This document shows, piece by piece, positions 1 through 64,000 of a stretch of DNA of 64,000 nucleotides. This DNA comes from Akkermansiaceae bacterium. GTDB taxonomy: Bacteria; Verrucomicrobiota; Verrucomicrobiia; Verrucomicrobiales; Akkermansiaceae. Below the pieces are notes generated by a model. It saw only the letters and a list, made by a program, of their open reading frames with translations. It was not told the DNA's origin and did no database searches. Where the stretch lies: NCBI GenBank assembly GCA_903934285.1, contig CAIZNN010000212.1, positions 1-64,000 of the forward strand. Reading direction: 5' to 3'. How positions within the stretch are numbered: the first letter of the stretch is position 1; each line of letters starts with the position of its first letter. The translations under genes were made by a program, and so were the position numbers.

Positions 1-522
1 CACCCCGTCTTCCACCAGCACGCTCTTGTACGCATCCTCCCACTACCCGCCGCTGCGCCCGTGCTTGCGATTGTACCAGTGTGTGAAGCGCTGCATGAAT
101 CCTTTCATGTACTCGCTCAAATCGTGCCTCCGATAGGTGTAGCGCTCGTGCAGTTCCCGCGCCAACGACTCGTCCGCCAGCCCGCCCTTCACCTTCTGCC
201 GCACTTCCGCCAACTCCTTCGCCACCACGACCACCGCCGCCTCGTTGTAGATGCGCCGCAACCGGCGCAGCAACTCCCCGTCCGACAAGCCGCCCGCCGG
301 CAACGGTGGCACCTCCAGCAACACATGCACGTGGTTGCACATGAAGCAATACGACAGCACCCGGCACCCGGAAAAGTCCTCATACATCCGCATGTAGGTC
401 CGCAGTTGTTCCTTGTCCTCTTTCCCAAACGCAAACCGCCGGTCCACCACCCGGCTCACGCAGTGATAGATCGCCGACCGTTCCGTCGAATCCTTCCATG
501 GAGCAATAAAGCGCGCACGCAT
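1..522 (-). pseudogene. REP-associated tyrosine transposase (Y1_Tnp), broken by an amber stop
   Basis: The protein starts at 522 (MRARFIAPWK) with a purine-rich GGGAGA about 8 bases upstream. It carries the YHCVSRV start and the HUH-type motif NHVHVLLEV (metal-binding HVH) of the IS200-like/REP-associated transposase family, single-strand DNA endonucleases that act on palindromic REP elements. The reading frame stops at 45-43 after HWYNRKHGRSGG. The next codons in the same frame, to the window edge, read WEDAYKSVLVEDG, which is the family's normal continuation (usually LWE-RYKSVLVE). A single T-to-A change of a Leu codon to TAG would explain this. The gene is therefore probably a nonsense pseudogene, although the first 159 residues still include the catalytic core. 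The C-terminus runs off the window. Confidence 0.8.
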
Positions 523-671
523 GACGCCAGTCTCCCATAAAAATCCACCGCGTCAAGGACTTTCTCGACAAGAGGACACTCCACTTGAGGAGACGTGGCA
601 ACACGGTGCCTGCGAGATGCCTGTCCGTGTGCTTGACATTCCCCGCCCCCGCCCCATGCTCTGCCTGACAC

Positions 672-698
672 CAGCCATATCAGCCATATCAGCCATAT
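672..698. repeat. Three tandem copies of a 9-bp repeat
   Basis: Three exact head-to-tail copies of CAGCCATAT are followed by a degenerate fourth (TAGCCACAG). They lie in the 224-bp space between the divergent transposase and prmC, about 50 bp before the prmC start. No function is evident; it may be slippage-prone DNA or a binding-site array. Confidence 0.75.
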
Positions 699-746
699 TA
701 GCCACAGTGATTAACCACGCCCTCAATTTGATCAGCCAATTTTCCC

Positions 747-1586
747 ATGAGCACGGTTCTGGAAACGATTGACGGCGGCACCCGCTACTTGGACAAGCGG
801 GAAATCGCCGATGCGCGGCGCAACATGCAATTGCTGGTGGCCCATCAGCTCAAGTGCAGCCGGATGGAGCTTTACGTCCAATTCGACCGTGCGCTGAGCG
901 ACACGGACCTGCAACCGCTGCGCGAAGCGCTGAAACTCCGCGGCGAAGGGGTGCCGCTGCAACATCTGCTAGGGCAGGTGCTGTTTCATCGGCGCGAATT
1001 CAAGACCGACGCGCGAGCCCTGATTCCACGCCCGGAAACCGAAGAACTTGCCGAATGGTTGCTCAGCCTTGAATTGCCGGCAAGCCAAGCACTGCTGGAC
1101 ATGGGCTGCGGGGCCGGAGTGTTGGGTCTGACCTTGGCCGCCGAACGTCCGGACTGGCAGGTCACCCTGGCCGATGTTTCGCCCGCCGCCCTCGCTCTGG
1201 CCAAGGAAAATGCGGCCGCCCTCGGCCTCAACAGCCTGCGCTGGTGCCACAGCGATCTGTTTAGCGCCATCGATGGCACCTTTGACGGCATCGTGGCCAA
1301 TCTGCCGTACGTGCCCGAGAGCGCGCGCGCCAGCTTGAGCCGCGAGGTGTTGCACGATCCGGCGCTGGCACTCTTCAGTGGGCCGCACGGACTGGACTTG
1401 ATCACGCGCTTCGTTCCAGTGGCCTTCACACGGCTCAATCCCGGCGGCTGGTTAGCGTTGGAAATCGGTCACGATCAGGCTTCCCAGGTCGGCGAAATTC
1501 TACGACGCTCGGGCTTCAGCCACCTCGACATCAAAACCGATCTCTCCGGCGTGCCGCGCTTCCCCTTCGCCCGGCGTCCGGCCTGA
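747..1586 (+). CDS. prmC: Peptide chain release factor N5-glutamine methyltransferase
   Basis: This 279-aa protein methylates the Gln of the GGQ motif in release factors RF1/RF2 in the cytoplasm, using SAM. The N-terminal helical domain (residues 1-85) is typical of HemK/PrmC. The family landmark (F)K-x-(D)ARALIPRPETE lies near residue 90 and the SAM-binding loop MGCGAGVLGL near 118. The catalytic NPPY motif appears as NLPYVPES near residue 185. Its Pro-to-Leu change leaves the Asn and Tyr intact. The length matches the family (about 280 aa). It is the first gene of a co-directional run with murA, ispD and an M16 peptidase. A prfA partner is not next to it. Confidence 0.93.
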   Translation: MSTVLETIDGGTRYLDKREIADARRNMQLLVAHQLKCSRMELYVQFDRALSDTDLQPLREALKLRGEGVPLQHLLGQVLFHRREFKTDARALIPRPETEELAEWLLSLELPASQALLDMGCGAGVLGLTLAAERPDWQVTLADVSPAALALAKENAAALGLNSLRWCHSDLFSAIDGTFDGIVANLPYVPESARASLSREVLHDPALALFSGPHGLDLITRFVPVAFTRLNPGGWLALEIGHDQASQVGEILRRSGFSHLDIKTDLSGVPRFPFARRPA

Positions 1587-1643
1587 GGCGCAATCCCCTT
1601 TCCACCCCACTCCACCCGAAGCCCCTATCCCCATTTAGCAACT

Positions 1644-2912
1644 ATGGACAAACTGCTTGTTCACGGTGGTGCCACGCTGCGCGGGGCCATCAATATTTCC
1701 GGCTCGAAAAACGCGTCGCTACCGATTCTGGCGGCCGCCCTTCTGACGGCCGATGACTGCATTATCGGCCGTGTGCCCGATGTCTCGGACACCAATTACA
1801 TGATCCAGATCCTCAGCGCGCTGGGGGCCAGCGTCGAACGCGCCTCGGGCACCGTACGCATCTCCTGCGGCGAACTGGCGGTGGAAGCGCCCTACGAACT
1901 GGTGCGGCGGATGCGCGCCTCCATCTGTGTGATGGGCCCGCTGCTCGCCCGCAAGGGCCGCGCCGTGGTCTCGCTGCCCGGCGGTTGCGTCATCGGCGAC
2001 CGCCCGGTCGATCTCCACCTCCGCGGCTTGGAGGCGCTCGGCGCCAAAGTCGCCTTCGAAGGGGGCAACATCATTCTAACTGCTCCAACCGGGCTGCGCG
2101 GGGCGAACGTGGACCTTTGCGGCAGCCACGGCCCGACGGTGCTGGGCACCGACAACGTGATGATGGCCGCGACCCTGGCCGAGGGCCTCACCATCATTGA
2201 ATCCGCCGCCGCCGAGCCCGAAGTGCTGGATCTAGCCAATTTTCTCAACGCGATGGGGGCCAAAATCGAGGGTGCCGGCACCCGTCGCATCGTCATCGAA
2301 GGGGTCAGCCAACTTCACGGCGCGCAACACACCGTCATCCCGGATCGCATCGAAGCGGGTACTTTCATGGCCGCCGCCGCTCTGGCGGGCGAGGGAGTCA
2401 CCCTGCGCCGCGTCTGCCGTGACCACCTCACTGCCATCACCGCCGCCTTGGTCAAAGCCGGCCATCGCGTGGACTACAACCCGGCCGGCGACGTCTGCAC
2501 GGTCCACCGCGGCGAGGACCCCCAAGGCTGTGATCTGGTCACCGCCCCCTACCCCGGCTACCCCACCGACATGCAAGCGCAAATGACCGCCCTGCTGGCC
2601 ACCACCCCCGGCCTGAGCGTGATCAAAGACACCATTTTCCCGCAACGGTTCATGCACTGCGCGGAACTGAAGCGGATGGGCGCTGACATCACGGTGGACA
2701 ATGGCACCGCCGTGGTGCGCGGCGTCGCACAACTCTCGGCCGCCCCCGTCATGGCCTCGGACCTGCGGGCCTCCGCCGCCTTGGTGCTCGCCGCTCTCAC
2801 CGCCAAAGGCACCACCGCGATCCACCGCCTCTATCACATCGACCGCGGCTACGAACACATCGACGAAAAGCTGCTGCTGCTCGGGGCCGATGTGGAGCGC
2901 GTCAGAGACTGA
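1644..2912 (+). CDS. murA: UDP-N-acetylglucosamine 1-carboxyvinyltransferase
   Basis: MurA transfers enolpyruvate from PEP to UDP-GlcNAc, the first committed step of peptidoglycan synthesis. At 422 aa it has normal length and the inside-out alpha/beta barrel fold of EPT transferases. The N-terminal [13 protein letters not shown] motif contains the Lys22-type active-site residue. [17 protein letters not shown] is followed by [17 protein letters not shown], with the catalytic Cys at residue 115, the position targeted by fosfomycin in E. coli MurA. The start at 1644 follows prmC by 57 bp. Retention of Cys115 predicts fosfomycin sensitivity at the enzyme level (inference). Confidence 0.97.
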
Positions 2913-2933
2913 CTCCCTGCCAACGCCGCACGC

Positions 2934-3608
2934 ATGAGCACCTCCGCCATCATCGTCGCCGCCGGCACCAGCCAGCGCATGGGCTTTGACAAGCTGGCCG
3001 CGCCTCTGGCCGGCCTGCCGGTGTTGCGGCGGACGTTGGAGGCGTTTCTAACATCCGAGTGCATCGCCGAAATCATCGTGGTCTGTCCGCTGGAGCGGTG
3101 GCAGTTGTTGCAGGACCCCGCCCCTGGCGGTTTTTCCAAACCGGTGCGGCGGGTCGACGGCGGCGCCACCCGGCAGGAGTCCGTGGCCTTGGGTCTTGCC
3201 GCGGTGGCACCGGCCACAGCGTGGGTCGCGGTCCACGATGGTGCCCGCCCACTGATCGGTCCGGACGACATTGCCCGCTGTGTGGCGGCCGCCAAGACCT
3301 TCCGCGCGGTGAGTCTGGCGCACCGCGTCACCGAGACGGTGAAACGTGCGGATGCGGATGACTTCTGCAGCGAGGCGGTGGCCCGCGACCACCTGTGGTT
3401 GATGGAAACCCCGCAAGTGTTTGACGCCACCCTGCTGCGGCAGGCCTATGCGATGGTGAGAGCCCAGCGCCTGGAAGTGACCGATGAAGTCTCCGCGCTG
3501 CAAGCCATGGGCGTGCGCGTCAAGTTCATCGCCGCCAGCCGCCCCAATCCCAAGATCACCAGCCCGGCGGATTTGGTGCTGGCGACCGCCATTCTAACAG
3601 TCCAATGA
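2934..3608 (+). CDS. ispD: 2-C-methyl-D-erythritol 4-phosphate cytidylyltransferase
   Basis: IspD couples MEP to CTP in the non-mevalonate isoprenoid pathway. The 224-aa protein begins with the nucleotidyltransferase signature IIVAAGTSQRMGFDKLAAPLAG. It also has VHDGARPLI near residue 100, the TVKRAD segment and LWLMETPQVF near 155, followed by VTDEVSALQ, all characteristic of IspD. The start lies 21 bp after murA and the stop overlaps the next start (ATGA at 3605-3608), so the four genes 747-4843 probably form one transcript with translational coupling of ispD to the peptidase. Confidence 0.96.
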   Translation: MSTSAIIVAAGTSQRMGFDKLAAPLAGLPVLRRTLEAFLTSECIAEIIVVCPLERWQLLQDPAPGGFSKPVRRVDGGATRQESVALGLAAVAPATAWVAVHDGARPLIGPDDIARCVAAAKTFRAVSLAHRVTETVKRADADDFCSEAVARDHLWLMETPQVFDATLLRQAYAMVRAQRLEVTDEVSALQAMGVRVKFIAASRPNPKITSPADLVLATAILTVQ

Positions 3609-4843
3609 ACGACGCCACTTACGCATGGCAACAACTGCCCGGCGGCCCGCGGCTGGCAGTGGCGACCTTGGCGCAGTCCGAGTGCGCCGCGCTGGCGATC
3701 TACGTGCCGGCTGGCAGTCGCGATGAGGTGGCGCTGCCGGCGGGCTTGGCGCATTTTGTGGAGCACATGGTGTTCAAAGGCACGGCGCGGCGCAGCGCGC
3801 GCGAACTGAATCTTGCAATTGAAAATGGTGGCGGCCAGCTCAACGCCTGCACCACTGAGGACCACACCGTGTATGAAGGCCGCGGCGAAGCCGGGTTGCT
3901 GCCGCTGCTCACCGATGTGCTGGCAGATATCGTCTGGCACGCCTCGCTTGCCGATGCGGACATCGCCCTCGAGCGCGAAGTCATCGGCGAGGAAATCACC
4001 ATGTATCGCGAGACCCCGTCCGACCACGTCGGCGATCTGATCTCCGCCGCACTGTGGGCACCCCATCCGCTCGGCAACCCGATTTCCGGCTCCCTCAGTT
4101 CCATCGCCAGAATCACCCGCAAAAAATTGTTGGATTTCCGCAACCGGCATCATTTCCGCGAGGATCTGGTGATTGCCGCGGCCGGGCCGTTCACGCTGGA
4201 GCAGGTGCGGGACTTATTAGCGCCGCACCTGCCTGCAACCTTCCACCGGGTTGACCGCGCGCGGCCCTATACCCGGCCGGCGGGCCCGCCGGCGCAGGTG
4301 GCGGAAGCGCGCGACACCGAGCAATTGCAACTCTCGCTGGCATGGCACACGCCGGGGCGGCAGGATTCGATCCGCCATGCGTTGCGGCTGCTCAGCCTGA
4401 TGCTGGGGGAAAGTGCCAGCTCGCGGCTGTTTCAGGAACTGCGCGAGGAGCGCGGGCTGTGCTATCAAATCACCAGCGATGTCACCTTGTTCCATGAAAC
4501 CGGGGCCTTCGAAATCAGTGCCGGACTCGACCCGGACGCCCGCGACGAAGCCGTCGCCTGCATCTTGCGGGAAATCAACGACCTCGTCACCAATGGCCCC
4601 CGCCCCGGTGAGCTTGAGCGCGCCAAACGGCTGGCCATTGCCCAAAGCAAGCTCGCCTTCGAGTCCACCGCCGCCCACGCCGCTTGGGCGGGTGAGGGAG
4701 TGCTCGATTTCCAAGAAATCCTGACACCGGCACAATGGCGCGAGCGGATTGGCGCGGTGGACGATGCCGCCATCCAGCACGCGGCGAGGCTGGTCTTCCT
4801 CGAGCAGGAACCCGCGCGCGCCGAAATCGGCGCCACCCCCTGA
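3605..4843 (+). CDS. M16 family zinc peptidase (insulinase/PqqL-type)
   Basis: This 412-aa peptidase has the inverted zinc motif HxxEH (HFVEH, residues 50-54), the downstream Glu cluster (EREVIGEEI) that supplies the third metal ligand, and the C-terminal M16 half with the ESASSRLFQELREERGLCY segment near residue 270. This is the typical single-chain processing peptidase of bacteria. No signal peptide is visible, so a cytoplasmic location is likely. Its ATG overlaps the ispD stop codon. The substrate cannot be told from sequence. Confidence 0.92.
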   Translation: MNDATYAWQQLPGGPRLAVATLAQSECAALAIYVPAGSRDEVALPAGLAHFVEHMVFKGTARRSARELNLAIENGGGQLNACTTEDHTVYEGRGEAGLLPLLTDVLADIVWHASLADADIALEREVIGEEITMYRETPSDHVGDLISAALWAPHPLGNPISGSLSSIARITRKKLLDFRNRHHFREDLVIAAAGPFTLEQVRDLLAPHLPATFHRVDRARPYTRPAGPPAQVAEARDTEQLQLSLAWHTPGRQDSIRHALRLLSLMLGESASSRLFQELREERGLCYQITSDVTLFHETGAFEISAGLDPDARDEAVACILREINDLVTNGPRPGELERAKRLAIAQSKLAFESTAAHAAWAGEGVLDFQEILTPAQWRERIGAVDDAAIQHAARLVFLEQEPARAEIGATP

Positions 4844-4962
4844 GGCGCCGGCCGGGCGAACATAGCGGCGCGCAGCCAAGCCAGCTGCTCCGCATCGGCG
4901 ACCCCCTATCTAACAGCTAATGGCCGCGGCGCGGAGCTACTCGCAAGCCGACACTTGAACCA

Positions 4963-4980
4963 CCACCGATCCCGCGGTGG
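4963..4980. terminator. Weak hairpin between convergent genes
   Basis: CCACCG and CGGTGG form a perfect 6-bp stem with a 6-base loop. It lies in the 210-bp space between the convergent M16 peptidase and rhomboid-like genes. There is no T-tract, so a role as a bidirectional transcription end is only suggested by position. Confidence 0.3.
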
Positions 4981-5053
4981 CGGGAGGATGGCCTGCCTAA
5001 CTGAAAGCGAAACCATCCCAAGCAGATTCCACCGATTTCCCAAGCTGACCAGT

Positions 5054-5851
5054 TCAATGGCCGTCGAGATGATCCTCGCAATACTCATGCCCATTCAGGC
5101 CGACGCGGAAATCGCCGTGAGGATCGGTGACCTCGGTCTTGCCACAAATCTCACAGCGGTGAAACGCGTCCTCGGCGCTGGCCGTGGCCGCATTGAAATG
5201 GTCGCGCCGCTTGCCGGCTGCCGCCACCCGCGCCATCCCGCGCAAGGCCGGAATGCCAGCCCAGAACAGATAGTTGGCAAAAATCAGCAACAAAAACAGC
5301 AACCACAGCGGTGCCTTGAACACCGGCCAGATCAAGCCCACCGCGCCCAGAATCGCCAGAAACCTCACCTGCACCGGCAGGATGAAAAACAACCGGAACT
5401 CGACCCGCGGAAACAAGGTGGCAAAGGCAAAGAACGCCGCTTCGTAGAGGAACATGCCGTCGATGCCCAACCCCAGCAACGACGCGGGTTTGAGAAAATT
5501 CGCCGCGATCAGGCCCAGGATCCCGCAATAGTAAAACACGGAGGTCTTGAACACCCCCCAGGCCGACTCCAGCGCATCGCTGATCATGAAGGCGATCATC
5601 ACCATGAACGCCATGAAAATCATCCCCATCGAACTGAACTGGCCGAAGCCTGAGGACGCGAACAAAAACGTCACCACCCGCCACACCTCGCCGGCCAGGA
5701 TGCTTTGCTGGTCGAACATGAGTACCGCACCGATCCCCGGCCGCACCAGCTGCAGCACATACACCAGCACATGCAGCAGCGCGAAATACCGCAACAACCC
5801 CGGAAACGCCACCCACCCAAACCGTCGCTCAAATCCTTTTGAAAATACCAT
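5054..5851 (-). CDS. Rhomboid-like membrane protein, catalytic Ser missing, C-terminal zinc-type tail
   Basis: This is a multi-pass protein of about 265 aa beginning MVFSKGFERRFGW, with at least five hydrophobic segments arranged like a rhomboid. The helix that should carry the catalytic GxSG reads GLGIDGMFLYEA, with Asp (about residue 131 from this start) in the serine position. It is followed by the family-like ATLFPRVEFRLFFI segment, so the protein looks like an inactive rhomboid. The cytoplasmic tail has CEICGKTEVTDPHGDF...HEYCEDH, a probable small zinc-binding module. The frame stays open to 5938, but that longer version would overlap the divergent gcvT start, so the ATG at 5851 is preferred. 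A role in membrane-protein binding or quality control is inference. Confidence 0.75.
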   Translation of the reverse strand: MVFSKGFERRFGWVAFPGLLRYFALLHVLVYVLQLVRPGIGAVLMFDQQSILAGEVWRVVTFLFASSGFGQFSSMGMIFMAFMVMIAFMISDALESAWGVFKTSVFYYCGILGLIAANFLKPASLLGLGIDGMFLYEAAFFAFATLFPRVEFRLFFILPVQVRFLAILGAVGLIWPVFKAPLWLLFLLLIFANYLFWAGIPALRGMARVAAAGKRRDHFNAATASAEDAFHRCEICGKTEVTDPHGDFRVGLNGHEYCEDHLDGH

Positions 5852-5917
5852 CGCGCCACCAATCAACGCCATGCACGGCCAATTGACAAGCCCAGGCATT
5901 CCGAACACACTCCGCGC

Positions 5918-6994
5918 GTGACCCCAGAATTGCAACATTCCCCGCTAGAGGCCGCTCATCACGCGCTTGGTGCCCGCCTCGTGCCCTTTGCCGGCTGGAA
6001 CATGCCGGTCCAATACACCTCGATCCTCGATGAACACCGCGCCGTCCGCACCAAAGCCGGCATTTTCGACATTTCCCACATGGGCCAATTTTTCGTCAGC
6101 GGGCCGGGCTGCGCCGCCTGGCTCAACCGCCTCCTCACCAACAACGTCGAGCACCTCGCCCCCGGCCACGGCCAATACACTCTCATGCTCAACGACCAGG
6201 GCGGCATCATCGATGACCTCATCGTCTACCGCAGTGGCGAAGCGGACTTCTTCTTGGTCGTCAACGCCTCAATGGTGGAGGAGGACTTCTTCTGGATGGC
6301 CGCCCACCAAGACCCCGACATCGTTCTGCGCAACGAAAGCGCGCTGTGGGCTGGCATGGCGGTGCAAGGCCCCCAAGCCAGCGCGCTTTTCGCCGCCACC
6401 TGCCCCGACCTCCCCCTGCCACCCCCCAAAGGCTACGCCACCACCGCCGCAGGTGCCATCGTCAGCCGCACCGGCTACACCGGCGAGGACGGCTTCGAAT
6501 GGTTCTGCCCCGCCGCCGCAGGCCCCGCCGCTTGGAACCAATTCATCGCCGCCGGTGCCACCCCCTGCGGCCTCGGGGCTCGCGACACCCTCCGGCTCGA
6601 AATGTGCTACCCGCTCAACGGCAACGACCTCTCGCCGGCGCACTCGCCCATCGAAGCCGGCCTCGGGTTCTTCGTCGACTTGGATAAGCCCGCCTTCATT
6701 GGCCGCGACACCTTGGTGCGCCACAAAACCGCCGGCACCACCGTCAAACTCAGCGCCATCCAATACACCGGCACCGGTGCCCCGCCCCGCGCCCACTACC
6801 CGGTGCTGGCCGATGATGGCACCGTCCTCGGCGAACTCTCCAGTGGCGTCCTCTCCCCTACCCTCATGACCGGCATCGGCATGGCCTACCTCCCCACCCG
6901 GTTCTCCAAACTCGGCACCCCCCTGCAAATCAAGGTGCGCGAGCGCCTGTTCCCCGCCACCGTCGTCAAAAAACCGTTCTATAAGCCCCAATAA
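5918..6994 (+). CDS. gcvT: Glycine cleavage system T protein (aminomethyltransferase)
   Basis: GcvT moves the methylene group from the lipoyl-bound aminomethyl intermediate on GcvH to tetrahydrofolate and releases ammonia. The 358-aa protein has the family features YTSILDEHRAVRTKAGIFDISHMGQ near the N-terminus, TNNVEHLAPGHGQYTLMLNDQGGIIDDL near residue 70, SRTGYTGEDGFEW near 188 and GLGARDTLRLEMCYPLNGND near 225. It lies upstream of gcvH in the same direction with a 124-bp gap. gcvP is not in the window. Confidence 0.95.
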   Translation: MTPELQHSPLEAAHHALGARLVPFAGWNMPVQYTSILDEHRAVRTKAGIFDISHMGQFFVSGPGCAAWLNRLLTNNVEHLAPGHGQYTLMLNDQGGIIDDLIVYRSGEADFFLVVNASMVEEDFFWMAAHQDPDIVLRNESALWAGMAVQGPQASALFAATCPDLPLPPPKGYATTAAGAIVSRTGYTGEDGFEWFCPAAAGPAAWNQFIAAGATPCGLGARDTLRLEMCYPLNGNDLSPAHSPIEAGLGFFVDLDKPAFIGRDTLVRHKTAGTTVKLSAIQYTGTGAPPRAHYPVLADDGTVLGELSSGVLSPTLMTGIGMAYLPTRFSKLGTPLQIKVRERLFPATVVKKPFYKPQ

Positions 6995-7118
6995 TCACCC
7001 GGGACAACGCGCCCCACTACAGAGCGCCCGCACTTGCGTTAGCCTGACCGCCGCGCATTTTTCTTTCTGCTCTTGCGATGTTGCGTCTTGGGTCTTTTCC
7101 CCCTAACGTGCCGCCACC

Positions 7119-7496
7119 ATGACCGTTCCCGCTGATCTCCGCTACAGTTCCTCCCATGAATGGCTGCGCCTCGATGGCGACATCGCCACAGTAGGCATCA
7201 CCGCTCACGCTCAGGAAGCCCTCACCGACGTCGTCTTCGTCGAACTGCCCGCCCCAGGCAGCAACGTCGATGCGGGCGATCCCACCGCCGTGGTGGAATC
7301 CGTCAAGGCCGCCAGCGACATCTACGCCCCGGTAGCCGGCGAAGTCATTGACCTCAACCTCGAGGTGGAAACCGACCCGTCGCTGGTCAACTCCGATCCT
7401 TACGGCAACGGCTGGCTCTTCAAGCTGCGCGTCCGCAATCCCGCCGAGGTCGGCGAGTTGCTCGATGCCACCGCCTACCGCGCCTTGATCAGTTAG
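7119..7496 (+). CDS. gcvH: Glycine cleavage system H protein
   Basis: This is the 125-aa lipoyl-carrier protein that shuttles the aminomethyl group between GcvP, GcvT and the lipoamide dehydrogenase. The lipoylation site is the Lys in VVESVKAASDIYAP (near residue 63), with the usual upstream EWLRLDGD and GITAHAQEALTDVVFVELP. The C-terminal NGWLFKLR is typical. The length is normal. The gene follows gcvT; the shared start of a P protein is not seen nearby. Confidence 0.96.
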   Translation: MTVPADLRYSSSHEWLRLDGDIATVGITAHAQEALTDVVFVELPAPGSNVDAGDPTAVVESVKAASDIYAPVAGEVIDLNLEVETDPSLVNSDPYGNGWLFKLRVRNPAEVGELLDATAYRALIS

Positions 7497-7638
7497 AACC
7501 GGCCACTGCCAGCGCGCGTCCTTCCCGGTGGCCCCGGTGGCGCCCGGTGTCCCAGTGGTTTGCTGGGCAAGCTTCCTCTCAGCGCGGCGGTTACCGCCCC
7601 CCTTCCCCCCCAACTTGAGGCACATGCCCCGGCGTGTC

Positions 7639-8235
7639 TCAGGTCAAGCGGCTGACGCGCAATTGCTCGGCAGTTAGAAGGGCCTTGACGCGGGCGTAGT
7701 CCTCCTCGCAAGTCCCCGACACGAGCCGATAGGTATAACTCGGCCAATGCCGCATTTCCTCCAGTGCGTTATTCATTCGCAGGGCAATGGTTTCGGCGCT
7801 GTCGGTGCCGCGTCCGGCCAGCCGCGCCCGCAGTTCCGCCTCGCTTGGCGGCATCACAAACAAATCGACCCGCGCCCGTTGAATCGCCGGGTCGGCGCAG
7901 GCGCGCACTTGCGCCGCGCCCTGCACATCGATATCCATCACCACATCCCTGCCGGCGGCCAGATAGCCCAACACTTCCGCGCGCAACGTGCCGTAGTGGT
8001 GGCCATGCACCAGCGCATGCTCCAGAAATTCCCCGGCGGCTACCCGCGCGGCGAATTCCTCCCCCGACACAAAGTGGTAGTCGTGGTCGGCGCGCTCGCC
8101 GGGCCGCGGCTGCCGGGTGGTGCAGGAAATCGAATAATGCGCCGCCCGGTCCGCCGCCAAGCGCCGGCACAGCGTGGTTTTCCCCGACCCCGAGGGGCCG
8201 GAGACTACCAGCAAAACACCAGTGCGTGCGGACAT
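7639..8235 (-). CDS. gmk: Guanylate kinase
   Basis: Gmk phosphorylates GMP to GDP in purine nucleotide metabolism. The 198-aa protein has the P-loop SGPSGSGKTTL at residues 13-23, the GMP-binding SCTTRQPRPGERADHDYHFV and the FLEHALVHGHHYGT region. The central QGAAQVR segment is typical of the family. It is convergent with gcvH (142-bp gap). The 248 bp between its start and recQ show no gene. Confidence 0.95.
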   Translation of the reverse strand: MSARTGVLLVVSGPSGSGKTTLCRRLAADRAAHYSISCTTRQPRPGERADHDYHFVSGEEFAARVAAGEFLEHALVHGHHYGTLRAEVLGYLAAGRDVVMDIDVQGAAQVRACADPAIQRARVDLFVMPPSEAELRARLAGRGTDSAETIALRMNNALEEMRHWPSYTYRLVSGTCEEDYARVKALLTAEQLRVSRLT

Positions 8236-8483
8236 GCATACAGGGTGACGGAGAAACCGCCAAACGGGAATTCATTTCTCGGATTTTCTGCCCGGCGCTG
8301 GATGCTGCCACTCAAGGCCTTGAAGCACGTTCGGCCACTGGGATCCTCATAACCCTAATGCAGGCCAACCGCCATGCACTCGTCGTCCAACTCCACCGCT
8401 TCCCCGTCTTGGAAGACGCGCCGCATGCCCAACCCGGCCCGGCCACTGTCAACTACATAATGGCTGGCATTATAGTCTAGGCA

Positions 8484-10433
8484 TCACGAGGCCCCTGCCA
8501 TCACCAGCACATCCGCGAACGGCAGGTCGGCTAACAAACCGAAGGCGGGGTGGCGGCTGAGCTGCGCACGGGTGCTCGCCGGGCTGGTCAGGCCGCAGAG
8601 GAATCGTGCCAGTTGCCGCGATGTCGCCAGCGCGGCGTGGTTTTCCGCCACCACCTCCCGCAGTGCGCGCCACGCGTCATCGCCGGGACGGCGGGCCGCG
8701 GCGCGCGTCACGGCCTGCGCAGGCACGCCGCGGCAGCGGTCGCAATGGCCGCAGGGTGCGGCCAGCGTCTCGCCAAAATGCCTGGTCACATAGGCCGTCA
8801 GGCAGCCGCGGTGGCCGGCCAGCGCGAGCACCTGGCCCAACCGCGCCAAATCCGCCTGCTCGCGCCGCGCGAACAAGCGCGCCAATTTTTCCGTTAGAGC
8901 GGGCAGTTCCCCCGGCGGTTTTTTCATGCGAAACCCTTGGCGGACGCCGGAGGGCTCCAGCACCAAGTCCCCGGCGGCGTGCAACCCGCCCAGCGCGGCG
9001 ACGATTGTCTCGCGCGAAACGCCCAGGGCGGCCGCCAGCGCCGCCGGCTCGAAGCGCAACCAGCCGCGGCCGGGCCGGCCCGCCTCTAACACCTTTTGCA
9101 GGAACTTGCGCTCCGCCGCCGCGCGTCCGGCTAACATCTCGGCGAGGGTGCGGCGCATTTTTGCGCGGTAGTTCGCGTAAAAGCTCCCGGTCGCCTCGAT
9201 GATGTGATCGATCTCAAGATAGGTCAGCACCGTGGCGACGACCGTCGGGCGGATGTCGCAAGTGACGGATAGATCGTAGGCCGACACATCGAACGTCTGG
9301 CCGAGGCGCAGCACCCGGTCGAGCAGGTTGCCCAGCGCGCCGGGCGTCGGGGTGTCGGCGTAGATGAAATTCTCCAGCACGGTGAGGTCGGCGGCGCAAG
9401 CGAGCAACTCACACACGGCGGGCTGGCCATCGCGGCCGGCGCGGCCGATTTCCTGGGTGTGGTTTTCCAGGCTCTTGGGCAGGTTGTAGTGGATCACGCC
9501 GCGGATGTCCGCCTTGTCGATGCCCATGCCAAAGGCGATGGTGGCCACCATGATGCGGGTGTCGCCCGCCATGAACGCGTGCTGCGCCTCGGCGCGACAA
9601 GCATCGGGCAGGCCGGCATGATAGGCCCGCGCCGCATGGCCGTGGCGGGCTAACAAGGTGGCGACTTCCTCCGCCGTCTCCTGCCGCGTCACATACACCA
9701 CCGCGGAGCCCTCCAGCGCGGCGACCCTGTCCAACAACACAGCCTGGCGCTCACCAGGCGTGCAGCGGGTCACCCGCAGTTCCAGGTTGGGGCGATGAAA
9801 GCTGAGCTGCACGTGATCGGCGGCAGCGATGCGGAAATGGCGTCGGATCTCGCGGGCGACCTGCGGGGTGGCGGTAGCCGTTAGGGCGAGCACGCGGGGG
9901 ATTTTGAGGGTGCGGCAGAGCCGGGCGAGTTTGAGATATTCGGGGCGGAAGTTATGGCCCCACTCGGAAATGCAGTGTGCCTCATCGATGGCGACCAATT
10001 GGACCGGCAAATTTTTCAAGTGTTGGCGGAAGCTGGCGTTGGCGAGGCGCTCCGGGGCGACGTAGAGCAGCTTGAGGGAGCCCGCGGCGAGTTGTTCATG
10101 GACGTGAGCGAGGGCGTCCGCATCGAGGGAGGAATCGAGCCGCGCGGCGGCAATCCCCTTGGCGGCGAGCGCGTCCACCTGGTCTTTCATCAATGCGATG
10201 AGCGGCGAAATGACCAGTGTGAGCCCGTCCAACAGCAGTGCCGGAAGCTGATAGCACAGCGACTTGCCACCACCCGTGGGAAACACCGCCAGCGCCGACC
10301 GGCCAGCCAGCAATGCCAAAATCACCGCTTCCTGCCCGTCGCGGAAGCGGTCGAAGCCAAAGCGTTCGTGGAGAGTCTGCAGCACGCCGCAAGCTCGCCT
10401 GCCCGGCTGCCGATGACAAGCCGGAAGCGCCAC
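8484..10433 (-). CDS. recQ: RecQ-family ATP-dependent DNA helicase
   Basis: This 649-aa 3'-to-5' DNA helicase acts in recombination and repair. It carries Walker A FPTGGGKSLCYQLPAL near residue 52, the DEAH box with the RecQ aromatic loop (AIDEAHCISEWGHNFRPEY near 150), and motif VI QEIGRAGRDG near 320. The zinc site of classical RecQ is displaced: a late cluster CGHCDRC lies near residue 575, after a winged-helix-like segment. No clear HRDC domain follows, so this is a divergent RecQ subtype. The exact start is uncertain; the first 15 residues are not conserved in character and an internal GTG (VLQTLHERFGF) is possible. Confidence 0.88.
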   Translation of the reverse strand: MALPACHRQPGRRACGVLQTLHERFGFDRFRDGQEAVILALLAGRSALAVFPTGGGKSLCYQLPALLLDGLTLVISPLIALMKDQVDALAAKGIAAARLDSSLDADALAHVHEQLAAGSLKLLYVAPERLANASFRQHLKNLPVQLVAIDEAHCISEWGHNFRPEYLKLARLCRTLKIPRVLALTATATPQVAREIRRHFRIAAADHVQLSFHRPNLELRVTRCTPGERQAVLLDRVAALEGSAVVYVTRQETAEEVATLLARHGHAARAYHAGLPDACRAEAQHAFMAGDTRIMVATIAFGMGIDKADIRGVIHYNLPKSLENHTQEIGRAGRDGQPAVCELLACAADLTVLENFIYADTPTPGALGNLLDRVLRLGQTFDVSAYDLSVTCDIRPTVVATVLTYLEIDHIIEATGSFYANYRAKMRRTLAEMLAGRAAAERKFLQKVLEAGRPGRGWLRFEPAALAAALGVSRETIVAALGGLHAAGDLVLEPSGVRQGFRMKKPPGELPALTEKLARLFARREQADLARLGQVLALAGHRGCLTAYVTRHFGETLAAPCGHCDRCRGVPAQAVTRAAARRPGDDAWRALREVVAENHAALATSRQLARFLCGLTSPASTRAQLSRHPAFGLLADLPFADVLVMAGAS

Positions 10434-10627
10434 GCGACCAGCAAGAGGCCGGACTTGGCCTGCATATTGGGCTGGCTAGCATCGCGATTCCGGCCCAGCG
10501 TTGCGCCGCAGCCCCCGCCCCATGCCTGTCCCCACCCTCATTCCCTGTCTGCCCACACAGCCGCGACGGCTGAGTTCCCGCCGCTGGTCTGGAGCCCTCT
10601 TACCCGATAACAGATAGCCCTCCCCCC

Positions 10628-13225
10628 ATGCTCCCCGTGTTTGAAATCGCCGATGCCCTGCGCGCCACCATGGCGAGCAGTGCCCGGCCACGCGTGCTGC
10701 TCAAAGCACCCACCGGCTCGGGGAAATCCACCGCGGTGCCGGCCATGTTGTTAGAAGCGGGGTTGGCCGGGCGGATTCTGGTTGTCGAGCCGCGGCGGAT
10801 GGCGGCGCGGTTGCTTGCGGGGTGGGTCGCCAAAGCCCGCGGCTCGGTTCTCGGCCAGGAAGTGGGCTACGCGGTGCGCTTCGACAGCCGCTACCGCGAC
10901 GACACGCGCATCCTCTATCTAACCGACGGGGTGTTCCAGCGTTGGCTGCAGGATGATCCGATGCTGACCGGGGTGGGCGCGGTGATTTTCGATGAGTTCC
11001 ATGAACGGCGGCTGGCGGTGGACATCGCGCTGGCCCGCTGCCTCAATCTGCAAGACGGCGCGCGGCCCGAACTGCGGTTGGTGGTGATGTCGGCCACCTT
11101 GGAAACCGCCGGGCTGGCCGCGTTCCTCGCGCCGGTGCGCGCGCTGGAAGCCGGCGGCCGGGTCTATCCGGTGGACATTGTCTACCGCGCGGAACGCGTG
11201 GCAGCCGGCAACGAGCGCCGCGGCGGCCCGCCGCGCGAAGTGCCCATCTGGGAGCGCATGGTCGAGGTGTGCCGCGAAGCCATGGCCCTAGGCGACGCCG
11301 GCAACATCCTGATGTTTTTGCCCGGCACCCATGAGATCCGCAAGACCATCGAGTTGCTGGCAGCGGGGTCCGCCGCGCGCGACTGGGAGGTGGTGCCGCT
11401 GCACAGCACGCTGGCGCCGGCCGCCCAGGAGGCCGCCATCACGCCCGGCGCGCGGCCGAAGATCATAGTAGCCACCAACGTTGCCGAAACCTCGATCACC
11501 ATCGAAGGCGTGCGCACCGTGATTGATTCCGGGCTGGCCCGCATCGCCGCATTCGAGCCGCGCCGCGGCATCAACACCTTGCTCATCGGCAAAATCTCGC
11601 GGGCCGCCGCCGAGCAACGCGCCGGGCGCGCCGGGCGCACTGCCCCCGGCCGGTGTTTCCGCTTGTGGAGCCAGCCCGACCACGCGCGCCGCGCCGAGTT
11701 CGAGGCGCCGGAAGTGCACCGCGTCGATCTCTCGGAAGCCGCGCTGCTGCTCAAGACCTCGGGTGTTAGGGAGCTGCGGCAATTCCGTTGGCTCGATGCC
11801 CCGAGCGAAGAGGCGCTGGCGCGCGCCGAGCGCTTGCTGCACGATTTGGGCGCGCTGGATGCGGCCGGGGATCCCACCGCCGAAGGCCACCAGATGGCGG
11901 CGCTGCCGCTGGAGCCGCGGTTTTCCCGGCTGATGCTCGCCGGCCACGAGCACGGCTGCGTCAGCGAGACCGCGTTCATTGCCGCGGCGGTGCAGGGCGA
12001 GGGCATCTTCTCGGGCAAGCGCGGCGCGGTGGGCCGCAAGGACTTTCTCTATCCGGATGACGGGTCGGATTTCGCCGGCGAGTGGCGCGCCTTTGACTCC
12101 GCCCAAGCGATGAACTTCGATGCCTCGCGCTGCGCCGCGCTGGGCATCCTAGCCCGCGGTGCCCGCGAGACCGCACAAGGGTTTGAGCGCCTGCGGTCCT
12201 TGGCTAACCGCTTCGGCTGGGCCTGCCAGCCCATCGACTTCGAGGGCCACCGCGAACCGGTCGGCAAGGCGATGCTCGCCGGCTTCAGCGACCACCTCGC
12301 CATCCGCTTGAGCCAGGGCACCCTGGCCTGCCGCTTGGTGGGCAATCGCCGCGGCAAGCTCGACGAGGACTCATGTGTTAGAAACGCCGCGGCCTTCGTC
12401 GCCGCGGAAATCACCGAGGTGGAAGCCCGCGAGGTCATCGTGCATCTGCGCCGCGCCACCGGCATCGATCCGGCATGGCTGGCCGGGTTATTCCCCGCTG
12501 ATCTAACGGAATCGGGCGGGGCCGCCTACGACGCCGTCCGCAAGCGGGTGGTGGCGCGCAAGGAGACCCGCTTTCGCGATCTGATCATCGAGGCGAAGGA
12601 AAGCGACCACGGCGTCAACCTCGATGCCGCGGCGGAACTGCTCGCCGCCCGCGTCGTGGCGGGCGAACTCACACTCAAGAACTGGGACCACACCGTCGAG
12701 CAATGGACGGCGCGCCTCGCCGCGCTGGGCCGCTGGATGCCGGAACTCGGGCTGCCCGGCTGGTCGGAGGACGACCGGATTGCCGCCATCGCGCAGATAT
12801 GTCACGGTGCGGTGAGTTACAAGGAGATCAAGGAAGCCAACGTCTGGCGGGTGCTGCGCGAATGGCTCAGCGCGGCGCAGCGCGCGGCGCTGGATGCCTA
12901 TTGCCCCGAGCGGGTCAACCTGCCTAACGGCCAGTCCGCGAAAATCACCTACGCCGCAGGCATGGATCCGTTCATCTCGCTCCGGGTCTCGCACTTGTTT
13001 GGCATTTGGGAAACGCCGACCATCGCCGCGGGCCGCGTGCCGTTGTTAGTCCACATTCTAACACCCGGGCAGAAGCCCTGGCAAATGACCAAAGACCTCC
13101 ACGGCTTCTGGCAAACCGGCTACGCCCGGATGAAGAAGGAAGTCGCCGGGCGCTATCCGCGCCACCCCTGGCCCGACGATCCGAAGGCATGGGTGAAAGA
13201 AAAAGCAGAAAAACCGAAATGCTGA
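10628..13225 (+). CDS. hrpB: ATP-dependent helicase HrpB (DEAH/RHA family)
   Basis: This 865-aa protein has Walker A KAPTGSGKST near residue 28, the Walker B variant DEFHERR near 120 and SAT (motif III) near 154. It also has TNVAETSITIEGVRTVIDSG near 285 and RAGRAGRTAPGRCFRLW near 335, followed by the long C-terminal HrpB domain ending in PWQMTKDLHGFWQTGY and RYPRHPWPDDP, which is diagnostic. Proteobacterial HrpB is about 800-850 aa. Its cellular role is poorly known (RNA remodelling is assumed). It is divergent from recQ across 194 bp. Confidence 0.94.
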   Translation: MLPVFEIADALRATMASSARPRVLLKAPTGSGKSTAVPAMLLEAGLAGRILVVEPRRMAARLLAGWVAKARGSVLGQEVGYAVRFDSRYRDDTRILYLTDGVFQRWLQDDPMLTGVGAVIFDEFHERRLAVDIALARCLNLQDGARPELRLVVMSATLETAGLAAFLAPVRALEAGGRVYPVDIVYRAERVAAGNERRGGPPREVPIWERMVEVCREAMALGDAGNILMFLPGTHEIRKTIELLAAGSAARDWEVVPLHSTLAPAAQEAAITPGARPKIIVATNVAETSITIEGVRTVIDSGLARIAAFEPRRGINTLLIGKISRAAAEQRAGRAGRTAPGRCFRLWSQPDHARRAEFEAPEVHRVDLSEAALLLKTSGVRELRQFRWLDAPSEEALARAERLLHDLGALDAAGDPTAEGHQMAALPLEPRFSRLMLAGHEHGCVSETAFIAAAVQGEGIFSGKRGAVGRKDFLYPDDGSDFAGEWRAFDSAQAMNFDASRCAALGILARGARETAQGFERLRSLANRFGWACQPIDFEGHREPVGKAMLAGFSDHLAIRLSQGTLACRLVGNRRGKLDEDSCVRNAAAFVAAEITEVEAREVIVHLRRATGIDPAWLAGLFPADLTESGGAAYDAVRKRVVARKETRFRDLIIEAKESDHGVNLDAAAELLAARVVAGELTLKNWDHTVEQWTARLAALGRWMPELGLPGWSEDDRIAAIAQICHGAVSYKEIKEANVWRVLREWLSAAQRAALDAYCPERVNLPNGQSAKITYAAGMDPFISLRVSHLFGIWETPTIAAGRVPLLVHILTPGQKPWQMTKDLHGFWQTGYARMKKEVAGRYPRHPWPDDPKAWVKEKAEKPKC

Positions 13226-13227
13226 AA

Positions 13228-13382
<155 letters not shown>

Positions 13383-13433
13383 CGTCTGTTTTCCTGACGA
13401 CCAACGACATCTAACTAAAAACTGACAAACTCC

Positions 13434-13997
13434 ATGTGGCGCTTGCTTCTGCTATTTTCGATTCTGCCGATTGGTGCGGCCTTGCTGTTGCGCTGGTGGT
13501 TTGGCCTGCGCGTGCTGGAAAGCCTCGGCGGGCGGCCGTGCCGCTGTGATCCGGCGCGCTGGGACCAAGCCCTCGGCAGCGGCCAGCCTGCCATGTGCGC
13601 CGCCGCAGCCCCGGTCGGTGAGCTGGGCGAGCGACTGCGGCTGGCGGCGCTGGCGCAGTGGCAGCAACGCGAGCCGAAACGTGCCGCCGCGCGGGAGTCG
13701 AGCCGGCGCTTTGGGCTGGCGGTGCCACCGTTGAGTGCGATCGTGGCGGTGTTTGCGGCGATTCTGGCCAAGATTCCGGTGACCGGAGCGCTGGTGATTT
13801 TCATAGCGGCCACGGCGCTGGCCACGGTGTTTGGCTTGCTCTCGCTAGGGGCGGAACTGCGCGCCATCGCTCTTGCCGCACGCAACCTGCGCGCCGCCCG
13901 CGCCTTCGTCCGCAGCGAGGAGGAAGACGCCGTGATCGAAGCCGCCATTGCCAGGGCCTGGTGCGAGACGGTGCCGCCGGTGCTGCGCTTGCTGTGA
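13434..13997 (+). CDS. Hypothetical membrane protein
   Basis: I do not recognise the family. The 187-aa protein has an N-terminal hydrophobic segment (WRLLLLFSILPIGAALLLRWWF, residues 2-23). A polar Arg/Ala-rich stretch follows, then two further hydrophobic segments (about residues 98-120 and 122-145), and it ends in an acidic helix. It contains CRCDPARW after the first membrane segment. Base composition matches the core genome. It lies between the hrpB repeat array and the next unknown gene in the same direction. Confidence 0.6.
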   Translation: MWRLLLLFSILPIGAALLLRWWFGLRVLESLGGRPCRCDPARWDQALGSGQPAMCAAAAPVGELGERLRLAALAQWQQREPKRAAARESSRRFGLAVPPLSAIVAVFAAILAKIPVTGALVIFIAATALATVFGLLSLGAELRAIALAARNLRAARAFVRSEEEDAVIEAAIARAWCETVPPVLRLL

Positions 13998-14090
13998 GAG
14001 GCGGCAGGGGCAGGCTGGCTGCAAATGAGAATTCACCATCCTGAAAATTCCCCCTCGACCCCGCCGCCGCATTTTGATATACGGCGCGTG

Positions 14091-14840
14091 ATGAGTGCGA
14101 GAAAATCCCCGGCTGTCAAACAGGTGTCTGCGACGGACACGCCAACACCCAACACCCCGGCACGGGCGCTTGCCATCACCGCTGCCGCGGCGGCCGACCT
14201 GCTGCTCGTCTGCCTGCAGGACCCGTTCGATGGCGTGGGCGATTCCACCACCCTCATCCGCACCACGGTGCCCGCCGCCGACGGCAATCTCTCCCACCAA
14301 TGGATGCTCGAAGCGGTGATGGAAATGAACCCGCCGCGCTTCTTCGAAGGCTGGGCCACCCGCGGCACCTTCACCCTCGACCTGGGCGTGAGCGCCACCG
14401 CCCTACCCGCGGCCGGCACCTGGGGCGGCACCGCCTCCACCCTAACGGGCAGCGGCGTCTGCCGCGTCATCGTGCTGCGCGATGCCGACAACAAAGTGCA
14501 TTTCTCGCTAGAGTCCGACGCCCGCCACGCCCCCGAAAAGCCCCTGCCCGCGCCCGACGCACAACGGTTCCTCAACGCCGACATCGCGTTCAATGCCAAC
14601 GGCAAAAGCGGTCTCAGCGCCGGCGCGGTCGCCGTCATATCTAACAAACCATGGGCGCGCCTGCTCGCCGGTTCCAGCGCGGCGAGCAGCGGCCTGGCCT
14701 TCGATGGCGGCTGGCGGCGCAATTTGGCCGAAGGCGATGGTGACTCGATGGTGCCGGGCAGCTGGGCGTTCGCGGTGATGACGCCCGACGCCTATCAAGC
14801 GCTGTGCCTCAACCACGGCTGGGTGCCATATGTTCTGTGA
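14091..14840 (+). CDS. Hypothetical protein
   Basis: This unrecognised protein has about 249 aa from the ATG at 14,091 (MSARKSPAVK). The frame is open upstream to 14,025, but that longer start would lie only 27 bp after the previous gene. Residues 30-45 are Ala-rich and weakly hydrophobic, possibly a signal or anchor. The rest is rich in Gly, Ala, Ser and Thr with beta-strand-like segments, which suggests an extracytoplasmic protein. No motif is recognised. Codon use looks native, so it is probably a real gene. Confidence 0.55.
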   Translation: MSARKSPAVKQVSATDTPTPNTPARALAITAAAAADLLLVCLQDPFDGVGDSTTLIRTTVPAADGNLSHQWMLEAVMEMNPPRFFEGWATRGTFTLDLGVSATALPAAGTWGGTASTLTGSGVCRVIVLRDADNKVHFSLESDARHAPEKPLPAPDAQRFLNADIAFNANGKSGLSAGAVAVISNKPWARLLAGSSAASSGLAFDGGWRRNLAEGDGDSMVPGSWAFAVMTPDAYQALCLNHGWVPYVL

Positions 14841-14883
14841 AAGCCAGTGGGGCGCTGCGCTGATCCGTCAAGTCCCCCTCTCG

Positions 14884-14956
14884 TGCAAGATGAAGCGTTT
14901 ACCCATGCCGTGCACGTCTTCGACACCGACCCACCCCGATCCGCCGCGACATCCTG
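14884..14956. repeat. Left copy of an imperfect direct repeat flanking vapBC
   Basis: This ~73-bp segment (TGCAAGATGAAGC to GACATCCTG) matches 15,773-15,846 in the same orientation at roughly three bases in four. The shared landmarks are CCCATGCC, GTGCACG and TCCGCCGCGACATCCTG. The two copies bracket the vapBC pair. Confidence 0.75.
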
Positions 14957-14984
14957 CGGTCCGCTCGGACCGCAGGATGTCGCG
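14945..14984. repeat. Perfect 19-bp-arm palindrome
   Basis: CGCGACATCCTGCGGTCCG is followed by the 2-base spacer CT and then its exact complement. The structure overlaps the end of the left vapBC-flanking repeat and lies past the 3' end of vapC, 55 bp away. It could terminate vapBC transcription, but there is no T-tract. It could also be a REP-like element and target for transposases such as the one at the left edge of the window. Confidence 0.85.
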
Positions 14985-15039
14985 ACGGCGCCTCAAGGAG
15001 GGGCGGGTTCCCAGCCGCCGAGGCCCAACGGTTTTGCCC

Positions 15040-15432
15040 TTAGAGCCACGTTTCCAACAAGAGTCCGGGCACGCGGGAAAACTCACTCGTGTTACCGGTG
15101 ACGAGGATAAGACCGTGTTCCAATGCATGACCGGCGATGAGAGTATCGAGCGGGCCGATGGCCTGCCCGGCAGCGGCCAAGTCTTGGCGGACCCGGGACG
15201 AATACTCCGCGGAGGATTGCGTGAAGGGCAGCACGGTCAATGGGGCCACGAAATCCCCAACCGCACGAAGATGACGCTGCACCGCGCCCGAATGCAGGGC
15301 TCCGTACCGCAATTCATGATAGCTGATAGATGACAAGAACACCGAACTGGGCCCCTGCTTCCGGAAGTGAGCTACCGCCGCTGGGTTGCCCTTCATGAAA
15401 AGAATGCTGGTGTCGGTATCGAGCAAAAACAT
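15040..15432 (-). CDS. vapC: VapC-type PIN-domain ribonuclease toxin
   Basis: This 130-aa PIN-domain endoribonuclease is the toxin of a type II toxin-antitoxin pair. The acidic metal-binding residues are visible: D5 (with D7) in MFLLDTDTS, E40 in SYHELRYG and D96 in GPLDTLIAGHAL. The fourth position is N114 in VTGNTSEFSRV, as in many VapC proteins. The start overlaps the antitoxin stop (TGATG at 15,432), so the pair is translationally coupled. The cassette sits between direct repeats, which suggests mobility. Confidence 0.93.
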   Translation of the reverse strand: MFLLDTDTSILFMKGNPAAVAHFRKQGPSSVFLSSISYHELRYGALHSGAVQRHLRAVGDFVAPLTVLPFTQSSAEYSSRVRQDLAAAGQAIGPLDTLIAGHALEHGLILVTGNTSEFSRVPGLLLETWL

Positions 15433-15665
15433 CAGAATTCGATGTTCCGGTGTTCTCCCTGCGGCTGGCGCACGAAGCTGTCGTCGAGCCTCCCGACGGC
15501 GAACAATTCCAGATAGCCTTGCGGCCAGGAATTCTCCTCAGGGAGCGGTCGGAGCACCAAGGTGGCGCCCTTTCGTTCAATCTCAACCCGCTTCGCATTA
15601 AGGCGAAACTCCTTGGGAATGCGGACGGCTTGCGAACCACCCGAGATAAAAACAGTCGTTTTCAT
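15432..15665 (-). CDS. vapB: VapB-type antitoxin (SpoVT/AbrB-like)
   Basis: This is an antitoxin of about 77 aa, starting MKTTVFISGGSQAVRIPKE. The N-terminal swapped-hairpin AbrB fold is recognisable from GGSQAVRIPKEFRL, and it binds its own promoter. The C-terminal half (WPQGYLELFAVGRLDD...) is the toxin-binding tail. A start three codons upstream (15,674, MSCMKTT) is also possible. It is the upstream gene of the operon; autoregulation is typical of the family. Confidence 0.9.
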   Translation of the reverse strand: MKTTVFISGGSQAVRIPKEFRLNAKRVEIERKGATLVLRPLPEENSWPQGYLELFAVGRLDDSFVRQPQGEHRNIEF

Positions 15666-15772
15666 GCAGGACATACATATATCCGGATTCCGGCCTTTGC
15701 AAGAGCAACTTCCGATTCTTAACCTTTAACCACGGGCGGCCCGTCCGTGTCCCTCCCGCGCCGTGTCCCTGT

Positions 15773-15846
15773 TGCAAAATGAAGGGTTTGCCCATGCCCG
15801 TGCACGGGTTCATGGCCGACCGACCACGTTCCGCCGCGACATCCTG
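15773..15846. repeat. Right copy of the direct repeat flanking vapBC
   Basis: This matches 14,884-14,956 in the same orientation (TGCAAAATGAAGG to GACATCCTG). It lies upstream of vapB. Recombination between the two copies would excise the toxin-antitoxin cassette as an ~890-bp circle. Confidence 0.75.
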
Positions 15847-15864
15847 AACTCGGAGGAAAATGGA

Positions 15865-15946
15865 TGAGACCTTGTGAAGAAAGGCGGCGGGCAGGATGCC
15901 CGCGCCACGGTGGTCCGGGCTTCCTGCCCGGAGTTAAATGGTCTCA
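15865..15946. repeat. REP-like nested palindrome element
   Basis: The outer arms are TGAGACC and GGTCTCA. Inside are two perfect small palindromes, GGGCAGGATGCCC and CCGGGCTTCCTGCCCGG. It lies in the 376-bp gene-free stretch between vapB and nuoA, which otherwise holds only the right vapBC-flanking repeat. Such nested palindromes are typical targets of REP-associated tyrosine transposases. Confidence 0.6.
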
Positions 15947-16050
15947 CATGATTTCCCGGTTGAATGCCAATATCCGGCTGAGTTCAGGATGTCTGAGCCT
16001 GCGGCGGCGGCACGCCGCAGCCACCCGCGCAGGCGCGGCATCGTGGCGCG

Positions 16051-16449
16051 TTAGAGCGACGCGGCGCGGGTCTTGGGGATGGCGCGCCAATCTAACAACC
16101 CCTTGCTCCAGGCCCACAGCAGGCCCTCGGCGAGCAGCAGCAGGAAGAGCATGGCGGCAACGAACGCGCCCACCGAGAGCTTGAGGAAGGCCACGGCGAA
16201 GGGCAGCAGAAACACGGTTTCCACGTCGAACACCAAAAACAACAGGCCGAACATGTAGTACTGCGAGTGGAAGCGGGTTTGGCGGTCGGAGAGCGGATTG
16301 ACGCCGCATTCGTAGAGGGCGTTTTTCTCCGGGCCCTTTTTGATCGGGGTGAAAAACGTCATCCACACGCGGGCCAGGGCCAGCGCGCCGAGCGGCACGG
16401 CCAGCGCCACGACGAAGAAGACGAGAATGGGAATGTACGGATGGTGCAT
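16051..16449 (-). CDS. nuoA: NADH-quinone oxidoreductase subunit A
   Basis: This 132-aa inner-membrane subunit of respiratory complex I has three transmembrane helices (about residues 7-30, 66-88, 95-117). The conserved loop YECGVNPLSD...RFHSQYYMFGLLFLVFDVE identifies it. It is the last gene of a minus-strand run nifJ-DHOD-nuoA. No nuoB or other nuo genes follow; downstream are repeats and vapBC. It is therefore an orphan in the window, although complete and apparently functional. Confidence 0.93.
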   Translation of the reverse strand: MHHPYIPILVFFVVALAVPLGALALARVWMTFFTPIKKGPEKNALYECGVNPLSDRQTRFHSQYYMFGLLFLVFDVETVFLLPFAVAFLKLSVGAFVAAMLFLLLLAEGLLWAWSKGLLDWRAIPKTRAASL

Positions 16450-16471
16450 GCGTCAGGCGCGTGGGGAGGCC

Positions 16472-17464
16472 TCAGATTTTCCAAAGTTGCAGCACGCGCA
16501 GGTAGTTGGCGCGTTCATACACCGACGGATCGGGACAATGGGCCAGGCTCATGCTGCCGCGCATCTGGTCGACCGATTCGTATTCGTGGACTTCCATCCA
16601 GCGGTTCAATTCGGCGAGCAGGCCGGCGAGGTGTTCGGGGCCGTGCTTGAGCAAGGTGGAAACCACTTGCACCACATTGGCGCCGACCATGATGCCCTTG
16701 ATGATGTCCTCAAACGTGTGCACCCCGCCGCTCAGCGCGATGTCCGCCTTGATGTGACCGTGGATGATGGCGATCCAGCGCAAGCGCTGGCGCAGCTCGG
16801 TCGAATTGGACAGCTCGAGGTAGGGGACGGCTTCGAGTTCCTCGATGTTGATGTCCGGCTGATAGAAGCGGTTGAACATGACCACCCCGGCGGCGCCGCG
16901 GGCGTCGAGTTGTTTGGCGAAATACCCCGGCGAGGAGAAATACGACGACAGCTTCACGGCAATCGGGATGGTGACGCTGGCCTTGACCGCCTCGAGGATG
17001 TCGAGGGTGCGCTTTTCGACCTCGGTGCCCGATTCGTTAGGATTGGTGGCGACGTAATAGACATTGAGTTCAAGCGCGTCGGCACCGGCTTGTTGGATGA
17101 GGCGGGCGTGATCGGTCCAACCGCCCATGCTGACGCCATTGAGCGAGCCGATGACTGGAATGGCCACCGCCTCCTTGATTTTGGCGATGTGTTCCAGATA
17201 CTTGTCGGGCCCGAGCGCGTAGTCAGCCATCTGCGGGAAGTAGGAACTGGCCTCCGACGAGGAGCCGGCGGAAAACTCGGTGTGGGCGAACTCCGCGAGT
17301 TGCTGGCTGGTGATTTGTTCCTCGAAGAGCGAATGCATCATGATCGCCGCGGCACCGGCGTCCTCAAGCCGGCGCACGGTGTCGAGCTTGTCAACCATGG
17401 GCGATGCGCCGGGCATCACTGGGTTCTTCAAGGGCAGGCCGAGATAGGTGGTGGATAGGTCCAT
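16472..17464 (-). CDS. Dihydroorotate dehydrogenase-like flavoprotein
   Basis: This 330-aa protein has the FMN-binding TIM barrel of the DHOD/dihydropyrimidine dehydrogenase superfamily, with YLGLPLKNPVMPGASP at the N-terminus, PVIGSLNGVS near residue 107, ELNVYY near 145, VKLSSY near 187 and LSGGVHTFEDIIKGIMVGANVVQVVSTLL near 240-270. The Asn-rich active-site region differs from true PyrD, and the protein lies 4 bp after nifJ, a known pairing. It probably passes electrons to or from ferredoxin or a flavin partner rather than making UMP. Substrate unknown. Confidence 0.88.
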   Translation of the reverse strand: MDLSTTYLGLPLKNPVMPGASPMVDKLDTVRRLEDAGAAAIMMHSLFEEQITSQQLAEFAHTEFSAGSSSEASSYFPQMADYALGPDKYLEHIAKIKEAVAIPVIGSLNGVSMGGWTDHARLIQQAGADALELNVYYVATNPNESGTEVEKRTLDILEAVKASVTIPIAVKLSSYFSSPGYFAKQLDARGAAGVVMFNRFYQPDINIEELEAVPYLELSNSTELRQRLRWIAIIHGHIKADIALSGGVHTFEDIIKGIMVGANVVQVVSTLLKHGPEHLAGLLAELNRWMEVHEYESVDQMRGSMSLAHCPDPSVYERANYLRVLQLWKI

Positions 17465-17468
17465 GGAA

Positions 17469-20400
17469 TCAGATGGCTGGTTTGGTGGTTTCAGGAGCGG
17501 TGGCAGGCGCGCTGTTGGCGGCGAGTTGTTGATAGAGGGCGAAGCGTTCCTTGACCGAGGCGGCAGCCATTTGTTGGAGCACCGCCGAGCGTTCCGGGTT
17601 GATGCGCTCCAACATCTGGAAGCGCGTCTCGTTGCGGGTGAACTCCGCCAGCGACGCTTTCGGCGCGCTGGAGTCGAGCTTCATCGGGTTTTCGCCGGTG
17701 GCGGTGCGGCGCGGGTCGAAGCGGAACAACGGCCAGTAACCGCAGGCCACCGCGCGCTTCTGTTGTTCGAGCCCTTGCGACAGGCTGTAACCGTGCGCCA
17801 CGCAATGGCTGTAGGCGATGATGAGCGACGGCCCGGGGTAACTCTCCGCCTCGCGGAAGGCGGTGACGGTCTGCGCGTCCTTGGCCCCGAAGGCCACCCG
17901 CGCCACATACACCGAACCATACGTCGTGGCTATCAGCCCGAGGTCCTTTTTCGGCAAGGCCTTGCCGGCCATGCTGAACTTGGCGACCGCACCCAGCGGC
18001 GTGGACTTCGATTGCTGGCCACCGGTGTTAGAATAGACCTCGGTGTCGAGCACCAGGATGTTGACATTGCGCCCGGAGGCAATCACGTGATCGAGCCCGC
18101 CGAAGCCGATGTCATAGGCCCAGCCATCGCCACCGACGATCCACACGCTCTTGTCCACGAGGTGGTCGGCAATCTGGCTGAGGGTGCGCGCGTCGCGGCC
18201 GGTTTGGCCCTGGAGCGCCTGGCGCACGGCCACCACCCGCTCGCGCTGGGCGTTGATGCCGGCTTCGCTGGATTGGTCGGCAGCGAGGATGGTGCCGACG
18301 AGCTCGTCACCTAACAATCCCGCCTGTCCGCCGAGCAACACGTGGGCATAGGCGCGGGTTTGGTCGAGGCTGGCGCGGAAGCCGAGGCCGAATTCCGCGT
18401 TATCCTCAAACAACGAGTTGGCCCAGGCCGGTCCGCGGCCGCAGGCATCGGTGGTGTAAGGCGTGGTCGGCAGGTTGCCGCCATAGATGGAGGAACAGCC
18501 GGTGGCATTGGCGATGAGCAGGCGGTCGCCAAACAATTGGGTGAGCAATTTGAGATAGGGCGTTTCGCCGCAACCGGCGCAGGCACCGGAATATTCAAAC
18601 AACGGCCGCATGAACTGCGAGGTCTTCACGTCGTCGCGCAACATCGCGCGGTCCGGATCGGGCAGTGCGAGGAAGAACGCGTAGTTTTCGCGTTCGGCGT
18701 CGCGCAGTGGCAATTGCGCCACCATGTTGATCGCCTTGCGGCTCGGGTTGCTCTTGTCCTTGGCCGGGCAAACGTTGACGCAGAGCTGGCAACCGGTGCA
18801 GTCCTCGGGCGCGACTTGCAATGAGTAGAGCAGGCCGGGGTATTCGCGCACCTTGAACTCGGTGGATTTGAAGGTGGCCGGCGCGTTGGTTAGATGATCG
18901 GGCGTGAACACCTTCGGCCGGATCGCCGCGTGCGGGCACACCATCGAGCACTTGTTGCACTGGATGCAGAGGTCCATTTCCCACACCGGGATTTCCTCGC
19001 CGATGTTGCGTTTTTCCCACTGCGTGGTGCCGGTGGGCCAGGTGCCATCGACCGGAAACGCGCTAACCGGCAGGAGGTCGCCCTTGCCGCCGAGCATCAG
19101 CGCGGTGACGCGCTGCACGAAGTCCGGCGCGGTGGCCGGCACCAGCGGCGGCTGCGGCACGCTGGAGGTGGCGGTTTGCGGGTAGTCGATGTGGACCAGG
19201 TTTTCGAGCGTGCTGTCCACCGCGTCGTAGTTGCGCTGGACCACCGCGTCGCCGCGCTTGCCGTAGGTTTTCTTGATTGCGTACTTGATGGCGGCGATGG
19301 CCTCGTCTTTCTCCAACACCCCGGAGATGGCGAAGTAACACGTCTGCATGATCGTGTTGATGCGCCCGGCCATGCCGCAGTTGCGGGCCACGGTGCTGGC
19401 GTCGATGGCGTAGAACGCGAGTTTCTTGGCAATGATCTGTTGCTGCAGGTCCAGCGGCAGGCGGTCCCACGCCTCGTTGGGATCGCCGGGTGAGTTGAGC
19501 AGGAAAATGCCCCCCGGCTTGGTGTAATCGAGCACGTTGATCTGGTTGAGCAAGTCGAAGCGATGGCAGGCGACGAACTCGGCGCTGCGAATCAGATAGG
19601 TCGAGCGGATCGGCGCCGGGCCGAAGCGCAGATGCGACACGGTCATCGCGCCGGCCTTCTTCGAGTCATAGACGAAATAGCCTTGCGCGAAGTTGTCGGT
19701 GCCTTCGCCGATCATCTTGATGCTGTTTTTGTTAGCACCGACGGTGCCATCCGAGCCGAGGCCGAAGAACACCGCTTGCTTCATGCCGGCGGGCACCACT
19801 TCAAAGTCCGCATCGTAAGCCAGCGACAGGCCGGTGACATCATCGTTGATGCCCACGGTGAACATCATTTTCGGCGCGGCCTTGGCGAGTTCGTCAAACA
19901 CCGCCTTGACCATCGACGGGGTGAATTCCTTGGAGCCCAGACCATAGCGCCCGCCGATCACGCGGATCTGATGGGTGTCTTTCAGCAGGCCCAAGGTCTC
20001 CGCCTGGCGCAACGCGGCCACCACATCGAGGAACAACGGCTCGCCCACCGCGCCCGGCTCTTTCGTCCGGTCCAGCACCGCAATCGACTTGACCGTCGCG
20101 GGCAGCGCCGCGGCGAAATCTTCCACCGAAAACGGCCGGTACAAGCGCACCTTGATCAAGCCGGTCTTGTCGCCGTTGTCATTGAGCCAACCGACCGCCT
20201 CGCCCGCGGCTTCCGCACCCGAGCCCATCATCACGACCACCCGCTCGGCGGCCGGGTCGCCCTCGTAATCAAACGGTTTGTAGGCGCGGCCGGTGCGGGC
20301 CGCGAAGGCATCCATCGCCTCCCTAACCAAACCAGGCAGTGCGTCATAGAACGAATTGCACCCTTCGCGGGCCTGGAAAAACACGTCCGGGTTTTGCGCC

Positions 20401-21041
20401 GTGCCGCGGATCACCGGCTGGTCGGGCGTCAGCGCGCGGTCGCGGTTGGCTTGCACGCAATCGTCGTCGATGAGCGCGCGCAGGTCGTCATCGCTGAGCA
20501 GCGCGATTTTGGACACCTCGTGGGAGGTGCGGAACCCGTCGAAAAAGTGTAGAAACGGCACCCGCGAGCGCAAGGTGACCATTTGGGAAATGAGCGCCGT
20601 GTCCTGCGCCTCCTGCACCGAGCCGCCCACCAACATCGCAAACCCGGTCTGGCGGCACGCCATCACGTCCGAGTGGTCGCCGAAGATGCTCAACGCATGG
20701 GTCGCCAGCGCGCGGGCCGTCACGTGCAGGCAGAACGGAATGAGCTCGCCGGCGATCTTGTACATGTTAGGAATCATCAGCAGCAGCCCCTGCGACGCGG
20801 TGAACGAGGCGCTCAGCGAGCCCGCCAGCAAGGCGCCGTGCAAGGCGCCGGCGGCGCCGCCTTCGGATTGCATTTCCAACACGCTGGGGACCGCGCCCCA
20901 CAGGTTCTTGCGTCCGGCCGCCGACCATTCGTCCGCAAACTCTGCCATCGGCGACGATGGCGTGATCGGGTAAATGGCAAAAAACTCGTTGAGTCGGTAA
21001 GCAACGGCGGCTACCGCCTCGTTCGCGTCAAGCGTGCCCAT
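17469..21041 (-). CDS. nifJ: Pyruvate:ferredoxin (flavodoxin) oxidoreductase
   Basis: This 1190-aa single-chain PFOR decarboxylates pyruvate to acetyl-CoA and CO2, reducing ferredoxin. The domains run in the usual order. Domain I begins with YRLNEFFAIYPITPSSPMAEFADEW. The CoA domain and gamma domain (GLGSDGTVGANKNSIK) follow. Next come two 4Fe-4S motifs, CIQCNKCSMVCPHAAIRP and CTGCQLCVNVCPAKD. The TPP domain has CAGCGETPYLKLL and GDGWAYDIGFGGLDHV. The frame is open to 21,203, but the ATG at 21,041 (MGTLDANEAV) matches the family N-terminus. PFOR points to anaerobic or low-oxygen fermentation. Confidence 0.95.
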   Translation of the reverse strand: MGTLDANEAVAAVAYRLNEFFAIYPITPSSPMAEFADEWSAAGRKNLWGAVPSVLEMQSEGGAAGALHGALLAGSLSASFTASQGLLLMIPNMYKIAGELIPFCLHVTARALATHALSIFGDHSDVMACRQTGFAMLVGGSVQEAQDTALISQMVTLRSRVPFLHFFDGFRTSHEVSKIALLSDDDLRALIDDDCVQANRDRALTPDQPVIRGTAQNPDVFFQAREGCNSFYDALPGLVREAMDAFAARTGRAYKPFDYEGDPAAERVVVMMGSGAEAAGEAVGWLNDNGDKTGLIKVRLYRPFSVEDFAAALPATVKSIAVLDRTKEPGAVGEPLFLDVVAALRQAETLGLLKDTHQIRVIGGRYGLGSKEFTPSMVKAVFDELAKAAPKMMFTVGINDDVTGLSLAYDADFEVVPAGMKQAVFFGLGSDGTVGANKNSIKMIGEGTDNFAQGYFVYDSKKAGAMTVSHLRFGPAPIRSTYLIRSAEFVACHRFDLLNQINVLDYTKPGGIFLLNSPGDPNEAWDRLPLDLQQQIIAKKLAFYAIDASTVARNCGMAGRINTIMQTCYFAISGVLEKDEAIAAIKYAIKKTYGKRGDAVVQRNYDAVDSTLENLVHIDYPQTATSSVPQPPLVPATAPDFVQRVTALMLGGKGDLLPVSAFPVDGTWPTGTTQWEKRNIGEEIPVWEMDLCIQCNKCSMVCPHAAIRPKVFTPDHLTNAPATFKSTEFKVREYPGLLYSLQVAPEDCTGCQLCVNVCPAKDKSNPSRKAINMVAQLPLRDAERENYAFFLALPDPDRAMLRDDVKTSQFMRPLFEYSGACAGCGETPYLKLLTQLFGDRLLIANATGCSSIYGGNLPTTPYTTDACGRGPAWANSLFEDNAEFGLGFRASLDQTRAYAHVLLGGQAGLLGDELVGTILAADQSSEAGINAQRERVVAVRQALQGQTGRDARTLSQIADHLVDKSVWIVGGDGWAYDIGFGGLDHVIASGRNVNILVLDTEVYSNTGGQQSKSTPLGAVAKFSMAGKALPKKDLGLIATTYGSVYVARVAFGAKDAQTVTAFREAESYPGPSLIIAYSHCVAHGYSLSQGLEQQKRAVACGYWPLFRFDPRRTATGENPMKLDSSAPKASLAEFTRNETRFQMLERINPERSAVLQQMAAASVKERFALYQQLAANSAPATAPETTKPAI

Positions 21042-21361
21042 GGCACTGGGGGTTGATGAGTTCACCGCGCCAACAAGCCCATAAACGACCCGCAGGTCGA
21101 CTAAATAGCAGCGATTGGGGTGAAAAAAGCCGGTTATGCGAAGTGATTGCCCCAGCCACAAAAGCCGGCCGATCCCCGCACCGCCCGCTTTGTTCACCTC
21201 CACCCGCTGCCATCGCCCGCGGCGCCTGGCCCAGGCCCGGCGGGCAGGACCCCAGCGCCAAACCCCACGGTTTCTTGAGCTTGCGCATCGCCTGCCGCCA
21301 CGATACGCTGCGCGCCTGCCCGCCGGCGACGCCCCACAACCGTCGCCGCGGGCTGGCCACC
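21042..21361. other. Gene-free stretch between nifJ and tRNA-Arg
   Basis: These 320 bp hold the nifJ promoter region and the space before the tRNA. I see no gene, no strong palindrome and no obvious promoter hexamers. The overlapping open frames look like chance. Confidence 0.5.
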
Positions 21362-21433
21362 GCCCCCGTAGTTCAATGGATCGAACGGAGGTTTCCTAAA
21401 CCTTAAATTCAGGTTCGATTCCTGACGGGGGCA
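21362..21433 (+). tRNA. tRNA-Arg (anticodon CCU)
   Basis: A full cloverleaf can be drawn. The acceptor stem pairs GCCCCCG with CGGGGGC. The D stem is GTTC/GAAC. The anticodon stem GAGGT/ACCTT has loop TTCCTAA, giving anticodon CCT. The T arm TCAGG/CCTGA has loop TTCGATT. The discriminator base is A and CCA is not encoded. Its 3' end directly precedes the low-GC plasmid-like island, and tRNA 3' ends are common integration sites. I found no second copy of the T-arm sequence at the far end of the island. Confidence 0.95.
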
Positions 21434-21696
21434 CTCCTTGAATCCTTGTAGATAAAGGGATTCTAGGGGAACACAGGGGAACAGAAATGCACGCAGGGGA
21501 AGCTAAAGTCCGTATCGACACCGTATCAGAAAAGGATGAAAAAAGAGGCCGGGCAGACGGGCCACAACAGCCCTGATCATCAGACCCCCGGTTTGGGTGA
21601 ATTGGGCTTAACATTGCATGAACAAACCGATAAACATTTCTTAGAGAACGGCTTTCTAGGTGGCCGGGCAAGCTCGACAAACCAAAGGCACAGGCA

Positions 21697-22155
21697 ATGC
21701 ACCCAACCGGAAAAGACCAACAAGATCCCGAAGAACCAGAGCCTGGCGCTTTTGGTTTTTTCAACTTGGACTTCGAGGTTGAAGAAAGACCGATCACTTT
21801 TTCTGATGTGCAATCACTCCTCGATCAATTCACCGCGAAAACAGGACGACAGGGTGGTTCATCGACGGAGGTTGAGACGCAACCGGACGCGGATCAACCC
21901 AGCCTCTATTCGCTCATAGAAAAGACCATGAAAATCTCAGGCGTGGTCCCGAAAGCTCTGCTCGACCAGTTGCTCACCTACGCTGACGTTGCCCACCGGT
22001 TGCAATGTTCGGAACGGCACGTGAAAAAAATCAAGGCCCGAGGCGATTTGCGCGCTGCTCCAATTCAGGGGAAAGTGGTCCGGTTTTCAAACGAGGAATT
22101 GCAACGGTATCTATCAGAGGACGCACCCAAGAGATCGAGAAGCAAACACCGGTGA
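21697..22155 (+). CDS. Excisionase-like helix-turn-helix protein
   Basis: This 152-aa protein has a C-terminal MerR/excisionase-type HTH, LLTYADVAHRLQCSERHVKKIKARGDLRAAPIQGKVVRFSNEELQRYL (written in parts: LLTYADVAHRLQCSERHV near residues 91-108, then KVVRFSNEELQRYL). The N-terminal 80 residues are acidic and unrecognised. Excisionases direct element excision or repress element genes. It is the first gene past tRNA-Arg. A matching integrase is not seen in the 260 bp between tRNA and gene nor elsewhere in the island. Confidence 0.72.
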   Translation: MHPTGKDQQDPEEPEPGAFGFFNLDFEVEERPITFSDVQSLLDQFTAKTGRQGGSSTEVETQPDADQPSLYSLIEKTMKISGVVPKALLDQLLTYADVAHRLQCSERHVKKIKARGDLRAAPIQGKVVRFSNEELQRYLSEDAPKRSRSKHR

Positions 22156-22374
22156 GCCCGCGAGTTGGTTCGTCGTCCCAGGCAGGACGCGACGATGGCA
22201 GCCCGGCGCAACAGGATGAGTCGGCCGCTCTAGACTCATCGGAGTGGTTTCCGATAACCGCAATCCGAGATGCTAGGAAAAAGTGCTCAGATATTCAAAA
22301 ATGGACGGAATCTGTCCTTTTCTGCATACATTGGCACGTCGTGAGCATAAGCAATGCGGGCGGCAATTTGAAGA

Positions 22375-22406
22375 GCGCATGAATTGGGCGGTTTGAAAAG
22401 CGCATG
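22375..22406. repeat. IS21 left terminal inverted repeat
   Basis: It begins GCGCATGAATTGGGCGG and ends in a second GCGCATG. It is the inverted partner of 25,708-25,739, with three mismatches. Confidence 0.88.
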
Positions 22407-22557
22407 CTGTTAGAGGGGCGTCTTCTTCGATAGCTTCTAACGAAACTCTTCTTCCTTCGTCTTCTTCGGCGTCTTCTTCCGGGGTGAAGGGGGCGGGGTT
22501 TCTTCGTGGAGCGGGGGCGTGCAAGAGTGGTGCCGGCGGGTTGTTCTGAGTCCGCCG

Positions 22558-23133
22558 ATGAGCGCGAAGACCAAACCCAAGTGCCTGCATTGCAAGGAAG
22601 AGTATTGCTGTGACCCCCGCAATTTCGGGCGTCAGAAGTACTGCCCGAAACCGGATTGCCGACAGGCCTCCAAGGCGGCCAGCCAGCGGCAATGGCTGAG
22701 TCGGCCGGAGAACCGGGATTACTTCCGCGGGCCGGAAAATTGCGAGCGTGTCCGCCTGTGGCGTCTGGCCAATCCCGGCTACCGGCGCAACAAGAGGACT
22801 GCGCCCAAAAGTGTGTTACAAGAACCCTTGATCCCTCAAGCGGTTGAAAACAAGGAAGTTGCGCAGCCAGCGGTCTCATCCGTGTTACAAGAGGTCTGCC
22901 TTGTGCAACCATCTCTGGTTGTGGGACTTATCTCGATCATGTCCGGTTCCGGGTTACAAGAGGACATCGTCGCCATCGCCCGTTGTTACATCAATCGCGG
23001 CGAGGACATCCTGCGCATGGTGCCTGGGAGGTCCGCCATCCCAAGCCATGAAAACCAAGCCAATCCTGTGCCCGGAACGTCTGCGGCACGTCCCCCGCCA
23101 ATTCAGCTGGATCGACCAACGCCTCGTGCGTGA
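22558..23133 (+). CDS. IS21 passenger ORF, zinc-ribbon-like protein
   Basis: This protein of about 191 aa starts MSAKTKPKCLHC. It has a Cys cluster CLHCKEEYCCDPRNFGRQKYC...CR in the first 40 residues, consistent with a zinc ribbon. The basic, aromatic-rich QRQWLSRPENRDYFRGPENCERVRLWRLANPGYRRNK pattern follows (in parts: QRQWLSRPENRDYFRG, then RVRLWRLANPGY). Similar small proteins often accompany transposase operons, but no activity is established. Its C-terminal third overlaps the next ORF in another frame. It lies inside the IS21 ends and so travels with the element. Confidence 0.62.
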   Translation: MSAKTKPKCLHCKEEYCCDPRNFGRQKYCPKPDCRQASKAASQRQWLSRPENRDYFRGPENCERVRLWRLANPGYRRNKRTAPKSVLQEPLIPQAVENKEVAQPAVSSVLQEVCLVQPSLVVGLISIMSGSGLQEDIVAIARCYINRGEDILRMVPGRSAIPSHENQANPVPGTSAARPPPIQLDRPTPRA

Positions 23134-23449
23134 CGGGCATATCCAGAACCGGTCGCCCGAAGCCCTCGCCCTCTACCTGTTCCTCTGCACCGTGGCCGAC
23201 GCGCAGGGCGCGAGCTATTACTCCGACACCGCCGCCGGAAAAATCCTCTCGTTTTCCTCCGTCCAATTGCGCGAAGCCCGGATCGAGTTGGTGACCTCCG
23301 GATTGATCGCTTACCGCAGCCCGTTCTATCAGATATTGAGTCTGGAACCCAAACCCGCCGTTCCGATAGTCCGGGCACCCGAACCCCGCTTGGGCGAGGT
23401 CCGTTCCATCGGCGAAATCCTTCGTGCGATGATGGAGGTGCCGCAATGA
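23048..23449 (+). CDS. IS21 passenger ORF, winged-helix-like protein
   Basis: This 133-aa protein starts MKTKPILCPERLRHVPRQ. The segment SPEALALYLFLCTVADAQG...SYYSD...ILSFSSVQLREARIELVTSGLIAY resembles a replication-initiator-type winged helix (inference). Its stop overlaps the istA start (ATGA at 23,446), so it is translationally coupled to the transposase. The open frame extends upstream to 22,844, but that part overlaps the previous gene and lacks conserved character. Confidence 0.65.
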   Translation: MKTKPILCPERLRHVPRQFSWIDQRLVRDGHIQNRSPEALALYLFLCTVADAQGASYYSDTAAGKILSFSSVQLREARIELVTSGLIAYRSPFYQILSLEPKPAVPIVRAPEPRLGEVRSIGEILRAMMEVPQ

Positions 23450-24912
23450 TTGATTACGAAACCTATTGCCGGATCCGCCTCTTCCATCGGGAGCGCGGCC
23501 TGAGCTTCAACCAGATCGCCGCCGAACTGGGGATCCGCCCGCAAACGGTGGCCAAATACGCCAACCTCGCTACCTTCCCGCGCCGCCGCGGCATCAAACG
23601 TCCGAGCAAGCTAGACCCGTTCAAGCCCGCAATCACCCGCTGGCTTGAACGCCATCCTTACACCGCCACCCAGATCTATCAGCGCCTGTGTGCCGACGAG
23701 GGATACACCGGCGGCTTCAGCATCGTGAAGGCCTACGTGCGGGCCGTGCGCCCGGTGCGCCACCCGGCCTTCCTCACTCTCGCTTTCGCTCCCGGCGAAG
23801 CCGCTCAAGTGGACTGGGGATGCGCTGGCACCATCACCCTGGGCAACACCCGCCGCCGCTTGTCCTTTTTCGTCATGGTCCTTTGCCACAGCCGCATGGC
23901 CTATGTCGAGTTCACCTGCGGCGAGGCCATGGAACACTTCCTCGCCTGCCATCGCAACGCGCTGGAGTTTTTCGGCGGCACGCCCGGCGTCATCCTCATC
24001 GACAACCTCAAGACCGGGGTGCTCAAACATCCTTTCGGCGAGCGGGCAGTCTTCAATCCCCGCTATCTGGACTTCGCCGCCCATTACGGGTTCGAACCCC
24101 GCGCCTGCAACGTGCGCAAAGCCAACGAAAAAGGCCGCGTCGAAAGCGGCGTCGGTTATGTGAAGAAAAACTTCCTCGCCGGACTCGAACTTCCTAACAG
24201 CCTTGGCGGCGTCAATACGGCGGCCCGCCGGTGGATGGACTCCATCGCCAACGTGCGCGACCACCGCGCAACGCGCAAACCGCCCGTTGAACTCTTCCTG
24301 ATAGAAAAGCCCGCCCTGCGTCCGTTGCCAACCGTGGCCGGCGACACCTCGGTCACGCGTATCGTCAGGGTCACCAACCGTTGTCGTGTCGTCATGGACA
24401 CCAACCGCTACTCCGTGCCTGCCGCCTACGCCTCACAACGCCTCATTCTCGTGGCGTTGGCCGAGCACATCTGCCTCTATCACTCCTACAACCTCGTCGC
24501 CTCCCATCCGCGCTGCTACGAGCGCCACCGCGACTTCGAAAACCCCGACCACGTCAAAGACATCCTCGCCCAGCGACACCGTGCCAGGGACGCCAAGTGG
24601 CTGATGACCTTTTATGCCCTAAGTCCGCAGGCCGAATACTATCACCAACAGCTCACAGCCCGCAGCCTCCAAGTCCGCGTCCACGTCAACAAGATCGTCG
24701 CCCTGACCGACATCTACGGCCCCGATAAAGTCCGCCTTGCCATGGAGGACGCCATCGCAAGCCAGGCGTTCTCCAGCGAATACATCGAAAACATCCTCCA
24801 ACAGCGCGAACGCCACACCCCGCAGCCCGGCCCCCTGCATCTAACACGCCGCGCCGACCTCCTCGACATCGAGCTGCCGTTCGCCGACCTAACCCTCTAC
24901 GACCCGAAATAA
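23446..24912 (+). CDS. istA: IS21-family transposase
   Basis: This 488-aa DDE transposase has an N-terminal HTH (ERGLSFNQIAAELGIRPQTVAKYA). The catalytic core has the first Asp in QVDWGCAGT near residue 124, the second Asp in VILIDNLKTGVLKH near 187, and the Glu in ANEKGRVESGVGYVKKNF near 233. The C-terminal half is typical of IstA. It makes the DNA cleavages and joinings of transposition with the helper IstB, which starts 6 bp downstream. The length is normal (about 500 aa) with no disruption. Confidence 0.93.
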   Translation: MIDYETYCRIRLFHRERGLSFNQIAAELGIRPQTVAKYANLATFPRRRGIKRPSKLDPFKPAITRWLERHPYTATQIYQRLCADEGYTGGFSIVKAYVRAVRPVRHPAFLTLAFAPGEAAQVDWGCAGTITLGNTRRRLSFFVMVLCHSRMAYVEFTCGEAMEHFLACHRNALEFFGGTPGVILIDNLKTGVLKHPFGERAVFNPRYLDFAAHYGFEPRACNVRKANEKGRVESGVGYVKKNFLAGLELPNSLGGVNTAARRWMDSIANVRDHRATRKPPVELFLIEKPALRPLPTVAGDTSVTRIVRVTNRCRVVMDTNRYSVPAAYASQRLILVALAEHICLYHSYNLVASHPRCYERHRDFENPDHVKDILAQRHRARDAKWLMTFYALSPQAEYYHQQLTARSLQVRVHVNKIVALTDIYGPDKVRLAMEDAIASQAFSSEYIENILQQRERHTPQPGPLHLTRRADLLDIELPFADLTLYDPK

Positions 24913-24918
24913 CAAACC

Positions 24919-25665
24919 ATGAAAACCGACCCCACCACCCTTGACTCACATCTCGAAACCTTGCGCCTGCCCTTCATCAAAGAGCACTGCCAAACATTGG
25001 CCACCGCAGCCGCCAAAAACTCCATCGCCCATTTCGACTACCTCGCCCAACTCATCGAAGGCGAAGCCGCCTTGCGTGCCGACCGCGCTGTCGCCAGGCG
25101 CATCCAAGCGGCACGCTTCCCCGTCATCAAAACCCTCGACACCTTCCGCTGGGACTGGCCCAAGAAAATCAATCGCCTTCAAATCCAGGATCTCTTCCGA
25201 CTCCAGTTCGTCCACGATAAAGCCAACGTCATCTTCCTGGGCACCGTCGGCCTCGGCAAAACCCATCTCGCCACCGCGCTTGGTCACGCCGCCTGCCAGC
25301 AGGGCATAAGCGTTCTCTTCGCCAATGCCATCGACGTGGTTAACACGCTCAGCGCCGCACAACTCAAAGGCAACCTCAAAACCGAGTTGCGAAGATATAC
25401 CACTCCGTCACTCGTCGTCCTTGATGAGGTCGGCTACCTGCCGATCGACCAGCACGGGGCGGACCTTCTCTTCCAGGTCATCAGCGCCCGCTACGAACGC
25501 GGTTCCATCGTGCTGACCACCAACAAAGCCTTCAAACAGTGGCCCTCCATCTTCAACGGCGACTCCACCATCACCTCCGCCGTCCTCGACCGGCTTCTCC
25601 ACCACGGCGAGGTTGCCGTGATCGAAGGCCCAAGCTACCGCATGAAAGACCGCCACGAAACCTAA
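24919..25665 (+). CDS. istB: IS21-family helper ATPase
   Basis: This 248-aa AAA+ ATPase selects the target DNA and stimulates IstA. Walker A is GLGKTHLATALGHAACQQG near residue 112 and Walker B is SLVVLDEVGYLPIDQ near 172. The sensor region is GSIVLTTNKAF near 193, and the C-terminus has RLLHHGEVAVIEGPSYR. The length and order match the family. It is followed 42 bp later by the right inverted repeat. Confidence 0.94.
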   Translation: MKTDPTTLDSHLETLRLPFIKEHCQTLATAAAKNSIAHFDYLAQLIEGEAALRADRAVARRIQAARFPVIKTLDTFRWDWPKKINRLQIQDLFRLQFVHDKANVIFLGTVGLGKTHLATALGHAACQQGISVLFANAIDVVNTLSAAQLKGNLKTELRRYTTPSLVVLDEVGYLPIDQHGADLLFQVISARYERGSIVLTTNKAFKQWPSIFNGDSTITSAVLDRLLHHGEVAVIEGPSYRMKDRHET

Positions 25666-25707
25666 CACAACCGCCACACCCAACATGCCAAGGCATCTCG
25701 CTATTGC

Positions 25708-25739
25708 CATGCGCTTTTCAAATCGCCCGGTTCATGCGC
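25708..25739. repeat. IS21 right terminal inverted repeat
   Basis: On the minus strand this reads GCGCATGAACCGGGCG..., ending GCGCATG. It is the partner of 22,375-22,406. Confidence 0.88.
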
Positions 25740-25792
25740 CATTCGCACCACCGCCCTCAAAGCAACCGGGTGGCCTCGAAGAAAGTAAAGAA

Positions 25793-25867
25793 CCTCGGGG
25801 CAAGCCCCGAGGCATTTTCAGAATATGAATTCAGAAGATCACAGAACAAAGCCGAAGCAAGCTTCGG
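25793..25867. repeat. Double-hairpin repeat element
   Basis: Two perfect short-loop hairpins lie 39 bp apart. The first is CCTCGGGGC-AA-GCCCCGAGG (25,793-25,812), followed by CATTTTC. The second is CCGAAGC-AA-GCTTCGG (25,852-25,867). Both have the same two-base AA loop. They sit between the IS21 right end and the broken phosphatase gene. The first could terminate transcription leaving istB. Confidence 0.7.
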
Positions 25868-26248
25868 GGTATCCGACCCAAAGGGAATGAACTGATCCAC
25901 GCACCCCGCCCGGAGCATCTGGAGGCCGTTTTCCAATTCGCCGACAGTATCCCGGACGAACCCCTGCTCGTCCACTGTTGGGCCGGTGTTTCCCGAAGTA
26001 CCGCCGTGGCGCTCGCATTGATTGTCCGAGCCATGCACTTCGACGGATATTCGGAGGATGAAATCGTGACTGAGGCCTGCGGCACCCTGCTGGCGATCCG
26101 ACGTCAAGCAGCGCCCAATCCTCTGGTTCTGGAAACCGGACTCGCGCTGTTTCTTGATTCCGCACCCGCCAGGTGCCTGTCGGTTAGACTGGTCAATCAC
26201 CCAGCGCTTTTCCAGAACCGCCACAAGGGCGCGTCGCCGGCGACATAG
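25829..26248 (+). pseudogene. 5'-truncated dual-specificity/tyrosine phosphatase
   Basis: The frame after a stop at 25,826-25,828 reads ...IHAPRPEHLEAVFQFADS, then PLLVHCWAGVSRSTAVALAL. The HCxxGxSRS P-loop is the signature of cysteine phosphatases (Cys nucleophile, Arg phosphate ligand). It ends at 26,248. No ATG, GTG or TTG start exists between the upstream stop and the P-loop; the first possible start (GTG 26,006) lies after the catalytic Cys. The first ~50 residues expected in the family are gone, replaced by the double-hairpin region. This is a decayed gene, probably cut by rearrangement next to the IS21. Confidence 0.72.
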
Positions 26249-26455
26249 CGGTGAACTTCCATGCCCTTGTAGCGCGACACTCCTCTCGGCGCGTCCGTGT
26301 CAATGAGAGTCATTCTGCCACTGCGGGTCTGATTGACAATTCGGGAGAAAAAACCAGTCGGGAGAAAAGACCTCGGGCAGGTGAGGCCGTCCGACAAGCC
26401 AATCAGCACGCTAAAACTTCACCTCCGCCTGGAAATCCGTGGGTGGTATTTCGTG

Positions 26456-28885
26456 CTATCCTCCTATTTTCGGACCTTTGCCTTGCCCGGATTTCCCTGG
26501 AGGCGGCAGCGTTGGCTTCTTCATTTCCGGTGCCTTTGGCCTCGCATCGATGATCTTACCAGCTTCTTTCCCAAGCGTGGCGTCATTCTGTTTGATGATG
26601 TTAAGCGCCTGTTCAAGCTGTAGGTCAGCCTGTCGAAGACGGTCATACTCGTCTTTTAGCACCGCCTTCAGTTCCGCCTCTTCTTTTTTCGTGCCGATCA
26701 GATAGTTTGCGAGGCTGTTGCCAAAGATATGGCGGGTGAGCCCCTCCAGGGCCACCCGCGTTTGAGTCGCGACGCCACCGTGGAATTTCCCAACTTCTTT
26801 TTGGATTTGGGTCTTTAGTCCGTCTTCACCCATCTCCTTGGTTTCCGGAGTCCGGCCGCCTTGGATTTGGCCAAGGGTATCCCGGAGAGCTTCAACCCGA
26901 ACGCCGGATTCATATTCCGTTTTTGCATCCACGAGGTCCTGGCGGATTTCCACATCGCCTTTTCCTGCCGGCGCCACCTTTCCGAAGAACTCGAACACGA
27001 ATGCCAGTCCGTCGCTGACGCCTTTGGAGATCAACCCCGAAACCCGCTTGTTAAGCGCCACATCCGCCACGGTTTCGAGTTTTTTGGCATCCGAGCCGAC
27101 GGGAGCCTCGGCCCCAAGCTTGGTGATGACCCAAGTCCAAGCCCCGACTTTTCCCCTTTCCTCGGCAGCCTTCTCAACGGCCTTTTCCTTTCTCCCCAGC
27201 GCGCTCTTGATGCGAGTCATCCACGTGGAAACCGTCGGCTCCTGCGTTTCCTCGTCACCCTGTGACGCTGGGGACTCCCCGGTTGCCGCCACCAGGCCTT
27301 CAGGGTCGGCCAGATCGCGCCACGCCTCTTCCAATTCCCCGAAAATCTCCGCCTTGTCGTCGTCGACCCGCGACGCCAGCTTTTCAAGCCGTGACGATTC
27401 CTCCAAGCCCATCCCTTTGATCTCCTTGATTTTCGCTTCGATCTTCTCGATTTCCTGTGTGGTTGCCATTACCGCTTCTTCGGCTTCTATCAACCTCTTC
27501 GCGACATCGGCGTTGTGGCGGTAGAGGAAACTCTGACCGGCCTCACGGGTGCTTCCCTCCTCAACGTATTTGCGGGCGTCCTTGACGCCGGCGGCAATCA
27601 ACTTTTCCTTCGCCGAAGCCGGCAACTCGTCGACCACGTTGCTCCGCCATTGCCGCTCCAACCACACATCCAGATATTGCTTTTCCAAGAATTCATCACT
27701 CATCGCCGCCTTGAACCGGAAACCGTTATTCCGGTCATATTTGGAAATCACCTGTTGTCGAAGCTCTTCAAGACGTTCCGGAGATTCGTGATTTTCACCC
27801 ACTTTTCCCCGCGCTGTCTCAATTGCCCTCGTTAGATTGAGTTTAAACCTCAGTGAATATCCGAGAATGGCCTTATTATTAAGGCTACGCAAAGCGGTTC
27901 TTTTCTGATAGATCTTTTCAAAGTCCGCAGGGACCTCCGTGGGCTCCGGATCAAGCTGATTTTTCGCCACCATCTCCTTAATCCGCTTGCCCACCGCAGC
28001 TGGCACCGCACGGCGATTTTCCGCCTCTAGCGACACCCGAGCTTTTTCCGAAGCTTCGGAATGCCAGTTAGCGATGGCCTGCTTCAGCTGTTTCTCGTCC
28101 CGATCCACCGGAAGCACCATCGTGTATTGAATATGGATGTGGAGATCGGAATCCCGCATCCGGTGGACGGCCGCCGAAACCACCTCACATCCAACTTTCG
28201 CTTCAAATTCCTGCACCGTCCGGTCGATAGCCCGGTCGAGTTGAGCATCAGTAAGCTGGCCAGCAAAGCCTTCCTCACCGACGGCGCGGGCCTCATGAGG
28301 CATCAGTCGCAGTGTTATGGATCGCATAGGGCTGGCCCCCTTGCGTTTCAGTTTGTCCGTGGAGCGGAGCAGGCCATCCTTCGTTGGCTTTCCGTCCTTT
28401 CCTATGATATGGCGCTCGGCATATTCCTCGCCGACGGTGACGATCTGCCCCGTGTTCTCGCGGTAATTCCACCGGGCATCAAGCAGGTTCTCGTTGTGGT
28501 CCACCCACCGCTGTCCCTCGCTGACTGGCACACGTTCCGGCGGGCTGCCTTTCTGGTAGATCCGAAGAGCCACGATTTCGTCGCTCAGAGTAAACATTGC
28601 CAAGGTAGTCCCCGGCAGATAGACCAAAGACTTCCCGTCGGCATCCAACACCTTGCCTTCCTCGTCCTCGTCGAGCGGGGGTAATGGCGGCCATTTCATC
28701 GCCTTGCGCAGCTGTTTAATTTGCATCGCCAAAGCCGCCAGGTGGTCCTTTTTCAGCGTTTGCAGCATCCCCATGTGTTCGAGCATGCCGATTCCCGTCA
28801 CCAACTTAGATGTGGATGACAAAGTCCGGGCATCCTTGTTCTGGCGCACCTTGGTCCCCTTAGCGGGTCCTTTGTTGGAGTTCAT
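26456..28885 (-). CDS. Large relaxase/mobilisation-like protein with HUH motif
   Basis: This 809-aa, highly charged protein has DLHIHIQYTMVLP near residues 248-260. The two His spaced by one residue (H249, H251) fit an HUH metal site of relaxases or rolling-circle initiators. The upstream segment MRSITLRLMPHEARAVGEEG resembles the start of such a domain. The C-terminal two-thirds are predicted coiled coil (long Glu/Lys/Ala runs) ending in a Pro/Gly-rich tail. The catalytic Tyr cannot be placed with confidence. A rolling-circle Rep is the alternative. Its 5' side faces an AT-rich 555-bp non-coding region, a likely place for oriT or oriV. Confidence 0.5.
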   Translation of the reverse strand: MNSNKGPAKGTKVRQNKDARTLSSTSKLVTGIGMLEHMGMLQTLKKDHLAALAMQIKQLRKAMKWPPLPPLDEDEEGKVLDADGKSLVYLPGTTLAMFTLSDEIVALRIYQKGSPPERVPVSEGQRWVDHNENLLDARWNYRENTGQIVTVGEEYAERHIIGKDGKPTKDGLLRSTDKLKRKGASPMRSITLRLMPHEARAVGEEGFAGQLTDAQLDRAIDRTVQEFEAKVGCEVVSAAVHRMRDSDLHIHIQYTMVLPVDRDEKQLKQAIANWHSEASEKARVSLEAENRRAVPAAVGKRIKEMVAKNQLDPEPTEVPADFEKIYQKRTALRSLNNKAILGYSLRFKLNLTRAIETARGKVGENHESPERLEELRQQVISKYDRNNGFRFKAAMSDEFLEKQYLDVWLERQWRSNVVDELPASAKEKLIAAGVKDARKYVEEGSTREAGQSFLYRHNADVAKRLIEAEEAVMATTQEIEKIEAKIKEIKGMGLEESSRLEKLASRVDDDKAEIFGELEEAWRDLADPEGLVAATGESPASQGDEETQEPTVSTWMTRIKSALGRKEKAVEKAAEERGKVGAWTWVITKLGAEAPVGSDAKKLETVADVALNKRVSGLISKGVSDGLAFVFEFFGKVAPAGKGDVEIRQDLVDAKTEYESGVRVEALRDTLGQIQGGRTPETKEMGEDGLKTQIQKEVGKFHGGVATQTRVALEGLTRHIFGNSLANYLIGTKKEEAELKAVLKDEYDRLRQADLQLEQALNIIKQNDATLGKEAGKIIDARPKAPEMKKPTLPPPGKSGQGKGPKIGG

Positions 28886-29440
28886 GGATTGATCCTAATG
28901 GTTTTTCTAATAATTGCAATATAACATTGAATATTTGTTAACAAGAGAGGGGCAGGATTTTCTGTCCATTTCTGCGAAATGTTAGAAAATTCCGTGCGAT
29001 CTACCGATCACACCCTGCCCCCCCCTTGTGCTGCCGCAGGCCTGCTAACGCAGATGAATTGCCCTCCCGCTCACGCGGGATGCCCCAATCGGACCCGGCT
29101 TGTGGCTAGGCCCCACCCGCACACAGCAAATTCCTGATGCGTCGCATCCTATTGTTTATCAATAGCATGTGAAGTATACTTCGCCAGCAATCTGGCGAAT
29201 TTGATGCCGCCGAACTGGTCTTACCGACTTCTCATCCTCATGCCTCTTGTTGCTCGCGGCTTCCCGCACCGAGGAATTTGCGATCATCGATGGGTCATGT
29301 AACGAGCTGCAATGAAGCCCAATGAATTTAGAACGAAGAAGCGCTGAATTTTTTAACGAAAAATATTGATTTACGAAGGATTCCGTATAGAATACATTGC
29401 ATTCAAAAGAATTTACGAATGAACATGACAAAGAATTACA
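28886..29440. other. AT-rich intergenic region, candidate oriT/oriV
   Basis: This 555-bp stretch has no convincing gene. It is much more AT-rich than its surroundings, has a small CCCGCTCACGCGGG hairpin (about 29,070-29,083) and several ACGAA-type repeats (TTAACGAA, two of ATTTACGAA) between about 29,355 and 29,420. It separates the divergent relaxase-like gene and the unknown gene at 29,441, the usual position for a transfer or replication origin. This function is inference. Confidence 0.4.
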
Positions 29441-30337
29441 ATGTTTTGCAATGAAATAAACGAACCCAAAATGAACACGGAACGCGCAAAATCACTCCTG
29501 GCCGCTTATGATCTCAAGGCTGCCAATACCGCAAAGGCCAAACCTAGGCCGGATTCGACCAGCCAGGAAATCCGGATCGTGCTGATCTTGATGGTTTTTG
29601 ATCATCGCCCCGCCGAGTGGGGATATGACTTCATGGTCGAACAGGATATCCTGACTCGAGAAACGGACCGGAAAAAGAGGAAAAACCAGATTCGAAAAAT
29701 CAGCGGCTGGTGTTCGAAAATCAGAGTGGAGGAAATGGGCCTGCCCCCATTGCACCGGGGACTCATCCAACCACCCGATATGTTGGTTGCCCGGGAGCGT
29801 TGGGACGTGCTGAATCCGCGCCCGAGCGACGAAATATTGCTCTCCGGCACATTGAAATTCACTCCGGCGGACTATTCGGACCTCGATCTGGGGCCTTCGC
29901 AACATCGGAAAAAACTAAAAGAGAAGGGGACCAAATCAATCAAATCCGCCACGTCGGCCAAACCCGCGCCCACGCTACAATCAGCGGCCCCCGCAACAAT
30001 CGCGAACCCGGAAGGGGCATCGAGCGCCTGTGAAAATCCGCAGGAAGGCGAAGATAGGGAAAGTACGCCAGTTCCTGGCTTCACCCAGACACCAATGCCG
30101 GTGATAGCACCTGCCCAGAGTCGCACCGCGGACGATATTCTTGATGACATCTGGAGAGTCCCCATGGGTGACACGCAGGCTTGGGAATCAGAAGTCCTGC
30201 GTTTGAAATGCGAAAGATTCCGCCTTTGCAATGCCCGTGACCCTGACATGCTGGACAAAAGTGACCTAGCGAAGGGCCTGAAAAATACCTGGAGGGAAGC
30301 AATAAAAAGGGCCAAGGCAAGAGAATCAGTAACATGA
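29441..30337 (+). CDS. Plasmid-type hypothetical protein
   Basis: This 298-aa protein is unrecognised; a start at 29,471 (MNTERAKSLLAAYDL) is about equally likely. Residues 40-120 look folded (IRIVLILMVFDHRPAEWGYDFMV, then a basic KKRKNQIRKISGWC segment that may bind DNA). Residues 160-215 are low-complexity Ala/Pro/Ser, and the C-terminus is helical (ADDILDDIWRVP...). Position next to the AT-rich region and upstream of the ParA repeats suggests replication or transfer control, but no motif proves it. Confidence 0.5.
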   Translation: MFCNEINEPKMNTERAKSLLAAYDLKAANTAKAKPRPDSTSQEIRIVLILMVFDHRPAEWGYDFMVEQDILTRETDRKKRKNQIRKISGWCSKIRVEEMGLPPLHRGLIQPPDMLVARERWDVLNPRPSDEILLSGTLKFTPADYSDLDLGPSQHRKKLKEKGTKSIKSATSAKPAPTLQSAAPATIANPEGASSACENPQEGEDRESTPVPGFTQTPMPVIAPAQSRTADDILDDIWRVPMGDTQAWESEVLRLKCERFRLCNARDPDMLDKSDLAKGLKNTWREAIKRAKARESVT

Positions 30338-30370
30338 TTCCTCGTCGATTTCATTCATGATTGAGCTACC

Positions 30371-30922
30371 TTTCGCGCCCCGAACACATCGGTCGGGGGC
30401 AGCGTTCACCGCGCTAGCTGAGGCGAATTGCCGCAACACGAAATCCGTCGCCTTGTCGTTGTCACGGTGAACCGTATCTAAGGCAAACCATAAAACCTCC
30501 CTACAAATCCACCTTTCGCGCCCCGAACACGTCGGTCGGCAGCAGCGTTCACCTCGCTGGCTCAGGAGAATTGTCGCAACACGAAATCCAACGCCCTGTC
30601 GTTGTCACGCTGAGCCGTATTAATAGTTGAACAATGAAACCTCAATGCCAATCCACCTTTCTCACCCCCGAACACATCGGTAGGGGGGCAGCGTTCACCT
30701 CGCTGGCGCAGGCGAATTGCGCAACACGAAATCCAACGACCTGTCGTTGTCACGGTGAACCGTATTAATAGTTGAACAATGAAACCTCAATGCAAATCCA
30801 CTTTTCGCGCCCCCAACACATCGGTCGGGGGCAGCATTCAACATGCTGGCGCTGGCGAATTGCCACAAAACAAAATCCACCGCCATGATGTTGTCACGGT
30901 GAACCGTATTTAAAATCAAACC
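30371..30922. repeat. Four tandem ~144-bp repeats upstream of parA
   Basis: Units begin at 30,371, 30,514, 30,658 and 30,803 with TTTCGCGCCCCGAACAC or a variant, so the spacing is 143-145 bp. Each carries a TTGTCACGGTGAACCGTAT-type segment. In units 2, 3 and 4 an ATGAAAC lies 120-121 bp from the unit start; the one in unit 4 is the parA start codon, and unit 1 has ATA instead. The array is thus a repeated copy of the parA leader. Two 44-codon frames (30,634-30,768 and 30,779-30,913) open inside it but encode unrelated peptides, so non-coding function is more likely. A partition centromere is the best reading. Confidence 0.8.
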
Positions 30923-31720
30923 ATGAAACTTCCATATTTCGAAATCAAAAAACGCAGTAAAGTCACCCTCGTCGTTTTTGTCGGACGAGCAAAGGTCGGG
31001 AAATCATTCCTCCTCAATTTGATCGCCGAGGTTTGTGGCCTGTACAACAATAAGCTCTGTGTGCTTTTTGATTCCGACGAGCAGGCCGATCGCGATTTCA
31101 CCCGCGTCGATGACGTCGTGAAACCGATGCCAATGAAATGCTTCGACGACATCGCTCGGATCACGGGGCAGGCACCGGTCGGATGCTCGTTGATCTTGGG
31201 AGATACCGCAGGTGCCAGCCAAGGATTCATGGCCGAGGTCTGCTCCAACCAAAAATTTCTGGCTAACTCAAACCTGGAACTCGTGGCGGTGATTGTTACT
31301 CCCGATCTTCTTGAGTACGGAGACCTCACCAAACGATGGCTGCAAATTTTCAAGAACTCCCCCCGTGGGTTTCTGATTCAAAACGAACTGGAATGCTCCG
31401 GTAGTGACGGCCCCGGCTTACCACTCCCGGAAGGCATCGAAGCTCCAGCTGAAATGACAATTATGAGGGTTCCTCACCTTGATCGAATCGTAGCCAACGA
31501 AATTTCCAGGATTGCCGTCAAAATCGGTGACGTTGCCGACGGACGCCTCGATGCAAAGGATAGTGAAATCCTAAACTGGGGTCCTTATCAAGACATGGCG
31601 GCATTATGGGCCAACGAAACGATTACAGCGCTCGCTCCGTTAATCCGGTTCATTTGCGATACGGTTAACGCCAACGCAGCAAAGCCCGCATCACCCCATA
31701 AACCAATCGCCAGTTCATGA
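30923..31720 (+). CDS. ParA-like partition ATPase
   Basis: This 265-aa protein has a deviant Walker A near residues 17-26 (VGRAKVGKSFLLNLIAE, Lys-x-Gly-Lys-Ser) followed by the strand LCVLFDSDEQADRDF and a Walker B-like CSLILGDTAG near residue 95, the layout of ParA/MinD-type NTPases. Such proteins segregate plasmids or islands with a centromere-binding partner. Its stop overlaps the next start (ATGA at 31,717-31,720). No ParB is recognisable, though the downstream gene may play that role. The tandem repeats directly upstream are the likely centromere and promoter. Confidence 0.68.
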   Translation: MKLPYFEIKKRSKVTLVVFVGRAKVGKSFLLNLIAEVCGLYNNKLCVLFDSDEQADRDFTRVDDVVKPMPMKCFDDIARITGQAPVGCSLILGDTAGASQGFMAEVCSNQKFLANSNLELVAVIVTPDLLEYGDLTKRWLQIFKNSPRGFLIQNELECSGSDGPGLPLPEGIEAPAEMTIMRVPHLDRIVANEISRIAVKIGDVADGRLDAKDSEILNWGPYQDMAALWANETITALAPLIRFICDTVNANAAKPASPHKPIASS

Positions 31721-32328
31721 GTTTGGAAAATTCAAATTTACCCCAAGACCCCAACGGTGGAAGGTACGTCCCGTCCTCGTTGGAGGAGTTTCGGGACAAG
31801 ATGCAGAGGCTTGTCCCCAAATCCTCTTGGCCCTTGATAGACCGTATCTACTATACATTCACACACATCAAATGTCAGAGGGTAACATTGGATGTGGATT
31901 TGAAAATGCTTGTTCTCGACGCGATATGCTGCTCGCACAAATCTGCTGGCAAAGTTCAGAAAATAAACGCTGATTATGCCGAAAGGAGGATCCGCATCGC
32001 AATCCGTGAAGAAATGGCACCTTGGATCAAGCTCTCGAAGGCGGACCGTCTTCACATCGGGTGGGGTCCTGTTTTGGCCATCGCCCTTCTCGCGGCCGTC
32101 ATTGGAGCTTCCGTGGACCGACTGTTTTTACCGAAACCCAATCGATACCGGTACACGCAAGAGAAAGACAATGTGTTCACAATGGCTGAGATTCCAGACA
32201 AAGTTCTGCCAATTTCCATTACTCCCGCGCCAGCATTCAACAAAGTAACGCCGCCCCAAGCAACGGAACAGGAGTCCGGCGACTTCTTGGAGCCACCAGA
32301 ATTCTCCCCCACCAGAAAGGGGCGCTGA
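31717..32328 (+). CDS. Hypothetical single-pass membrane protein coupled to parA
   Basis: This 203-aa protein is unrecognised. Residues 1-100 are soluble and contain several basic helices. A single transmembrane segment lies near residues 111-133 (GPVLAIALLAAVIGASVDRLFL), followed by a Pro-rich tail of about 70 residues. The start overlaps the ParA stop, so the two products are made together. A membrane-anchored partner of the ATPase is plausible but unproven. Confidence 0.55.
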   Translation: MSLENSNLPQDPNGGRYVPSSLEEFRDKMQRLVPKSSWPLIDRIYYTFTHIKCQRVTLDVDLKMLVLDAICCSHKSAGKVQKINADYAERRIRIAIREEMAPWIKLSKADRLHIGWGPVLAIALLAAVIGASVDRLFLPKPNRYRYTQEKDNVFTMAEIPDKVLPISITPAPAFNKVTPPQATEQESGDFLEPPEFSPTRKGR

Positions 32329-32474
32329 TCAACAATTGAATCTCCTTCTTTTTGAATTGTGGCGGTTGCCATTGTCATCATGCCCATTCTGCTGTATCTG
32401 ACTCCCTGTCCGTGACAGGATTGGAGTCGGATGACCAGTGAACCCGCATCTGTCACGCTCGTCCGTCTACAATA

Positions 32475-33179
32475 ATGATGCCCTCAAATTCAACTACCCC
32501 GCCCCCTGTACCAGCAGGCCCCACAGTCTATGACCTGCTCAAGGGCATCGCTTGTTTTAAAAACAGCGAAGTCGCCGAAGATGCGAAAAAGGCTAAAATC
32601 CTTTTCGATGAATTGCTGGCAACCTACGAGTGGAGGTTGCTGAGCATCATTAAAAAACAACTTCCCTACAGTGGGGCTACTGTACACCTCGACCCCGGTG
32701 ATCTATACTGGAAAGTCGCCCATAAAATTTGGGAGAAAGCTGACCGCTTCATCCCCAGCAGAACCGACCCCAATGGAATCCGGGAGCAATTCCTAAGATG
32801 GACGTACGTAATTCTCAGGAATATCATCAGTGATACCATAGCCCCCTTGAAAGAGGAGCTAACCAGCACCGAGTCCTGGCAGGATCATTGGGATCAATTC
32901 AATCAAGATGTCCCTGACAAATCGGATCGGGCGAAACTTGCAGTCATAGTTTTGGAGAAAATGGACCCTAAATACGCAGAGGTTCTTTTCTGGACCGTTT
33001 CTGTGAGACCAACCGACGGATCTCAAATGCGTCCGTCCAAAGAGGACAGGGATAAGATCTGCCGTGATCTTGATATCACGCCAGATAATTTACGTCAGAG
33101 GAGAGCGAGAGCATTCCAGATCCTCAAGAGAGAGATCAAGATCCTTGAGAAAGAGAACGCTGCCCGTCTCGTAAAATAA
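32475..33179 (+). CDS. Sigma-70 family (ECF-like) sigma factor
   Basis: The 234-aa protein has a region-2-like helical block (LDPGDLYWKVAHKIWEKADRFIP...EQFLRWTYVILRNIISD, residues ~74-128). After a linker there is a region-4-like HTH near the C-terminus (KICRDLDITPDNLRQRRARAFQILKREI), matching ECF sigma factors in order and size. No anti-sigma gene is next to it, although the preceding gene encodes a single-pass membrane protein that could serve. It probably switches on island genes. Family assignment is by pattern only. Confidence 0.6.
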   Translation: MMPSNSTTPPPVPAGPTVYDLLKGIACFKNSEVAEDAKKAKILFDELLATYEWRLLSIIKKQLPYSGATVHLDPGDLYWKVAHKIWEKADRFIPSRTDPNGIREQFLRWTYVILRNIISDTIAPLKEELTSTESWQDHWDQFNQDVPDKSDRAKLAVIVLEKMDPKYAEVLFWTVSVRPTDGSQMRPSKEDRDKICRDLDITPDNLRQRRARAFQILKREIKILEKENAARLVK

Positions 33180-33224
33180 ACCACTACATTCAGCCAGTTT
33201 ACAACCAAACCAACACAGCCCAAT

Positions 33225-33590
33225 ATGAATCGCCCCCAAAACGCCTACGAGGACCTCGCCAATGCCTTCAAAATCCTTGGCAAAAGCCTGCCCGAAACCG
33301 AAGAAGAAATCAGTGAATTCCTCGCTGAGTTCAACTCTGACGACTTTGAGATACACGAAGTGCCCGCATACCTATCGCATCAGGCCATCATAGCTTCGAT
33401 TATCGAGGGCCACCCCCCGACGCCCCCCCCCCATTCTGACAGCAATGTGGTCCCCTCAATCAAATTGCAACAGCCTCCTACTGGAATTGATTATGTCATA
33501 ATGGCACAGCCCTTGCCGCCAATGCTCCCCTCCGATATACCAATCACGCTTCCGCCCGGTCTAACGACATACGATGATGCACTCCCTTGA
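33225..33590 (+). CDS. Small acidic, proline-rich hypothetical protein
   Basis: This 121-aa protein is unrecognised. The first 65 residues are acidic and helical (ETEEEISEFLAEFNSDDFEIHE), and the remainder is Pro-rich and probably disordered. It follows the sigma factor by 45 bp and may be co-transcribed. The low-GC composition matches the island. Confidence 0.45.
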   Translation: MNRPQNAYEDLANAFKILGKSLPETEEEISEFLAEFNSDDFEIHEVPAYLSHQAIIASIIEGHPPTPPPHSDSNVVPSIKLQQPPTGIDYVIMAQPLPPMLPSDIPITLPPGLTTYDDALP

Positions 33591-33607
33591 TTCCAACCCG
33601 AACGTGA

Positions 33608-33760
33608 ATACCGCGCCGATGGATTCCGTTCCATTCAGCTCAAACAACCGGCAAATTTCCGAAAGACAAGGCCACCGGGAAAGTGATCGCCGAAAAAGCA
33701 AACTACGATAACGGCGTCCTCACCATGGCCAGCGTGTTTCAAAACGTAGCCCTGAATTGA
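33608..33760 (+). pseudogene. Coding remnant
   Basis: An in-frame stretch without a start codon ends ...KATGKVIAEKANYDNGVL then TMASVFQNVALN and a stop at 33,758-33,760. It reads like the C-terminus of a real protein, but its family is not recognised. Together with the flanking ~150 bp, which show nothing else, it fills the 325-bp space before the truncated methyltransferase. It marks decayed DNA at the right edge of the island. Confidence 0.4.
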
Positions 33761-33903
33761 GACTGAGTCGCCTTCACGACCGGCGGAAGCCATTTGCGCT
33801 GGGAGAGGGTCCAGATGGCAGGATTTGGAACCCCAATGTCCCTTGATCAACGATCCCGATATTTCGCATTCTATTTGCTTGTAATCTTCCCATAGGCGAT
33901 TAA

Positions 33904-34500
33904 GAAGAAGTCACATGCAATGATCGCTACGCTGCCGCCGACCATCTATATGGCGAGGAGCCCAATACGTTCGTGGCGGAAGTCGCGGCGCAAATTTCAG
34001 CCGGGCCAGTGTTGTGCTTGGCAGAAGGCGAAGGACGCAGCGCGGTCTATCTCGCCACGTTGTGCCACGATAAAACCGCTGTGGACCAATCGGAGGTGGG
34101 TCTGGCCAAGGCACGCCGGTTGGCAGACGCACACGGCGTGGATATTGCCACAATGACCGCAGACTTGGGAGGCTACAACATCGCTGCTGGCGCATGGGCG
34201 GGAATCATCGCGACCTTCGCGCACCTGTCGCCGGAGGTGCGCCGACGGATTCATCGCAGCGTGGTGGCAGGGCTTCAGCCCGGTGGTGTTTTCATCCTCG
34301 AAGCCTACACCCCTGCGCAACTGGCATTCGGCACCGGCGGCCCGAAAGCGCCCGAGCGGCTCATGACCTTGGCCAGCCTGCGCGAGGAATTGTCCGGCCT
34401 CGAATTTCAGATCGCCCGCGAACTGGAACGCGACGTGACCGAGGGCACCGGACACACCGGCCGTGGCGCTGTGGTGCAAATCCTTGGCAGGCGGCTTTGA
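33904..34500 (+). pseudogene. SAM-dependent methyltransferase lacking its start codon
   Basis: The frame opens after TAA at 33,901 and reads EEVTCNDRYAAADHLYGEEP, then NTFVAEVAAQISAGPVLCLAEGEGRSAVYLATL (in parts), the typical TehB/type-11-like methyltransferase N-terminus with the SAM loop LAEGEGRSA. The rest (VDQSEVGLAKARRLA, ...GTGHTGRGAVVQILGRRL) is intact. The family normally begins with Met just before the xWNxRYA motif. Here the equivalent CNDRYA has no in-frame ATG/GTG/TTG upstream. The only start is GTG 33,973, which drops ~20 conserved residues. The island boundary probably removed the start and promoter. Confidence 0.7.
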
Positions 34501-34547
34501 CTTTGCCGTTGCCGCCTGCCCAGTCAGCTCTTTGACTTCGTCCGCCC

Positions 34548-34979
34548 ATGACCCGCGACGAACTCATCGACAAAATCCACAAGGTTGAGGCCCTGTTCAA
34601 ATCCACCCAGTCGCAAGGCGAAATGCAGGCGGCGCGAGGTGCGCTCGAACGCCTCCACGCCCAGCTTGCCGCCGCACCTCAGCCGACGGTGGAATTCAAG
34701 TTTTCTCTAACTGATCCATGGAAGCGCCAGCTTTTTCTGGCACTGGTCCGCCGCCATGACCTTCAGCCATACCGCCGCCCGCGCCAGCGCTACACCACCA
34801 TCATGGTTCGCCTCCAGCGCAAGTTCCTCGATGAAATCCTGTGGCCTGAATATTTGCAACTTTCCCAATTGCTTCATGACTACCTCGATGAAGCCACCCG
34901 TGACGTCATCAGCCGCGCCATCCACTGCGATCTATCCGAAGCCGCCGAAATCCCCGCCCTCGGCGATGCGCGGGAATGA
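34548..34979 (+). CDS. Conserved-looking hypothetical protein
   Basis: This 143-aa protein is unrecognised. The N-terminal 40 residues form a charged helix pair (DELIDKIHKVEALFKST...ALERLHAQLA). A compact segment, WKRQLFLALVRRHDLQPYRRP then RYTTIMVRLQRKFLDE, follows. Base composition and codon use match the core genome, not the island. It lies 47 bp after the truncated methyltransferase. A soluble protein is likely; function unknown. Confidence 0.6.
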   Translation: MTRDELIDKIHKVEALFKSTQSQGEMQAARGALERLHAQLAAAPQPTVEFKFSLTDPWKRQLFLALVRRHDLQPYRRPRQRYTTIMVRLQRKFLDEILWPEYLQLSQLLHDYLDEATRDVISRAIHCDLSEAAEIPALGDARE

Positions 34980-35221
34980 CTGGCAGAAATCGTCGTTCAC
35001 CCAGTTCCATGGAACGAGGACGAATCGAGTACCGACGAGATCGTAGGCCCGGGCATCATGGCGTGGCGATTAAGCGAATCGGTATTGTGCTTTGAGATTA
35101 GAGTCAATCCACGGAACGGTAATTCCAGCTCCGCCGGCACCCGAAAGCGCGGACGCCTTGTTCATAGACCATATCGATGTCAGGCCGGCTGGCATGACGG
35201 CGAGAGGGAATTCGACCCAAT

Positions 35222-35680
35222 CTAACAGACGCGCGGCAGGAACCGGGGCGTCCGCTTTTCATACTCGTCATACTCGGGAAACATCTCCCGCAACCAACGT
35301 TCCTCACGGCGCGCTTTGGCGGCAAAAAACGGGAGCAGCGTCGCGGCAGCTAACAGTGCCGGCCAGCTTTGCCAGACCAATGCCCAGCCAATCGCCACTG
35401 CAATGACGCTGGTGTAGAGCGGGTGACGGATCACAGCATAGATGCCGTGCCGCACCAGTTGTGCCGACTCCGTCGGCTTGGGAAATGGGGTGAGGTTTCT
35501 GCCGAGCGCCATCGCTCCGGCAAGCGCGACGCCCGCTCCCACGATCATCAAAGCCACTCCCGCCATCACCACAATGGGAAACCCGCCACCGCGAAAGCAT
35601 ACCGCCAGCAGCGCGACCGCTGTGAGCAGTATCCCCTGCACAACCACCCAGGGGCCTCCGCGTTGGGAAAAGCGATTCAT
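35222..35680 (-). CDS. Isoprenylcysteine carboxyl methyltransferase-like membrane protein
   Basis: This 152-aa protein has four hydrophobic segments and the family signature RHGIYAVIRHPLYTSVIAVAIGWAL near residues 77-101, followed by ARREERWLREMFPEYDEYEKRTPRFLP near the C-terminus. These are the SAM-binding features of the ICMT/PEMT superfamily. Bacterial members methylate unknown lipids or small thiols; the substrate here is not predictable. It faces lgt divergently. Confidence 0.82.
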   Translation of the reverse strand: MNRFSQRGGPWVVVQGILLTAVALLAVCFRGGGFPIVVMAGVALMIVGAGVALAGAMALGRNLTPFPKPTESAQLVRHGIYAVIRHPLYTSVIAVAIGWALVWQSWPALLAAATLLPFFAAKARREERWLREMFPEYDEYEKRTPRFLPRVC

Positions 35681-35794
35681 GAGGGAATGTTACTCATCCT
35701 GAAGGAAAACATGCAGATCATTGGGTCATCGGTCAATCGGGGAAGCGACGGATTCCGCCTTGCGCGGGGGCGGGTGATGGGGTGAGTTGCGTGG

Positions 35795-36766
35795 GTGATC
35801 GCGACCTACGTGGATAATCTGAACCCGGTGGCCTTGCCGATCTATGGTGAACTTGCGCTACGCTGGTATGGCCTGGCTTATCTGATGGGTTTCGTGTGCG
35901 GGTTTTTGTTACTCAGGAATCTGGCGAAACGCGGGTTGTGGGTGCTGAAACCCGAACAAACCGGGGATTTTATTGCGGGTGCGGCCATGTTCGGGGTGTT
36001 TCTCGGCGGGCGTGTGGGCTACATCCTGTTTTACCAACTGCCAAAGGTCGGGTGGGCGGGCTTGGCGCATGATCCGTTGATGGTGCTAAGGGTGTGGGAG
36101 GGCGGCATGGCCAGCCACGGGGGTATCCTCGGGATGGCAATTTTCATTTGGTTTTACGCCAAAAAACACCAGGTGACGTGGACCGGACTGGGTGACGGCC
36201 TGTGCGTGGTCGCGCCACTGGGTTTGTTGTTCGGGCGGGCGGCTAATTTCATCAATGGCGAACTGTACGGCCGCGTGGCGGAGGGCGTGGCCTGGGCGGT
36301 GAAATTTCCGCTCTCATTGGTGGAAGAACCTGCCGAGGCACAGGCCGCCGCCTGGCAGGCCTGCGCCCGCGTGGACCCTGGCCTCGCCGATGCGACTTCG
36401 CTGCATGCCCTGATCACCGCCGCACGCGAAAAACCGGAAGTGTCCCACGCGCTGGCAGAATATCTCCCGCCCCGCCATCCTTCACAGATTTATGAAGGAT
36501 TGTTAGAGGGAGCGCTGTTATTCACCATCCTGTGGGTGGTGCGGACACGGTTTCCAAAAGCTCCTGATGGTTTGCTGACCGGCTTGTTTTTCACGCTCTA
36601 TGCCGCGTTCCGGATCTTTGGCGAGCAATTCCGCGAACCCGACGCAGCGATGGTCGGCCCGCTCACGAAAGGGCAGTTTTTCTCGGTGTTCATGTTTTTG
36701 TTTGCCGCCGCGTTTTTCGCTCACGCATGGCGCGGGTGGCGGAGGAACTCACATTCCCCCACTTGA
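35795..36766 (+). CDS. lgt: Prolipoprotein diacylglyceryl transferase
   Basis: Lgt attaches diacylglycerol to the lipobox Cys of lipoprotein precursors in the inner membrane. The 323-aa protein has the YGLAYLMGF start, the GGMASHGGILG loop with the essential His, and the Lgt signature GRAANFINGELYGR near residue 148. RHPSQIYEG lies near 228, and the final helices are typical. A ~60-residue extracytoplasmic insertion separates signature and RHPSQIYEG, longer than in E. coli. It starts with GTG at 35,795. Confidence 0.95.
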   Translation: MIATYVDNLNPVALPIYGELALRWYGLAYLMGFVCGFLLLRNLAKRGLWVLKPEQTGDFIAGAAMFGVFLGGRVGYILFYQLPKVGWAGLAHDPLMVLRVWEGGMASHGGILGMAIFIWFYAKKHQVTWTGLGDGLCVVAPLGLLFGRAANFINGELYGRVAEGVAWAVKFPLSLVEEPAEAQAAAWQACARVDPGLADATSLHALITAAREKPEVSHALAEYLPPRHPSQIYEGLLEGALLFTILWVVRTRFPKAPDGLLTGLFFTLYAAFRIFGEQFREPDAAMVGPLTKGQFFSVFMFLFAAAFFAHAWRGWRRNSHSPT

Positions 36767-36941
36767 GTCGGCCTGCATGGCCATGGCCGCTGTTCTGAAA
36801 CTCGCTCACTGAACAAAAGACGGTCAGGCAGAGCAAGACTCCACTCCCTTGAGGATGGCACGGGAGGCTCCAATTCCGCGCCGCGTAGGCCAACTTGCAT
36901 CCGGCTTGCCGAACGGGGTCATGTTGATCTAGCCTCGGATC

Positions 36942-37280
36942 ATGGCCCGCCCGCATTGTCCCCGACGCATCGCAACACTTCCGGGAGTCGTTTATTTCAA
37001 ACCGGCGGGCATCCCGCTGCGTGACTTGGAAGAGCGTGTGCTCTCGCTCGATGAATTCGAGGCCCTGCGCTTGGCCGACGTGGAAGGAATGCCCCAGCTT
37101 GAAGCGTCCCGCCTCATGGGGATCTCCCGGCAGACATTCAGTCGCATCCTGGCCCGTGCCCGCCAGACCGTGGCCACCTGTCTGACCAAAGGCATGGCGG
37201 TGCGCATCGAAGGCGGGGTCGTCCATCTCGATTCCGGACCAAAATCAAGGCTCGGTTGTCGCAAGAATCCAGCTTCATAG
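36942..37280 (+). CDS. UPF0251/DUF134 DNA-binding protein
   Basis: This 112-aa protein begins MARPHCPRRIATLPGVVYFKPAGIPL, the DUF134 hallmark (Arg/Cys/Pro start and FKPxGIP). A sigma-region-4-like HTH follows: LDEFEALRLADVEGMPQLEASRLMGISRQTFSRILARARQTVATCL (recognition helix SRQTFSRILARAR). Members are predicted regulators commonly next to NifX/NifB-type iron-molybdenum proteins, as here. It is the only HTH regulator recognised in the 27-kb metal/redox region and is the leading candidate to bind the repeated palindrome. That site is not found before its own gene, so no autoregulation by it is visible. Confidence 0.9.
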   Translation: MARPHCPRRIATLPGVVYFKPAGIPLRDLEERVLSLDEFEALRLADVEGMPQLEASRLMGISRQTFSRILARARQTVATCLTKGMAVRIEGGVVHLDSGPKSRLGCRKNPAS

Positions 37281-37336
37281 TCCTCCCTTTGATCAGATCG
37301 ACCGTGCGGGTCGTTATTTGTCCTTGCCGGCTCGAC

Positions 37337-37358
37337 GTTTTGGGCGTATGCCCAGAAC
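37337..37358. promoter_or_regulatory. Palindromic operator site 1 (nifX-cydAB)
   Basis: This 22-bp near-perfect palindrome has arms GTTTTGGGC and GCCCAGAAC around GTAT. It ends 3 bp before the start codon at 37,362. A -35-like TTGCCG stands 17 bases before TATGCC (37,347-37,352), which would be the -10, placing the promoter inside the operator and the likely transcript start at or beside the ATG. Confidence 0.78.
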
Positions 37359-37361
37359 GAA

Positions 37362-37769
37362 ATGACGGACGGAACCCACATTCGAGTGGCAGTCGCTGAG
37401 GAAGAAAAGGAAGACGTGTTGGCTCCGCGCCTGGGACGGGCGGTCAAGTTTGCGTTGTTTGACCTGAGGGGCGGCGAGGTTAGAGGGCCGTCTTATCGTG
37501 TCCGTCATGACAACCCGGGGGATGCCTGCGACCATCATGCTGAACTCGCAGCCCTGCTGCACGATTGCCAAGCAGTGATTGCGGGGTCAGCCGGACCGCA
37601 CATGACACAACGCTTGCAGGATCTGGGTATTGAAGTGGTGGCAACCTCCGAAAGAATTTCTCCGGTCCGCTTGGTTACCCGATACCTTGCTGGCACCCTT
37701 GCTCGGGCTCCAGTGGCGTGCGCCGGGGACTCAAATCAAGAAATACAATTTCCGGTCTCTGTCTCATGA
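37362..37769 (+). CDS. NifX/NifB-family iron-molybdenum cluster-binding protein (copy 1)
   Basis: This 135-aa protein has the dinitrogenase iron-molybdenum cofactor-binding fold. HIRVAVAEEEKEDVLAPRLGRAVKFALFDL fits the usual VAVA...D...HFGRA..F..yd start (with RLGRA here), and a CDHHAELAALLHDCQAVIAG core follows. Such proteins carry metal-sulfur clusters. The ATG lies 3 bp after operator site 1, leaving no room for a ribosome-binding site. Its stop overlaps the cydA start (ATGA), so cluster protein and bd oxidase are made from one transcript. No nif structural genes occur, so a nitrogenase role is unlikely. Confidence 0.85.
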   Translation: MTDGTHIRVAVAEEEKEDVLAPRLGRAVKFALFDLRGGEVRGPSYRVRHDNPGDACDHHAELAALLHDCQAVIAGSAGPHMTQRLQDLGIEVVATSERISPVRLVTRYLAGTLARAPVACAGDSNQEIQFPVSVS

Positions 37770-39190
37770 ATGTTGAAATGTTATCGCGCATCCAGTTCGC
37801 CTTCACGGCGGCTTTTCACTATCTCTATCCACCACTGAGCATCGGACTGGGGATCGTGCTGGTCATGATGGAGGGGATGTGGCTGCGCACCCGCAATCCG
37901 ATCTATCACAACATGGCCCGCTTCTGGACCAAGATTTTCGGCCTCATCTTCGGGTTGGGGGTGGCCACAGGCATCGTGCTGGAATTCGAGTTCGGCACCA
38001 ACTGGGCGACCTATTCGCGCTTCGTCGGCGATATTTTCGGCAGCGCCCTGGCGGCGGAGGGCATCTTCGCGTTTTTCCTGGAATCCGGGTTTCTGGCGAT
38101 CCTGCTCTTCGGGTGGGACAAGGTGGGACCGAAACTCCATTTCTTCGCGACCTGCATGGTTGCTCTCGGGGCGCACTTCAGCGCGGTCTGGATCATCGTG
38201 GCCAATTCCTGGCAGCAAACGCCGGCGGGGTCCCACCTTGAAATCGGCGGACACCCGGTGCCATTGGGGCACGCCTTCGAAGCCGCGGATCTGGGCCGGG
38301 CGCGGATGGTCATCGATGATTTCTGGGGAGTGGTGTTCAACCCGTCGTCAATGGACCGGCTCAGCCACACCCTGGTGGCCGCCTGGCTGGCGGGCGCGTT
38401 CCTGGTCATCAGCGTGGCCGCCTTCTATCTGATCCGGCGGCGGCATGTCGCATTTGCCGCAACCTCCCTCAAGTTTGGCTTGGTGCTGGCGCTGGCCGCG
38501 TCCCTGTTATCCCTGGTCACCGGGCATAGCTCCGCGGGCGGAGTGGCCAAGAACCAGCCATCAAAACTGGCGGCAATGGAGGGCATCTGGCAAACGGAAG
38601 GGCAAGCACCGTTGCATCCCTTCGGCTGGGTGGACATGCTTCACGGGCACACGGCGGGACCGAAGATTCCGGCGGGCCTAAGCCTGTTAGTTGCAGGACG
38701 AAGCGACCATGTGATCACCGGACTGAATGATATTCCACCGGATTTGCGCCCGCCAGTGCAGGCAACATTCCAGTGCTTCCATCTGATGGTTGCTATCGGA
38801 TTTTCCCTGATTGCCTTGTCACTGTGGGGCGCATGGCTATGGTGGCGGGGAAAACTGGACGACACGGGGTATTGTCTCACGCGCTGGTTCTTGCTGCTGG
38901 CCGTGCCGTCGGTGCTGCTCCCGCAGATAGCCAACCAAGCCGGTTGGTTCACGGCGGAAATCGGCCGCCAGCCATGGATTGTCTGGGGCTACCTCCGGAC
39001 GAGCGATGGTCTGTCGGTGGTGGTCAAGGCGCATCAAGTGCTGACCTCGCTGATCGGTTTCGGTCTGATCTATCTGTTGTTGTTCGTGCTCTTTCTCTTC
39101 CTGCTCAACCGCAAGATCCAACATGGTCCCGAGCCGTTGGAAGAAAGCCACGATCTCCCTGACAACTGGCTGAAACAACAACGGGCCTGA
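37766..39190 (+). CDS. cydA: Cytochrome bd ubiquinol oxidase subunit I
   Basis: This 474-aa multi-pass subunit carries hemes b558, b595 and d, and oxidises quinol while reducing O2 to water. The start MNVEMLSRIQFAFTAAFHYLYPP contains the conserved N-terminal His near residue 18. EFGTNWATYSRFVGDIFG, SAEG-type LAAEGIFAFFLESGFL and the GRQPW motif (EIGRQPWIVWGYLRT) are present. The periplasmic Q-loop is short. The ATG at 37,766 overlaps the nifX stop. High-affinity bd oxidase fits microaerobic growth or protection of oxygen-sensitive Fe-S proteins. Confidence 0.96.
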   Translation: MNVEMLSRIQFAFTAAFHYLYPPLSIGLGIVLVMMEGMWLRTRNPIYHNMARFWTKIFGLIFGLGVATGIVLEFEFGTNWATYSRFVGDIFGSALAAEGIFAFFLESGFLAILLFGWDKVGPKLHFFATCMVALGAHFSAVWIIVANSWQQTPAGSHLEIGGHPVPLGHAFEAADLGRARMVIDDFWGVVFNPSSMDRLSHTLVAAWLAGAFLVISVAAFYLIRRRHVAFAATSLKFGLVLALAASLLSLVTGHSSAGGVAKNQPSKLAAMEGIWQTEGQAPLHPFGWVDMLHGHTAGPKIPAGLSLLVAGRSDHVITGLNDIPPDLRPPVQATFQCFHLMVAIGFSLIALSLWGAWLWWRGKLDDTGYCLTRWFLLLAVPSVLLPQIANQAGWFTAEIGRQPWIVWGYLRTSDGLSVVVKAHQVLTSLIGFGLIYLLLFVLFLFLLNRKIQHGPEPLEESHDLPDNWLKQQRA

Positions 39191-39202
39191 ATTTATCACC
39201 TT

Positions 39203-40219
39203 ATGGACTACAATCTTCTCTGGTTTGTTTTGGTAGGCGTGTTATTCGCCGGTTATGCCATGTTGGATGGCTTCGATCTCGGCGTCGGCTCCCTCATGCT
39301 CGGGGTCAAGGACGATCACGAGCGTCGCATGCTCTACAATGCCATTGGCCCGGTGTGGGATGGCAACGAGGTTTGGCTGGTCACCGGTGGCGGAGCCTTG
39401 TTCGCGGCTTTTCCGCCAGTCTATGCCACGGTCTTTTCAGGCTTCTATCTGGCGTTCATGCTGCTGCTGTTCGCGCTGATCTTCCGGGCAGTGGCCATTG
39501 AGTTCCGCAGCAAGGAGCCTTGGCTGTGGTGGCGCCGCTGGTGGGACCGGGGGTTTTTCGCCGGCAGCACGACCGCCGCCCTGCTGATCGGAGTCGCCAT
39601 GGGCAACATCGTGTGGGGGATTCCGCTCGACGCGAGTGGCGAGTTCGCCGGCACATTCCTCAGCCTGCTGCATCCTTATGCCCTGCTCATGGGTGCAACC
39701 ACCGTGGCCCTTTTCATGATGCACGGCGCGATCTATCTGCACATGAAAACCGAAGGGCCGTTACAGGCCCGGGTCCGGGAATGGATCAACCCGCTCATCA
39801 TCGCGTTCATCGTCTGTTATGCGCTGACCACGCTGGCCACCTTGCTCTATGTGCCGCGCATGACCCACGTGCTCCGGGAACAACCGGCGTTGTTTGCCGT
39901 GGTGGTACTGCTGGTGCTGGCCATCGCCAACCTCCCGCGGGAAATCCATCGTGGGCGCGACGGCGCGGCATTCCTGAGTTCTTGTGCCACCATGCTGTTG
40001 CTGATGGCCTTGTTTGGCCTCGGGATGTTCCCCCACATGGTGTACTCGGTACCGGATCCGGCACATTCGCTCACCGCCTACAACGCGGCCTCCACGGAGA
40101 AGACCCTCAAAATCATGACCCTCATCGCCGCCATCGGCGTGCCCATTGTCCTAACCTACACCACCACCGTCTATTACATCTTCCGTGGCAAAGTGAAGAT
40201 CGGCAAAGACAGTTACTGA
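39203..40219 (+). CDS. cydB: Cytochrome bd ubiquinol oxidase subunit II
   Basis: This 338-aa membrane subunit, the partner of CydA, begins 12 bp downstream. It has FAGYAMLDGFDLGVG at the N-terminus, NEVWLVTGGGALFAAFPPVYAT near residue 55, and several Trp-rich transmembrane segments typical of CydB (FRSKEPWLWWRRWWDRGFF). The length is normal. No small CydX or CydDC assembly transporter follows. Confidence 0.96.
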   Translation: MDYNLLWFVLVGVLFAGYAMLDGFDLGVGSLMLGVKDDHERRMLYNAIGPVWDGNEVWLVTGGGALFAAFPPVYATVFSGFYLAFMLLLFALIFRAVAIEFRSKEPWLWWRRWWDRGFFAGSTTAALLIGVAMGNIVWGIPLDASGEFAGTFLSLLHPYALLMGATTVALFMMHGAIYLHMKTEGPLQARVREWINPLIIAFIVCYALTTLATLLYVPRMTHVLREQPALFAVVVLLVLAIANLPREIHRGRDGAAFLSSCATMLLLMALFGLGMFPHMVYSVPDPAHSLTAYNAASTEKTLKIMTLIAAIGVPIVLTYTTTVYYIFRGKVKIGKDSY

Positions 40220-40249
40220 ACCAACCCTATCCAAACCAATCCACCCACC

Positions 40250-40534
40250 ATGACACGACAGGAAATACTGGACCTCTATTTTGTGGAAGCACGCCACAAA
40301 CTGATAGACATCGGAGCATTCCTCGACCGGGTTGCCCGGGCCGAAGGTCATGCTGATTTCCGGATGGAGGCATTCCATTCAGCATTGGCTAAACTCTCCA
40401 CCGGTGAACCTCAGGTTGCAAAACGGGTCCTTCTTGCCTTCAGCGATCCCACGGACGAGCCGATTCCCGCAGCAATCACCAAAGCCGCCTGTGGCGCCTG
40501 GCCAGGACCGGAGAAATCCGCCGTCGTCTCTTAA
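40250..40534 (+). CDS. Small hypothetical protein in the cyd-tatD operon
   Basis: This 94-aa soluble protein is unrecognised: [33 protein letters not shown], then [14 protein letters not shown], and a loose C-terminus. It is all-helical in prediction, with Asp/Glu/His spacing that might suit a metal site (speculative). It lies 30 bp after cydB and 22 bp before the TatD-like gene, so it is probably co-transcribed with both. Proteins of this type often accompany TatD-type hydrolases (inference from layout). Confidence 0.62.
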
Positions 40535-40556
40535 CCTCATCCAATCCATTATTCTT

Positions 40557-41357
40557 ATGCGCTACATCGAACCTCACGCCCACATGGTCAGCCGCACCAC
40601 CGACGATTATATCAGTATGGTCGCTAGTGGCTGCGCGGCGGTCTGCGAACCCGCATTTTGGGCAGGCTTTGACCGCGGTTCCGCCGACGGATTCCACGAC
40701 TATTTTCTCCAGCTCACCGATTACGAACCGAAGCGCGCTGCCAAGTTCGGCCTGCCGCACTTCTGCTGGCTTTGTATCAATCCCAAGGAATCCGAGGATG
40801 TCGGATTGGCCAAAGAAGTGCTTGAACTCATCCCTGAGTTCATCGGCCGGCCCAACGTGCTTGGCATCGGTGAGATCGGACTCAACAAAAACAGCCGCAA
40901 CGAGCTGGAGGTGTTGGAAATGCACATCGAACTGGCCGCTCGCCACGATCAACTCATCCTCGTTCACACCCCGCACCTCGAAGACAAACTCAAGGGCACG
41001 CGCCTGACCCTCGACGCGCTCAGAAACAATTCCCGGATCAAGCCGGAACGTGTGATCATCGACCACGTCGAGGAACACACCGTCGAGATGGTCCTGGATG
41101 CCGGTTTCTGGGCAGGCATGACGCTCTATCCGGGATCCAAGTGCTCACCGGCCCGGGCCATCGACATCGTCGAAACCTACAGCGCCGAGCGGTTGTGGAT
41201 GAACAGCGCCTGCGACTGGGGCGTGAGCATTCCCCTATCCATTCCCTACACTGCCATGGAAATGCGGCGACGCGGCCACAGCGCCGAAGCGGTGGATGCG
41301 TTGATCTATCGGAATCCGCATGAGTTCATGAGCCAGAGCCCGAAGTTTAAACTATAA
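40557..41357 (+). CDS. TatD-family metal-dependent hydrolase
   Basis: This is a 266-aa amidohydrolase-fold protein starting [18 protein letters not shown]; the HxH (EPHAHM) is the first metal pair. [11 protein letters not shown] has the conserved Glu near residue 103, LVHTPHL a further His near 138, DHVEEHT a His near 165, and NSACDWG the catalytic Asp near 219. It resembles the EboB-type subgroup more than the DNase TatD itself, and no other ebo genes are present. It ends the nifX-cydAB operon. Confidence 0.85.
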
Positions 41358-41487
41358 GCGAAATCGAGAGAATAAATAATTTGTAATCCCGGCCAGGGGG
41401 TAAATCGCATGGACATGGGTTATGTTTTGCATGGAGAGGTTCGCAAACGATGCCGCTCCAAGAATTGCAAACAACAAATCAAACACC

Positions 41488-41991
41488 ATGAAAATCACCC
41501 TATTCGCCACAACCCTCGCTGCCGCAGTTATGTTAGGCGGCTTCGCATCCACGGCATCCGCGCTGACCTCGCAGGAGACGTCCGCCATCCTGTTCATGAA
41601 GCAGGAGGAAAAGCTGGCGCGGGACGTTTACAAAACGCTTCACGCCCAATGGGGATCCGTAATTTTCGCCAATATTGCGGTTTCCGAACAGCAGCACATG
41701 AATGCAATCGACGGGCTCATCTCGCGCTACCGGCTGAAAGACACCACTCCTGCCGAGGTTGGGAAATTTACTTATCCTGAACTTCAGGAGCTCTATGACC
41801 AACTTGTCGCCGACGGCGGAGTGTCGCTAAGGGGTGCGTTGGAAGTTGGCGTGCTGATCGAGGAAACCGACATCGAGGATCTTCGTGCGGCGCTCCAAAC
41901 CGCCCGTGAAAAGCCGCTCAAGAACGTGTTTGGGAACCTGCTCAATGGTTCGCTCAATCACCTCGCGGCGTTCCGCTCGTGGCTCAAATGA
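41488..41991 (+). CDS. Exported DUF2202 ferritin-like protein
   Basis: This 167-aa protein begins with a signal peptide (MKITLFATTLAAAVMLGGFASTASA). The mature part has the DUF2202 pattern ILFMKQEEKLARDVYKTLHAQWG, FANIAVSEQQHMNAIDGLI and LEVGVLIEETDIEDL. These Glu/His positions on helices suggest a ferritin-like four-helix metal site. It is probably periplasmic. It lies 130 bp after the TatD gene with its own upstream region and fits the metal/oxidant theme of the neighbourhood. Confidence 0.85.
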   Translation: MKITLFATTLAAAVMLGGFASTASALTSQETSAILFMKQEEKLARDVYKTLHAQWGSVIFANIAVSEQQHMNAIDGLISRYRLKDTTPAEVGKFTYPELQELYDQLVADGGVSLRGALEVGVLIEETDIEDLRAALQTAREKPLKNVFGNLLNGSLNHLAAFRSWLK

Positions 41992-42226
41992 CCGGAATCC
42001 CACCCACATGAAATCCACCGCTACGGAGTCGGTCCATGCGGCGGGAGGTCTACTCCACCCGTAATGTTCCGCTCCGGGGCGCTTCACCTCTAACCAGGGC
42101 AACTGGAGTGGGTGCCGCTGGCAGAACCAGTTGTCGGACCGGAGAGCGAGATTTGAAGGTACTTATTCGCCCCCTGAACCGGCGCGGGTCTAGCGGAGGA
42201 ACGTACCTCTGCCATGACCGGGTCCG

Positions 42227-42976
42227 TCATTTTTCGTCGTTACAAAACGGGCAGGAAGGAAGTTCCTTCGCGGCGGGTTTGGTTGGTTCGGGGGTTTTGT
42301 CATGAAGTGATGCGGGGATGGTGCCGTAGAGGCGGCTGGCGAGGATGACGGCAGTGACCAGAGCCAGTCCACGGCGCAGGCGTCCCATTGACAGCGGGGA
42401 GAGCTTTTGGCGGATACGGTGGAATTGGTGATGGGCGAGCCATAACAACGGCACCGTGCCGAGGCCGAAGGCCAGCGTGAACTCCGCGCCCCTGCCTGCG
42501 GAACCGGCTAACAATGCGACGCCGAAGGCGGCATAGAGCGGACCGCAGGGCAGGAACGGCGTAAGCAAGCCCATCGTCCCGGCAGCTCCGTAGGCGGAAA
42601 ACCTGGTGGCTTTGAGACGGGCGCGGGCGGTGAGGCGGTTGAGGATGGCGGGACGAGGAATCTTCTTGTCCCAACCGAAGGCCATGACCACCAGCACCGC
42701 CACCAGCACCCATGGTAGCAGCACGGCCGGTGAATCGAAAAACCATTTGAGCGGTTGCTGGCCGAGTGCGCCGCACACGGCACCGATGATGCCGTAGGAC
42801 AGCAGACGCGACCCGTGATAGAGCGTGGCTGCCGTGAGCCGCTCACCCTCGGATTTTGCCAGGTTGCCCAGACCGCAGGCAATCGGCCCGCACATGCCGA
42901 CACAGTGCAAGCTGGTGAGCAGGCCGAATCCGAGTGCGGCGACCGTGGTAATCGGGAGTGTGGATGGTTCGGTCAT
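42227..42976 (-). CDS. Sulfite exporter TauE/SafE-type membrane protein
   Basis: This 249-aa protein has about six hydrophobic segments. The N-terminal GFGLLTSLHCVGMCGPIACG is typical of the UreH/DsbD-like SafE subgroup with paired Cys that may move electrons or metal. FLPCGPLYAA (another membrane Cys-Pro) and a C-terminal CPFC tail add possible metal or redox sites. It is the last gene of the minus-strand run that includes the Znu-type genes, 44 bp after the permease. Copper or sulfur handling is suggested, not proven. Confidence 0.8.
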   Translation of the reverse strand: MTEPSTLPITTVAALGFGLLTSLHCVGMCGPIACGLGNLAKSEGERLTAATLYHGSRLLSYGIIGAVCGALGQQPLKWFFDSPAVLLPWVLVAVLVVMAFGWDKKIPRPAILNRLTARARLKATRFSAYGAAGTMGLLTPFLPCGPLYAAFGVALLAGSAGRGAEFTLAFGLGTVPLLWLAHHQFHRIRQKLSPLSMGRLRRGLALVTAVILASRLYGTIPASLHDKTPEPTKPAAKELPSCPFCNDEK

Positions 42977-43020
42977 GGGATGCTGGTGGATGGGGTTGAG
43001 TCAATGATACCCCAAAAGAA

Positions 43021-43851
43021 TCAGGCATCAACGCTGCGTGGTTCTCCTTTGACAAAAATCGAAACGATTCCGGCCAACACGAGGAGGACGCCGAAGACGC
43101 AAACGATTGCGGCACCTGATGGCAGGTCCTGATAGAACGAGACCATCAGGCCGGTGACGCCGCCGACCAGGGAAAGCGCCACTCCGATGGCCAAGCGGAC
43201 GCCGAACCGCCGTGCGGTGAGGATTCCGCAGACGGCAGGGACGATCAGATAGGTGAACACCAGCAGTACACCAACGATTTGCACGAAACTGGTGACCACC
43301 AGGCCGAAGGTGGCGTAAAACAAGAAATCCCACAACTTCACGCTCACGCCGATGGCCACCGCTTCCTCCGGCGCGAATGACAACATCATGAAACGCTTGC
43401 GGGCAAACCAGTGGAACACTCCCACCCCGGCAAAAAGCGCGAGGGTTCGGAAGATTTCCTGTTTGGTGACAAGCAGGATATTGCCGATCAACATGTTCTT
43501 GATTTGCTCGTCCCCTTCCGTCGAGTAACTCAAGAGAATCACCGAGGCGGCTGCCGCAACAACGTAGGCGATGCCGATGATCGCCTCTTGGGGAACCTCA
43601 CCGGTACGTTTGCCGGTGAAGGCAAACAAGGCGGCGGCCAGCAGGGTGAACCCCAAAGAGATCCAGAACGTCAGGGGACTGTCCAAATCCATGTGTTTCA
43701 TCACCGCGAAACAAACGCCCAGCGAGGCCATCTGGGCCATTGCTATGTCAACGAAGATAATACCTCGCCGGACCACATGCATGCCGAGATAAACCAGCAG
43801 GCCGGGCAATAACAGGCAGGCCACAATCGGCCACATCATCACGTCCCACAT
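43021..43851 (-). CDS. Metal ABC transporter permease (ZnuB/MntB type)
   Basis: This 276-aa inner-membrane permease of the ABC-3 family has about eight hydrophobic helices. MHVVRRGIIFVDIAMAQMASLGV near the N-terminus holds the ABC-3 motif around AQMASLG, and the EEAVAIGVSV coupling-helix region lies near residue 160. It starts 4 bp after the substrate-binding protein gene. No ATPase subunit (ZnuC) is present in this operon, so the complex must borrow one encoded elsewhere, or the set is partly degraded. Confidence 0.88.
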   Translation of the reverse strand: MWDVMMWPIVACLLLPGLLVYLGMHVVRRGIIFVDIAMAQMASLGVCFAVMKHMDLDSPLTFWISLGFTLLAAALFAFTGKRTGEVPQEAIIGIAYVVAAAASVILLSYSTEGDEQIKNMLIGNILLVTKQEIFRTLALFAGVGVFHWFARKRFMMLSFAPEEAVAIGVSVKLWDFLFYATFGLVVTSFVQIVGVLLVFTYLIVPAVCGILTARRFGVRLAIGVALSLVGGVTGLMVSFYQDLPSGAAIVCVFGVLLVLAGIVSIFVKGEPRSVDA

Positions 43852-43855
43852 ATTG

Positions 43856-44767
43856 TTAGTTTTTGAGGGCTGTGGTTAGGCGGGCAACCAGCACGTCGAT
43901 CAACTGGACGTAGGTCGCGGTATTCGGCAATGCCTCCGGATATTGCGCGCCATCGACAACATGGGCACCAGTTGAGGATGCTACCTTTTCGGCGATCTTC
44001 CGGTTATGGAACGGCTCGACAAGGATCGCCTTGATATGCACCGACTTGATCTGGCCGATGACTTCGGCGAGATGTTTCGGCGACGGCGGCACGCCGGGCT
44101 TCGGTTCGAGGAAGACATCGACTTCAAACCCGAAGCGGCGGGCGAAGTAGAGCCAGTCGTCATGATAGGCGGCAAGATGTTGTCCGCGGAATGGCAGCAA
44201 CGCCTTGCCCCACTCCTGAAGCTTGGCATCGATGGTGGACTCGAACTTCTTTTCGTTCGTGACATAACTCGCGGCGTTCGCCGGGTCGGCTGTGGCGAAA
44301 GCCCTGGCGATATGCGCGGCAACGGCTTTGGCGATGATCGGATCGATCATGAAATGAGGATTACCGGAGGCGTGAACGTCGCCCGCAGCACGACTGAGTG
44401 TGGCAGGCACATCGAGCAGGCGGATCCCTTCGGATGCTTGCACGCGTCCGACCGCGCCGGTTTCGAGTTTCGAGTTGCGGGCGGTCTGTAGCAATGGCGG
44501 CAGCCAGCCCACCTCCAACTCCGCGCCTCCTTCGATCAGGATGTCGGCGGCACGGAGTTTTACGACAAAACTCGGCCGGGCATCCACAAAGTGCGGATCT
44601 TCGGTCGGCTTGGCCATGGAGGTGATCTCTACGTGATCGCCACCGATCTCGCGGGCGATGGCCGCATAATCGGCGAGGGTTGTGACGACGTTGAGTTTGG
44701 CCCGAGCCGTGCCGGTGCATGCGGCGAGGGTGGTTAGCAGGATGGTGATTGAGAGTTTCATGGACAT
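43856..44767 (-). CDS. Metal ABC transporter substrate-binding protein (ZnuA type)
   Basis: This 303-aa exported protein has a signal peptide (MKLSITILLTTLAACTGTARA). It has cluster A-1 SBP features: AREIGGDHVEITSMAKPTEDPHFVDARPS with a metal His, then NPHFMIDP with a second His, YHDDWLYFARRFGF with a third, and a late acidic EPFHNRKIAEKVA region. There is no His-rich loop. Zinc or manganese is the likely cargo. An AACTG stretch could be a lipobox-like site. It is followed at once by the permease gene. Confidence 0.88.
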   Translation of the reverse strand: MSMKLSITILLTTLAACTGTARAKLNVVTTLADYAAIAREIGGDHVEITSMAKPTEDPHFVDARPSFVVKLRAADILIEGGAELEVGWLPPLLQTARNSKLETGAVGRVQASEGIRLLDVPATLSRAAGDVHASGNPHFMIDPIIAKAVAAHIARAFATADPANAASYVTNEKKFESTIDAKLQEWGKALLPFRGQHLAAYHDDWLYFARRFGFEVDVFLEPKPGVPPSPKHLAEVIGQIKSVHIKAILVEPFHNRKIAEKVASSTGAHVVDGAQYPEALPNTATYVQLIDVLVARLTTALKN

Positions 44768-44791
44768 TGGTTGTTATGGTTTGCTATTGGA

Positions 44792-46408
44792 TCAATATTT
44801 GTGCGCGCCATGGGCGCCGAGGCTGAATTCATACATCAGGAAAACGGAGTCCTCGTCGCGGCTGGGCTCGAAGTCGGTGGATTCGAGCATGTCGTGATTG
44901 TATTGCAGGCGGAGTTTGGAGAACTCGGAAGGATACCAGGTGAGATCGGTGGACAGGCGGTAGCGGCTTTGGCGTTGCGGATCGTCAGTGATGTCGGATG
45001 GCTCCATGTGCATGTAATCGCCGCGCAAGCCGGCGGCCCAGCCCTTGTGGAAACCCCAGACGACCTGGGAATAGGCACCCCAGTCATGGAAGGTCTCCGC
45101 TACGGGGAAACTTTCGTCAAGGCCATGTCCGGCCTCATATCTGCGGAACATCGCTTCGCTCTGCCATTTCACGAACGGCCAACCGCCTTCCGCATTGGCC
45201 GGTTTCCACTTGTAAAACAAATCAACGCCATAGATTTGGGTGCGGCAGTTCTCTCCGGTGTCATTGGGACCGAACGCGGCTGATACGCCACCGAGGATCG
45301 TTTGGGTGGGCGAAAGGTCAAACGACGCTTCGAGACGCGGTGTGATGGCCATATCAGAGAGTCCATCGGTTTGTCGGTCGATGGTCTGCCTGCCATAGAA
45401 TGTGCCGTCTTCACCGGGGTTGCGGAATGAATAGGCAGTGCCACCCTGACCATTTTGCACGGCCAGCAATGCCTGCGCGTAAAACGGTGCCGGGATCACC
45501 CAGGCGATCTGCGCACCCACGCCGCGCAAACCGTCGGGCCCGAGCATCAGGCCGTTGACCAACGGGGCGTCCACGAAGTCCCAGGTGTGCGGGTGGGTCG
45601 GGTTGAGGCGGCCGAACGGGGAAAAGAACTGCCCACCTTTGGCTTGCAAGCCGTATGGCAGGGAAGTGGTTTGGCCGAACGCCTTCTCCACCTCGACCGA
45701 GGTTTCATTGTTATTGTCGAGTTTGAAGACGATGTTGGCAAACCCTTCGAAGTACGGGTCCACCGCTCCATCCAATGCCAGTTCGATGTTGCGGGCGTTG
45801 AAACCGCGTTGCTGCGGATCGTGGTCACCCACTTCGAGCGAGCCAAGGTTGGGGTCCGTGGACGCGGCACCGGCGAACACCGCATCGAAGGACATATTGA
45901 GATAACTTCCCTTGGCACCACCTACTCCGGGCGGGCCGGAAGATGTGGATAACCCTGGCAACAGACCGGCGACCGGGCCATTGGTCACCACCGATGGATC
46001 CGTGGTTGGAAACAAATTGCCGGGCGTGGTTGAACCGCTTGCGGGCGGGTTGTTTGTCGGCAGCACACCAACTGAATCCGGCACGAGCGTGGGATCGGTG
46101 GTGGGGAATGCCGGCGGCGGGTCGCCAGGTGAAGGTTTGCCTTCGGTCGGTACTGGCGGCACAGGCGAACCGGGCGGGTTCTGCTTCAACGAGTCGATCA
46201 CCGTCTGTTGATCAGCGAGTTGTTTTTTCAGCGCATCGATTTCAGCCTGGTGGCGGGATTGCATATCCTGGATGCCCTTTTGCATCTCCAGGAGTTGTTG
46301 TTGGATCGCCTCGTTGGAGGCCGGGACGAGGGCTGGTTCGGCGGCATCGAGCCGGCTTGAAATCAATACTATTGTTAGAAATGCGGATATGGTTTTGGAA
46401 ATGGACAT
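44792..46408 (-). CDS. Porin-like outer-membrane protein of the metal-uptake operon
   Basis: This protein of about 538 aa starts MSISKTISAFLTIVLISSRLDA, a signal peptide. A coiled coil follows (residues ~35-80, NEAIQQQLLEMQKGIQDMQS), then a Pro/Thr/Ser-rich linker and a long beta-barrel-like domain with alternating aromatic strands ending ...VFLMYEFSLGAHGAHKY, with a terminal aromatic as in outer-membrane proteins. It lies 24 bp before znuA in the same direction, so it probably brings metal through the outer membrane. The coiled coil may contact peptidoglycan. The frame is open 15 codons farther upstream. Confidence 0.72.
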   Translation of the reverse strand: MSISKTISAFLTIVLISSRLDAAEPALVPASNEAIQQQLLEMQKGIQDMQSRHQAEIDALKKQLADQQTVIDSLKQNPPGSPVPPVPTEGKPSPGDPPPAFPTTDPTLVPDSVGVLPTNNPPASGSTTPGNLFPTTDPSVVTNGPVAGLLPGLSTSSGPPGVGGAKGSYLNMSFDAVFAGAASTDPNLGSLEVGDHDPQQRGFNARNIELALDGAVDPYFEGFANIVFKLDNNNETSVEVEKAFGQTTSLPYGLQAKGGQFFSPFGRLNPTHPHTWDFVDAPLVNGLMLGPDGLRGVGAQIAWVIPAPFYAQALLAVQNGQGGTAYSFRNPGEDGTFYGRQTIDRQTDGLSDMAITPRLEASFDLSPTQTILGGVSAAFGPNDTGENCRTQIYGVDLFYKWKPANAEGGWPFVKWQSEAMFRRYEAGHGLDESFPVAETFHDWGAYSQVVWGFHKGWAAGLRGDYMHMEPSDITDDPQRQSRYRLSTDLTWYPSEFSKLRLQYNHDMLESTDFEPSRDEDSVFLMYEFSLGAHGAHKY

Positions 46409-46503
46409 GACATGGCCTGGAAGAAAGTTGGAATGGCGCGTGGGGTCGGCCACGCGGGTTCGGCGCGGGGACCAACGGGGTCCCGGCGTAACGATTCAAT
46501 CAT

Positions 46504-46836
46504 TCAGGCAAATGCTGGCGGCCCGTGTTCGAGCAAACTGCCGCACAAATGGAGCGGGAGAGAATGCCGGGTAGCCGCGGCGACGGCCACGATCTCGCAG
46601 GAAACCGGAGCGAATGACGGCGCGTTGATCGGAACCACGACCGGCTGCTCGATCAAGCCCGATTTGAAATCGGTGGCAAGGCAGTGGTGGTCGGAGTCTT
46701 GAGCATCCGAGTGGAAGCACTCGTGCATCCGCGGTGACGATGCGAGCATCGAAATGACAAAAACCTGCACGAGGGAGAGCCACACCACCGGCGCGAATGC
46801 GCGCATCCATCGGTGTTGACAATTCCTCAAGATCAT
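46504..46836 (-). CDS. Small exported His/Cys-rich protein
   Basis: This 110-aa protein starts MILRNCQHRWMRAFAPVVW. The hydrophobic stretch at residues 12-33 looks like a signal or anchor segment, followed by RMHECFHSDAQDSDHHCLATD, a dense His/Cys cluster that could bind metal. The C-terminus has further His and Cys (HSLPLHLCG). GAG precedes the ATG. It lies between thrS and the porin-like gene in the same direction, so it is probably part of the metal-uptake operon. Family not recognised. Confidence 0.55.
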   Translation of the reverse strand: MILRNCQHRWMRAFAPVVWLSLVQVFVISMLASSPRMHECFHSDAQDSDHHCLATDFKSGLIEQPVVVPINAPSFAPVSCEIVAVAAATRHSLPLHLCGSLLEHGPPAFA

Positions 46837-46945
46837 CTCGGCGGTCTGTTTAGCCTTCCTTCGCCGGACTGGCAACTCTATAGGGACGAACGTTACCACG
46901 GAAATGCCCAATCCGTATGTTCCTCTGATGATTCGGAGCGCATTG

Positions 46946-48820
46946 TTATAGACTGCGCTTGCGGATTTCCCCGATGATTTCTGCGATGAACTCGTCCAGA
47001 GGTTTCGCGCCAAGGTCGTCCTTGGTCCGGTGGCGGATGGAAACGGTGCCATCTTCGGCCTCGCGGGCACCGATAACGAGCATGTAGGGGACCCGGTCGA
47101 GGCGGGAGAGGCGGATTTTGGCGCCAATCTTGTCGGAGCTGCGGTCCACCGTGACGCGGACCCCAGAGTCGGCGAGTTTAGCGGCTGCCGCTTCGGCTTG
47201 TTCGAGGGTTTTTTCCGAGATCGGAAGGATGCGGACCTGTTCCGGTGCCAGCCAGGTTGGAAATTTGCCCTCGAAGTGCTCAATGAGCAGGCCTGTAAAG
47301 CGTTCCATCGACCCGAATGGAGCACGGTGGATCATGACCGGAATGTGCGGCTGGTTGTCGGCTCCGACGTAGGACAGCCCGAACCTAACAGGAAGGTTGT
47401 AGTCCACTTGCACTGTGCCCAGTTGCCAGTCGCGCCCGATGACATCCTTGACGACGAAGTCGATCTTCGGACCGTAGAAGGCGGCCTCGCCGATCTCCTC
47501 GGTGTATTCGACGCCGAGAGTTTGCACGGCTTCGCGCAGTGCGGCTTCCGCCTTGTCCCAGCTTTCGGCGGAGCCGACGTATTTGTCGCTGACGGGATCG
47601 CGCAGCGAAAGACGCACGCGGTAATCATTCATGCCGAGCGTGCTGAGGATTTTTTTCACGAGGTCGAGGCAAGCGGTGACTTCGGCGGCGACTTGTTCGG
47701 CGGTGCAGAAAATGTGGGCGTCGTCCTGGGTGAAGCCGCGCACCCGGGTCATGCCGCCAAGTTCACCGGATTGTTCCCAGCGATAGACGGTGCCGAACTC
47801 GGCGAGTCGAACGGGCAGATCGCGATAGGAATGAGGATCGCTCGCAAAGATCTTGATGTGGTGCGGGCAGTTCATCGGTTTAAGCAGGTAACCTTCGTAG
47901 GTCCCGTCTGATAGACCGTTGATGAGTGAGGCGCAGGAGGCGTTTTCGTCTGCGAGTTTTTCCAGCACGTCGCGCTCGGCGATGGCCGGAAACTGACTTT
48001 CCTGATAGTAGGGGAAGTGGCCAGAGGTGCGGTAGAGTTCGAGCTTGCCGATATGCGGGGTGAACACTTGGAAGTATCCCTGCTTGTCGAGTTCCTCGGT
48101 GATGAAGGCTTCAAGCGCACGACGCACGAGCGCACCTTTCGGTTTCCAGAGGATCAGGCCCTGGCCGACCATTTCGTCGATGTGGAACAGACCGAGTTCG
48201 CGACCGAGCCGGCGGTGGTCGCGTTTTTTGGCTTCTTCAAGCCGGGCGAGGTGCTCTTCTAACGACTCCACGCTTTCAAAGGCTGTGCCGTAAAGCCGCT
48301 GGAGCTGGCCTTTTTTCTCATCTCCCAGATAGAACGACGACGACACCGACATCAGCTTGACGTGCTTGCATTTTGACGTGTAACCGACGTGCGGGCCGGC
48401 GCAGAGATCGATGAATTCGCCGTTCTGGAAACAGGAAATTTCCTCGCCTTCCGGGATCTTGTCGATGAGGTCAAGCTTGAAGCGGGACGGATTGCCCGGG
48501 CGCTCGCTGAGTCCGCCGAGGCGGCCGCTTTCGGCCATCGCCTGGGCTTCGGCGCGGGAGATCACCTTACGCTCGAACTTCTGGTTGTCCTTGGCGATTT
48601 TTCTCATCTCGGCCTCGATTTGTTCGAAGTCGTCCGGGGTGACCCGGTGCTTCATGTCGAAGTCGTAATAGAAGCCGTTGTCGATGGGCGGACCATAGGC
48701 AAACTGCGCATCCGGCCAGATGCGCAGGATGGCAGTGGCCATGACGTGGGCGCAGGAGTGGCGGAGGCGCTCCAGGTCGGTCATCTGCTGGCGTTCATCG
48801 AGAGTCTTGCGGTCGTTCAT
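46946..48820 (-). CDS. thrS: Threonyl-tRNA synthetase without TGS domain
   Basis: This enzyme of about 624 aa charges tRNA-Thr. The N-terminus (MNDRKTLDERQQMTDLERLRHSCAHVMA) goes straight into the editing/SAD domain (HSCAHVMATAI and DNGFYYDFD), without the usual ~60-residue TGS domain. The catalytic domain keeps all three zinc ligands: Cys in MNCPHH, His in the DAHIF region and His in IHRAPFGS. GSMERF and the anticodon-binding C-terminus are normal. A start 9 bp upstream (48,829) is possible. It lies 46 bp after the MBL hydrolase, within the metal region. Whether a second thrS exists elsewhere cannot be seen. Confidence 0.93.
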   Translation of the reverse strand: MNDRKTLDERQQMTDLERLRHSCAHVMATAILRIWPDAQFAYGPPIDNGFYYDFDMKHRVTPDDFEQIEAEMRKIAKDNQKFERKVISRAEAQAMAESGRLGGLSERPGNPSRFKLDLIDKIPEGEEISCFQNGEFIDLCAGPHVGYTSKCKHVKLMSVSSSFYLGDEKKGQLQRLYGTAFESVESLEEHLARLEEAKKRDHRRLGRELGLFHIDEMVGQGLILWKPKGALVRRALEAFITEELDKQGYFQVFTPHIGKLELYRTSGHFPYYQESQFPAIAERDVLEKLADENASCASLINGLSDGTYEGYLLKPMNCPHHIKIFASDPHSYRDLPVRLAEFGTVYRWEQSGELGGMTRVRGFTQDDAHIFCTAEQVAAEVTACLDLVKKILSTLGMNDYRVRLSLRDPVSDKYVGSAESWDKAEAALREAVQTLGVEYTEEIGEAAFYGPKIDFVVKDVIGRDWQLGTVQVDYNLPVRFGLSYVGADNQPHIPVMIHRAPFGSMERFTGLLIEHFEGKFPTWLAPEQVRILPISEKTLEQAEAAAAKLADSGVRVTVDRSSDKIGAKIRLSRLDRVPYMLVIGAREAEDGTVSIRHRTKDDLGAKPLDEFIAEIIGEIRKRSL

Positions 48821-48866
48821 GGCGGGCATGGGAAAATCATCTGGATGTGAATGGTTCAACGCGCAT

Positions 48867-49715
48867 CTAACAGCACCGCTCGATTCCGTCGCAAATACCA
48901 AGCCGTTTGCCAGCATGCATCTCGACGCAGGCCGCCGGAAACTCGTTCCACAATCGGTGGATGGCGTGGGCACCCGTGCAATGACCAAAGATCATCCGCC
49001 GTGGAGCCAGCGCATGCAGTGCGGCGACCGTGCGCTCCATCCGTTCGGGCGAGGCGGCGGCGAGATGCAACCCGCCGATGAGCGTATCGATGGGAAGTTT
49101 CCCCGTCTGTTGGAAAATGTGATCGAGCGTGTTGATGGCCCCGGCGTGGGCGCAGCCGAAGATCACGGATAATCCGGCCGCCCCCGTCAGATAGATCGCC
49201 ATGTCATCGGCGATGGGATCGGGATGCTCCATCGCATCATCGAGGAAAAACGGACCACCCACATCCTCAAAGTCATTGGTTCTCGGAATCCCGCCGGTTA
49301 GCGAGACGCCCGGCACGATTTCTGCGGGTTCGGACACCCGATGCACGGTGCGAGAGCTGCCGAAATCGCCGCATTCCATGAAATCGGTGGAAATCCGCCG
49401 TGAGCGGCCCTCCGCGGATCGGATGAATTTCAGCTCGGTGGCGGCGGGGTGGAACCAGAGTTCGGCTGAAGGTGCCGCCGCCAAAGCCAGCGGCAGTCCG
49501 GACACATGGTCGTAGTGGCCATGGCTCAGAACGATGGCGTCTGCCGCTCCGAGGTCGATGCCGAGTTTGGCAGCGTTGTGTTGCAGCGCCATGCCCTGCC
49601 CGGTGTCGAACAGAACCCGGTGAGTGCCGGTATCGAGCCAATAGGCGAGTCCGTGTTCGGCGAGCAGGCCCGCGCCACGCACGGTGTTTTCCGAGATAAT
49701 GGTCAGTGAGGTCAT
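48867..49715 (-). CDS. MBL-fold metallo-hydrolase (COG1237-type)
   Basis: This protein of about 282 aa starts MTSLTIISENTVRGAGLLAEHGL. The metallo-beta-lactamase motif HxHxDH is present (LSHGHYDHVSGLP near residue 65), further metal ligands appear in GCAHAGAINTL and GGLHLA, and FGHCTGAHA lies near the end. This subgroup is annotated as a methanopterin-pathway phosphate synthase, but its bacterial role is unknown. The start at 49,715 has GCAAGGAA upstream and lies 13 bp from operator site 2. It often sits with NifX, radical SAM and DUF134 proteins in anaerobes, as here. Confidence 0.88.
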   Translation of the reverse strand: MTSLTIISENTVRGAGLLAEHGLAYWLDTGTHRVLFDTGQGMALQHNAAKLGIDLGAADAIVLSHGHYDHVSGLPLALAAAPSAELWFHPAATELKFIRSAEGRSRRISTDFMECGDFGSSRTVHRVSEPAEIVPGVSLTGGIPRTNDFEDVGGPFFLDDAMEHPDPIADDMAIYLTGAAGLSVIFGCAHAGAINTLDHIFQQTGKLPIDTLIGGLHLAAASPERMERTVAALHALAPRRMIFGHCTGAHAIHRLWNEFPAACVEMHAGKRLGICDGIERCC

Positions 49716-49728
49716 TTCCTTGCGGGAT

Positions 49729-49750
49729 GTTATGAGCGTGCGCCAATAAC
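49729..49750. promoter_or_regulatory. Palindromic operator site 2 (MBL hydrolase-thrS)
   Basis: The arms are GTTATGAGC and GCCAATAAC around GTGC. It lies 13 bp before the MBL start codon on the minus strand. The ~18 bp beyond its right arm (CAAGCAAGCCCTTTC) match the flanks of sites 3 and 4. Confidence 0.8.
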
Positions 49751-49794
49751 AAGCAAGCCCTTTCACCACATCGTCTCATTCTTCTGCTGGGAAC

Positions 49795-51054
49795 CTAACG
49801 ACTTTTCAGCTTATCCTGCATGATGGTGAGGATCTCCGCATCCACGGTGGCCATGCCGTATTGGGCCAGTCGCCCGAGATTGGCCAGTGATGTTTCCGCA
49901 TCGCTGCCAACGATCCCATCGGTCACCGGTATTCCCATGTCAAGGAGCGCAAGATTCGCGGCGCGGAAGGCCGCATCCACCCCGGTCATGGTTTTCATCG
50001 CACAGCCGATCTTGGCCCCGTCGCATACCATGCCGGCCAGATTTCCCACCATCGTTCCAATCGCGAGCCCGATCTGACTGACATTGCCGCCATTCATGCG
50101 AACTACCCCTGCCGCAATGCCGATTCCACCGGCGATGGCCGCACCGCAAATAGCGGAAAGCGTGCCCAGGTGCCAGGTGGTGGCGGAAGTCAGCAGGCAC
50201 GCCAGTGCCAGCGCCTCGTCGACCACCTCCTGCGGCTTGTGAATTTCACGGCCATGCAGCGTCAGTGGCACGGAAACCGTGATGCCCTTGTTGCCAGAAC
50301 CGGCAAGTGACATGACGGTCAACGGCTCGCCTGACATCCGCCCGAAAACACCGGCGGCTACCAACTGGCTCAGATGGGCTGGTGATTCCCGTTCATTATC
50401 ACCGATGAAGCCCGCTGGAAACAAGCCGGTCCCGTGTCGCGCCATGGCAATATTCAATTCCGCACCCTCACGCAGCAGCGCCCGGTCTCCCGGCTCAAGA
50501 CTGCGGGCCAATTCCAGCAAACCAGTGAGTTTCATCTCCGCAAGAATCCTTCTAACGGTTCTCTCCGCCGCTTCCGGCGTTCCACCAACCGCCCCGCCGA
50601 TCTCGCGCCCATCCACCTCGATGCGCGATACCTGGGTATGCTCGCGTGTCAAAACTACCCTAGCGGTTCCCGTCTCTCTAACCACCGTGACATCAATGAA
50701 AAGAGCGTTCTTTCCAGAGTCCACCTCGACATGAATTCCGTGTTGTTCGAGCAAAAGCCCTGCGGCTTGCAAGGCCCGGGCATCCGTTTGCTCAAAACAT
50801 CGCAGGCCCAGCGAATGATCCCGAAGGTGCGCGCCGATAGCCAACGTCCACAACAAGCCGGTGCGCCGCTCCGAATTGGGAATCCCCACGGAATAGCAGT
50901 TTTTGTAGGTCCGCGCATCACAAACCAGGCGCACCAGCCGCACCCCGCCGCGTTGATGGCTGGCCGCCATGGATGCGGCATACGCGACGGCCGCGGGTTC
51001 GGTGCATCCCAATGAGGGCCGCCATTCCTCGGATAGATAATCTGCAAATTCCAT
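49795..51054 (-). CDS. L-cysteine desulfidase/UPF0597-type protein
   Basis: This 419-aa protein of the CyuA/YhaM family degrades L-cysteine to pyruvate, ammonia and sulfide with a 4Fe-4S cluster. The signature RPSLGCTEPAAVAYA near residue 12 supplies one cluster Cys. GSGNKG lies near 250, and VCDGAKIGCAMK near 345 supplies two more Cys. The length matches the family. It would release sulfide for Fe-S work or remove cysteine. It lies in the same direction as the neighbouring MBL gene but 80 bp upstream of it. Confidence 0.88.
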   Translation of the reverse strand: MEFADYLSEEWRPSLGCTEPAAVAYAASMAASHQRGGVRLVRLVCDARTYKNCYSVGIPNSERRTGLLWTLAIGAHLRDHSLGLRCFEQTDARALQAAGLLLEQHGIHVEVDSGKNALFIDVTVVRETGTARVVLTREHTQVSRIEVDGREIGGAVGGTPEAAERTVRRILAEMKLTGLLELARSLEPGDRALLREGAELNIAMARHGTGLFPAGFIGDNERESPAHLSQLVAAGVFGRMSGEPLTVMSLAGSGNKGITVSVPLTLHGREIHKPQEVVDEALALACLLTSATTWHLGTLSAICGAAIAGGIGIAAGVVRMNGGNVSQIGLAIGTMVGNLAGMVCDGAKIGCAMKTMTGVDAAFRAANLALLDMGIPVTDGIVGSDAETSLANLGRLAQYGMATVDAEILTIMQDKLKSR

Positions 51055-51090
51055 GTTAGGGCGTGGGCTTCGATGATTCCAAGCTTCTTT

Positions 51091-51402
51091 TCACGGGGTG
51101 GGCGGTGTTCCATCCTGCGGCGACTCCGGGTGGTTCGCCCCCGCCATGTGGGCCTTTCGACCATAGACGCGTTCGTAGGCTCGACAGAACGGGCACACCT
51201 TCGTTTCCACCTGCTTCACCAATTGGAATGCAGAACCCTTCTGTTGACGGCGGGCACGCCGACAAACCGGGCAGTTCACACAAACCTTGGCCAGAATCTT
51301 ATCCAGTGAAGAAGGATGTCGGGTGTTCATGTCAGTCATTTCGTTAGTGTTCATACACTTCAATAACTTGCATAGGCATTTATCGAGCAAGGTTTGGCTC
51401 AC
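51091..51402 (-). CDS. Small zinc-ribbon-like protein coupled to def
   Basis: This 103-aa protein starts with GTG overlapping the def stop codon (GTGA at 51,402-51,399). It has VCVNCPVC near residues 40-47 and VCPFC near 69-73, a likely four-Cys zinc site, in a basic, otherwise unrecognised sequence. Translational coupling to deformylase suggests a shared task or regulation. A later in-frame ATG (51,354) is an alternative start. Confidence 0.55.
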   Translation of the reverse strand: MSQTLLDKCLCKLLKCMNTNEMTDMNTRHPSSLDKILAKVCVNCPVCRRARRQQKGSAFQLVKQVETKVCPFCRAYERVYGRKAHMAGANHPESPQDGTPPTP

Positions 51403-52037
51403 TGTGACACTTCCATACGTGACTGAGGGGTGTGCTCTTCCGCCAGCATCGCCAACAACTCCTGCGCACCGTGTCGCGATGGTTCATCTGCGGGAGGGTC
51501 GTAATCGCAGATCAACACGCCGTTGAGGTGATCCAACTCGTGCAGAATCACCCGCGCCCAGAGTCCCGCCGCGCTGAAGCTCTGCCGCTGGCCATGCAGG
51601 TCATAGCCAGTGACCCGGATGCGCTCCGGTCGCCGCACGTTGACTTGGACACCGGGCAGGCTGAGGCACCCCTCGACCAAATTGCGCGGCTCGGAAGAAT
51701 CAGTGACATCAAGATTCGACAATACGAACGGGCGGTTTTCAATGCTGGCAACGATCAGACGCTGCCGGAGACCGACCTGCGGCGCGGCCAAGCCGATGCC
51801 CGAGTGTCGGCGCATTAGGGCGAGCATTTCGTCGGCGACATCGCGGAGTGTACTGTCGAAGGTCTCCACGGGTTCGCAAACGGTGCGCAGGATCGGGTCC
51901 GGGTGAAGCACCAAGCTCAACCGGTGGATGCCGGATGGCCGTCCGTGGATCCCGGTGCCGGGCTGCGCATCAGGTCCGAGATCGCCAAATGCCGAGTTCA
52001 TTGCCTGGGGTGTGGGGCCATTCATCGCTGGGGGCAA
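51399..52037 (-). CDS. def: Peptide deformylase
   Basis: Deformylase removes the N-formyl group from new proteins with a metal in the active site. All three family motifs are present: GIGLAAPQVG near residue 82, EGCLSLPG near 120 with the Cys ligand, and HELDHLNGVL near 163 with both His ligands and the catalytic Glu. The protein is 212 aa from 52,037. The first ~35 residues are non-conserved and starts at 52,025 or 51,998 are possible. It is divergent from the ZIP transporter, with operator site 3 between them. An orphan def in a metal regulon may be an accessory copy. Confidence 0.92.
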   Translation of the reverse strand: MPPAMNGPTPQAMNSAFGDLGPDAQPGTGIHGRPSGIHRLSLVLHPDPILRTVCEPVETFDSTLRDVADEMLALMRRHSGIGLAAPQVGLRQRLIVASIENRPFVLSNLDVTDSSEPRNLVEGCLSLPGVQVNVRRPERIRVTGYDLHGQRQSFSAAGLWARVILHELDHLNGVLICDYDPPADEPSRHGAQELLAMLAEEHTPQSRMEVSQ

Positions 52038-52098
52038 AGGGCGGGAGACAGTGGTATGTTGTGCTCGCTCACATGAATGAGATCAATTTGTTCTTGCG

Positions 52099-52120
52099 GT
52101 TATGAGCATACGCCAATAAT
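52099..52120. promoter_or_regulatory. Palindromic operator site 3 (def / ZIP transporter)
   Basis: The arms are GTTATGAGC and GCCAATAAT around ATAC. The right flank CAAGCACTTTCGC is almost identical to that of site 4. It lies between divergent def (62 bp from its first start) and the ZIP gene (136 bp), so it could control both. Confidence 0.8.
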
Positions 52121-52255
52121 ATGCAAGCACTTTCGCCCGAAAAAATCGAACGCCCGTCTTACTTTCACTGTGCTTTCCGGTATTTTGTGCCGTTGGCAGA
52201 ATGAGTGTCGCTGGCAGTGACCAACAGCAAACCACCTGATTTCATCCGGCTTATT

Positions 52256-53149
52256 ATGAACAACCTTCTGGTTGCCCCGCAGGCGCAACTCGCGCTCTAT
52301 TGCCTGCTGGTGGCGCTGGCCTCGCTGGCGGGCGGGTGGATTTTGCTGGCCGTGCGCCTGACTCATCTGCGGCTGCAAATCGCGGGCAGCTTCGTGGCCG
52401 GGCTTATGCTGAGCATGGCCTTACTCCACTTCGTCCCGCATGCCGTCCATCAAAACCACTCGATTGGCCAGACGATGCGGTGGGTCTTGTCGGGGTTTCT
52501 GGCGATATTCCTCTTGCAGCGGTTCTTCCCCTACCATCACCACGATGTTTCGGACGAGGCACCGGAACGCTGGGGGACCAAACCCGACGAGACTCCCACC
52601 TTGGCAGAACAAAGTGCCAGCCATCTTTCCTGGATCGCGACAACCATTGGCATGACACTGCACTCGCTGGTGGGGGGCATGGCCCTGGCCGCCGCCGTGA
52701 GCGCCGACGCCGGCGGCCTCTCAGGTTGGATGGGGCTTGGCACAGCACTGGTTATCATTCTTCACAAACCCTTTGACGCGCTGGCCGTTTCGACGGTGAT
52801 GACCGCCGGCAGATGCCCGATTGCCAGCCGCCACCTGATCAACACCCTGTTCGCATTTGTCACCCCGTTGGGCGCGGTGCTGTTTTACATGGGCGTCAGC
52901 CGGTACGCCGCCGGCAATCCCAAAATCCTCGGCGACGCGCTGGCTTTTTGCGCCGGAACCTTTCTCTGCATCGCCGGGGGAGGCATCCTGCCCGAGATGC
53001 AATTTCACGCCCATGACCGTATCAAGCTTTCGCTCGCCCTGCTGGCAGGCGTCGCTGTCGCCGTACTCGTGGGATGGTTTGGCCACAGCGAGCCCGTCCC
53101 CCATGAGCCGGGGATTTCGCACCCAAACGCCCACCGCTCACACCCATGA
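52256..53149 (+). CDS. ZIP-family metal transporter
   Basis: This 297-aa inner-membrane importer of divalent metals (zinc, iron or manganese) starts MNNLLVAPQAQLALYCLL. It has eight hydrophobic segments. FVPHAVHQNHSIG and HHHDVSDEAPE provide a His-rich loop, TLHSLVGGMALA the TM4 metal His, and LHKPFDALAVS the TM5 His. The frame runs 17 codons upstream but without conserved character. Its stop overlaps the radical SAM start (ATGA), so import and the next two genes form one operon behind operator site 3. Confidence 0.9.
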   Translation: MNNLLVAPQAQLALYCLLVALASLAGGWILLAVRLTHLRLQIAGSFVAGLMLSMALLHFVPHAVHQNHSIGQTMRWVLSGFLAIFLLQRFFPYHHHDVSDEAPERWGTKPDETPTLAEQSASHLSWIATTIGMTLHSLVGGMALAAAVSADAGGLSGWMGLGTALVIILHKPFDALAVSTVMTAGRCPIASRHLINTLFAFVTPLGAVLFYMGVSRYAAGNPKILGDALAFCAGTFLCIAGGGILPEMQFHAHDRIKLSLALLAGVAVAVLVGWFGHSEPVPHEPGISHPNAHRSHP

Positions 53150-54093
53150 GTACTCCTGCCAAGAATTATGTTTTCGGCCCCGTCCACTCGCGCCGCATCG
53201 GCCGCTCGCTGGGGGTGGACCTAGTGCCGTTCAAAACCTGCACCTATGACTGCATCTACTGCCAACTCGGAACCACGACCAACCGGACGCTCGAACGCAA
53301 GGAGTGGGTGCCAATGGATGCGGTGCTCGACGAGTTGAAGCGGAAACTCGAATGCCGTCCAGATTACATCACGCTCAGTGGTTCGGGCGAACCGACCTTG
53401 TATTCGCGCCTGGGCCAAATCATCCGCCGCATCCGGGCGATGAGCGATGTGCCGGTGGCGGTGCTGACCAATGGCTCGTTGCTGTGCCAGAAGGAAGTGC
53501 GTGAGGAAGTGGCCTTGGCCGATCTCGTGTTGCCCTCGCTCGACGCCGACATTGATTACAAGTTCCGCTTCATCAACCGGCCCCATCCGGACATCTCCTT
53601 CGAGCAAATGGTCGAAGGCTTGATCGCGCTCCGCCGCGAATTCAGCGGGCAGTATTGGTTGGAAGTGTTCCTGCTGGGCGGCTACACCGCGATCGAGGCC
53701 AATGTGAAAAGGCTCGCCGCCTTGGCCAAGCGCATCGGCCCGGATCGCGTGCAACTCAATACGGTCGCCCGTCCGCCAACCGAGGACTTCGCCATGGCAG
53801 TGTCTCCGGAAGCGCTCAAGAAATTCGCAAAGTTCTTCGACCCGCCTGCCGAAGTCATCGCCGAATACCCCTCGCATCTGAGTCACAAGTCGGACAAGAT
53901 CCAGCCCGGTGCGGTCCTCGAAATGTTGCGCCGCCGCCCCTGCACGGTGGAACATGTGTCACTCGGCATCGGATTGAACCGGTTGGAAGTCCTCAAGAAA
54001 CTCGAAGCCCTGATGGCAAAAAAACAAATCGAAACCTCCCGCCATGAGGGCGAGGTTTTCTACCGCGCCACCGGCCACCCGGAACCGTCATGA
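53146..54093 (+). CDS. Radical SAM protein (COG0731-type)
   Basis: This 315-aa protein has the radical SAM cluster motif CTYDCIYC (CxxxCxxC) near residues 32-39. LSGSGEPTLY lies near 82 and VAVLTNGSLL near 105, both typical of the fold. The C-terminal ~60 residues (RRRPCTVEHVSLGIGLNRLEVLKKLEALM) form a winged-helix-like end. COG0731 proteins are often linked to NifX, DUF134 and MBL hydrolases in anaerobes; the reaction is unknown. Both ends overlap neighbours by ATGA, so the ZIP-radical SAM-cupin set is tightly coupled. Confidence 0.9.
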   Translation: MSTPAKNYVFGPVHSRRIGRSLGVDLVPFKTCTYDCIYCQLGTTTNRTLERKEWVPMDAVLDELKRKLECRPDYITLSGSGEPTLYSRLGQIIRRIRAMSDVPVAVLTNGSLLCQKEVREEVALADLVLPSLDADIDYKFRFINRPHPDISFEQMVEGLIALRREFSGQYWLEVFLLGGYTAIEANVKRLAALAKRIGPDRVQLNTVARPPTEDFAMAVSPEALKKFAKFFDPPAEVIAEYPSHLSHKSDKIQPGAVLEMLRRRPCTVEHVSLGIGLNRLEVLKKLEALMAKKQIETSRHEGEVFYRATGHPEPS

Positions 54094-54674
54094 AGACCAC
54101 CCCGCCGTCCGGTTACCGCAGCACGCTTGGCATTGAGGCCGACAAGCGCGTTCTGGTGCGTTACCGCGACATGACCCGCGTGGATCCATGCCCGTATGGC
54201 GAGGCTTGCCGAATCGTCACGGGGGGCGAGGGTGGAGTCGCAAATGTCCACGTCATCACGGTGTCCCAGGGAGGCTTGCATTTTCACCGGCATTATGACG
54301 AGGTCTATTACGTCCTGGCCGGGACCGGAACAATGATGATCGCCGGATCCGAGTATCCCTTGCGGCCTGGGGCGGTGGTGGTGATTCCGGCGGGGGTGCC
54401 CCACGAATTGTGCGCTGCCGCAGATGGCCCGCTGGAATTCGTCATCTTCGGGACCCCACCCATGGCCATCGACGATCTGCGTGCGCGGCCCGAGCGGCTG
54501 GAGCACATGTTGGTGCCTGATGACCCGCAGTGTCCGATGCCGCAGAAATCCCCCGCAGACCAACCCGATCTCGCCGGCGGCAGCGGTCAGAACGCCGTCG
54601 CCGTTGAGGTCGCAGCCCAGGGCGAACAAGCCGAAGGACTCAGCCGACAGATCCGGACATTTCCAGCTCGATGA
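54090..54674 (+). CDS. Cupin-domain protein
   Basis: This 194-aa protein has a single conserved beta-barrel, with cupin motif 1 GGLHFHRHYDEVYYVLAGTG near residues 58-77 and motif 2 VVIPAGVPHEL near 100. These supply the His/Glu metal ligands. The last ~45 residues (QKSPADQPDLAGG...) are low-complexity, and the 3' end overlaps the convergent sufB gene by 35 bp, so the frame may have been extended by loss of an earlier stop. It overlaps the radical SAM stop by ATGA. Function unknown; metal sensing or small-molecule binding is possible. Confidence 0.8.
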   Translation: MKTTPPSGYRSTLGIEADKRVLVRYRDMTRVDPCPYGEACRIVTGGEGGVANVHVITVSQGGLHFHRHYDEVYYVLAGTGTMMIAGSEYPLRPGAVVVIPAGVPHELCAAADGPLEFVIFGTPPMAIDDLRARPERLEHMLVPDDPQCPMPQKSPADQPDLAGGSGQNAVAVEVAAQGEQAEGLSRQIRTFPAR

Positions 54675-56076
54675 GTTTGTTGATCTCCCGGGAGTATTGC
54701 AGTGGAAACCGTTGCACCAATTCATTGATAAAACCGTTCACGCTCAGGCTGCGTGAGGCACCCGCGGAAAGCCCGCGCTGGCGCATGTAGAAGATCTGCT
54801 CCTCGTCGAGCCGCGAGACACTCGCTTCGTGCTGGGCGATGTTGTTGTGCCCCCGCACTTGAATGGCGGGATAAGTGTAGGTACGGCTGGAGGCATCGAG
54901 CAGCAAGGCGTCGCACTCGGTGTGGTTGCGACAGCCCCGCACGGTCGCGGGCATGTCCACCCAGCCGCGATAGCCCGCCTGGCCATCCCCTAACGACACA
55001 CTTTTTGAAGTGATCGAACTGGAAGTCCGTGGTGCGCGATGTAACATTTTCGCGCCGGAATCGTGATGTTGCCCGGTCTTGGCAACGGTGATGGATAGTG
55101 CCTCCGCGGAAGCGCCCTCGCCCTCCAGCAGAGCGCAGGGATATTTCATCGTCAGCCGTCCACCGAGATTGCAGTCGATCCATTGGACGGATGCCCCGGC
55201 GGCGAGCCTCGCCCGCAGGATTGCAAGGTTGAAGACGTTAGGTCCCCAATTCTGCAACGCCACGTAGTTGAGCCGCGCATGCGCGCCGAGCACGAACTCG
55301 CCCACCGCGCAGTGCAAGGCCGGGCCCGGTCGGGCCGCCGAGGAGCAACTCTCGAAGAAAGTCACCTCTGCGCCCTCGCCTGCCACGATAAGAGTTCGCC
55401 CGAACTGGCTGTTGCCGCCCCCCTGCAGATGCATGAAGCACTTGAGCGGCGCGGTGACTTTCACCCCTGCCGGGATGTAGATGAACGAACCGCCGGAAAA
55501 CACTGCGGAGTTGAGTTGGGTGAAAAGGTTCTCGTCGCGGCCGATCACGGAGCCGAAGTGTGGCCGGAAGAGTTCTCCGTATTCCGTCAGACCACGCGTC
55601 GAATCGACGAAAACCACCCCGGCGCGGGCCCATGTCTCCTGCAGTCTGCCATAGACCACCTCCCCATCGATCTGCGCCTGCGCGCCGCCAAGAAACTCCC
55701 TTTCCTCGCGTGCCACGCCGAGCGTATCGAGCACTTGGGTTGTCGCCACACTGCCGGCCCCTCCCACCCGGTGCCGCGCCCGTGCCGGGGACGAGTAGTA
55801 GTGCAGCGAGTCAAAGGGTAATTCTTCCAACAACGGCGGGGCCCAGCGCACAGCCTGATCACTGCCGACAAAAGCGCGTAGCGCCTCCAGCCTTTGCGCC
55901 CGCAGCCACGTGGGCTCGCTCTTGCAGTCTGAAAGATACTCCACCGTGGCCGCGTTCAGGCCGACACCTGCATCGCGCTCCGCCGCCAATGCGGCAATCG
56001 CGCCGGTGGCCGCCAAGTCGCTCAACCCGAATGCTTCCGTCTGGTCATTCGGCATCATCTTACTGGTTTTTGGCAC
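54640..56076 (-). CDS. Fe-S cluster assembly scaffold protein (SufB-like)
   Basis: This 478-aa SufB/SufD-family protein is closer to SufB, with NSAVFSGGSFIYIPAGVKVTAPLK near residue 188 and RGCRNHTECDALLLDASSRTYTYPAIQV near 380-405 (with the conserved Cys). HNNIAQHEASVSRLDEEQIFYMRQRGLS follows. SufC, SufD and SufS are absent, so this is an orphan copy. A nine-codon open frame and operator site 4 lie directly upstream, shared with the divergent COG0523 GTPase. Confidence 0.9.
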   Translation of the reverse strand: MPKTSKMMPNDQTEAFGLSDLAATGAIAALAAERDAGVGLNAATVEYLSDCKSEPTWLRAQRLEALRAFVGSDQAVRWAPPLLEELPFDSLHYYSSPARARHRVGGAGSVATTQVLDTLGVAREEREFLGGAQAQIDGEVVYGRLQETWARAGVVFVDSTRGLTEYGELFRPHFGSVIGRDENLFTQLNSAVFSGGSFIYIPAGVKVTAPLKCFMHLQGGGNSQFGRTLIVAGEGAEVTFFESCSSAARPGPALHCAVGEFVLGAHARLNYVALQNWGPNVFNLAILRARLAAGASVQWIDCNLGGRLTMKYPCALLEGEGASAEALSITVAKTGQHHDSGAKMLHRAPRTSSSITSKSVSLGDGQAGYRGWVDMPATVRGCRNHTECDALLLDASSRTYTYPAIQVRGHNNIAQHEASVSRLDEEQIFYMRQRGLSAGASRSLSVNGFINELVQRFPLQYSREINKLIELEMSGSVG

Positions 56077-56091
56077 AGGTAAATTGGGAGT

Positions 56092-56121
56092 TTAATGGGA
56101 AAGAATGGTCAGCGAAGTCAT
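56092..56121 (-). other. Nine-codon leader frame upstream of sufB, copy of the MBL gene start
   Basis: The minus strand reads ATG then TSLTILSH and TAA, ending 15 bp before the sufB start. Its first 18 bases differ at two positions from the start of the MBL gene at 49,715 (MTSLTI), and it is the same distance (12 versus 13 bp) from its operator. It is either a fossil of a promoter duplication or a leader peptide for sufB. Confidence 0.6.
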
Positions 56122-56133
56122 TTTTTTCTGGAA

Positions 56134-56155
56134 GTTATGGGCATACGCCAATAAC
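56134..56155. promoter_or_regulatory. Palindromic operator site 4 (sufB / COG0523 GTPase)
   Basis: The arms are GTTATGGGC and GCCAATAAC around ATAC; this is the best match to the consensus. It lies 15 bp before the GTPase start codon and 12 bp before the leader frame of sufB. The right flank ACAAGCACTTTCGC is shared with sites 2 and 3. Confidence 0.82.
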
Positions 56156-56170
56156 AACAAGCACTTTCGC

Positions 56171-57151
56171 ATGACACACACCGACCGACGCCTGCGCGTG
56201 ACTGTTCTTTCCGGCTTTTTGGGATCCGGCAAAACCACCCTTCTGAACAATCTGCTGGCGACCATGGACCGCAAACGGGTGGCGGTGATTGAAAACGAGC
56301 TTGGAGCGATCTCAATCGACCACCATTTGGTCCTGCGCACTGAATTGGGCTCGCTGGAAACTGTGCAGGGGCGCACTTGCTGTGAGGCGAGGGAGGAATT
56401 CCTGCGGCTGGTGCATCAGATCGCCCAGGTGAAGGAGGATTACGACCATCTGATTGTGGAGACCACCGGGGTCGCCCATCCCGGCATGATCGCCCACGCG
56501 ATTTTGGGTGATTCCTTCCTCCAGCAGCACCTGGAACTCGACGGTGTGGTCACCGTGGTGGACGCCAAACACATTCTCGATCACATCGGTCAGGACGGAC
56601 ACGCCGAGGAACAAGTGGCCTACGCGGATCTGCTGGTCATCAACAAGATCGATCTGGTTTCTGACACCGAACTGCGCTGGGTCGAGGACGCGCTGATCGG
56701 CATTAACGCCGATTGCGAACGAGTCCTTGCGCAAGACGCGCAGGTTCCATCCGAGCGAATTCTGGACATCGGTGGCTTTGATTTGAAGCGCATTTCGCTA
56801 GGCGTAGGCGGATGCTCCAAAACCGCTAACGCACCTGCATCGGACAAGCCACACCGCCACGAAATCGAGACCATCTCGTTTGAGATTCCGGGCGAACTGG
56901 ATGCCAACCGCTTTAGCCAGTGGCTGCAACTCTTCATGGTCAGCCATACGGGCGATTTGTTTCGCGCCAAGGGCATCCTCGCCCTCCAAGCGGTGCCTGA
57001 ACGTATGGTATTTCAATGTGTGCATGGCATTTTCCGACTCTCCCTTGGCCAGCCATGGGTGATGGTCAACCGACGCTCGCAACTCGTCTTCATCGGCCGC
57101 AACCTGCGGCGGGCTGATATTTTATCAGGATTGGAGGCATGCAAGATATGA
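56171..57151 (+). CDS. COG0523 (CobW/ZNG-type) metal-chaperone GTPase
   Basis: This GTPase of about 326 aa starts [29 protein letters not shown] (Walker A near residue 15-22). It has an ETTGVAHPG Walker B region, the NKIDLV base-recognition motif near 157 and the CobW C-terminal domain. The family's CxCC metal motif is altered: the sequence after ETVQG is RTCCEAREE, with only the last two Cys. Members deliver zinc or cobalt and are often controlled by metal repressors. The frame open to 56,105 crosses operator site 4, so the ATG at 56,171 is preferred. It is coupled to the next gene by ATGA. Confidence 0.88.
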
Positions 57152-57813
57152 ACACTGACTCGATGGCGGAACATTTCGACCGCAAGGCTGCGGATTGGGA
57201 TGCGAATGAGCGGCACCTTGCCCTGACCGCAGATATTCTCGAAGCGGTTACGCGGGAATGGCCCGTCAATTTATCGCTACGACTGTTAGATTATGGTGCG
57301 GGGACCGGACTTTGTTCGCTGGCGCTGGCTCCGCGTTGCGCAAGTGTTCTTGCGATGGACGTGTCGGCCGGGATGTTATCGCGTCTGGAGGAAAAAGCCC
57401 GGGCGAGCGGGATGACCCACCTGCAAACCCGCCAGCAGGATCTTTGCTCGGAACCGCTCTTAGGCCAGCGCTTCGATGTGATCCTCTGCGCGATGACACT
57501 GCACCATGTCGCCGACATCGAACCTCTCCTGGAGCGTTTTCATGCGATGCTGGAACCCGGTGGATTCATCGCCATCGCCGATCTCGATAAAGAAGATGGA
57601 ACCTTTCACGACGAACCAGCCGGAGTCCATCACCACGGTTTCATCCGCGAATGCCTGAGCCGGCAAATGATGGCTGCGGGATTCACATACGTGACCATAG
57701 ATACCGTCCATAGTATCCGGAAAACCCGGAAATCCGGCATCATCGAGTATCCGGTTTTTTGCGCCATCGGCCGAACGAGACCCGCTGATAGTGACTCACA
57801 GCCACCGGTCTAA
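57148..57813 (+). CDS. Class I SAM-dependent methyltransferase
   Basis: This 221-aa protein starts [23 protein letters not shown]. The SAM loop [15 protein letters not shown] lies near residue 45, with [11 protein letters not shown] and [23 protein letters not shown] after it, the standard Methyltransf_11 order. The substrate is unknown. The ATG overlaps the GTPase stop; an in-frame ATG 9 bp upstream (57,139) is also possible. The DUF89 gene follows after 3 bp, so the three are one transcription unit. Confidence 0.87.
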
Positions 57814-57816
57814 CAG

Positions 57817-58710
57817 ATGATAACTTCCACCGAATGCATTCCCTGCTTCATCAGACAGGCGGCCGAAGCCATCGCCTTGAGTGGGTTGGATTCATTTCAA
57901 CAGGCGAGGATTCTGCGAAAAGTCATGCATGATCTGGCAGACCTGGATTGGCAAGTTAGCCCACCGATGGTTTCGGCTCACTTACACCGGATCATCCGCG
58001 AAATGACTGGCGATCCCGACCCGTATCTCAGCGTCAAGAACCGGATGAACCGGCTTGCGCTGGACGCGCTGCCCGCGTGCAGGCAACTTATCACGGACGC
58101 TCTCGATCCACTCCATGCGATCATCCGGCTTGCCGTGGCCGGCAATTTGCTTGATAGCGGTGCGAAGACCCAAATCGCACCCGAGGACCTGCCGCAATTG
58201 TTTGCCACCTTGTGGGACCAGCCGCTGGCTGGCGACCCGCAAGAACTTTTCCACGCGGCGGAACAGGCCGAACGCATCCTCTTTCTCGCCGACAACGCTG
58301 GCGAGATTGTGTTGGATCGCCTCCTCATTGAGGCGTTGCCGATGGCCAAAGTGACCGTCGCGGTGCGCGGCAAACCGATCCTCAACGATGCCTTGCGTGA
58401 AGATGCCGCCTTGGCAGGCATCACGGCCCTCGTCCCGGTGATCGACAATGGCTCCGCCGCGCCTGGCACGGTCCTTGCGGATTGCACGGCGGAATTTTGC
58501 GCCCACTTCAAGCGGGCCGATCTGATCATCGCCAAAGGCCAGGGCAATTACGAAACCCTCTCGGAAACACGGGCTCCGATCTTCTTCCTCTTCACCGTCA
58601 AATGCCCGCTCGTGGCGGCTCAAATCGGGGAGCCCACCGGGACACTGGTCGCGAAGAAATCCGCGCTCTGGTCGGCAGGACCAACACGGATTTCAAGAAA
58701 ACATCGCTGA
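57817..58710 (+). CDS. DUF89/ARMT1-type metal-dependent phosphatase
   Basis: This 297-aa protein has the DUF89 landmarks STECIPCFIRQAAEA at the N-terminus (CxxC), ILFLADNAGEIVLDRLLIE near residue 166 with the metal-binding Asp/Asn, and LIIAKGQGNYETLSE near 232. Family members are damage-control phosphatases that hydrolyse sugar phosphates and damaged cofactors with Co, Mn or Ni. The N-terminal CxxC subtype is common in archaea and anaerobes next to NifX-like genes. It follows the methyltransferase by 3 bp. Confidence 0.88.
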   Translation: MITSTECIPCFIRQAAEAIALSGLDSFQQARILRKVMHDLADLDWQVSPPMVSAHLHRIIREMTGDPDPYLSVKNRMNRLALDALPACRQLITDALDPLHAIIRLAVAGNLLDSGAKTQIAPEDLPQLFATLWDQPLAGDPQELFHAAEQAERILFLADNAGEIVLDRLLIEALPMAKVTVAVRGKPILNDALREDAALAGITALVPVIDNGSAAPGTVLADCTAEFCAHFKRADLIIAKGQGNYETLSETRAPIFFLFTVKCPLVAAQIGEPTGTLVAKKSALWSAGPTRISRKHR

Positions 58711-58771
58711 AACGTGCCATGGTCATTCGCCCATGATAGACAACGAACCCCTCCCCAGTAACTTCAAACCG

Positions 58772-59239
58772 ATGAAAACAAAACAAGCCGCCCCCAAATC
58801 CGCCACCCCACTCTGCGACAGTCTCAACCAGGTTCTGGCCGATTCCTACGCGTTGATGTCGCTCACGCATCTTGCCCACTGGAATGTGGAAGGTCCCGGT
58901 TTCTTCGCGCTCCATACCGCCTTTCAAACTCAATACGAAGAACTTTTTGTCGCAATTGACGAGATCGCCGAGCGGATCCGGGCGTTGGATGCCTACGCCA
59001 TCGGCGGACTTGGCGCACTGGCCGCTGCCGCGCAAATGAAGGAATTCGTTGCCCCACTGCCGCAGGAGGAATATGTTCGCGCCTTGCTTGCCGCCAATGA
59101 GAAATTGGTCCGGGATGCGGCGTACGCACGCGATCTCGCGGGAGAATCCAATGACCCTGAAACCCAGGACCTCATGACGGTGCGCGTCACCCTCCACCAA
59201 AAAACCATCTGGATGCTCAAAAGCTTTCTCAAATCATGA
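58772..59239 (+). CDS. dps: Dps-family ferritin-like protein
   Basis: This 155-aa protein starts MKTKQAAPKSATPLCDSLN. The Dps ferroxidase pattern is clear: LTHLAHWNVEGPGFFALHTAFQTQYEELFVAIDEIAERIRALD (in parts: LAHWNVEGPGFFALH, then QTQYEELFVAIDEIAERIR), with the His, Asp and Glu ligands at the dimer interface. It stores iron and limits hydroxyl radical formation. The N-terminal Lys-containing tail is short. It starts 61 bp after DUF89, and its stop overlaps the first YeeE-type gene (ATGA). Confidence 0.9.
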   Translation: MKTKQAAPKSATPLCDSLNQVLADSYALMSLTHLAHWNVEGPGFFALHTAFQTQYEELFVAIDEIAERIRALDAYAIGGLGALAAAAQMKEFVAPLPQEEYVRALLAANEKLVRDAAYARDLAGESNDPETQDLMTVRVTLHQKTIWMLKSFLKS

Positions 59240-59781
59240 AAACCGATCCTGACGAAACCGCTTGTTGTCCGCTGCGCTCCGGACGCTGGAATCCTTACCT
59301 TGTTGGGACGGGCATCGGCGTATTGAGCATGGCGGTTTTCTCGCTGGCGGACAAACCGCTGGGGATCTCCACCGCATTGTCGCAGGCGTCGGGTGCATGT
59401 GCCGCGACGTTCATGGGTTGGGAGAAAGTCGGGGCGAATGCCTACTGGACGAAACATGTGCCGCAATGGGACTATGGCATGTTGTTTTTGGTTGGCACTT
59501 TTCTCGGTGCGATGGTGGCGGCAATCCTCGGCAAGGGCTTCCGTGTGGAAGCGGTGCCGAGTGTTTGGAGGGAGCGGTTCGGACCTTCGGTATTGAAACG
59601 AATGGCCGGCGCGGTCATCGGTGGGGTGCTCGTCATGTATGGTGCCCGCCTGGCTGGCGGCTGTACCAGCGGCCACGGGATCAGCGGATCGCTCCAGTTG
59701 GCGGTCGGAAGCTGGACGTTCTTTCTTGTGATGTTTGCCGCAGGCGCGGCAACAGCTTTGGTTATCTTCAAAAAATCCTAA
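59236..59781 (+). CDS. YeeE/YedE (TsuA-type) sulfur transporter, first half-protein
   Basis: This 181-aa membrane protein has about four hydrophobic segments and the conserved Cys motif LAGGCTSGHGISGSLQLAVGSW near residue 137. In TsuA/YeeE, such Cys residues guide thiosulfate through the membrane. It corresponds to one half of the larger YeeE proteins. CCPLRSGRW near the N-terminus is additional. Its start overlaps dps and the partner gene follows after 5 bp. Confidence 0.85.
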   Translation: MKTDPDETACCPLRSGRWNPYLVGTGIGVLSMAVFSLADKPLGISTALSQASGACAATFMGWEKVGANAYWTKHVPQWDYGMLFLVGTFLGAMVAAILGKGFRVEAVPSVWRERFGPSVLKRMAGAVIGGVLVMYGARLAGGCTSGHGISGSLQLAVGSWTFFLVMFAAGAATALVIFKKS

Positions 59782-59786
59782 CTCCT

Positions 59787-60350
59787 ATGCACAACGCGAT
59801 TCTTACCGGTGGGCCATTGATGGTCGGGGCGATTGTCTTCGGCTTTGTCTTCGGCTGGTTGCTCCAGCGCGGCGGGGTGACCGACTACAATGTGGTCGTG
59901 AACCAGTTCCGATTCAAGGACTTCACGGTCCTCAAAGTCATGCTGACCGCCGTGGTGGTGGGCGGGATCGGTGTGGCCCTCCTGCACGCGGGAGGGTTCG
60001 CCAACACCCACATCAAAGCTTCACCCATGCTGGCCATTGTCTTGGGGGCGTCGATCTTTGGCGTAGGCATGGTTATTTACGGATATTGTCCCGGTACCGG
60101 GTTGGCCGCCGTTGGCACCGGCAGCTTTCATGCGCTGGCAGGAGTTGTCGGCATGATGGGTGGCGGAATCCTCTACGCGCTCACCTTTCCTTGGGTCGCC
60201 AAGAACATCCTGCCAATCGCCGACGTTGGCACCATGACTCTGGACAAACTCTTTGGCATTCCAGTGTGGGCGGTATTTGTGATTCTGATGCTTGTGGCGA
60301 TCTGCGTGTTCGCCTTCGTTCAGAAGTTGGAGAAATCCTGCCGCGGGTGA
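59787..60350 (+). CDS. YeeE/YedE sulfur transporter, second half-protein
   Basis: This 187-aa membrane protein starts MHNAILTGGPLMVGAIVFGFVFGWLLQRGGVTDYN. It has the family motif GYCPGTGLAAVGTGSFHALAG near residue 97 with a conserved Cys and a C-terminal anchor helix. Together with the preceding protein it makes a full YeeE-type unit. It probably imports thiosulfate or another sulfur species, feeding the Fe-S and sulfur chemistry of the region. The frame is open upstream to 59,262 only by overlap with its partner. Confidence 0.85.
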   Translation: MHNAILTGGPLMVGAIVFGFVFGWLLQRGGVTDYNVVVNQFRFKDFTVLKVMLTAVVVGGIGVALLHAGGFANTHIKASPMLAIVLGASIFGVGMVIYGYCPGTGLAAVGTGSFHALAGVVGMMGGGILYALTFPWVAKNILPIADVGTMTLDKLFGIPVWAVFVILMLVAICVFAFVQKLEKSCRG

Positions 60351-60502
60351 GCCAACCGATTGAATCATTCAGCATGAGAATGCGGCGGAGGGTACGGCAG
60401 GAACAGTAATTTGCCAGACACCAATTCGGTCAAGAGCTCCTTCGCCCAAGGCCTCAACGCGGCAAATGAGCCCCCCGAAGGGAAGCCCAAACCGCAGGGA
60501 TA

Positions 60503-61282
60503 TTATGATTTCTTTCCGTTATCGCCTGATTTCTTGCCCGCGTCGCCAGTGATATTGCCAGTCATCGGCACGAACCTCACCGGCACCACGGCGCGCTGAT
60601 CGAGCTTACCATTCTTCTTGTGCAAAACATACAACGTTTGGTGGCCGGTTGTGCCGACCGGAATGACCATGCGTCCTCCTTCCTTGAGTTGATCGACCAA
60701 TGGCTGTGGGATACGGTCGGGGGCACAGGTTACGATCACAGCATCGAACGGTGCCGCTTCCGGCCAACCCTTGTAGCCATCGCCGGAGCGGGTCATCACG
60801 TTGCTGTAGCCGAGCAGCTTCAATGTCTTTTCCGCCCGCTGTGCAAGCGGTTCCACAATTTCGATCGTGTATACCGTTTTGACCAATCCCGCCAGGACCG
60901 CAGCCTGATAGCCCGAGCCGGTACCCACTTCGAGCACTTTGTCGGTGGGCTTGGGTTCGAGCTTCTCGGTCATGAACGCAACCATGAACGGCTGCGAAAT
61001 CGTTTGGTCGTAACCTATCGGCAGCGGGTTGTCTTCATAGGCCCGGTCCCGAAGCGATGGCGGCACAAATGCCTGCCGAGGCACTTTGCCCATCACCGCC
61101 AGCACTGCGGAGTCCGTGATCCCGCGATCAGGTGCCGCTAGCTGCTGCTTGACCATCTGCTCGCGGGGCGCCGCAAAATCCATCTCGTCGGCACGGGAGT
61201 TGCCGCAAAACGCCGCCAGCCACATTGACCAAAGTGCCAACGATGCACCAACACGTTTACCGTAGAACAATTTCATCTTCAC
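60503..61282 (-). CDS. pcm: Protein-L-isoaspartate O-methyltransferase, exported form
   Basis: This 259-aa protein has a signal peptide (MKMKLFYGKRVGASLALWSMWLAAFCGNSRA) and a complete PCMT domain: REQMVKQQLAAPDRGITD, PRQAFVPPSLRDRAYEDNPLPIGYDQTISQPFMVA (in parts) and the SAM loop VLEVGTGSGYQAAVLAGL. It repairs isoaspartyl residues in damaged proteins. Most Pcm are cytoplasmic; export implies a periplasmic role, which needs SAM there or incomplete export, so a membrane-anchored cytosolic form is an alternative. The tail is low-complexity Lys/Gly/Asp. Confidence 0.88.
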   Translation of the reverse strand: MKMKLFYGKRVGASLALWSMWLAAFCGNSRADEMDFAAPREQMVKQQLAAPDRGITDSAVLAVMGKVPRQAFVPPSLRDRAYEDNPLPIGYDQTISQPFMVAFMTEKLEPKPTDKVLEVGTGSGYQAAVLAGLVKTVYTIEIVEPLAQRAEKTLKLLGYSNVMTRSGDGYKGWPEAAPFDAVIVTCAPDRIPQPLVDQLKEGGRMVIPVGTTGHQTLYVLHKKNGKLDQRAVVPVRFVPMTGNITGDAGKKSGDNGKKS

Positions 61283-61476
61283 CTATACATGCGACATCCA
61301 CCATCGCTTTTATTCAGAAATCTTACTCTGATTTTTGGTTGTGTCAGGGGGGCTGCTCACCATGGACCGCCAGTGGAGCCGCGCACGAACAGCTGAACGG
61401 TTCACGCCGGAGATACCCCGGTTTGCCGACGGATGGCAGCATCGCGCAAATCCGGTGGGCCTGCTTACGATACCGG

Positions 61477-61917
61477 TCAGGCAGGAGGAGGCAGGTCCGG
61501 CATGGCCACGAATTTGGCAGACGCCCGCACAGCGAGAACTCCTCCTTGATGAACCTCGGCACGACAAAGGTAAATCCCGTGCCGTTTGGACTCCACCCAG
61601 CCGGAGACGTGGACCATACCCATCACATTCACGCTTTCAAGATAACGGATGGTTAACTCCGCCGTCACCGCAGTCACACTCATCGCGAAGAGCGCGTGTA
61701 CCATCGAACTGTCCAACAGAGTCGCAATCACGCCGCCATGAATACGGTCCGCATAGCTCAGAAATGCAGCGGATGGTTGCCAATCCGCTGCTGCGACTCC
61801 ATTGTCATCAACCTCAAAATGAAGCTTCAGCCCGTGGACATTGCATCCGCCACAGGCAAAACAATCGCGGTGCGAGTCTTTCAACGTGGACGAATCAGTG
61901 GTGGCATTCGTGTCCAT
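61477..61917 (-). CDS. PaaI-type hotdog-fold thioesterase
   Basis: This protein of about 146 aa starts MDTNATTDSSTLKDSHRDCFACGG. The hotdog core has LSYADRIHGGVIATLLDSSMVHALFA near residue 50-75 (with the HGG catalytic region) and TIRYLESVNVMGMVHVSGWV. An N-terminal CFACGGCN cluster suggests a metal or redox site, as in a known subgroup. The start overlaps the nifX-2 3' end; longer starts (61,926, 61,962) overlap it more. It is probably co-transcribed with nifX-2. Substrate: an acyl-CoA, not predictable. Confidence 0.8.
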   Translation of the reverse strand: MDTNATTDSSTLKDSHRDCFACGGCNVHGLKLHFEVDDNGVAAADWQPSAAFLSYADRIHGGVIATLLDSSMVHALFAMSVTAVTAELTIRYLESVNVMGMVHVSGWVESKRHGIYLCRAEVHQGGVLAVRASAKFVAMPDLPPPA

Positions 61918-62314
61918 CGTGGTCATGGTGCCCGCCACAGCGTGAGTTCTCCTGATTGGCACGTGCCAGCTTGCCTAACAGGCAGGCGCTTGCCAACGCA
62001 GAAGGCTGCACGTCACTGTCGGCCAGAAATGCTTCGATGCCCGCATCCGCCAGCAGGATCAGCGCCCGCTCGCCAATCGCGGAAACCACCACTGCGTCCA
62101 CCTTTTGTTGCTCAAGCCACTTCGGCAGCGATCCAGGTTTGTGCTCTGGCGCGGTGGAAACTTCCTGATTTCCCAAACGGAGAGTCTTGCGATCCCCCTC
62201 ATAAATTAGAAATACCTTCGTGCCGCCAAAATGTTGGCTAAAAGCACCATCTGCCATCGGAATGGCAATTTTGACGATTTCCCTGTCTTGGATAGTCCGT
62301 TTGTTGTCGCTCAT
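61895..62314 (-). CDS. NifX/NifB-family cluster-binding protein (copy 2) with His tail
   Basis: This 139-aa protein starts MSDNKRTIQDREIVKIAIPMADG, then AFSQHFGGTKVFLIYE, the classic NifX start with HFG. VVVSAIGERALILLADAGIEAFLA is the central core. The C-terminus is a metal-binding tail, RCGGHHDHDGHECHH, absent from copy 1. The ATG lies 2 bp from operator site 5 with no ribosome-binding site in between. It probably binds an Fe-S or other metal cluster or carries metal. Confidence 0.87.
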   Translation of the reverse strand: MSDNKRTIQDREIVKIAIPMADGAFSQHFGGTKVFLIYEGDRKTLRLGNQEVSTAPEHKPGSLPKWLEQQKVDAVVVSAIGERALILLADAGIEAFLADSDVQPSALASACLLGKLARANQENSRCGGHHDHDGHECHH

Positions 62315-62316
62315 TT

Positions 62317-62338
62317 GTTCTGAGCGTATGCCCATAAC
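62317..62338. promoter_or_regulatory. Palindromic operator site 5 (nifX copy 2)
   Basis: On the minus strand the arms are GTTATGGGC and GCTCAGAAC around ATAC. It ends 2 bp before the nifX-2 ATG. A TTGACC -35-like hexamer lies 16 bases before TACGCT, the probable -10 within the palindrome. This is the same geometry as site 1. Confidence 0.78.
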
Positions 62339-62422
62339 GAGACCGGTCAACCTTTTCTTTCGGCAGGCTTTGGAAATTTCAGGTCAAACCGGCATCAGTC
62401 TGGCGCAAAACGCGCCGCGCAC

Positions 62423-62605
62423 TCATCGGCCGACTCCGATTTTTCTGAGGATGAGTTCCAGCGGGCAGAAGTTGGTAAAGGACGACTGGAGCAAGTTGAA
62501 GCCCACAAACGCCGTAAACCACAGCCAGTTGGGGTTATGGTAGTGGGCGAGGGCAAGGCTGATGAGGATGAAGGTGCCGGCAAACCGGCGAATGATGCGT
62601 TCCAT
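62423..62605 (-). CDS. DUF2892 (YgaP-type) inner-membrane protein
   Basis: This 60-aa protein, MERIIRRFAGTFILISLALA..., has two short membrane segments and the FVGFNLLQSSFTNFCPLELILRKIG ending with the conserved FCP, diagnostic of DUF2892. Members are often fused to rhodanese domains. Here the protein stands alone beside a DUF6132 protein, thioredoxin and a TauE-type exporter, consistent with sulfur handling. Confidence 0.88.
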   Translation of the reverse strand: MERIIRRFAGTFILISLALAHYHNPNWLWFTAFVGFNLLQSSFTNFCPLELILRKIGVGR

Positions 62606-62625
62606 AATGTTAGGAAGGTCGATTG

Positions 62626-62793
62626 TTAATGTATGATGTTAGATAGCAAGGCGCCCATCACCGCACCATAGATCGTGCTGATATAGGGGTTGCTGGTCAA
62701 CGGACAGGTCCCTGACGAGCACCCGACAAATTTGTAATAACTGAAGCCGAGCACGCCTCCGACGCAAATTCCAATAATGAGTTTGATGATCAT
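62626..62793 (-). CDS. DUF6132-type small membrane protein
   Basis: This 55-aa protein starts MIIKLIIGICVGGVLGFSYYKFVGC. It has a first glycine-rich membrane helix, the motif GCSSGTCPLTSNPYISTIYGA and a second helix. Two Cys flank the SSGT turn and could form a redox or metal site. Six further codons (62,811) precede it but would overlap the thioredoxin end. It lies between the thioredoxin and DUF2892 genes. Confidence 0.82.
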   Translation of the reverse strand: MIIKLIIGICVGGVLGFSYYKFVGCSSGTCPLTSNPYISTIYGAVMGALLSNIIH

Positions 62794-62807
62794 GGAAAAT
62801 CTCCTTT

Positions 62808-63179
62808 TCAAGTTTCTGAGGCAACTGCGGCTTGCGGGGTTGCCGTCATGGCACGTTCGATCCAGATCTGTAAGGTCTTCAGAGCGCCGGCGCCAACTGC
62901 CTGGTCAATCATCTGCCCAGCACCAAACAACATGAGCGTCGGCACGCCCCGGACGCCATAGCGCCCCGCCAATTCAGGTGCGTTATCCACGTTGAGCTTG
63001 GCAAATTTCAGTGAGCCGGAAAACTCGCCAGCGAGCTGTTCGAGCAGCGGCGCGATCATTTTGCACGGGCCGCACCAAGGTGCGTAAAAGTCCACGACTA
63101 CCGGCCCGGTTGCTTTCAGGACTTCACGGTCAAAGGATGCTTCAGTCACTTCGATGATGTTTTGCGTATTTGATTTCAT
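62808..63179 (-). CDS. Thioredoxin
   Basis: This 123-aa thioredoxin starts MKSNTQNIIEVTEASFDREVLK. The active site DFYAPWCGPCKMIAPLLEQLA contains WCGPC near residue 35. YGVRGVPTLMLFGAGQ has the cis-Pro, and the C-terminus is normal. No signal peptide is seen. It reduces cytoplasmic disulfides. The downstream DUF6132 and DUF2892 genes are closely spaced. The open frame upstream to 63,329 overlaps the TauE gene and lacks family character. Confidence 0.93.
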   Translation of the reverse strand: MKSNTQNIIEVTEASFDREVLKATGPVVVDFYAPWCGPCKMIAPLLEQLAGEFSGSLKFAKLNVDNAPELAGRYGVRGVPTLMLFGAGQMIDQAVGAGALKTLQIWIERAMTATPQAAVASET

Positions 63180-63259
63180 TGCTTCGTCCACTACTGAGCC
63201 ACGGGAGCCAGTAAAGTTACAAATCGGCCTCAAAAAAAATCGGTCCTGACGCAAGCCGC

Positions 63260-64000
63260 TTAATGTGCGCCAACCAGAGCCATCAAATTTCGTCCGATCA
63301 GCGCGATGCCCAGCAGCACCACACACCACACGAAGCCGCGACGCAAGAGCATCGACGGCATACGGCTGGCAAGCGCCGTACCCGCAAGCATTCCGACGAT
63401 GGACACACCCAGAAAAGCCAGGGTGAGCGGCCAGTCAAAATTCACATATCGCAGTTGTCCGATCAGACCACCCAGGCAATTGACCGCAATGACGGCCAGT
63501 GAAGTGCCAATGGCCGGCTTCATGTCCAAGCCCGCAAATAGCACAAGCGCGGGCAGGATCAGAAATCCACCACCCACCCCGAGAAATCCGGTCAATACTC
63601 CGACAGCAATACCTGCGACCAGACAGCGCGATGGACGGCATTGATGGGATGGCATCGTTGTAGCACCATTTCGTAGCATACGCGTTCCCGCCACCAGCAT
63701 CAGCACACCAAACAATAGCAGTAGAACCGACGCGGACACCAGGTGGGTGAATTTAGCTCCCACAAATGCACCTGCCATTCCGCTCAAAGAAAAGAATGCT
63801 GCCGCTCTAAAATTGAAAGCTCCCCGCCGCATGTTAAGCAGAGCACCCAATGAACTTGTGCCGCCTACGATGACCAGCGACATCCCAACGGCTTGTTGCG
63901 CGGGAATCCCCGCAACATAAACCAGCACTGGCAGCGTGATGATCGAACCTCCACTGCCCAGAAGCCCGAGCGACAGTCCAATCAGCGCCGCCAGTGCAAG
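63260..64000 (-). CDS. TauE/SafE-type sulfite/anion exporter (partial at window end)
   Basis: The 247 visible residues contain at least seven membrane helices. Upstream, in frame to 64,000, reads LALAALIGLSLGLLGSGGSI, the usual N-terminal GxxGSGGS motif. A second, inverted copy (GVLTGFLGVGGGFLILPALVL) follows near the middle, as in the duplicated TauE/SafE fold. Only the first few residues are outside the window. It probably exports sulfite or related sulfur anions and is the first gene of the thioredoxin-DUF6132-DUF2892 group. Confidence 0.88.
   Translation of the reverse strand, partial: LALAALIGLSLGLLGSGGSIITLPVLVYVAGIPAQQAVGMSLVIVGGTSSLGALLNMRRGAFNFRAAAFFSLSGMAGAFVGAKFTHLVSASVLLLLFGVLMLVAGTRMLRNGATTMPSHQCRPSRCLVAGIAVGVLTGFLGVGGGFLILPALVLFAGLDMKPAIGTSLAVIAVNCLGGLIGQLRYVNFDWPLTLAFLGVSIVGMLAGTALASRMPSMLLRRGFVWCVVLLGIALIGRNLMALVGAH

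Follow-up and report, generated by a model that had tools for sequence, protein, structure and literature searches.

A 22-bp palindrome, GTTATKRGCRTAYGCYMATAAC, occurs five times (at positions 37337, 49729, 52099, 56134 and 62317) in the window, the 64,000-nucleotide stretch of Akkermansiaceae DNA analyzed here, against 0.08 copies expected from shuffled sequences, which raises the question of which protein reads it. The first-pass annotation nominated the product of a DUF134/UPF0251 gene directly upstream of the first copy, and this candidacy is supported in silico by co-occurrence across genomes, by a scan based on DNA alone and by covariation between recognition-helix residues and operator bases. 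Taken as a whole, the best explanation is that DUF134 is very probably a palindrome-binding transcription factor that acts as an autorepressor in most species and responds to a NifX-linked signal. The computational support covers motif identity, coupling to DUF134, residue-base covariation and promoter overlap.

The regulator gene (36942..37280, forward strand) encodes a complete protein of 112 amino acids that matches the DUF134 profile PF02001 from position 5 to 94 of 98 (E = 1.7e-20; 73.9 bits against a cut-off of 27) and resembles the sigma-70 region-4 family PF08281 (1.9e-7), in agreement with the initial description of a helix-turn-helix (HTH) of the sigma-region-4 type. The recognition helix of this HTH carries R63, Q64, S67 and R68, and codons 63-68 (RQTFSR; 37128..37145, forward strand) form its predicted base-reading face, as judged by residue-base covariation. 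Its stop codon precedes the first palindrome by 57 bp, which confirms the reported position directly upstream of that site, and a NifX-type gene follows 82 bp downstream of DUF134. The habitual proximity to NifX-type genes also holds elsewhere, since 28 of the 64 genes found beside sites or DUF134 in other genomes are Nitro_FeMo-Co genes. The assertion that this protein is the only HTH regulator between 34 and 64 kb stands for the 25 Pfam families listed for 37 ORFs of that stretch, which include no other HTH family and lie beside 35 further families.

Predicted operator 1 (GTTTTGGGCGTATGCCCAGAAC; 37337..37358), of the G/G type, lies between DUF134 and a NifX/ORP-type gene (Nitro_FeMo-Co, PF02579, 2.9e-12; 37362..37769, forward strand), the start codon of which begins 3 bp beyond the site; this gene is both a predicted target and a possible sensor partner. 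The remaining four predicted operators are likewise palindrome matches. Operator 2 (GTTATGAGCGTGCGCCAATAAC; 49729..49750) is located 13 bp from the start codon of its predicted target, an MBL-fold hydrolase gene (PF00753; 48867..49715, reverse strand), while operator 3 (GTTATGAGCATACGCCAATAAT; 52099..52120) separates two divergent genes that are possible targets, encoding a peptide deformylase paralogue (PF01327; 51399..52037, reverse strand) and a ZIP-family metal transporter (PF02535, 1e-18; 52205..53149, forward strand). Operator 4 (GTTATGGGCATACGCCAATAAC; 56134..56155) precedes the predicted target gene of a CobW/COG0523 metallochaperone GTPase (PF02492, 3.2e-46; 56171..57151, forward strand), followed by methyltransferase and DUF89/ARMT1-like genes (57139..58710, forward strand) that probably belong to the same operon. 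Operator 5 (GTTCTGAGCGTATGCCCATAAC; 62317..62338), again of the G/G type, is 2 bp from the start codon of a second NifX/ORP-type gene (PF02579, 3.2e-15; 61895..62314, reverse strand), its predicted target. Beside this cluster, translations within 21700-33200 were identified by eye as a pair of IS21-type transposases (23446-25665) and the product of a relaxase-like ORF (26456-28885), which suggest an integrated mobile element.

The whole genome (4.8 Mb, 282 contigs) contains 13 sites at three or fewer mismatches, whereas a reversed pattern used as control has no match. All 13 sites fall on three contigs: C212, to which the window belongs, C47, and C264, which carries the same gene set as the other two. 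The genes behind these sites encode NifX-type proteins (three), CobW (two), MBL hydrolases (one of them a remnant), Mrp, PanD, CoA-disulfide reductase, DUF89 and the ZIP/deformylase pair. Each of C212 and C47 carries one of the only two DUF134 genes in the genome, and unlike most of their relatives neither gene has a site upstream, the best match there showing 9-10 mismatches; in its own genome, DUF134 would on this evidence control its neighbors and not itself.

Several features of this genome bear on how the gene set arose. C47 (L019) and C264 (L020) hold a second version of DUF134, CobW, Mrp, ThrRS, SufB/D-like, MBL, NifX and DUF89 genes, which may represent a true duplication or a second strain within the assembly, and the MBL gene at about L019:1107-1300 has been cut to a remnant by an internal deletion. 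The sites that do not belong to NifX genes share a module of approximately 60-80 bp, ttcatgYgaaagYRcttgcat[site]tgcaagaaaaaaATGac, with a start codon on either side (window positions 49729, 52099 and 56134; L019 positions 439, 6918, 9246 and 11788; L020 positions 1026 and 3571). Since the copy ahead of CobW at 56134 still contains the beginning of the MBL coding sequence (MTSLTI) in antisense orientation, expansion of the regulon seems to have proceeded through copies of one bidirectional promoter.

A correlation between the motif and DUF134 across genomes, which the first-pass annotation had proposed as a check, is evident in 387 genomes of the same phylum (Fisher p = 6e-12). The palindrome was found at three or fewer mismatches in 45 of them and DUF134 above the cut-off in 63; both occur in 26, the motif alone in 19, DUF134 alone in 37 and neither in 305. 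At two or fewer mismatches, DUF134 is present in 13 of the 14 motif-positive genomes (13 versus 1, p = 2e-10), and in 18 of the 387 no more than 150 bp separate a site from the start of the DUF134 domain. The palindrome and DUF134 are both absent from three genomes of the same genus. Occurrence of the motif in genomes lacking DUF134, which had been named as grounds for abandoning the link, amounts to background (19 of 324 genomes), given that the reversed-pattern control is no rarer. The genome G460, with 16 matches, was considered as a counterexample and rejected, as its matches consist largely of copies of a single 22-mer, frequently situated 79-100 bp away from the end of a contig, and thus represent a repeat element. 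This repeat (GTTATGGGCATCCGCTCATAAT; L319-L322), of which about 14 identical copies exist, many of them 79-100 bp off contig ends, is probably an insertion-sequence end mimicking the operator.

The same coupling emerges when the search starts from the DNA alone. An exact 20-mer, TTATKRGCRTAYGCYMATAA, was sought in approximately 85,000 species genomes, for which about 15 chance matches are estimated, and at least 117 loci from about 20 phyla were recovered. Among the 117 loci listed, DUF134 is encoded within 8 kb or less in 93, and the site is directly upstream of DUF134 in 81, at a distance of 2-109 bp (median 19). The listed loci that have no DUF134 in the piece often show the site before genes that otherwise accompany DUF134, namely DUF89 genes (five), NifX-type genes or DUF5320.

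In the converse, protein-first test, DUF134 genes were picked by profile alone and a site was defined as a match with four or fewer mismatches within 250 bp upstream. Such a site precedes 19 of 30 genes in the same phylum (control windows 0/1101), 12 of 29 in the phylum of a Desulfovibrio-type genome (control 0/856) and 2 of 4 in Pseudomonadota, from which profile matches near or below the cut-off (L296-L318) were left out because a separately built DUF134 model missed them. For Bacillota-type genes the site is recognizable in 6 of 30, with some background (control 19/878), and it follows that the operators of the family vary beyond one consensus; the variants seen include ATTATGTGCATATGCACACAAT and GTTATGAACATATGTTCATAAC. 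The operator is general in the DUF134 family but not uniform. The family itself is unevenly distributed, with genomes above the cut-off ranging from 6 of 249 in Pseudomonadota to 166 of 285 in Omnitrophota among those sampled.

The bases of the operator covary with the recognition helix. Across 124 distinct DUF134 domains that have a site, the operators divide at motif position 6 into 59 with G/G, 47 with T/T and 18 mixed. At residue 68 (window numbering; SRQTFSR), every one of the 59 G/G and 18 mixed cases has Arg, and 41 of the 45 T/T cases having a residue there show Asn; put the other way, Arg68 is accompanied by at least one G half-site in 77/77 and Asn68 by T/T in 41/41 (118/118 together). 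The mutual information between residue 68 and position 6 reaches 0.94 of 0.99 bits, while the next-best residue attains 0.51. The base at position 7 is accounted for best by residue 64 and that at position 8 by residues 67 and 64, which belong to the same helix. When only the outer arms were fixed and the 12 inner bases could vary freely, the pairing of Arg68/Asn68 with G/T had 2 exceptions in 112 proteins. All 13 sites of the genome under study contain at least one G half, as the Arg68 rule demands; its majority of mixed G/T sites (10) contrasts with the Arg68 proteins elsewhere, among which 59 are G/G and 18 mixed.

Omnitrophota genomes fetched after the residue-68 rule had been derived served as a held-out set and follow it in 26/26 cases, comprising 25 of 25 Arg68 proteins with a G half-site and a single Asn68 protein with T/T. 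The same genomes reveal a second pairing: proteins with Gln63 (ISQQTFSR) have the operator ATTATGAGTATATACTCATAAT, in which position 9 is T and not C, in 24/24 cases, and Arg63 goes with C at position 9 in 112/115 of the earlier set and 2/2 of the held-out set, although this residue 63/position 9 pairing rests mainly on one clade. The Gln63 proteins (L323-L352) constitute a paralogue class of Omnitrophota, some genomes of which encode up to five DUF134 proteins.

In a phylogeny from which the helix columns had been left out, residue 68 and position 6 each change eight times, and both classes are found within Omnitrophota, Elusimicrobiota, Ignavibacteriota, Myxococcota, Planctomycetota and the phylum of the window. 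Most of the eight changes fall on weakly supported branches, single-branch support being low because the domain is short; well-supported branches provide one independent pair only, and on these alone the independence of the residue-68 switches is formally not significant. A single helix lying in the major groove would be expected to pair residues 63-64 and 67-68 with positions 9-8 and 7-6 in linear order, as is seen here. In the proposed reading, residue 68 would read position 6, with Arg for G and Asn when it is T, and residue 63 would read position 9, with Arg for C/G and Gln for T/A; the tuning of positions 7-8 would fall to residues 64 and 67. Gln63 proteins are expected to prefer a GTATATAC core.

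The placement of the operator relative to promoters bears on its mode of action. TTGACA boxes (5 or 6 of the 6 bases matching) are most frequent 23-32 bp upstream of the operator, where 62 counts were obtained in 123 sequences. Farther upstream the background is about 0-2 counts per offset, and lesser accumulations appear at 7-8 bp and 13 bp. Combined with a 17-bp spacer, the distance of 23-32 bp puts the -10 box and the start point on the operator. At the family level, the operator, directly upstream of DUF134 in 81 of the 117 loci listed, covers this region of DUF134's own promoter, and in the genome under study TTGACC stands some 12 bp ahead of the operator in the promoters of NifX2 and NifX3, so that the -10 box falls on the operator core. 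Such an overlap corresponds to the geometry of a putative repressor blocking RNA polymerase, and it makes autorepression the most likely role of DUF134 at the family level.

An opposite mode of action has been considered, in which DUF134 binds the palindrome as an activator or sigma-like factor and the palindrome is a promoter element. The HTH does resemble sigma region 4, and the sites lie very near start codons and include hexamers (TATGCT or CATAAT) that might act as -10 boxes. This reading is nevertheless unlikely: the TTGACA box found 23-32 bp upstream in about half of the sites points to an ordinary sigma-70 promoter with its -10 box and start point covered, the domain has no counterpart of sigma region 2, and the symmetry of a palindrome is what a repressor acting as a dimer typically requires.

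A different question is whether DUF134 is merely one target of a metalloregulator. The window segment 43024-48988 encodes ZnuA, an ABC-3 permease and a threonyl-tRNA synthetase which, with CobW and the deformylase paralogue nearby, resemble a zinc-sparing set. Genes for ZnuA, ABC-3, ZIP, CobW and paralogues are typical of zinc-sparing regulons, three Fur-family genes exist in the genome, and a Fur-family gene cluster accompanies 5 of the DUF134-type loci, all of which would suit a Fur/Zur-family protein as the reader of the palindrome. Binding by a Zur/Fur homologue but not by the purified DUF134 protein had been named in advance as a reason to give up the DUF134 link, yet the three Fur-family genes are on other contigs that carry no site at all, and the palindrome is found directly upstream of neither znuA nor thrS. 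Moreover, the Zur sites reported in delta-proteobacteria are different palindromes (PMC545781), motif-positive genomes carry DUF134 well beyond chance, and the motif tracks DUF134 helix residues, unlike a site read by Fur. The Fur/Zur reading was rejected on the site-free Fur contigs and the differing Zur consensus and is now highly improbable.

A further reading, in which a mobile or repeated element (IS end, REP) or chance accounts for the palindrome and its closeness to DUF134 is hitch-hiking, has a negligible likelihood and was rejected on the strength of shuffles, reversed-pattern controls and the coupling to DUF134: unrelated matching repeats do occur (G460) and the site in the genome under study sits within a duplicated promoter module of about 60 bp, but the flanks vary between species, the site stands before non-homologous genes at a constrained position relative to the start codon and the -35 box, and its bases covary with the protein across phyla.

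For DUF134 as a repressor of its own and neighboring genes, the following mechanism can be proposed. Two HTH domains would each read one half-site in the major groove, and the dimer would probably be joined through the strands located after the recognition helix, as the DeoR precedent suggests. In most species, DUF134 bound over its own -10/start region would block RNA polymerase. In the genome under study, the operator appears to have been copied before an enlarged set of genes, namely those for NifX-type proteins, MBL hydrolase, CobW, ZIP/deformylase, Mrp, PanD and CoA-disulfide reductase. The predicted targets of DUF134 comprise NifX/ORP-type, Mrp, DUF89 and CobW genes, and DUF89 genes in other genomes carry the palindrome directly. 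DUF134-NifX fusions occur in several genomes (for instance L067, L073, L075-077, L095, L122 and L277), and together with the constant adjacency of the two genes they indicate that the NifX/ORP-type protein is likely the sensor for DUF134. The NifX/ORP-type family has been reported to hold metal-sulfur clusters (PMC6345978), and the signal is probably such a cluster, sensed by the protein adjacent or fused to DUF134. Additionally, the DUF134 proteins of L097, L098, L147, L085 and L126 end in a C-terminal zinc-ribbon-like CxxC...CPxC tail, which is possibly another metal-sensing part.

In the openly accessible papers searched, DUF134/UPF0251/COG1342/PF02001 and the motif core receive passing mentions only, and no operator, regulon or structure was found for the family. 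Within that literature, the link between DUF134 and an operator thus appears to be new, as had been anticipated. A family of unknown function thereby gains a concrete predicted operator, a target set and a mutational prediction. The link also gives a way into how anaerobes regulate their NifX/ORP and Mrp cluster-carrier operons, and it supplies a clear natural example of HTH-DNA specificity that has switched across phyla.

Among known systems, sigma-70 region 4 and ECF factors share the HTH fold (VIA Z up to 7.4 over about 57-62 residues; PF08281 1.9e-7), whereas DUF134 has no region 2 and its target is palindromic instead of a -35 element. The AlphaFold model of the window protein (pLDDT 87.5) contains helices at 36-47, 52-59 and 63-83 and strands at 86-89 and 94-96, and its structural matches are sigma region 4 domains and the DNA-binding domain of DeoR. 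A PDB sequence search with the single protein returned nothing useful; the DUF134 profile finds the HTH of Bacillus subtilis DeoR (7bhy) with E = 3.5e-6 over 38 residues, aligning ISRPTVSRLLQYAKEK with ISRQTFSRILARARQT (Foldseek rmsd 0.7 over 40).

The recognition helices of this SorC/DeoR protein (PDB 7bhy, 8r7y) and DUF134 are nearly identical (ISRPTVSRLL versus ISRQTFSRIL), and by alignment R34 and R39 of DeoR correspond to R63 and R68, the residues also picked out by covariation. The DeoR numbering in this mapping is counted from the N-terminus of that protein and is consistent with the alignment. In the DeoR-operator structures, R39 contacts G4 and T14 and R34 contacts T12 of the half-site TTGAACA, contacts for which the authors caution that the low-resolution map does not allow high confidence, and the DNA-binding domains dimerize through an antiparallel beta-sheet (PMC11229326). 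Some DUF134 sites contain TGAAC, reminiscent of the sequence that DeoR reads, although the half-sites are spaced differently. DUF134 resembles the DNA-binding part of DeoR but, at 112 amino acids, does not include the C-terminal sugar-phosphate effector domain (a double Rossmann fold), and it is therefore not filed as a SorC member; sensing seems to have been passed to the NifX-type partner or fusion.

The orp/MrpORP system of Desulfovibrio involves the same target families, an Mrp/NBP35 carrier and an ORP/NifX-type protein; its orp operons have been reported to be under sigma-54 control (PMC6345978), as opposed to the DUF134 operator described here. Set against these systems, DUF134 proteins may tentatively be regarded, with slightly more doubt than confidence, as a phylum-spanning class of minimal HTH autorepressors that use a recognition code at residues 63, 64, 67 and 68 and receive a cluster signal through a separate or fused NifX/ORP protein. 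If so, the regulator of Mrp/NifX cluster-carrier operons would sense the cluster itself.
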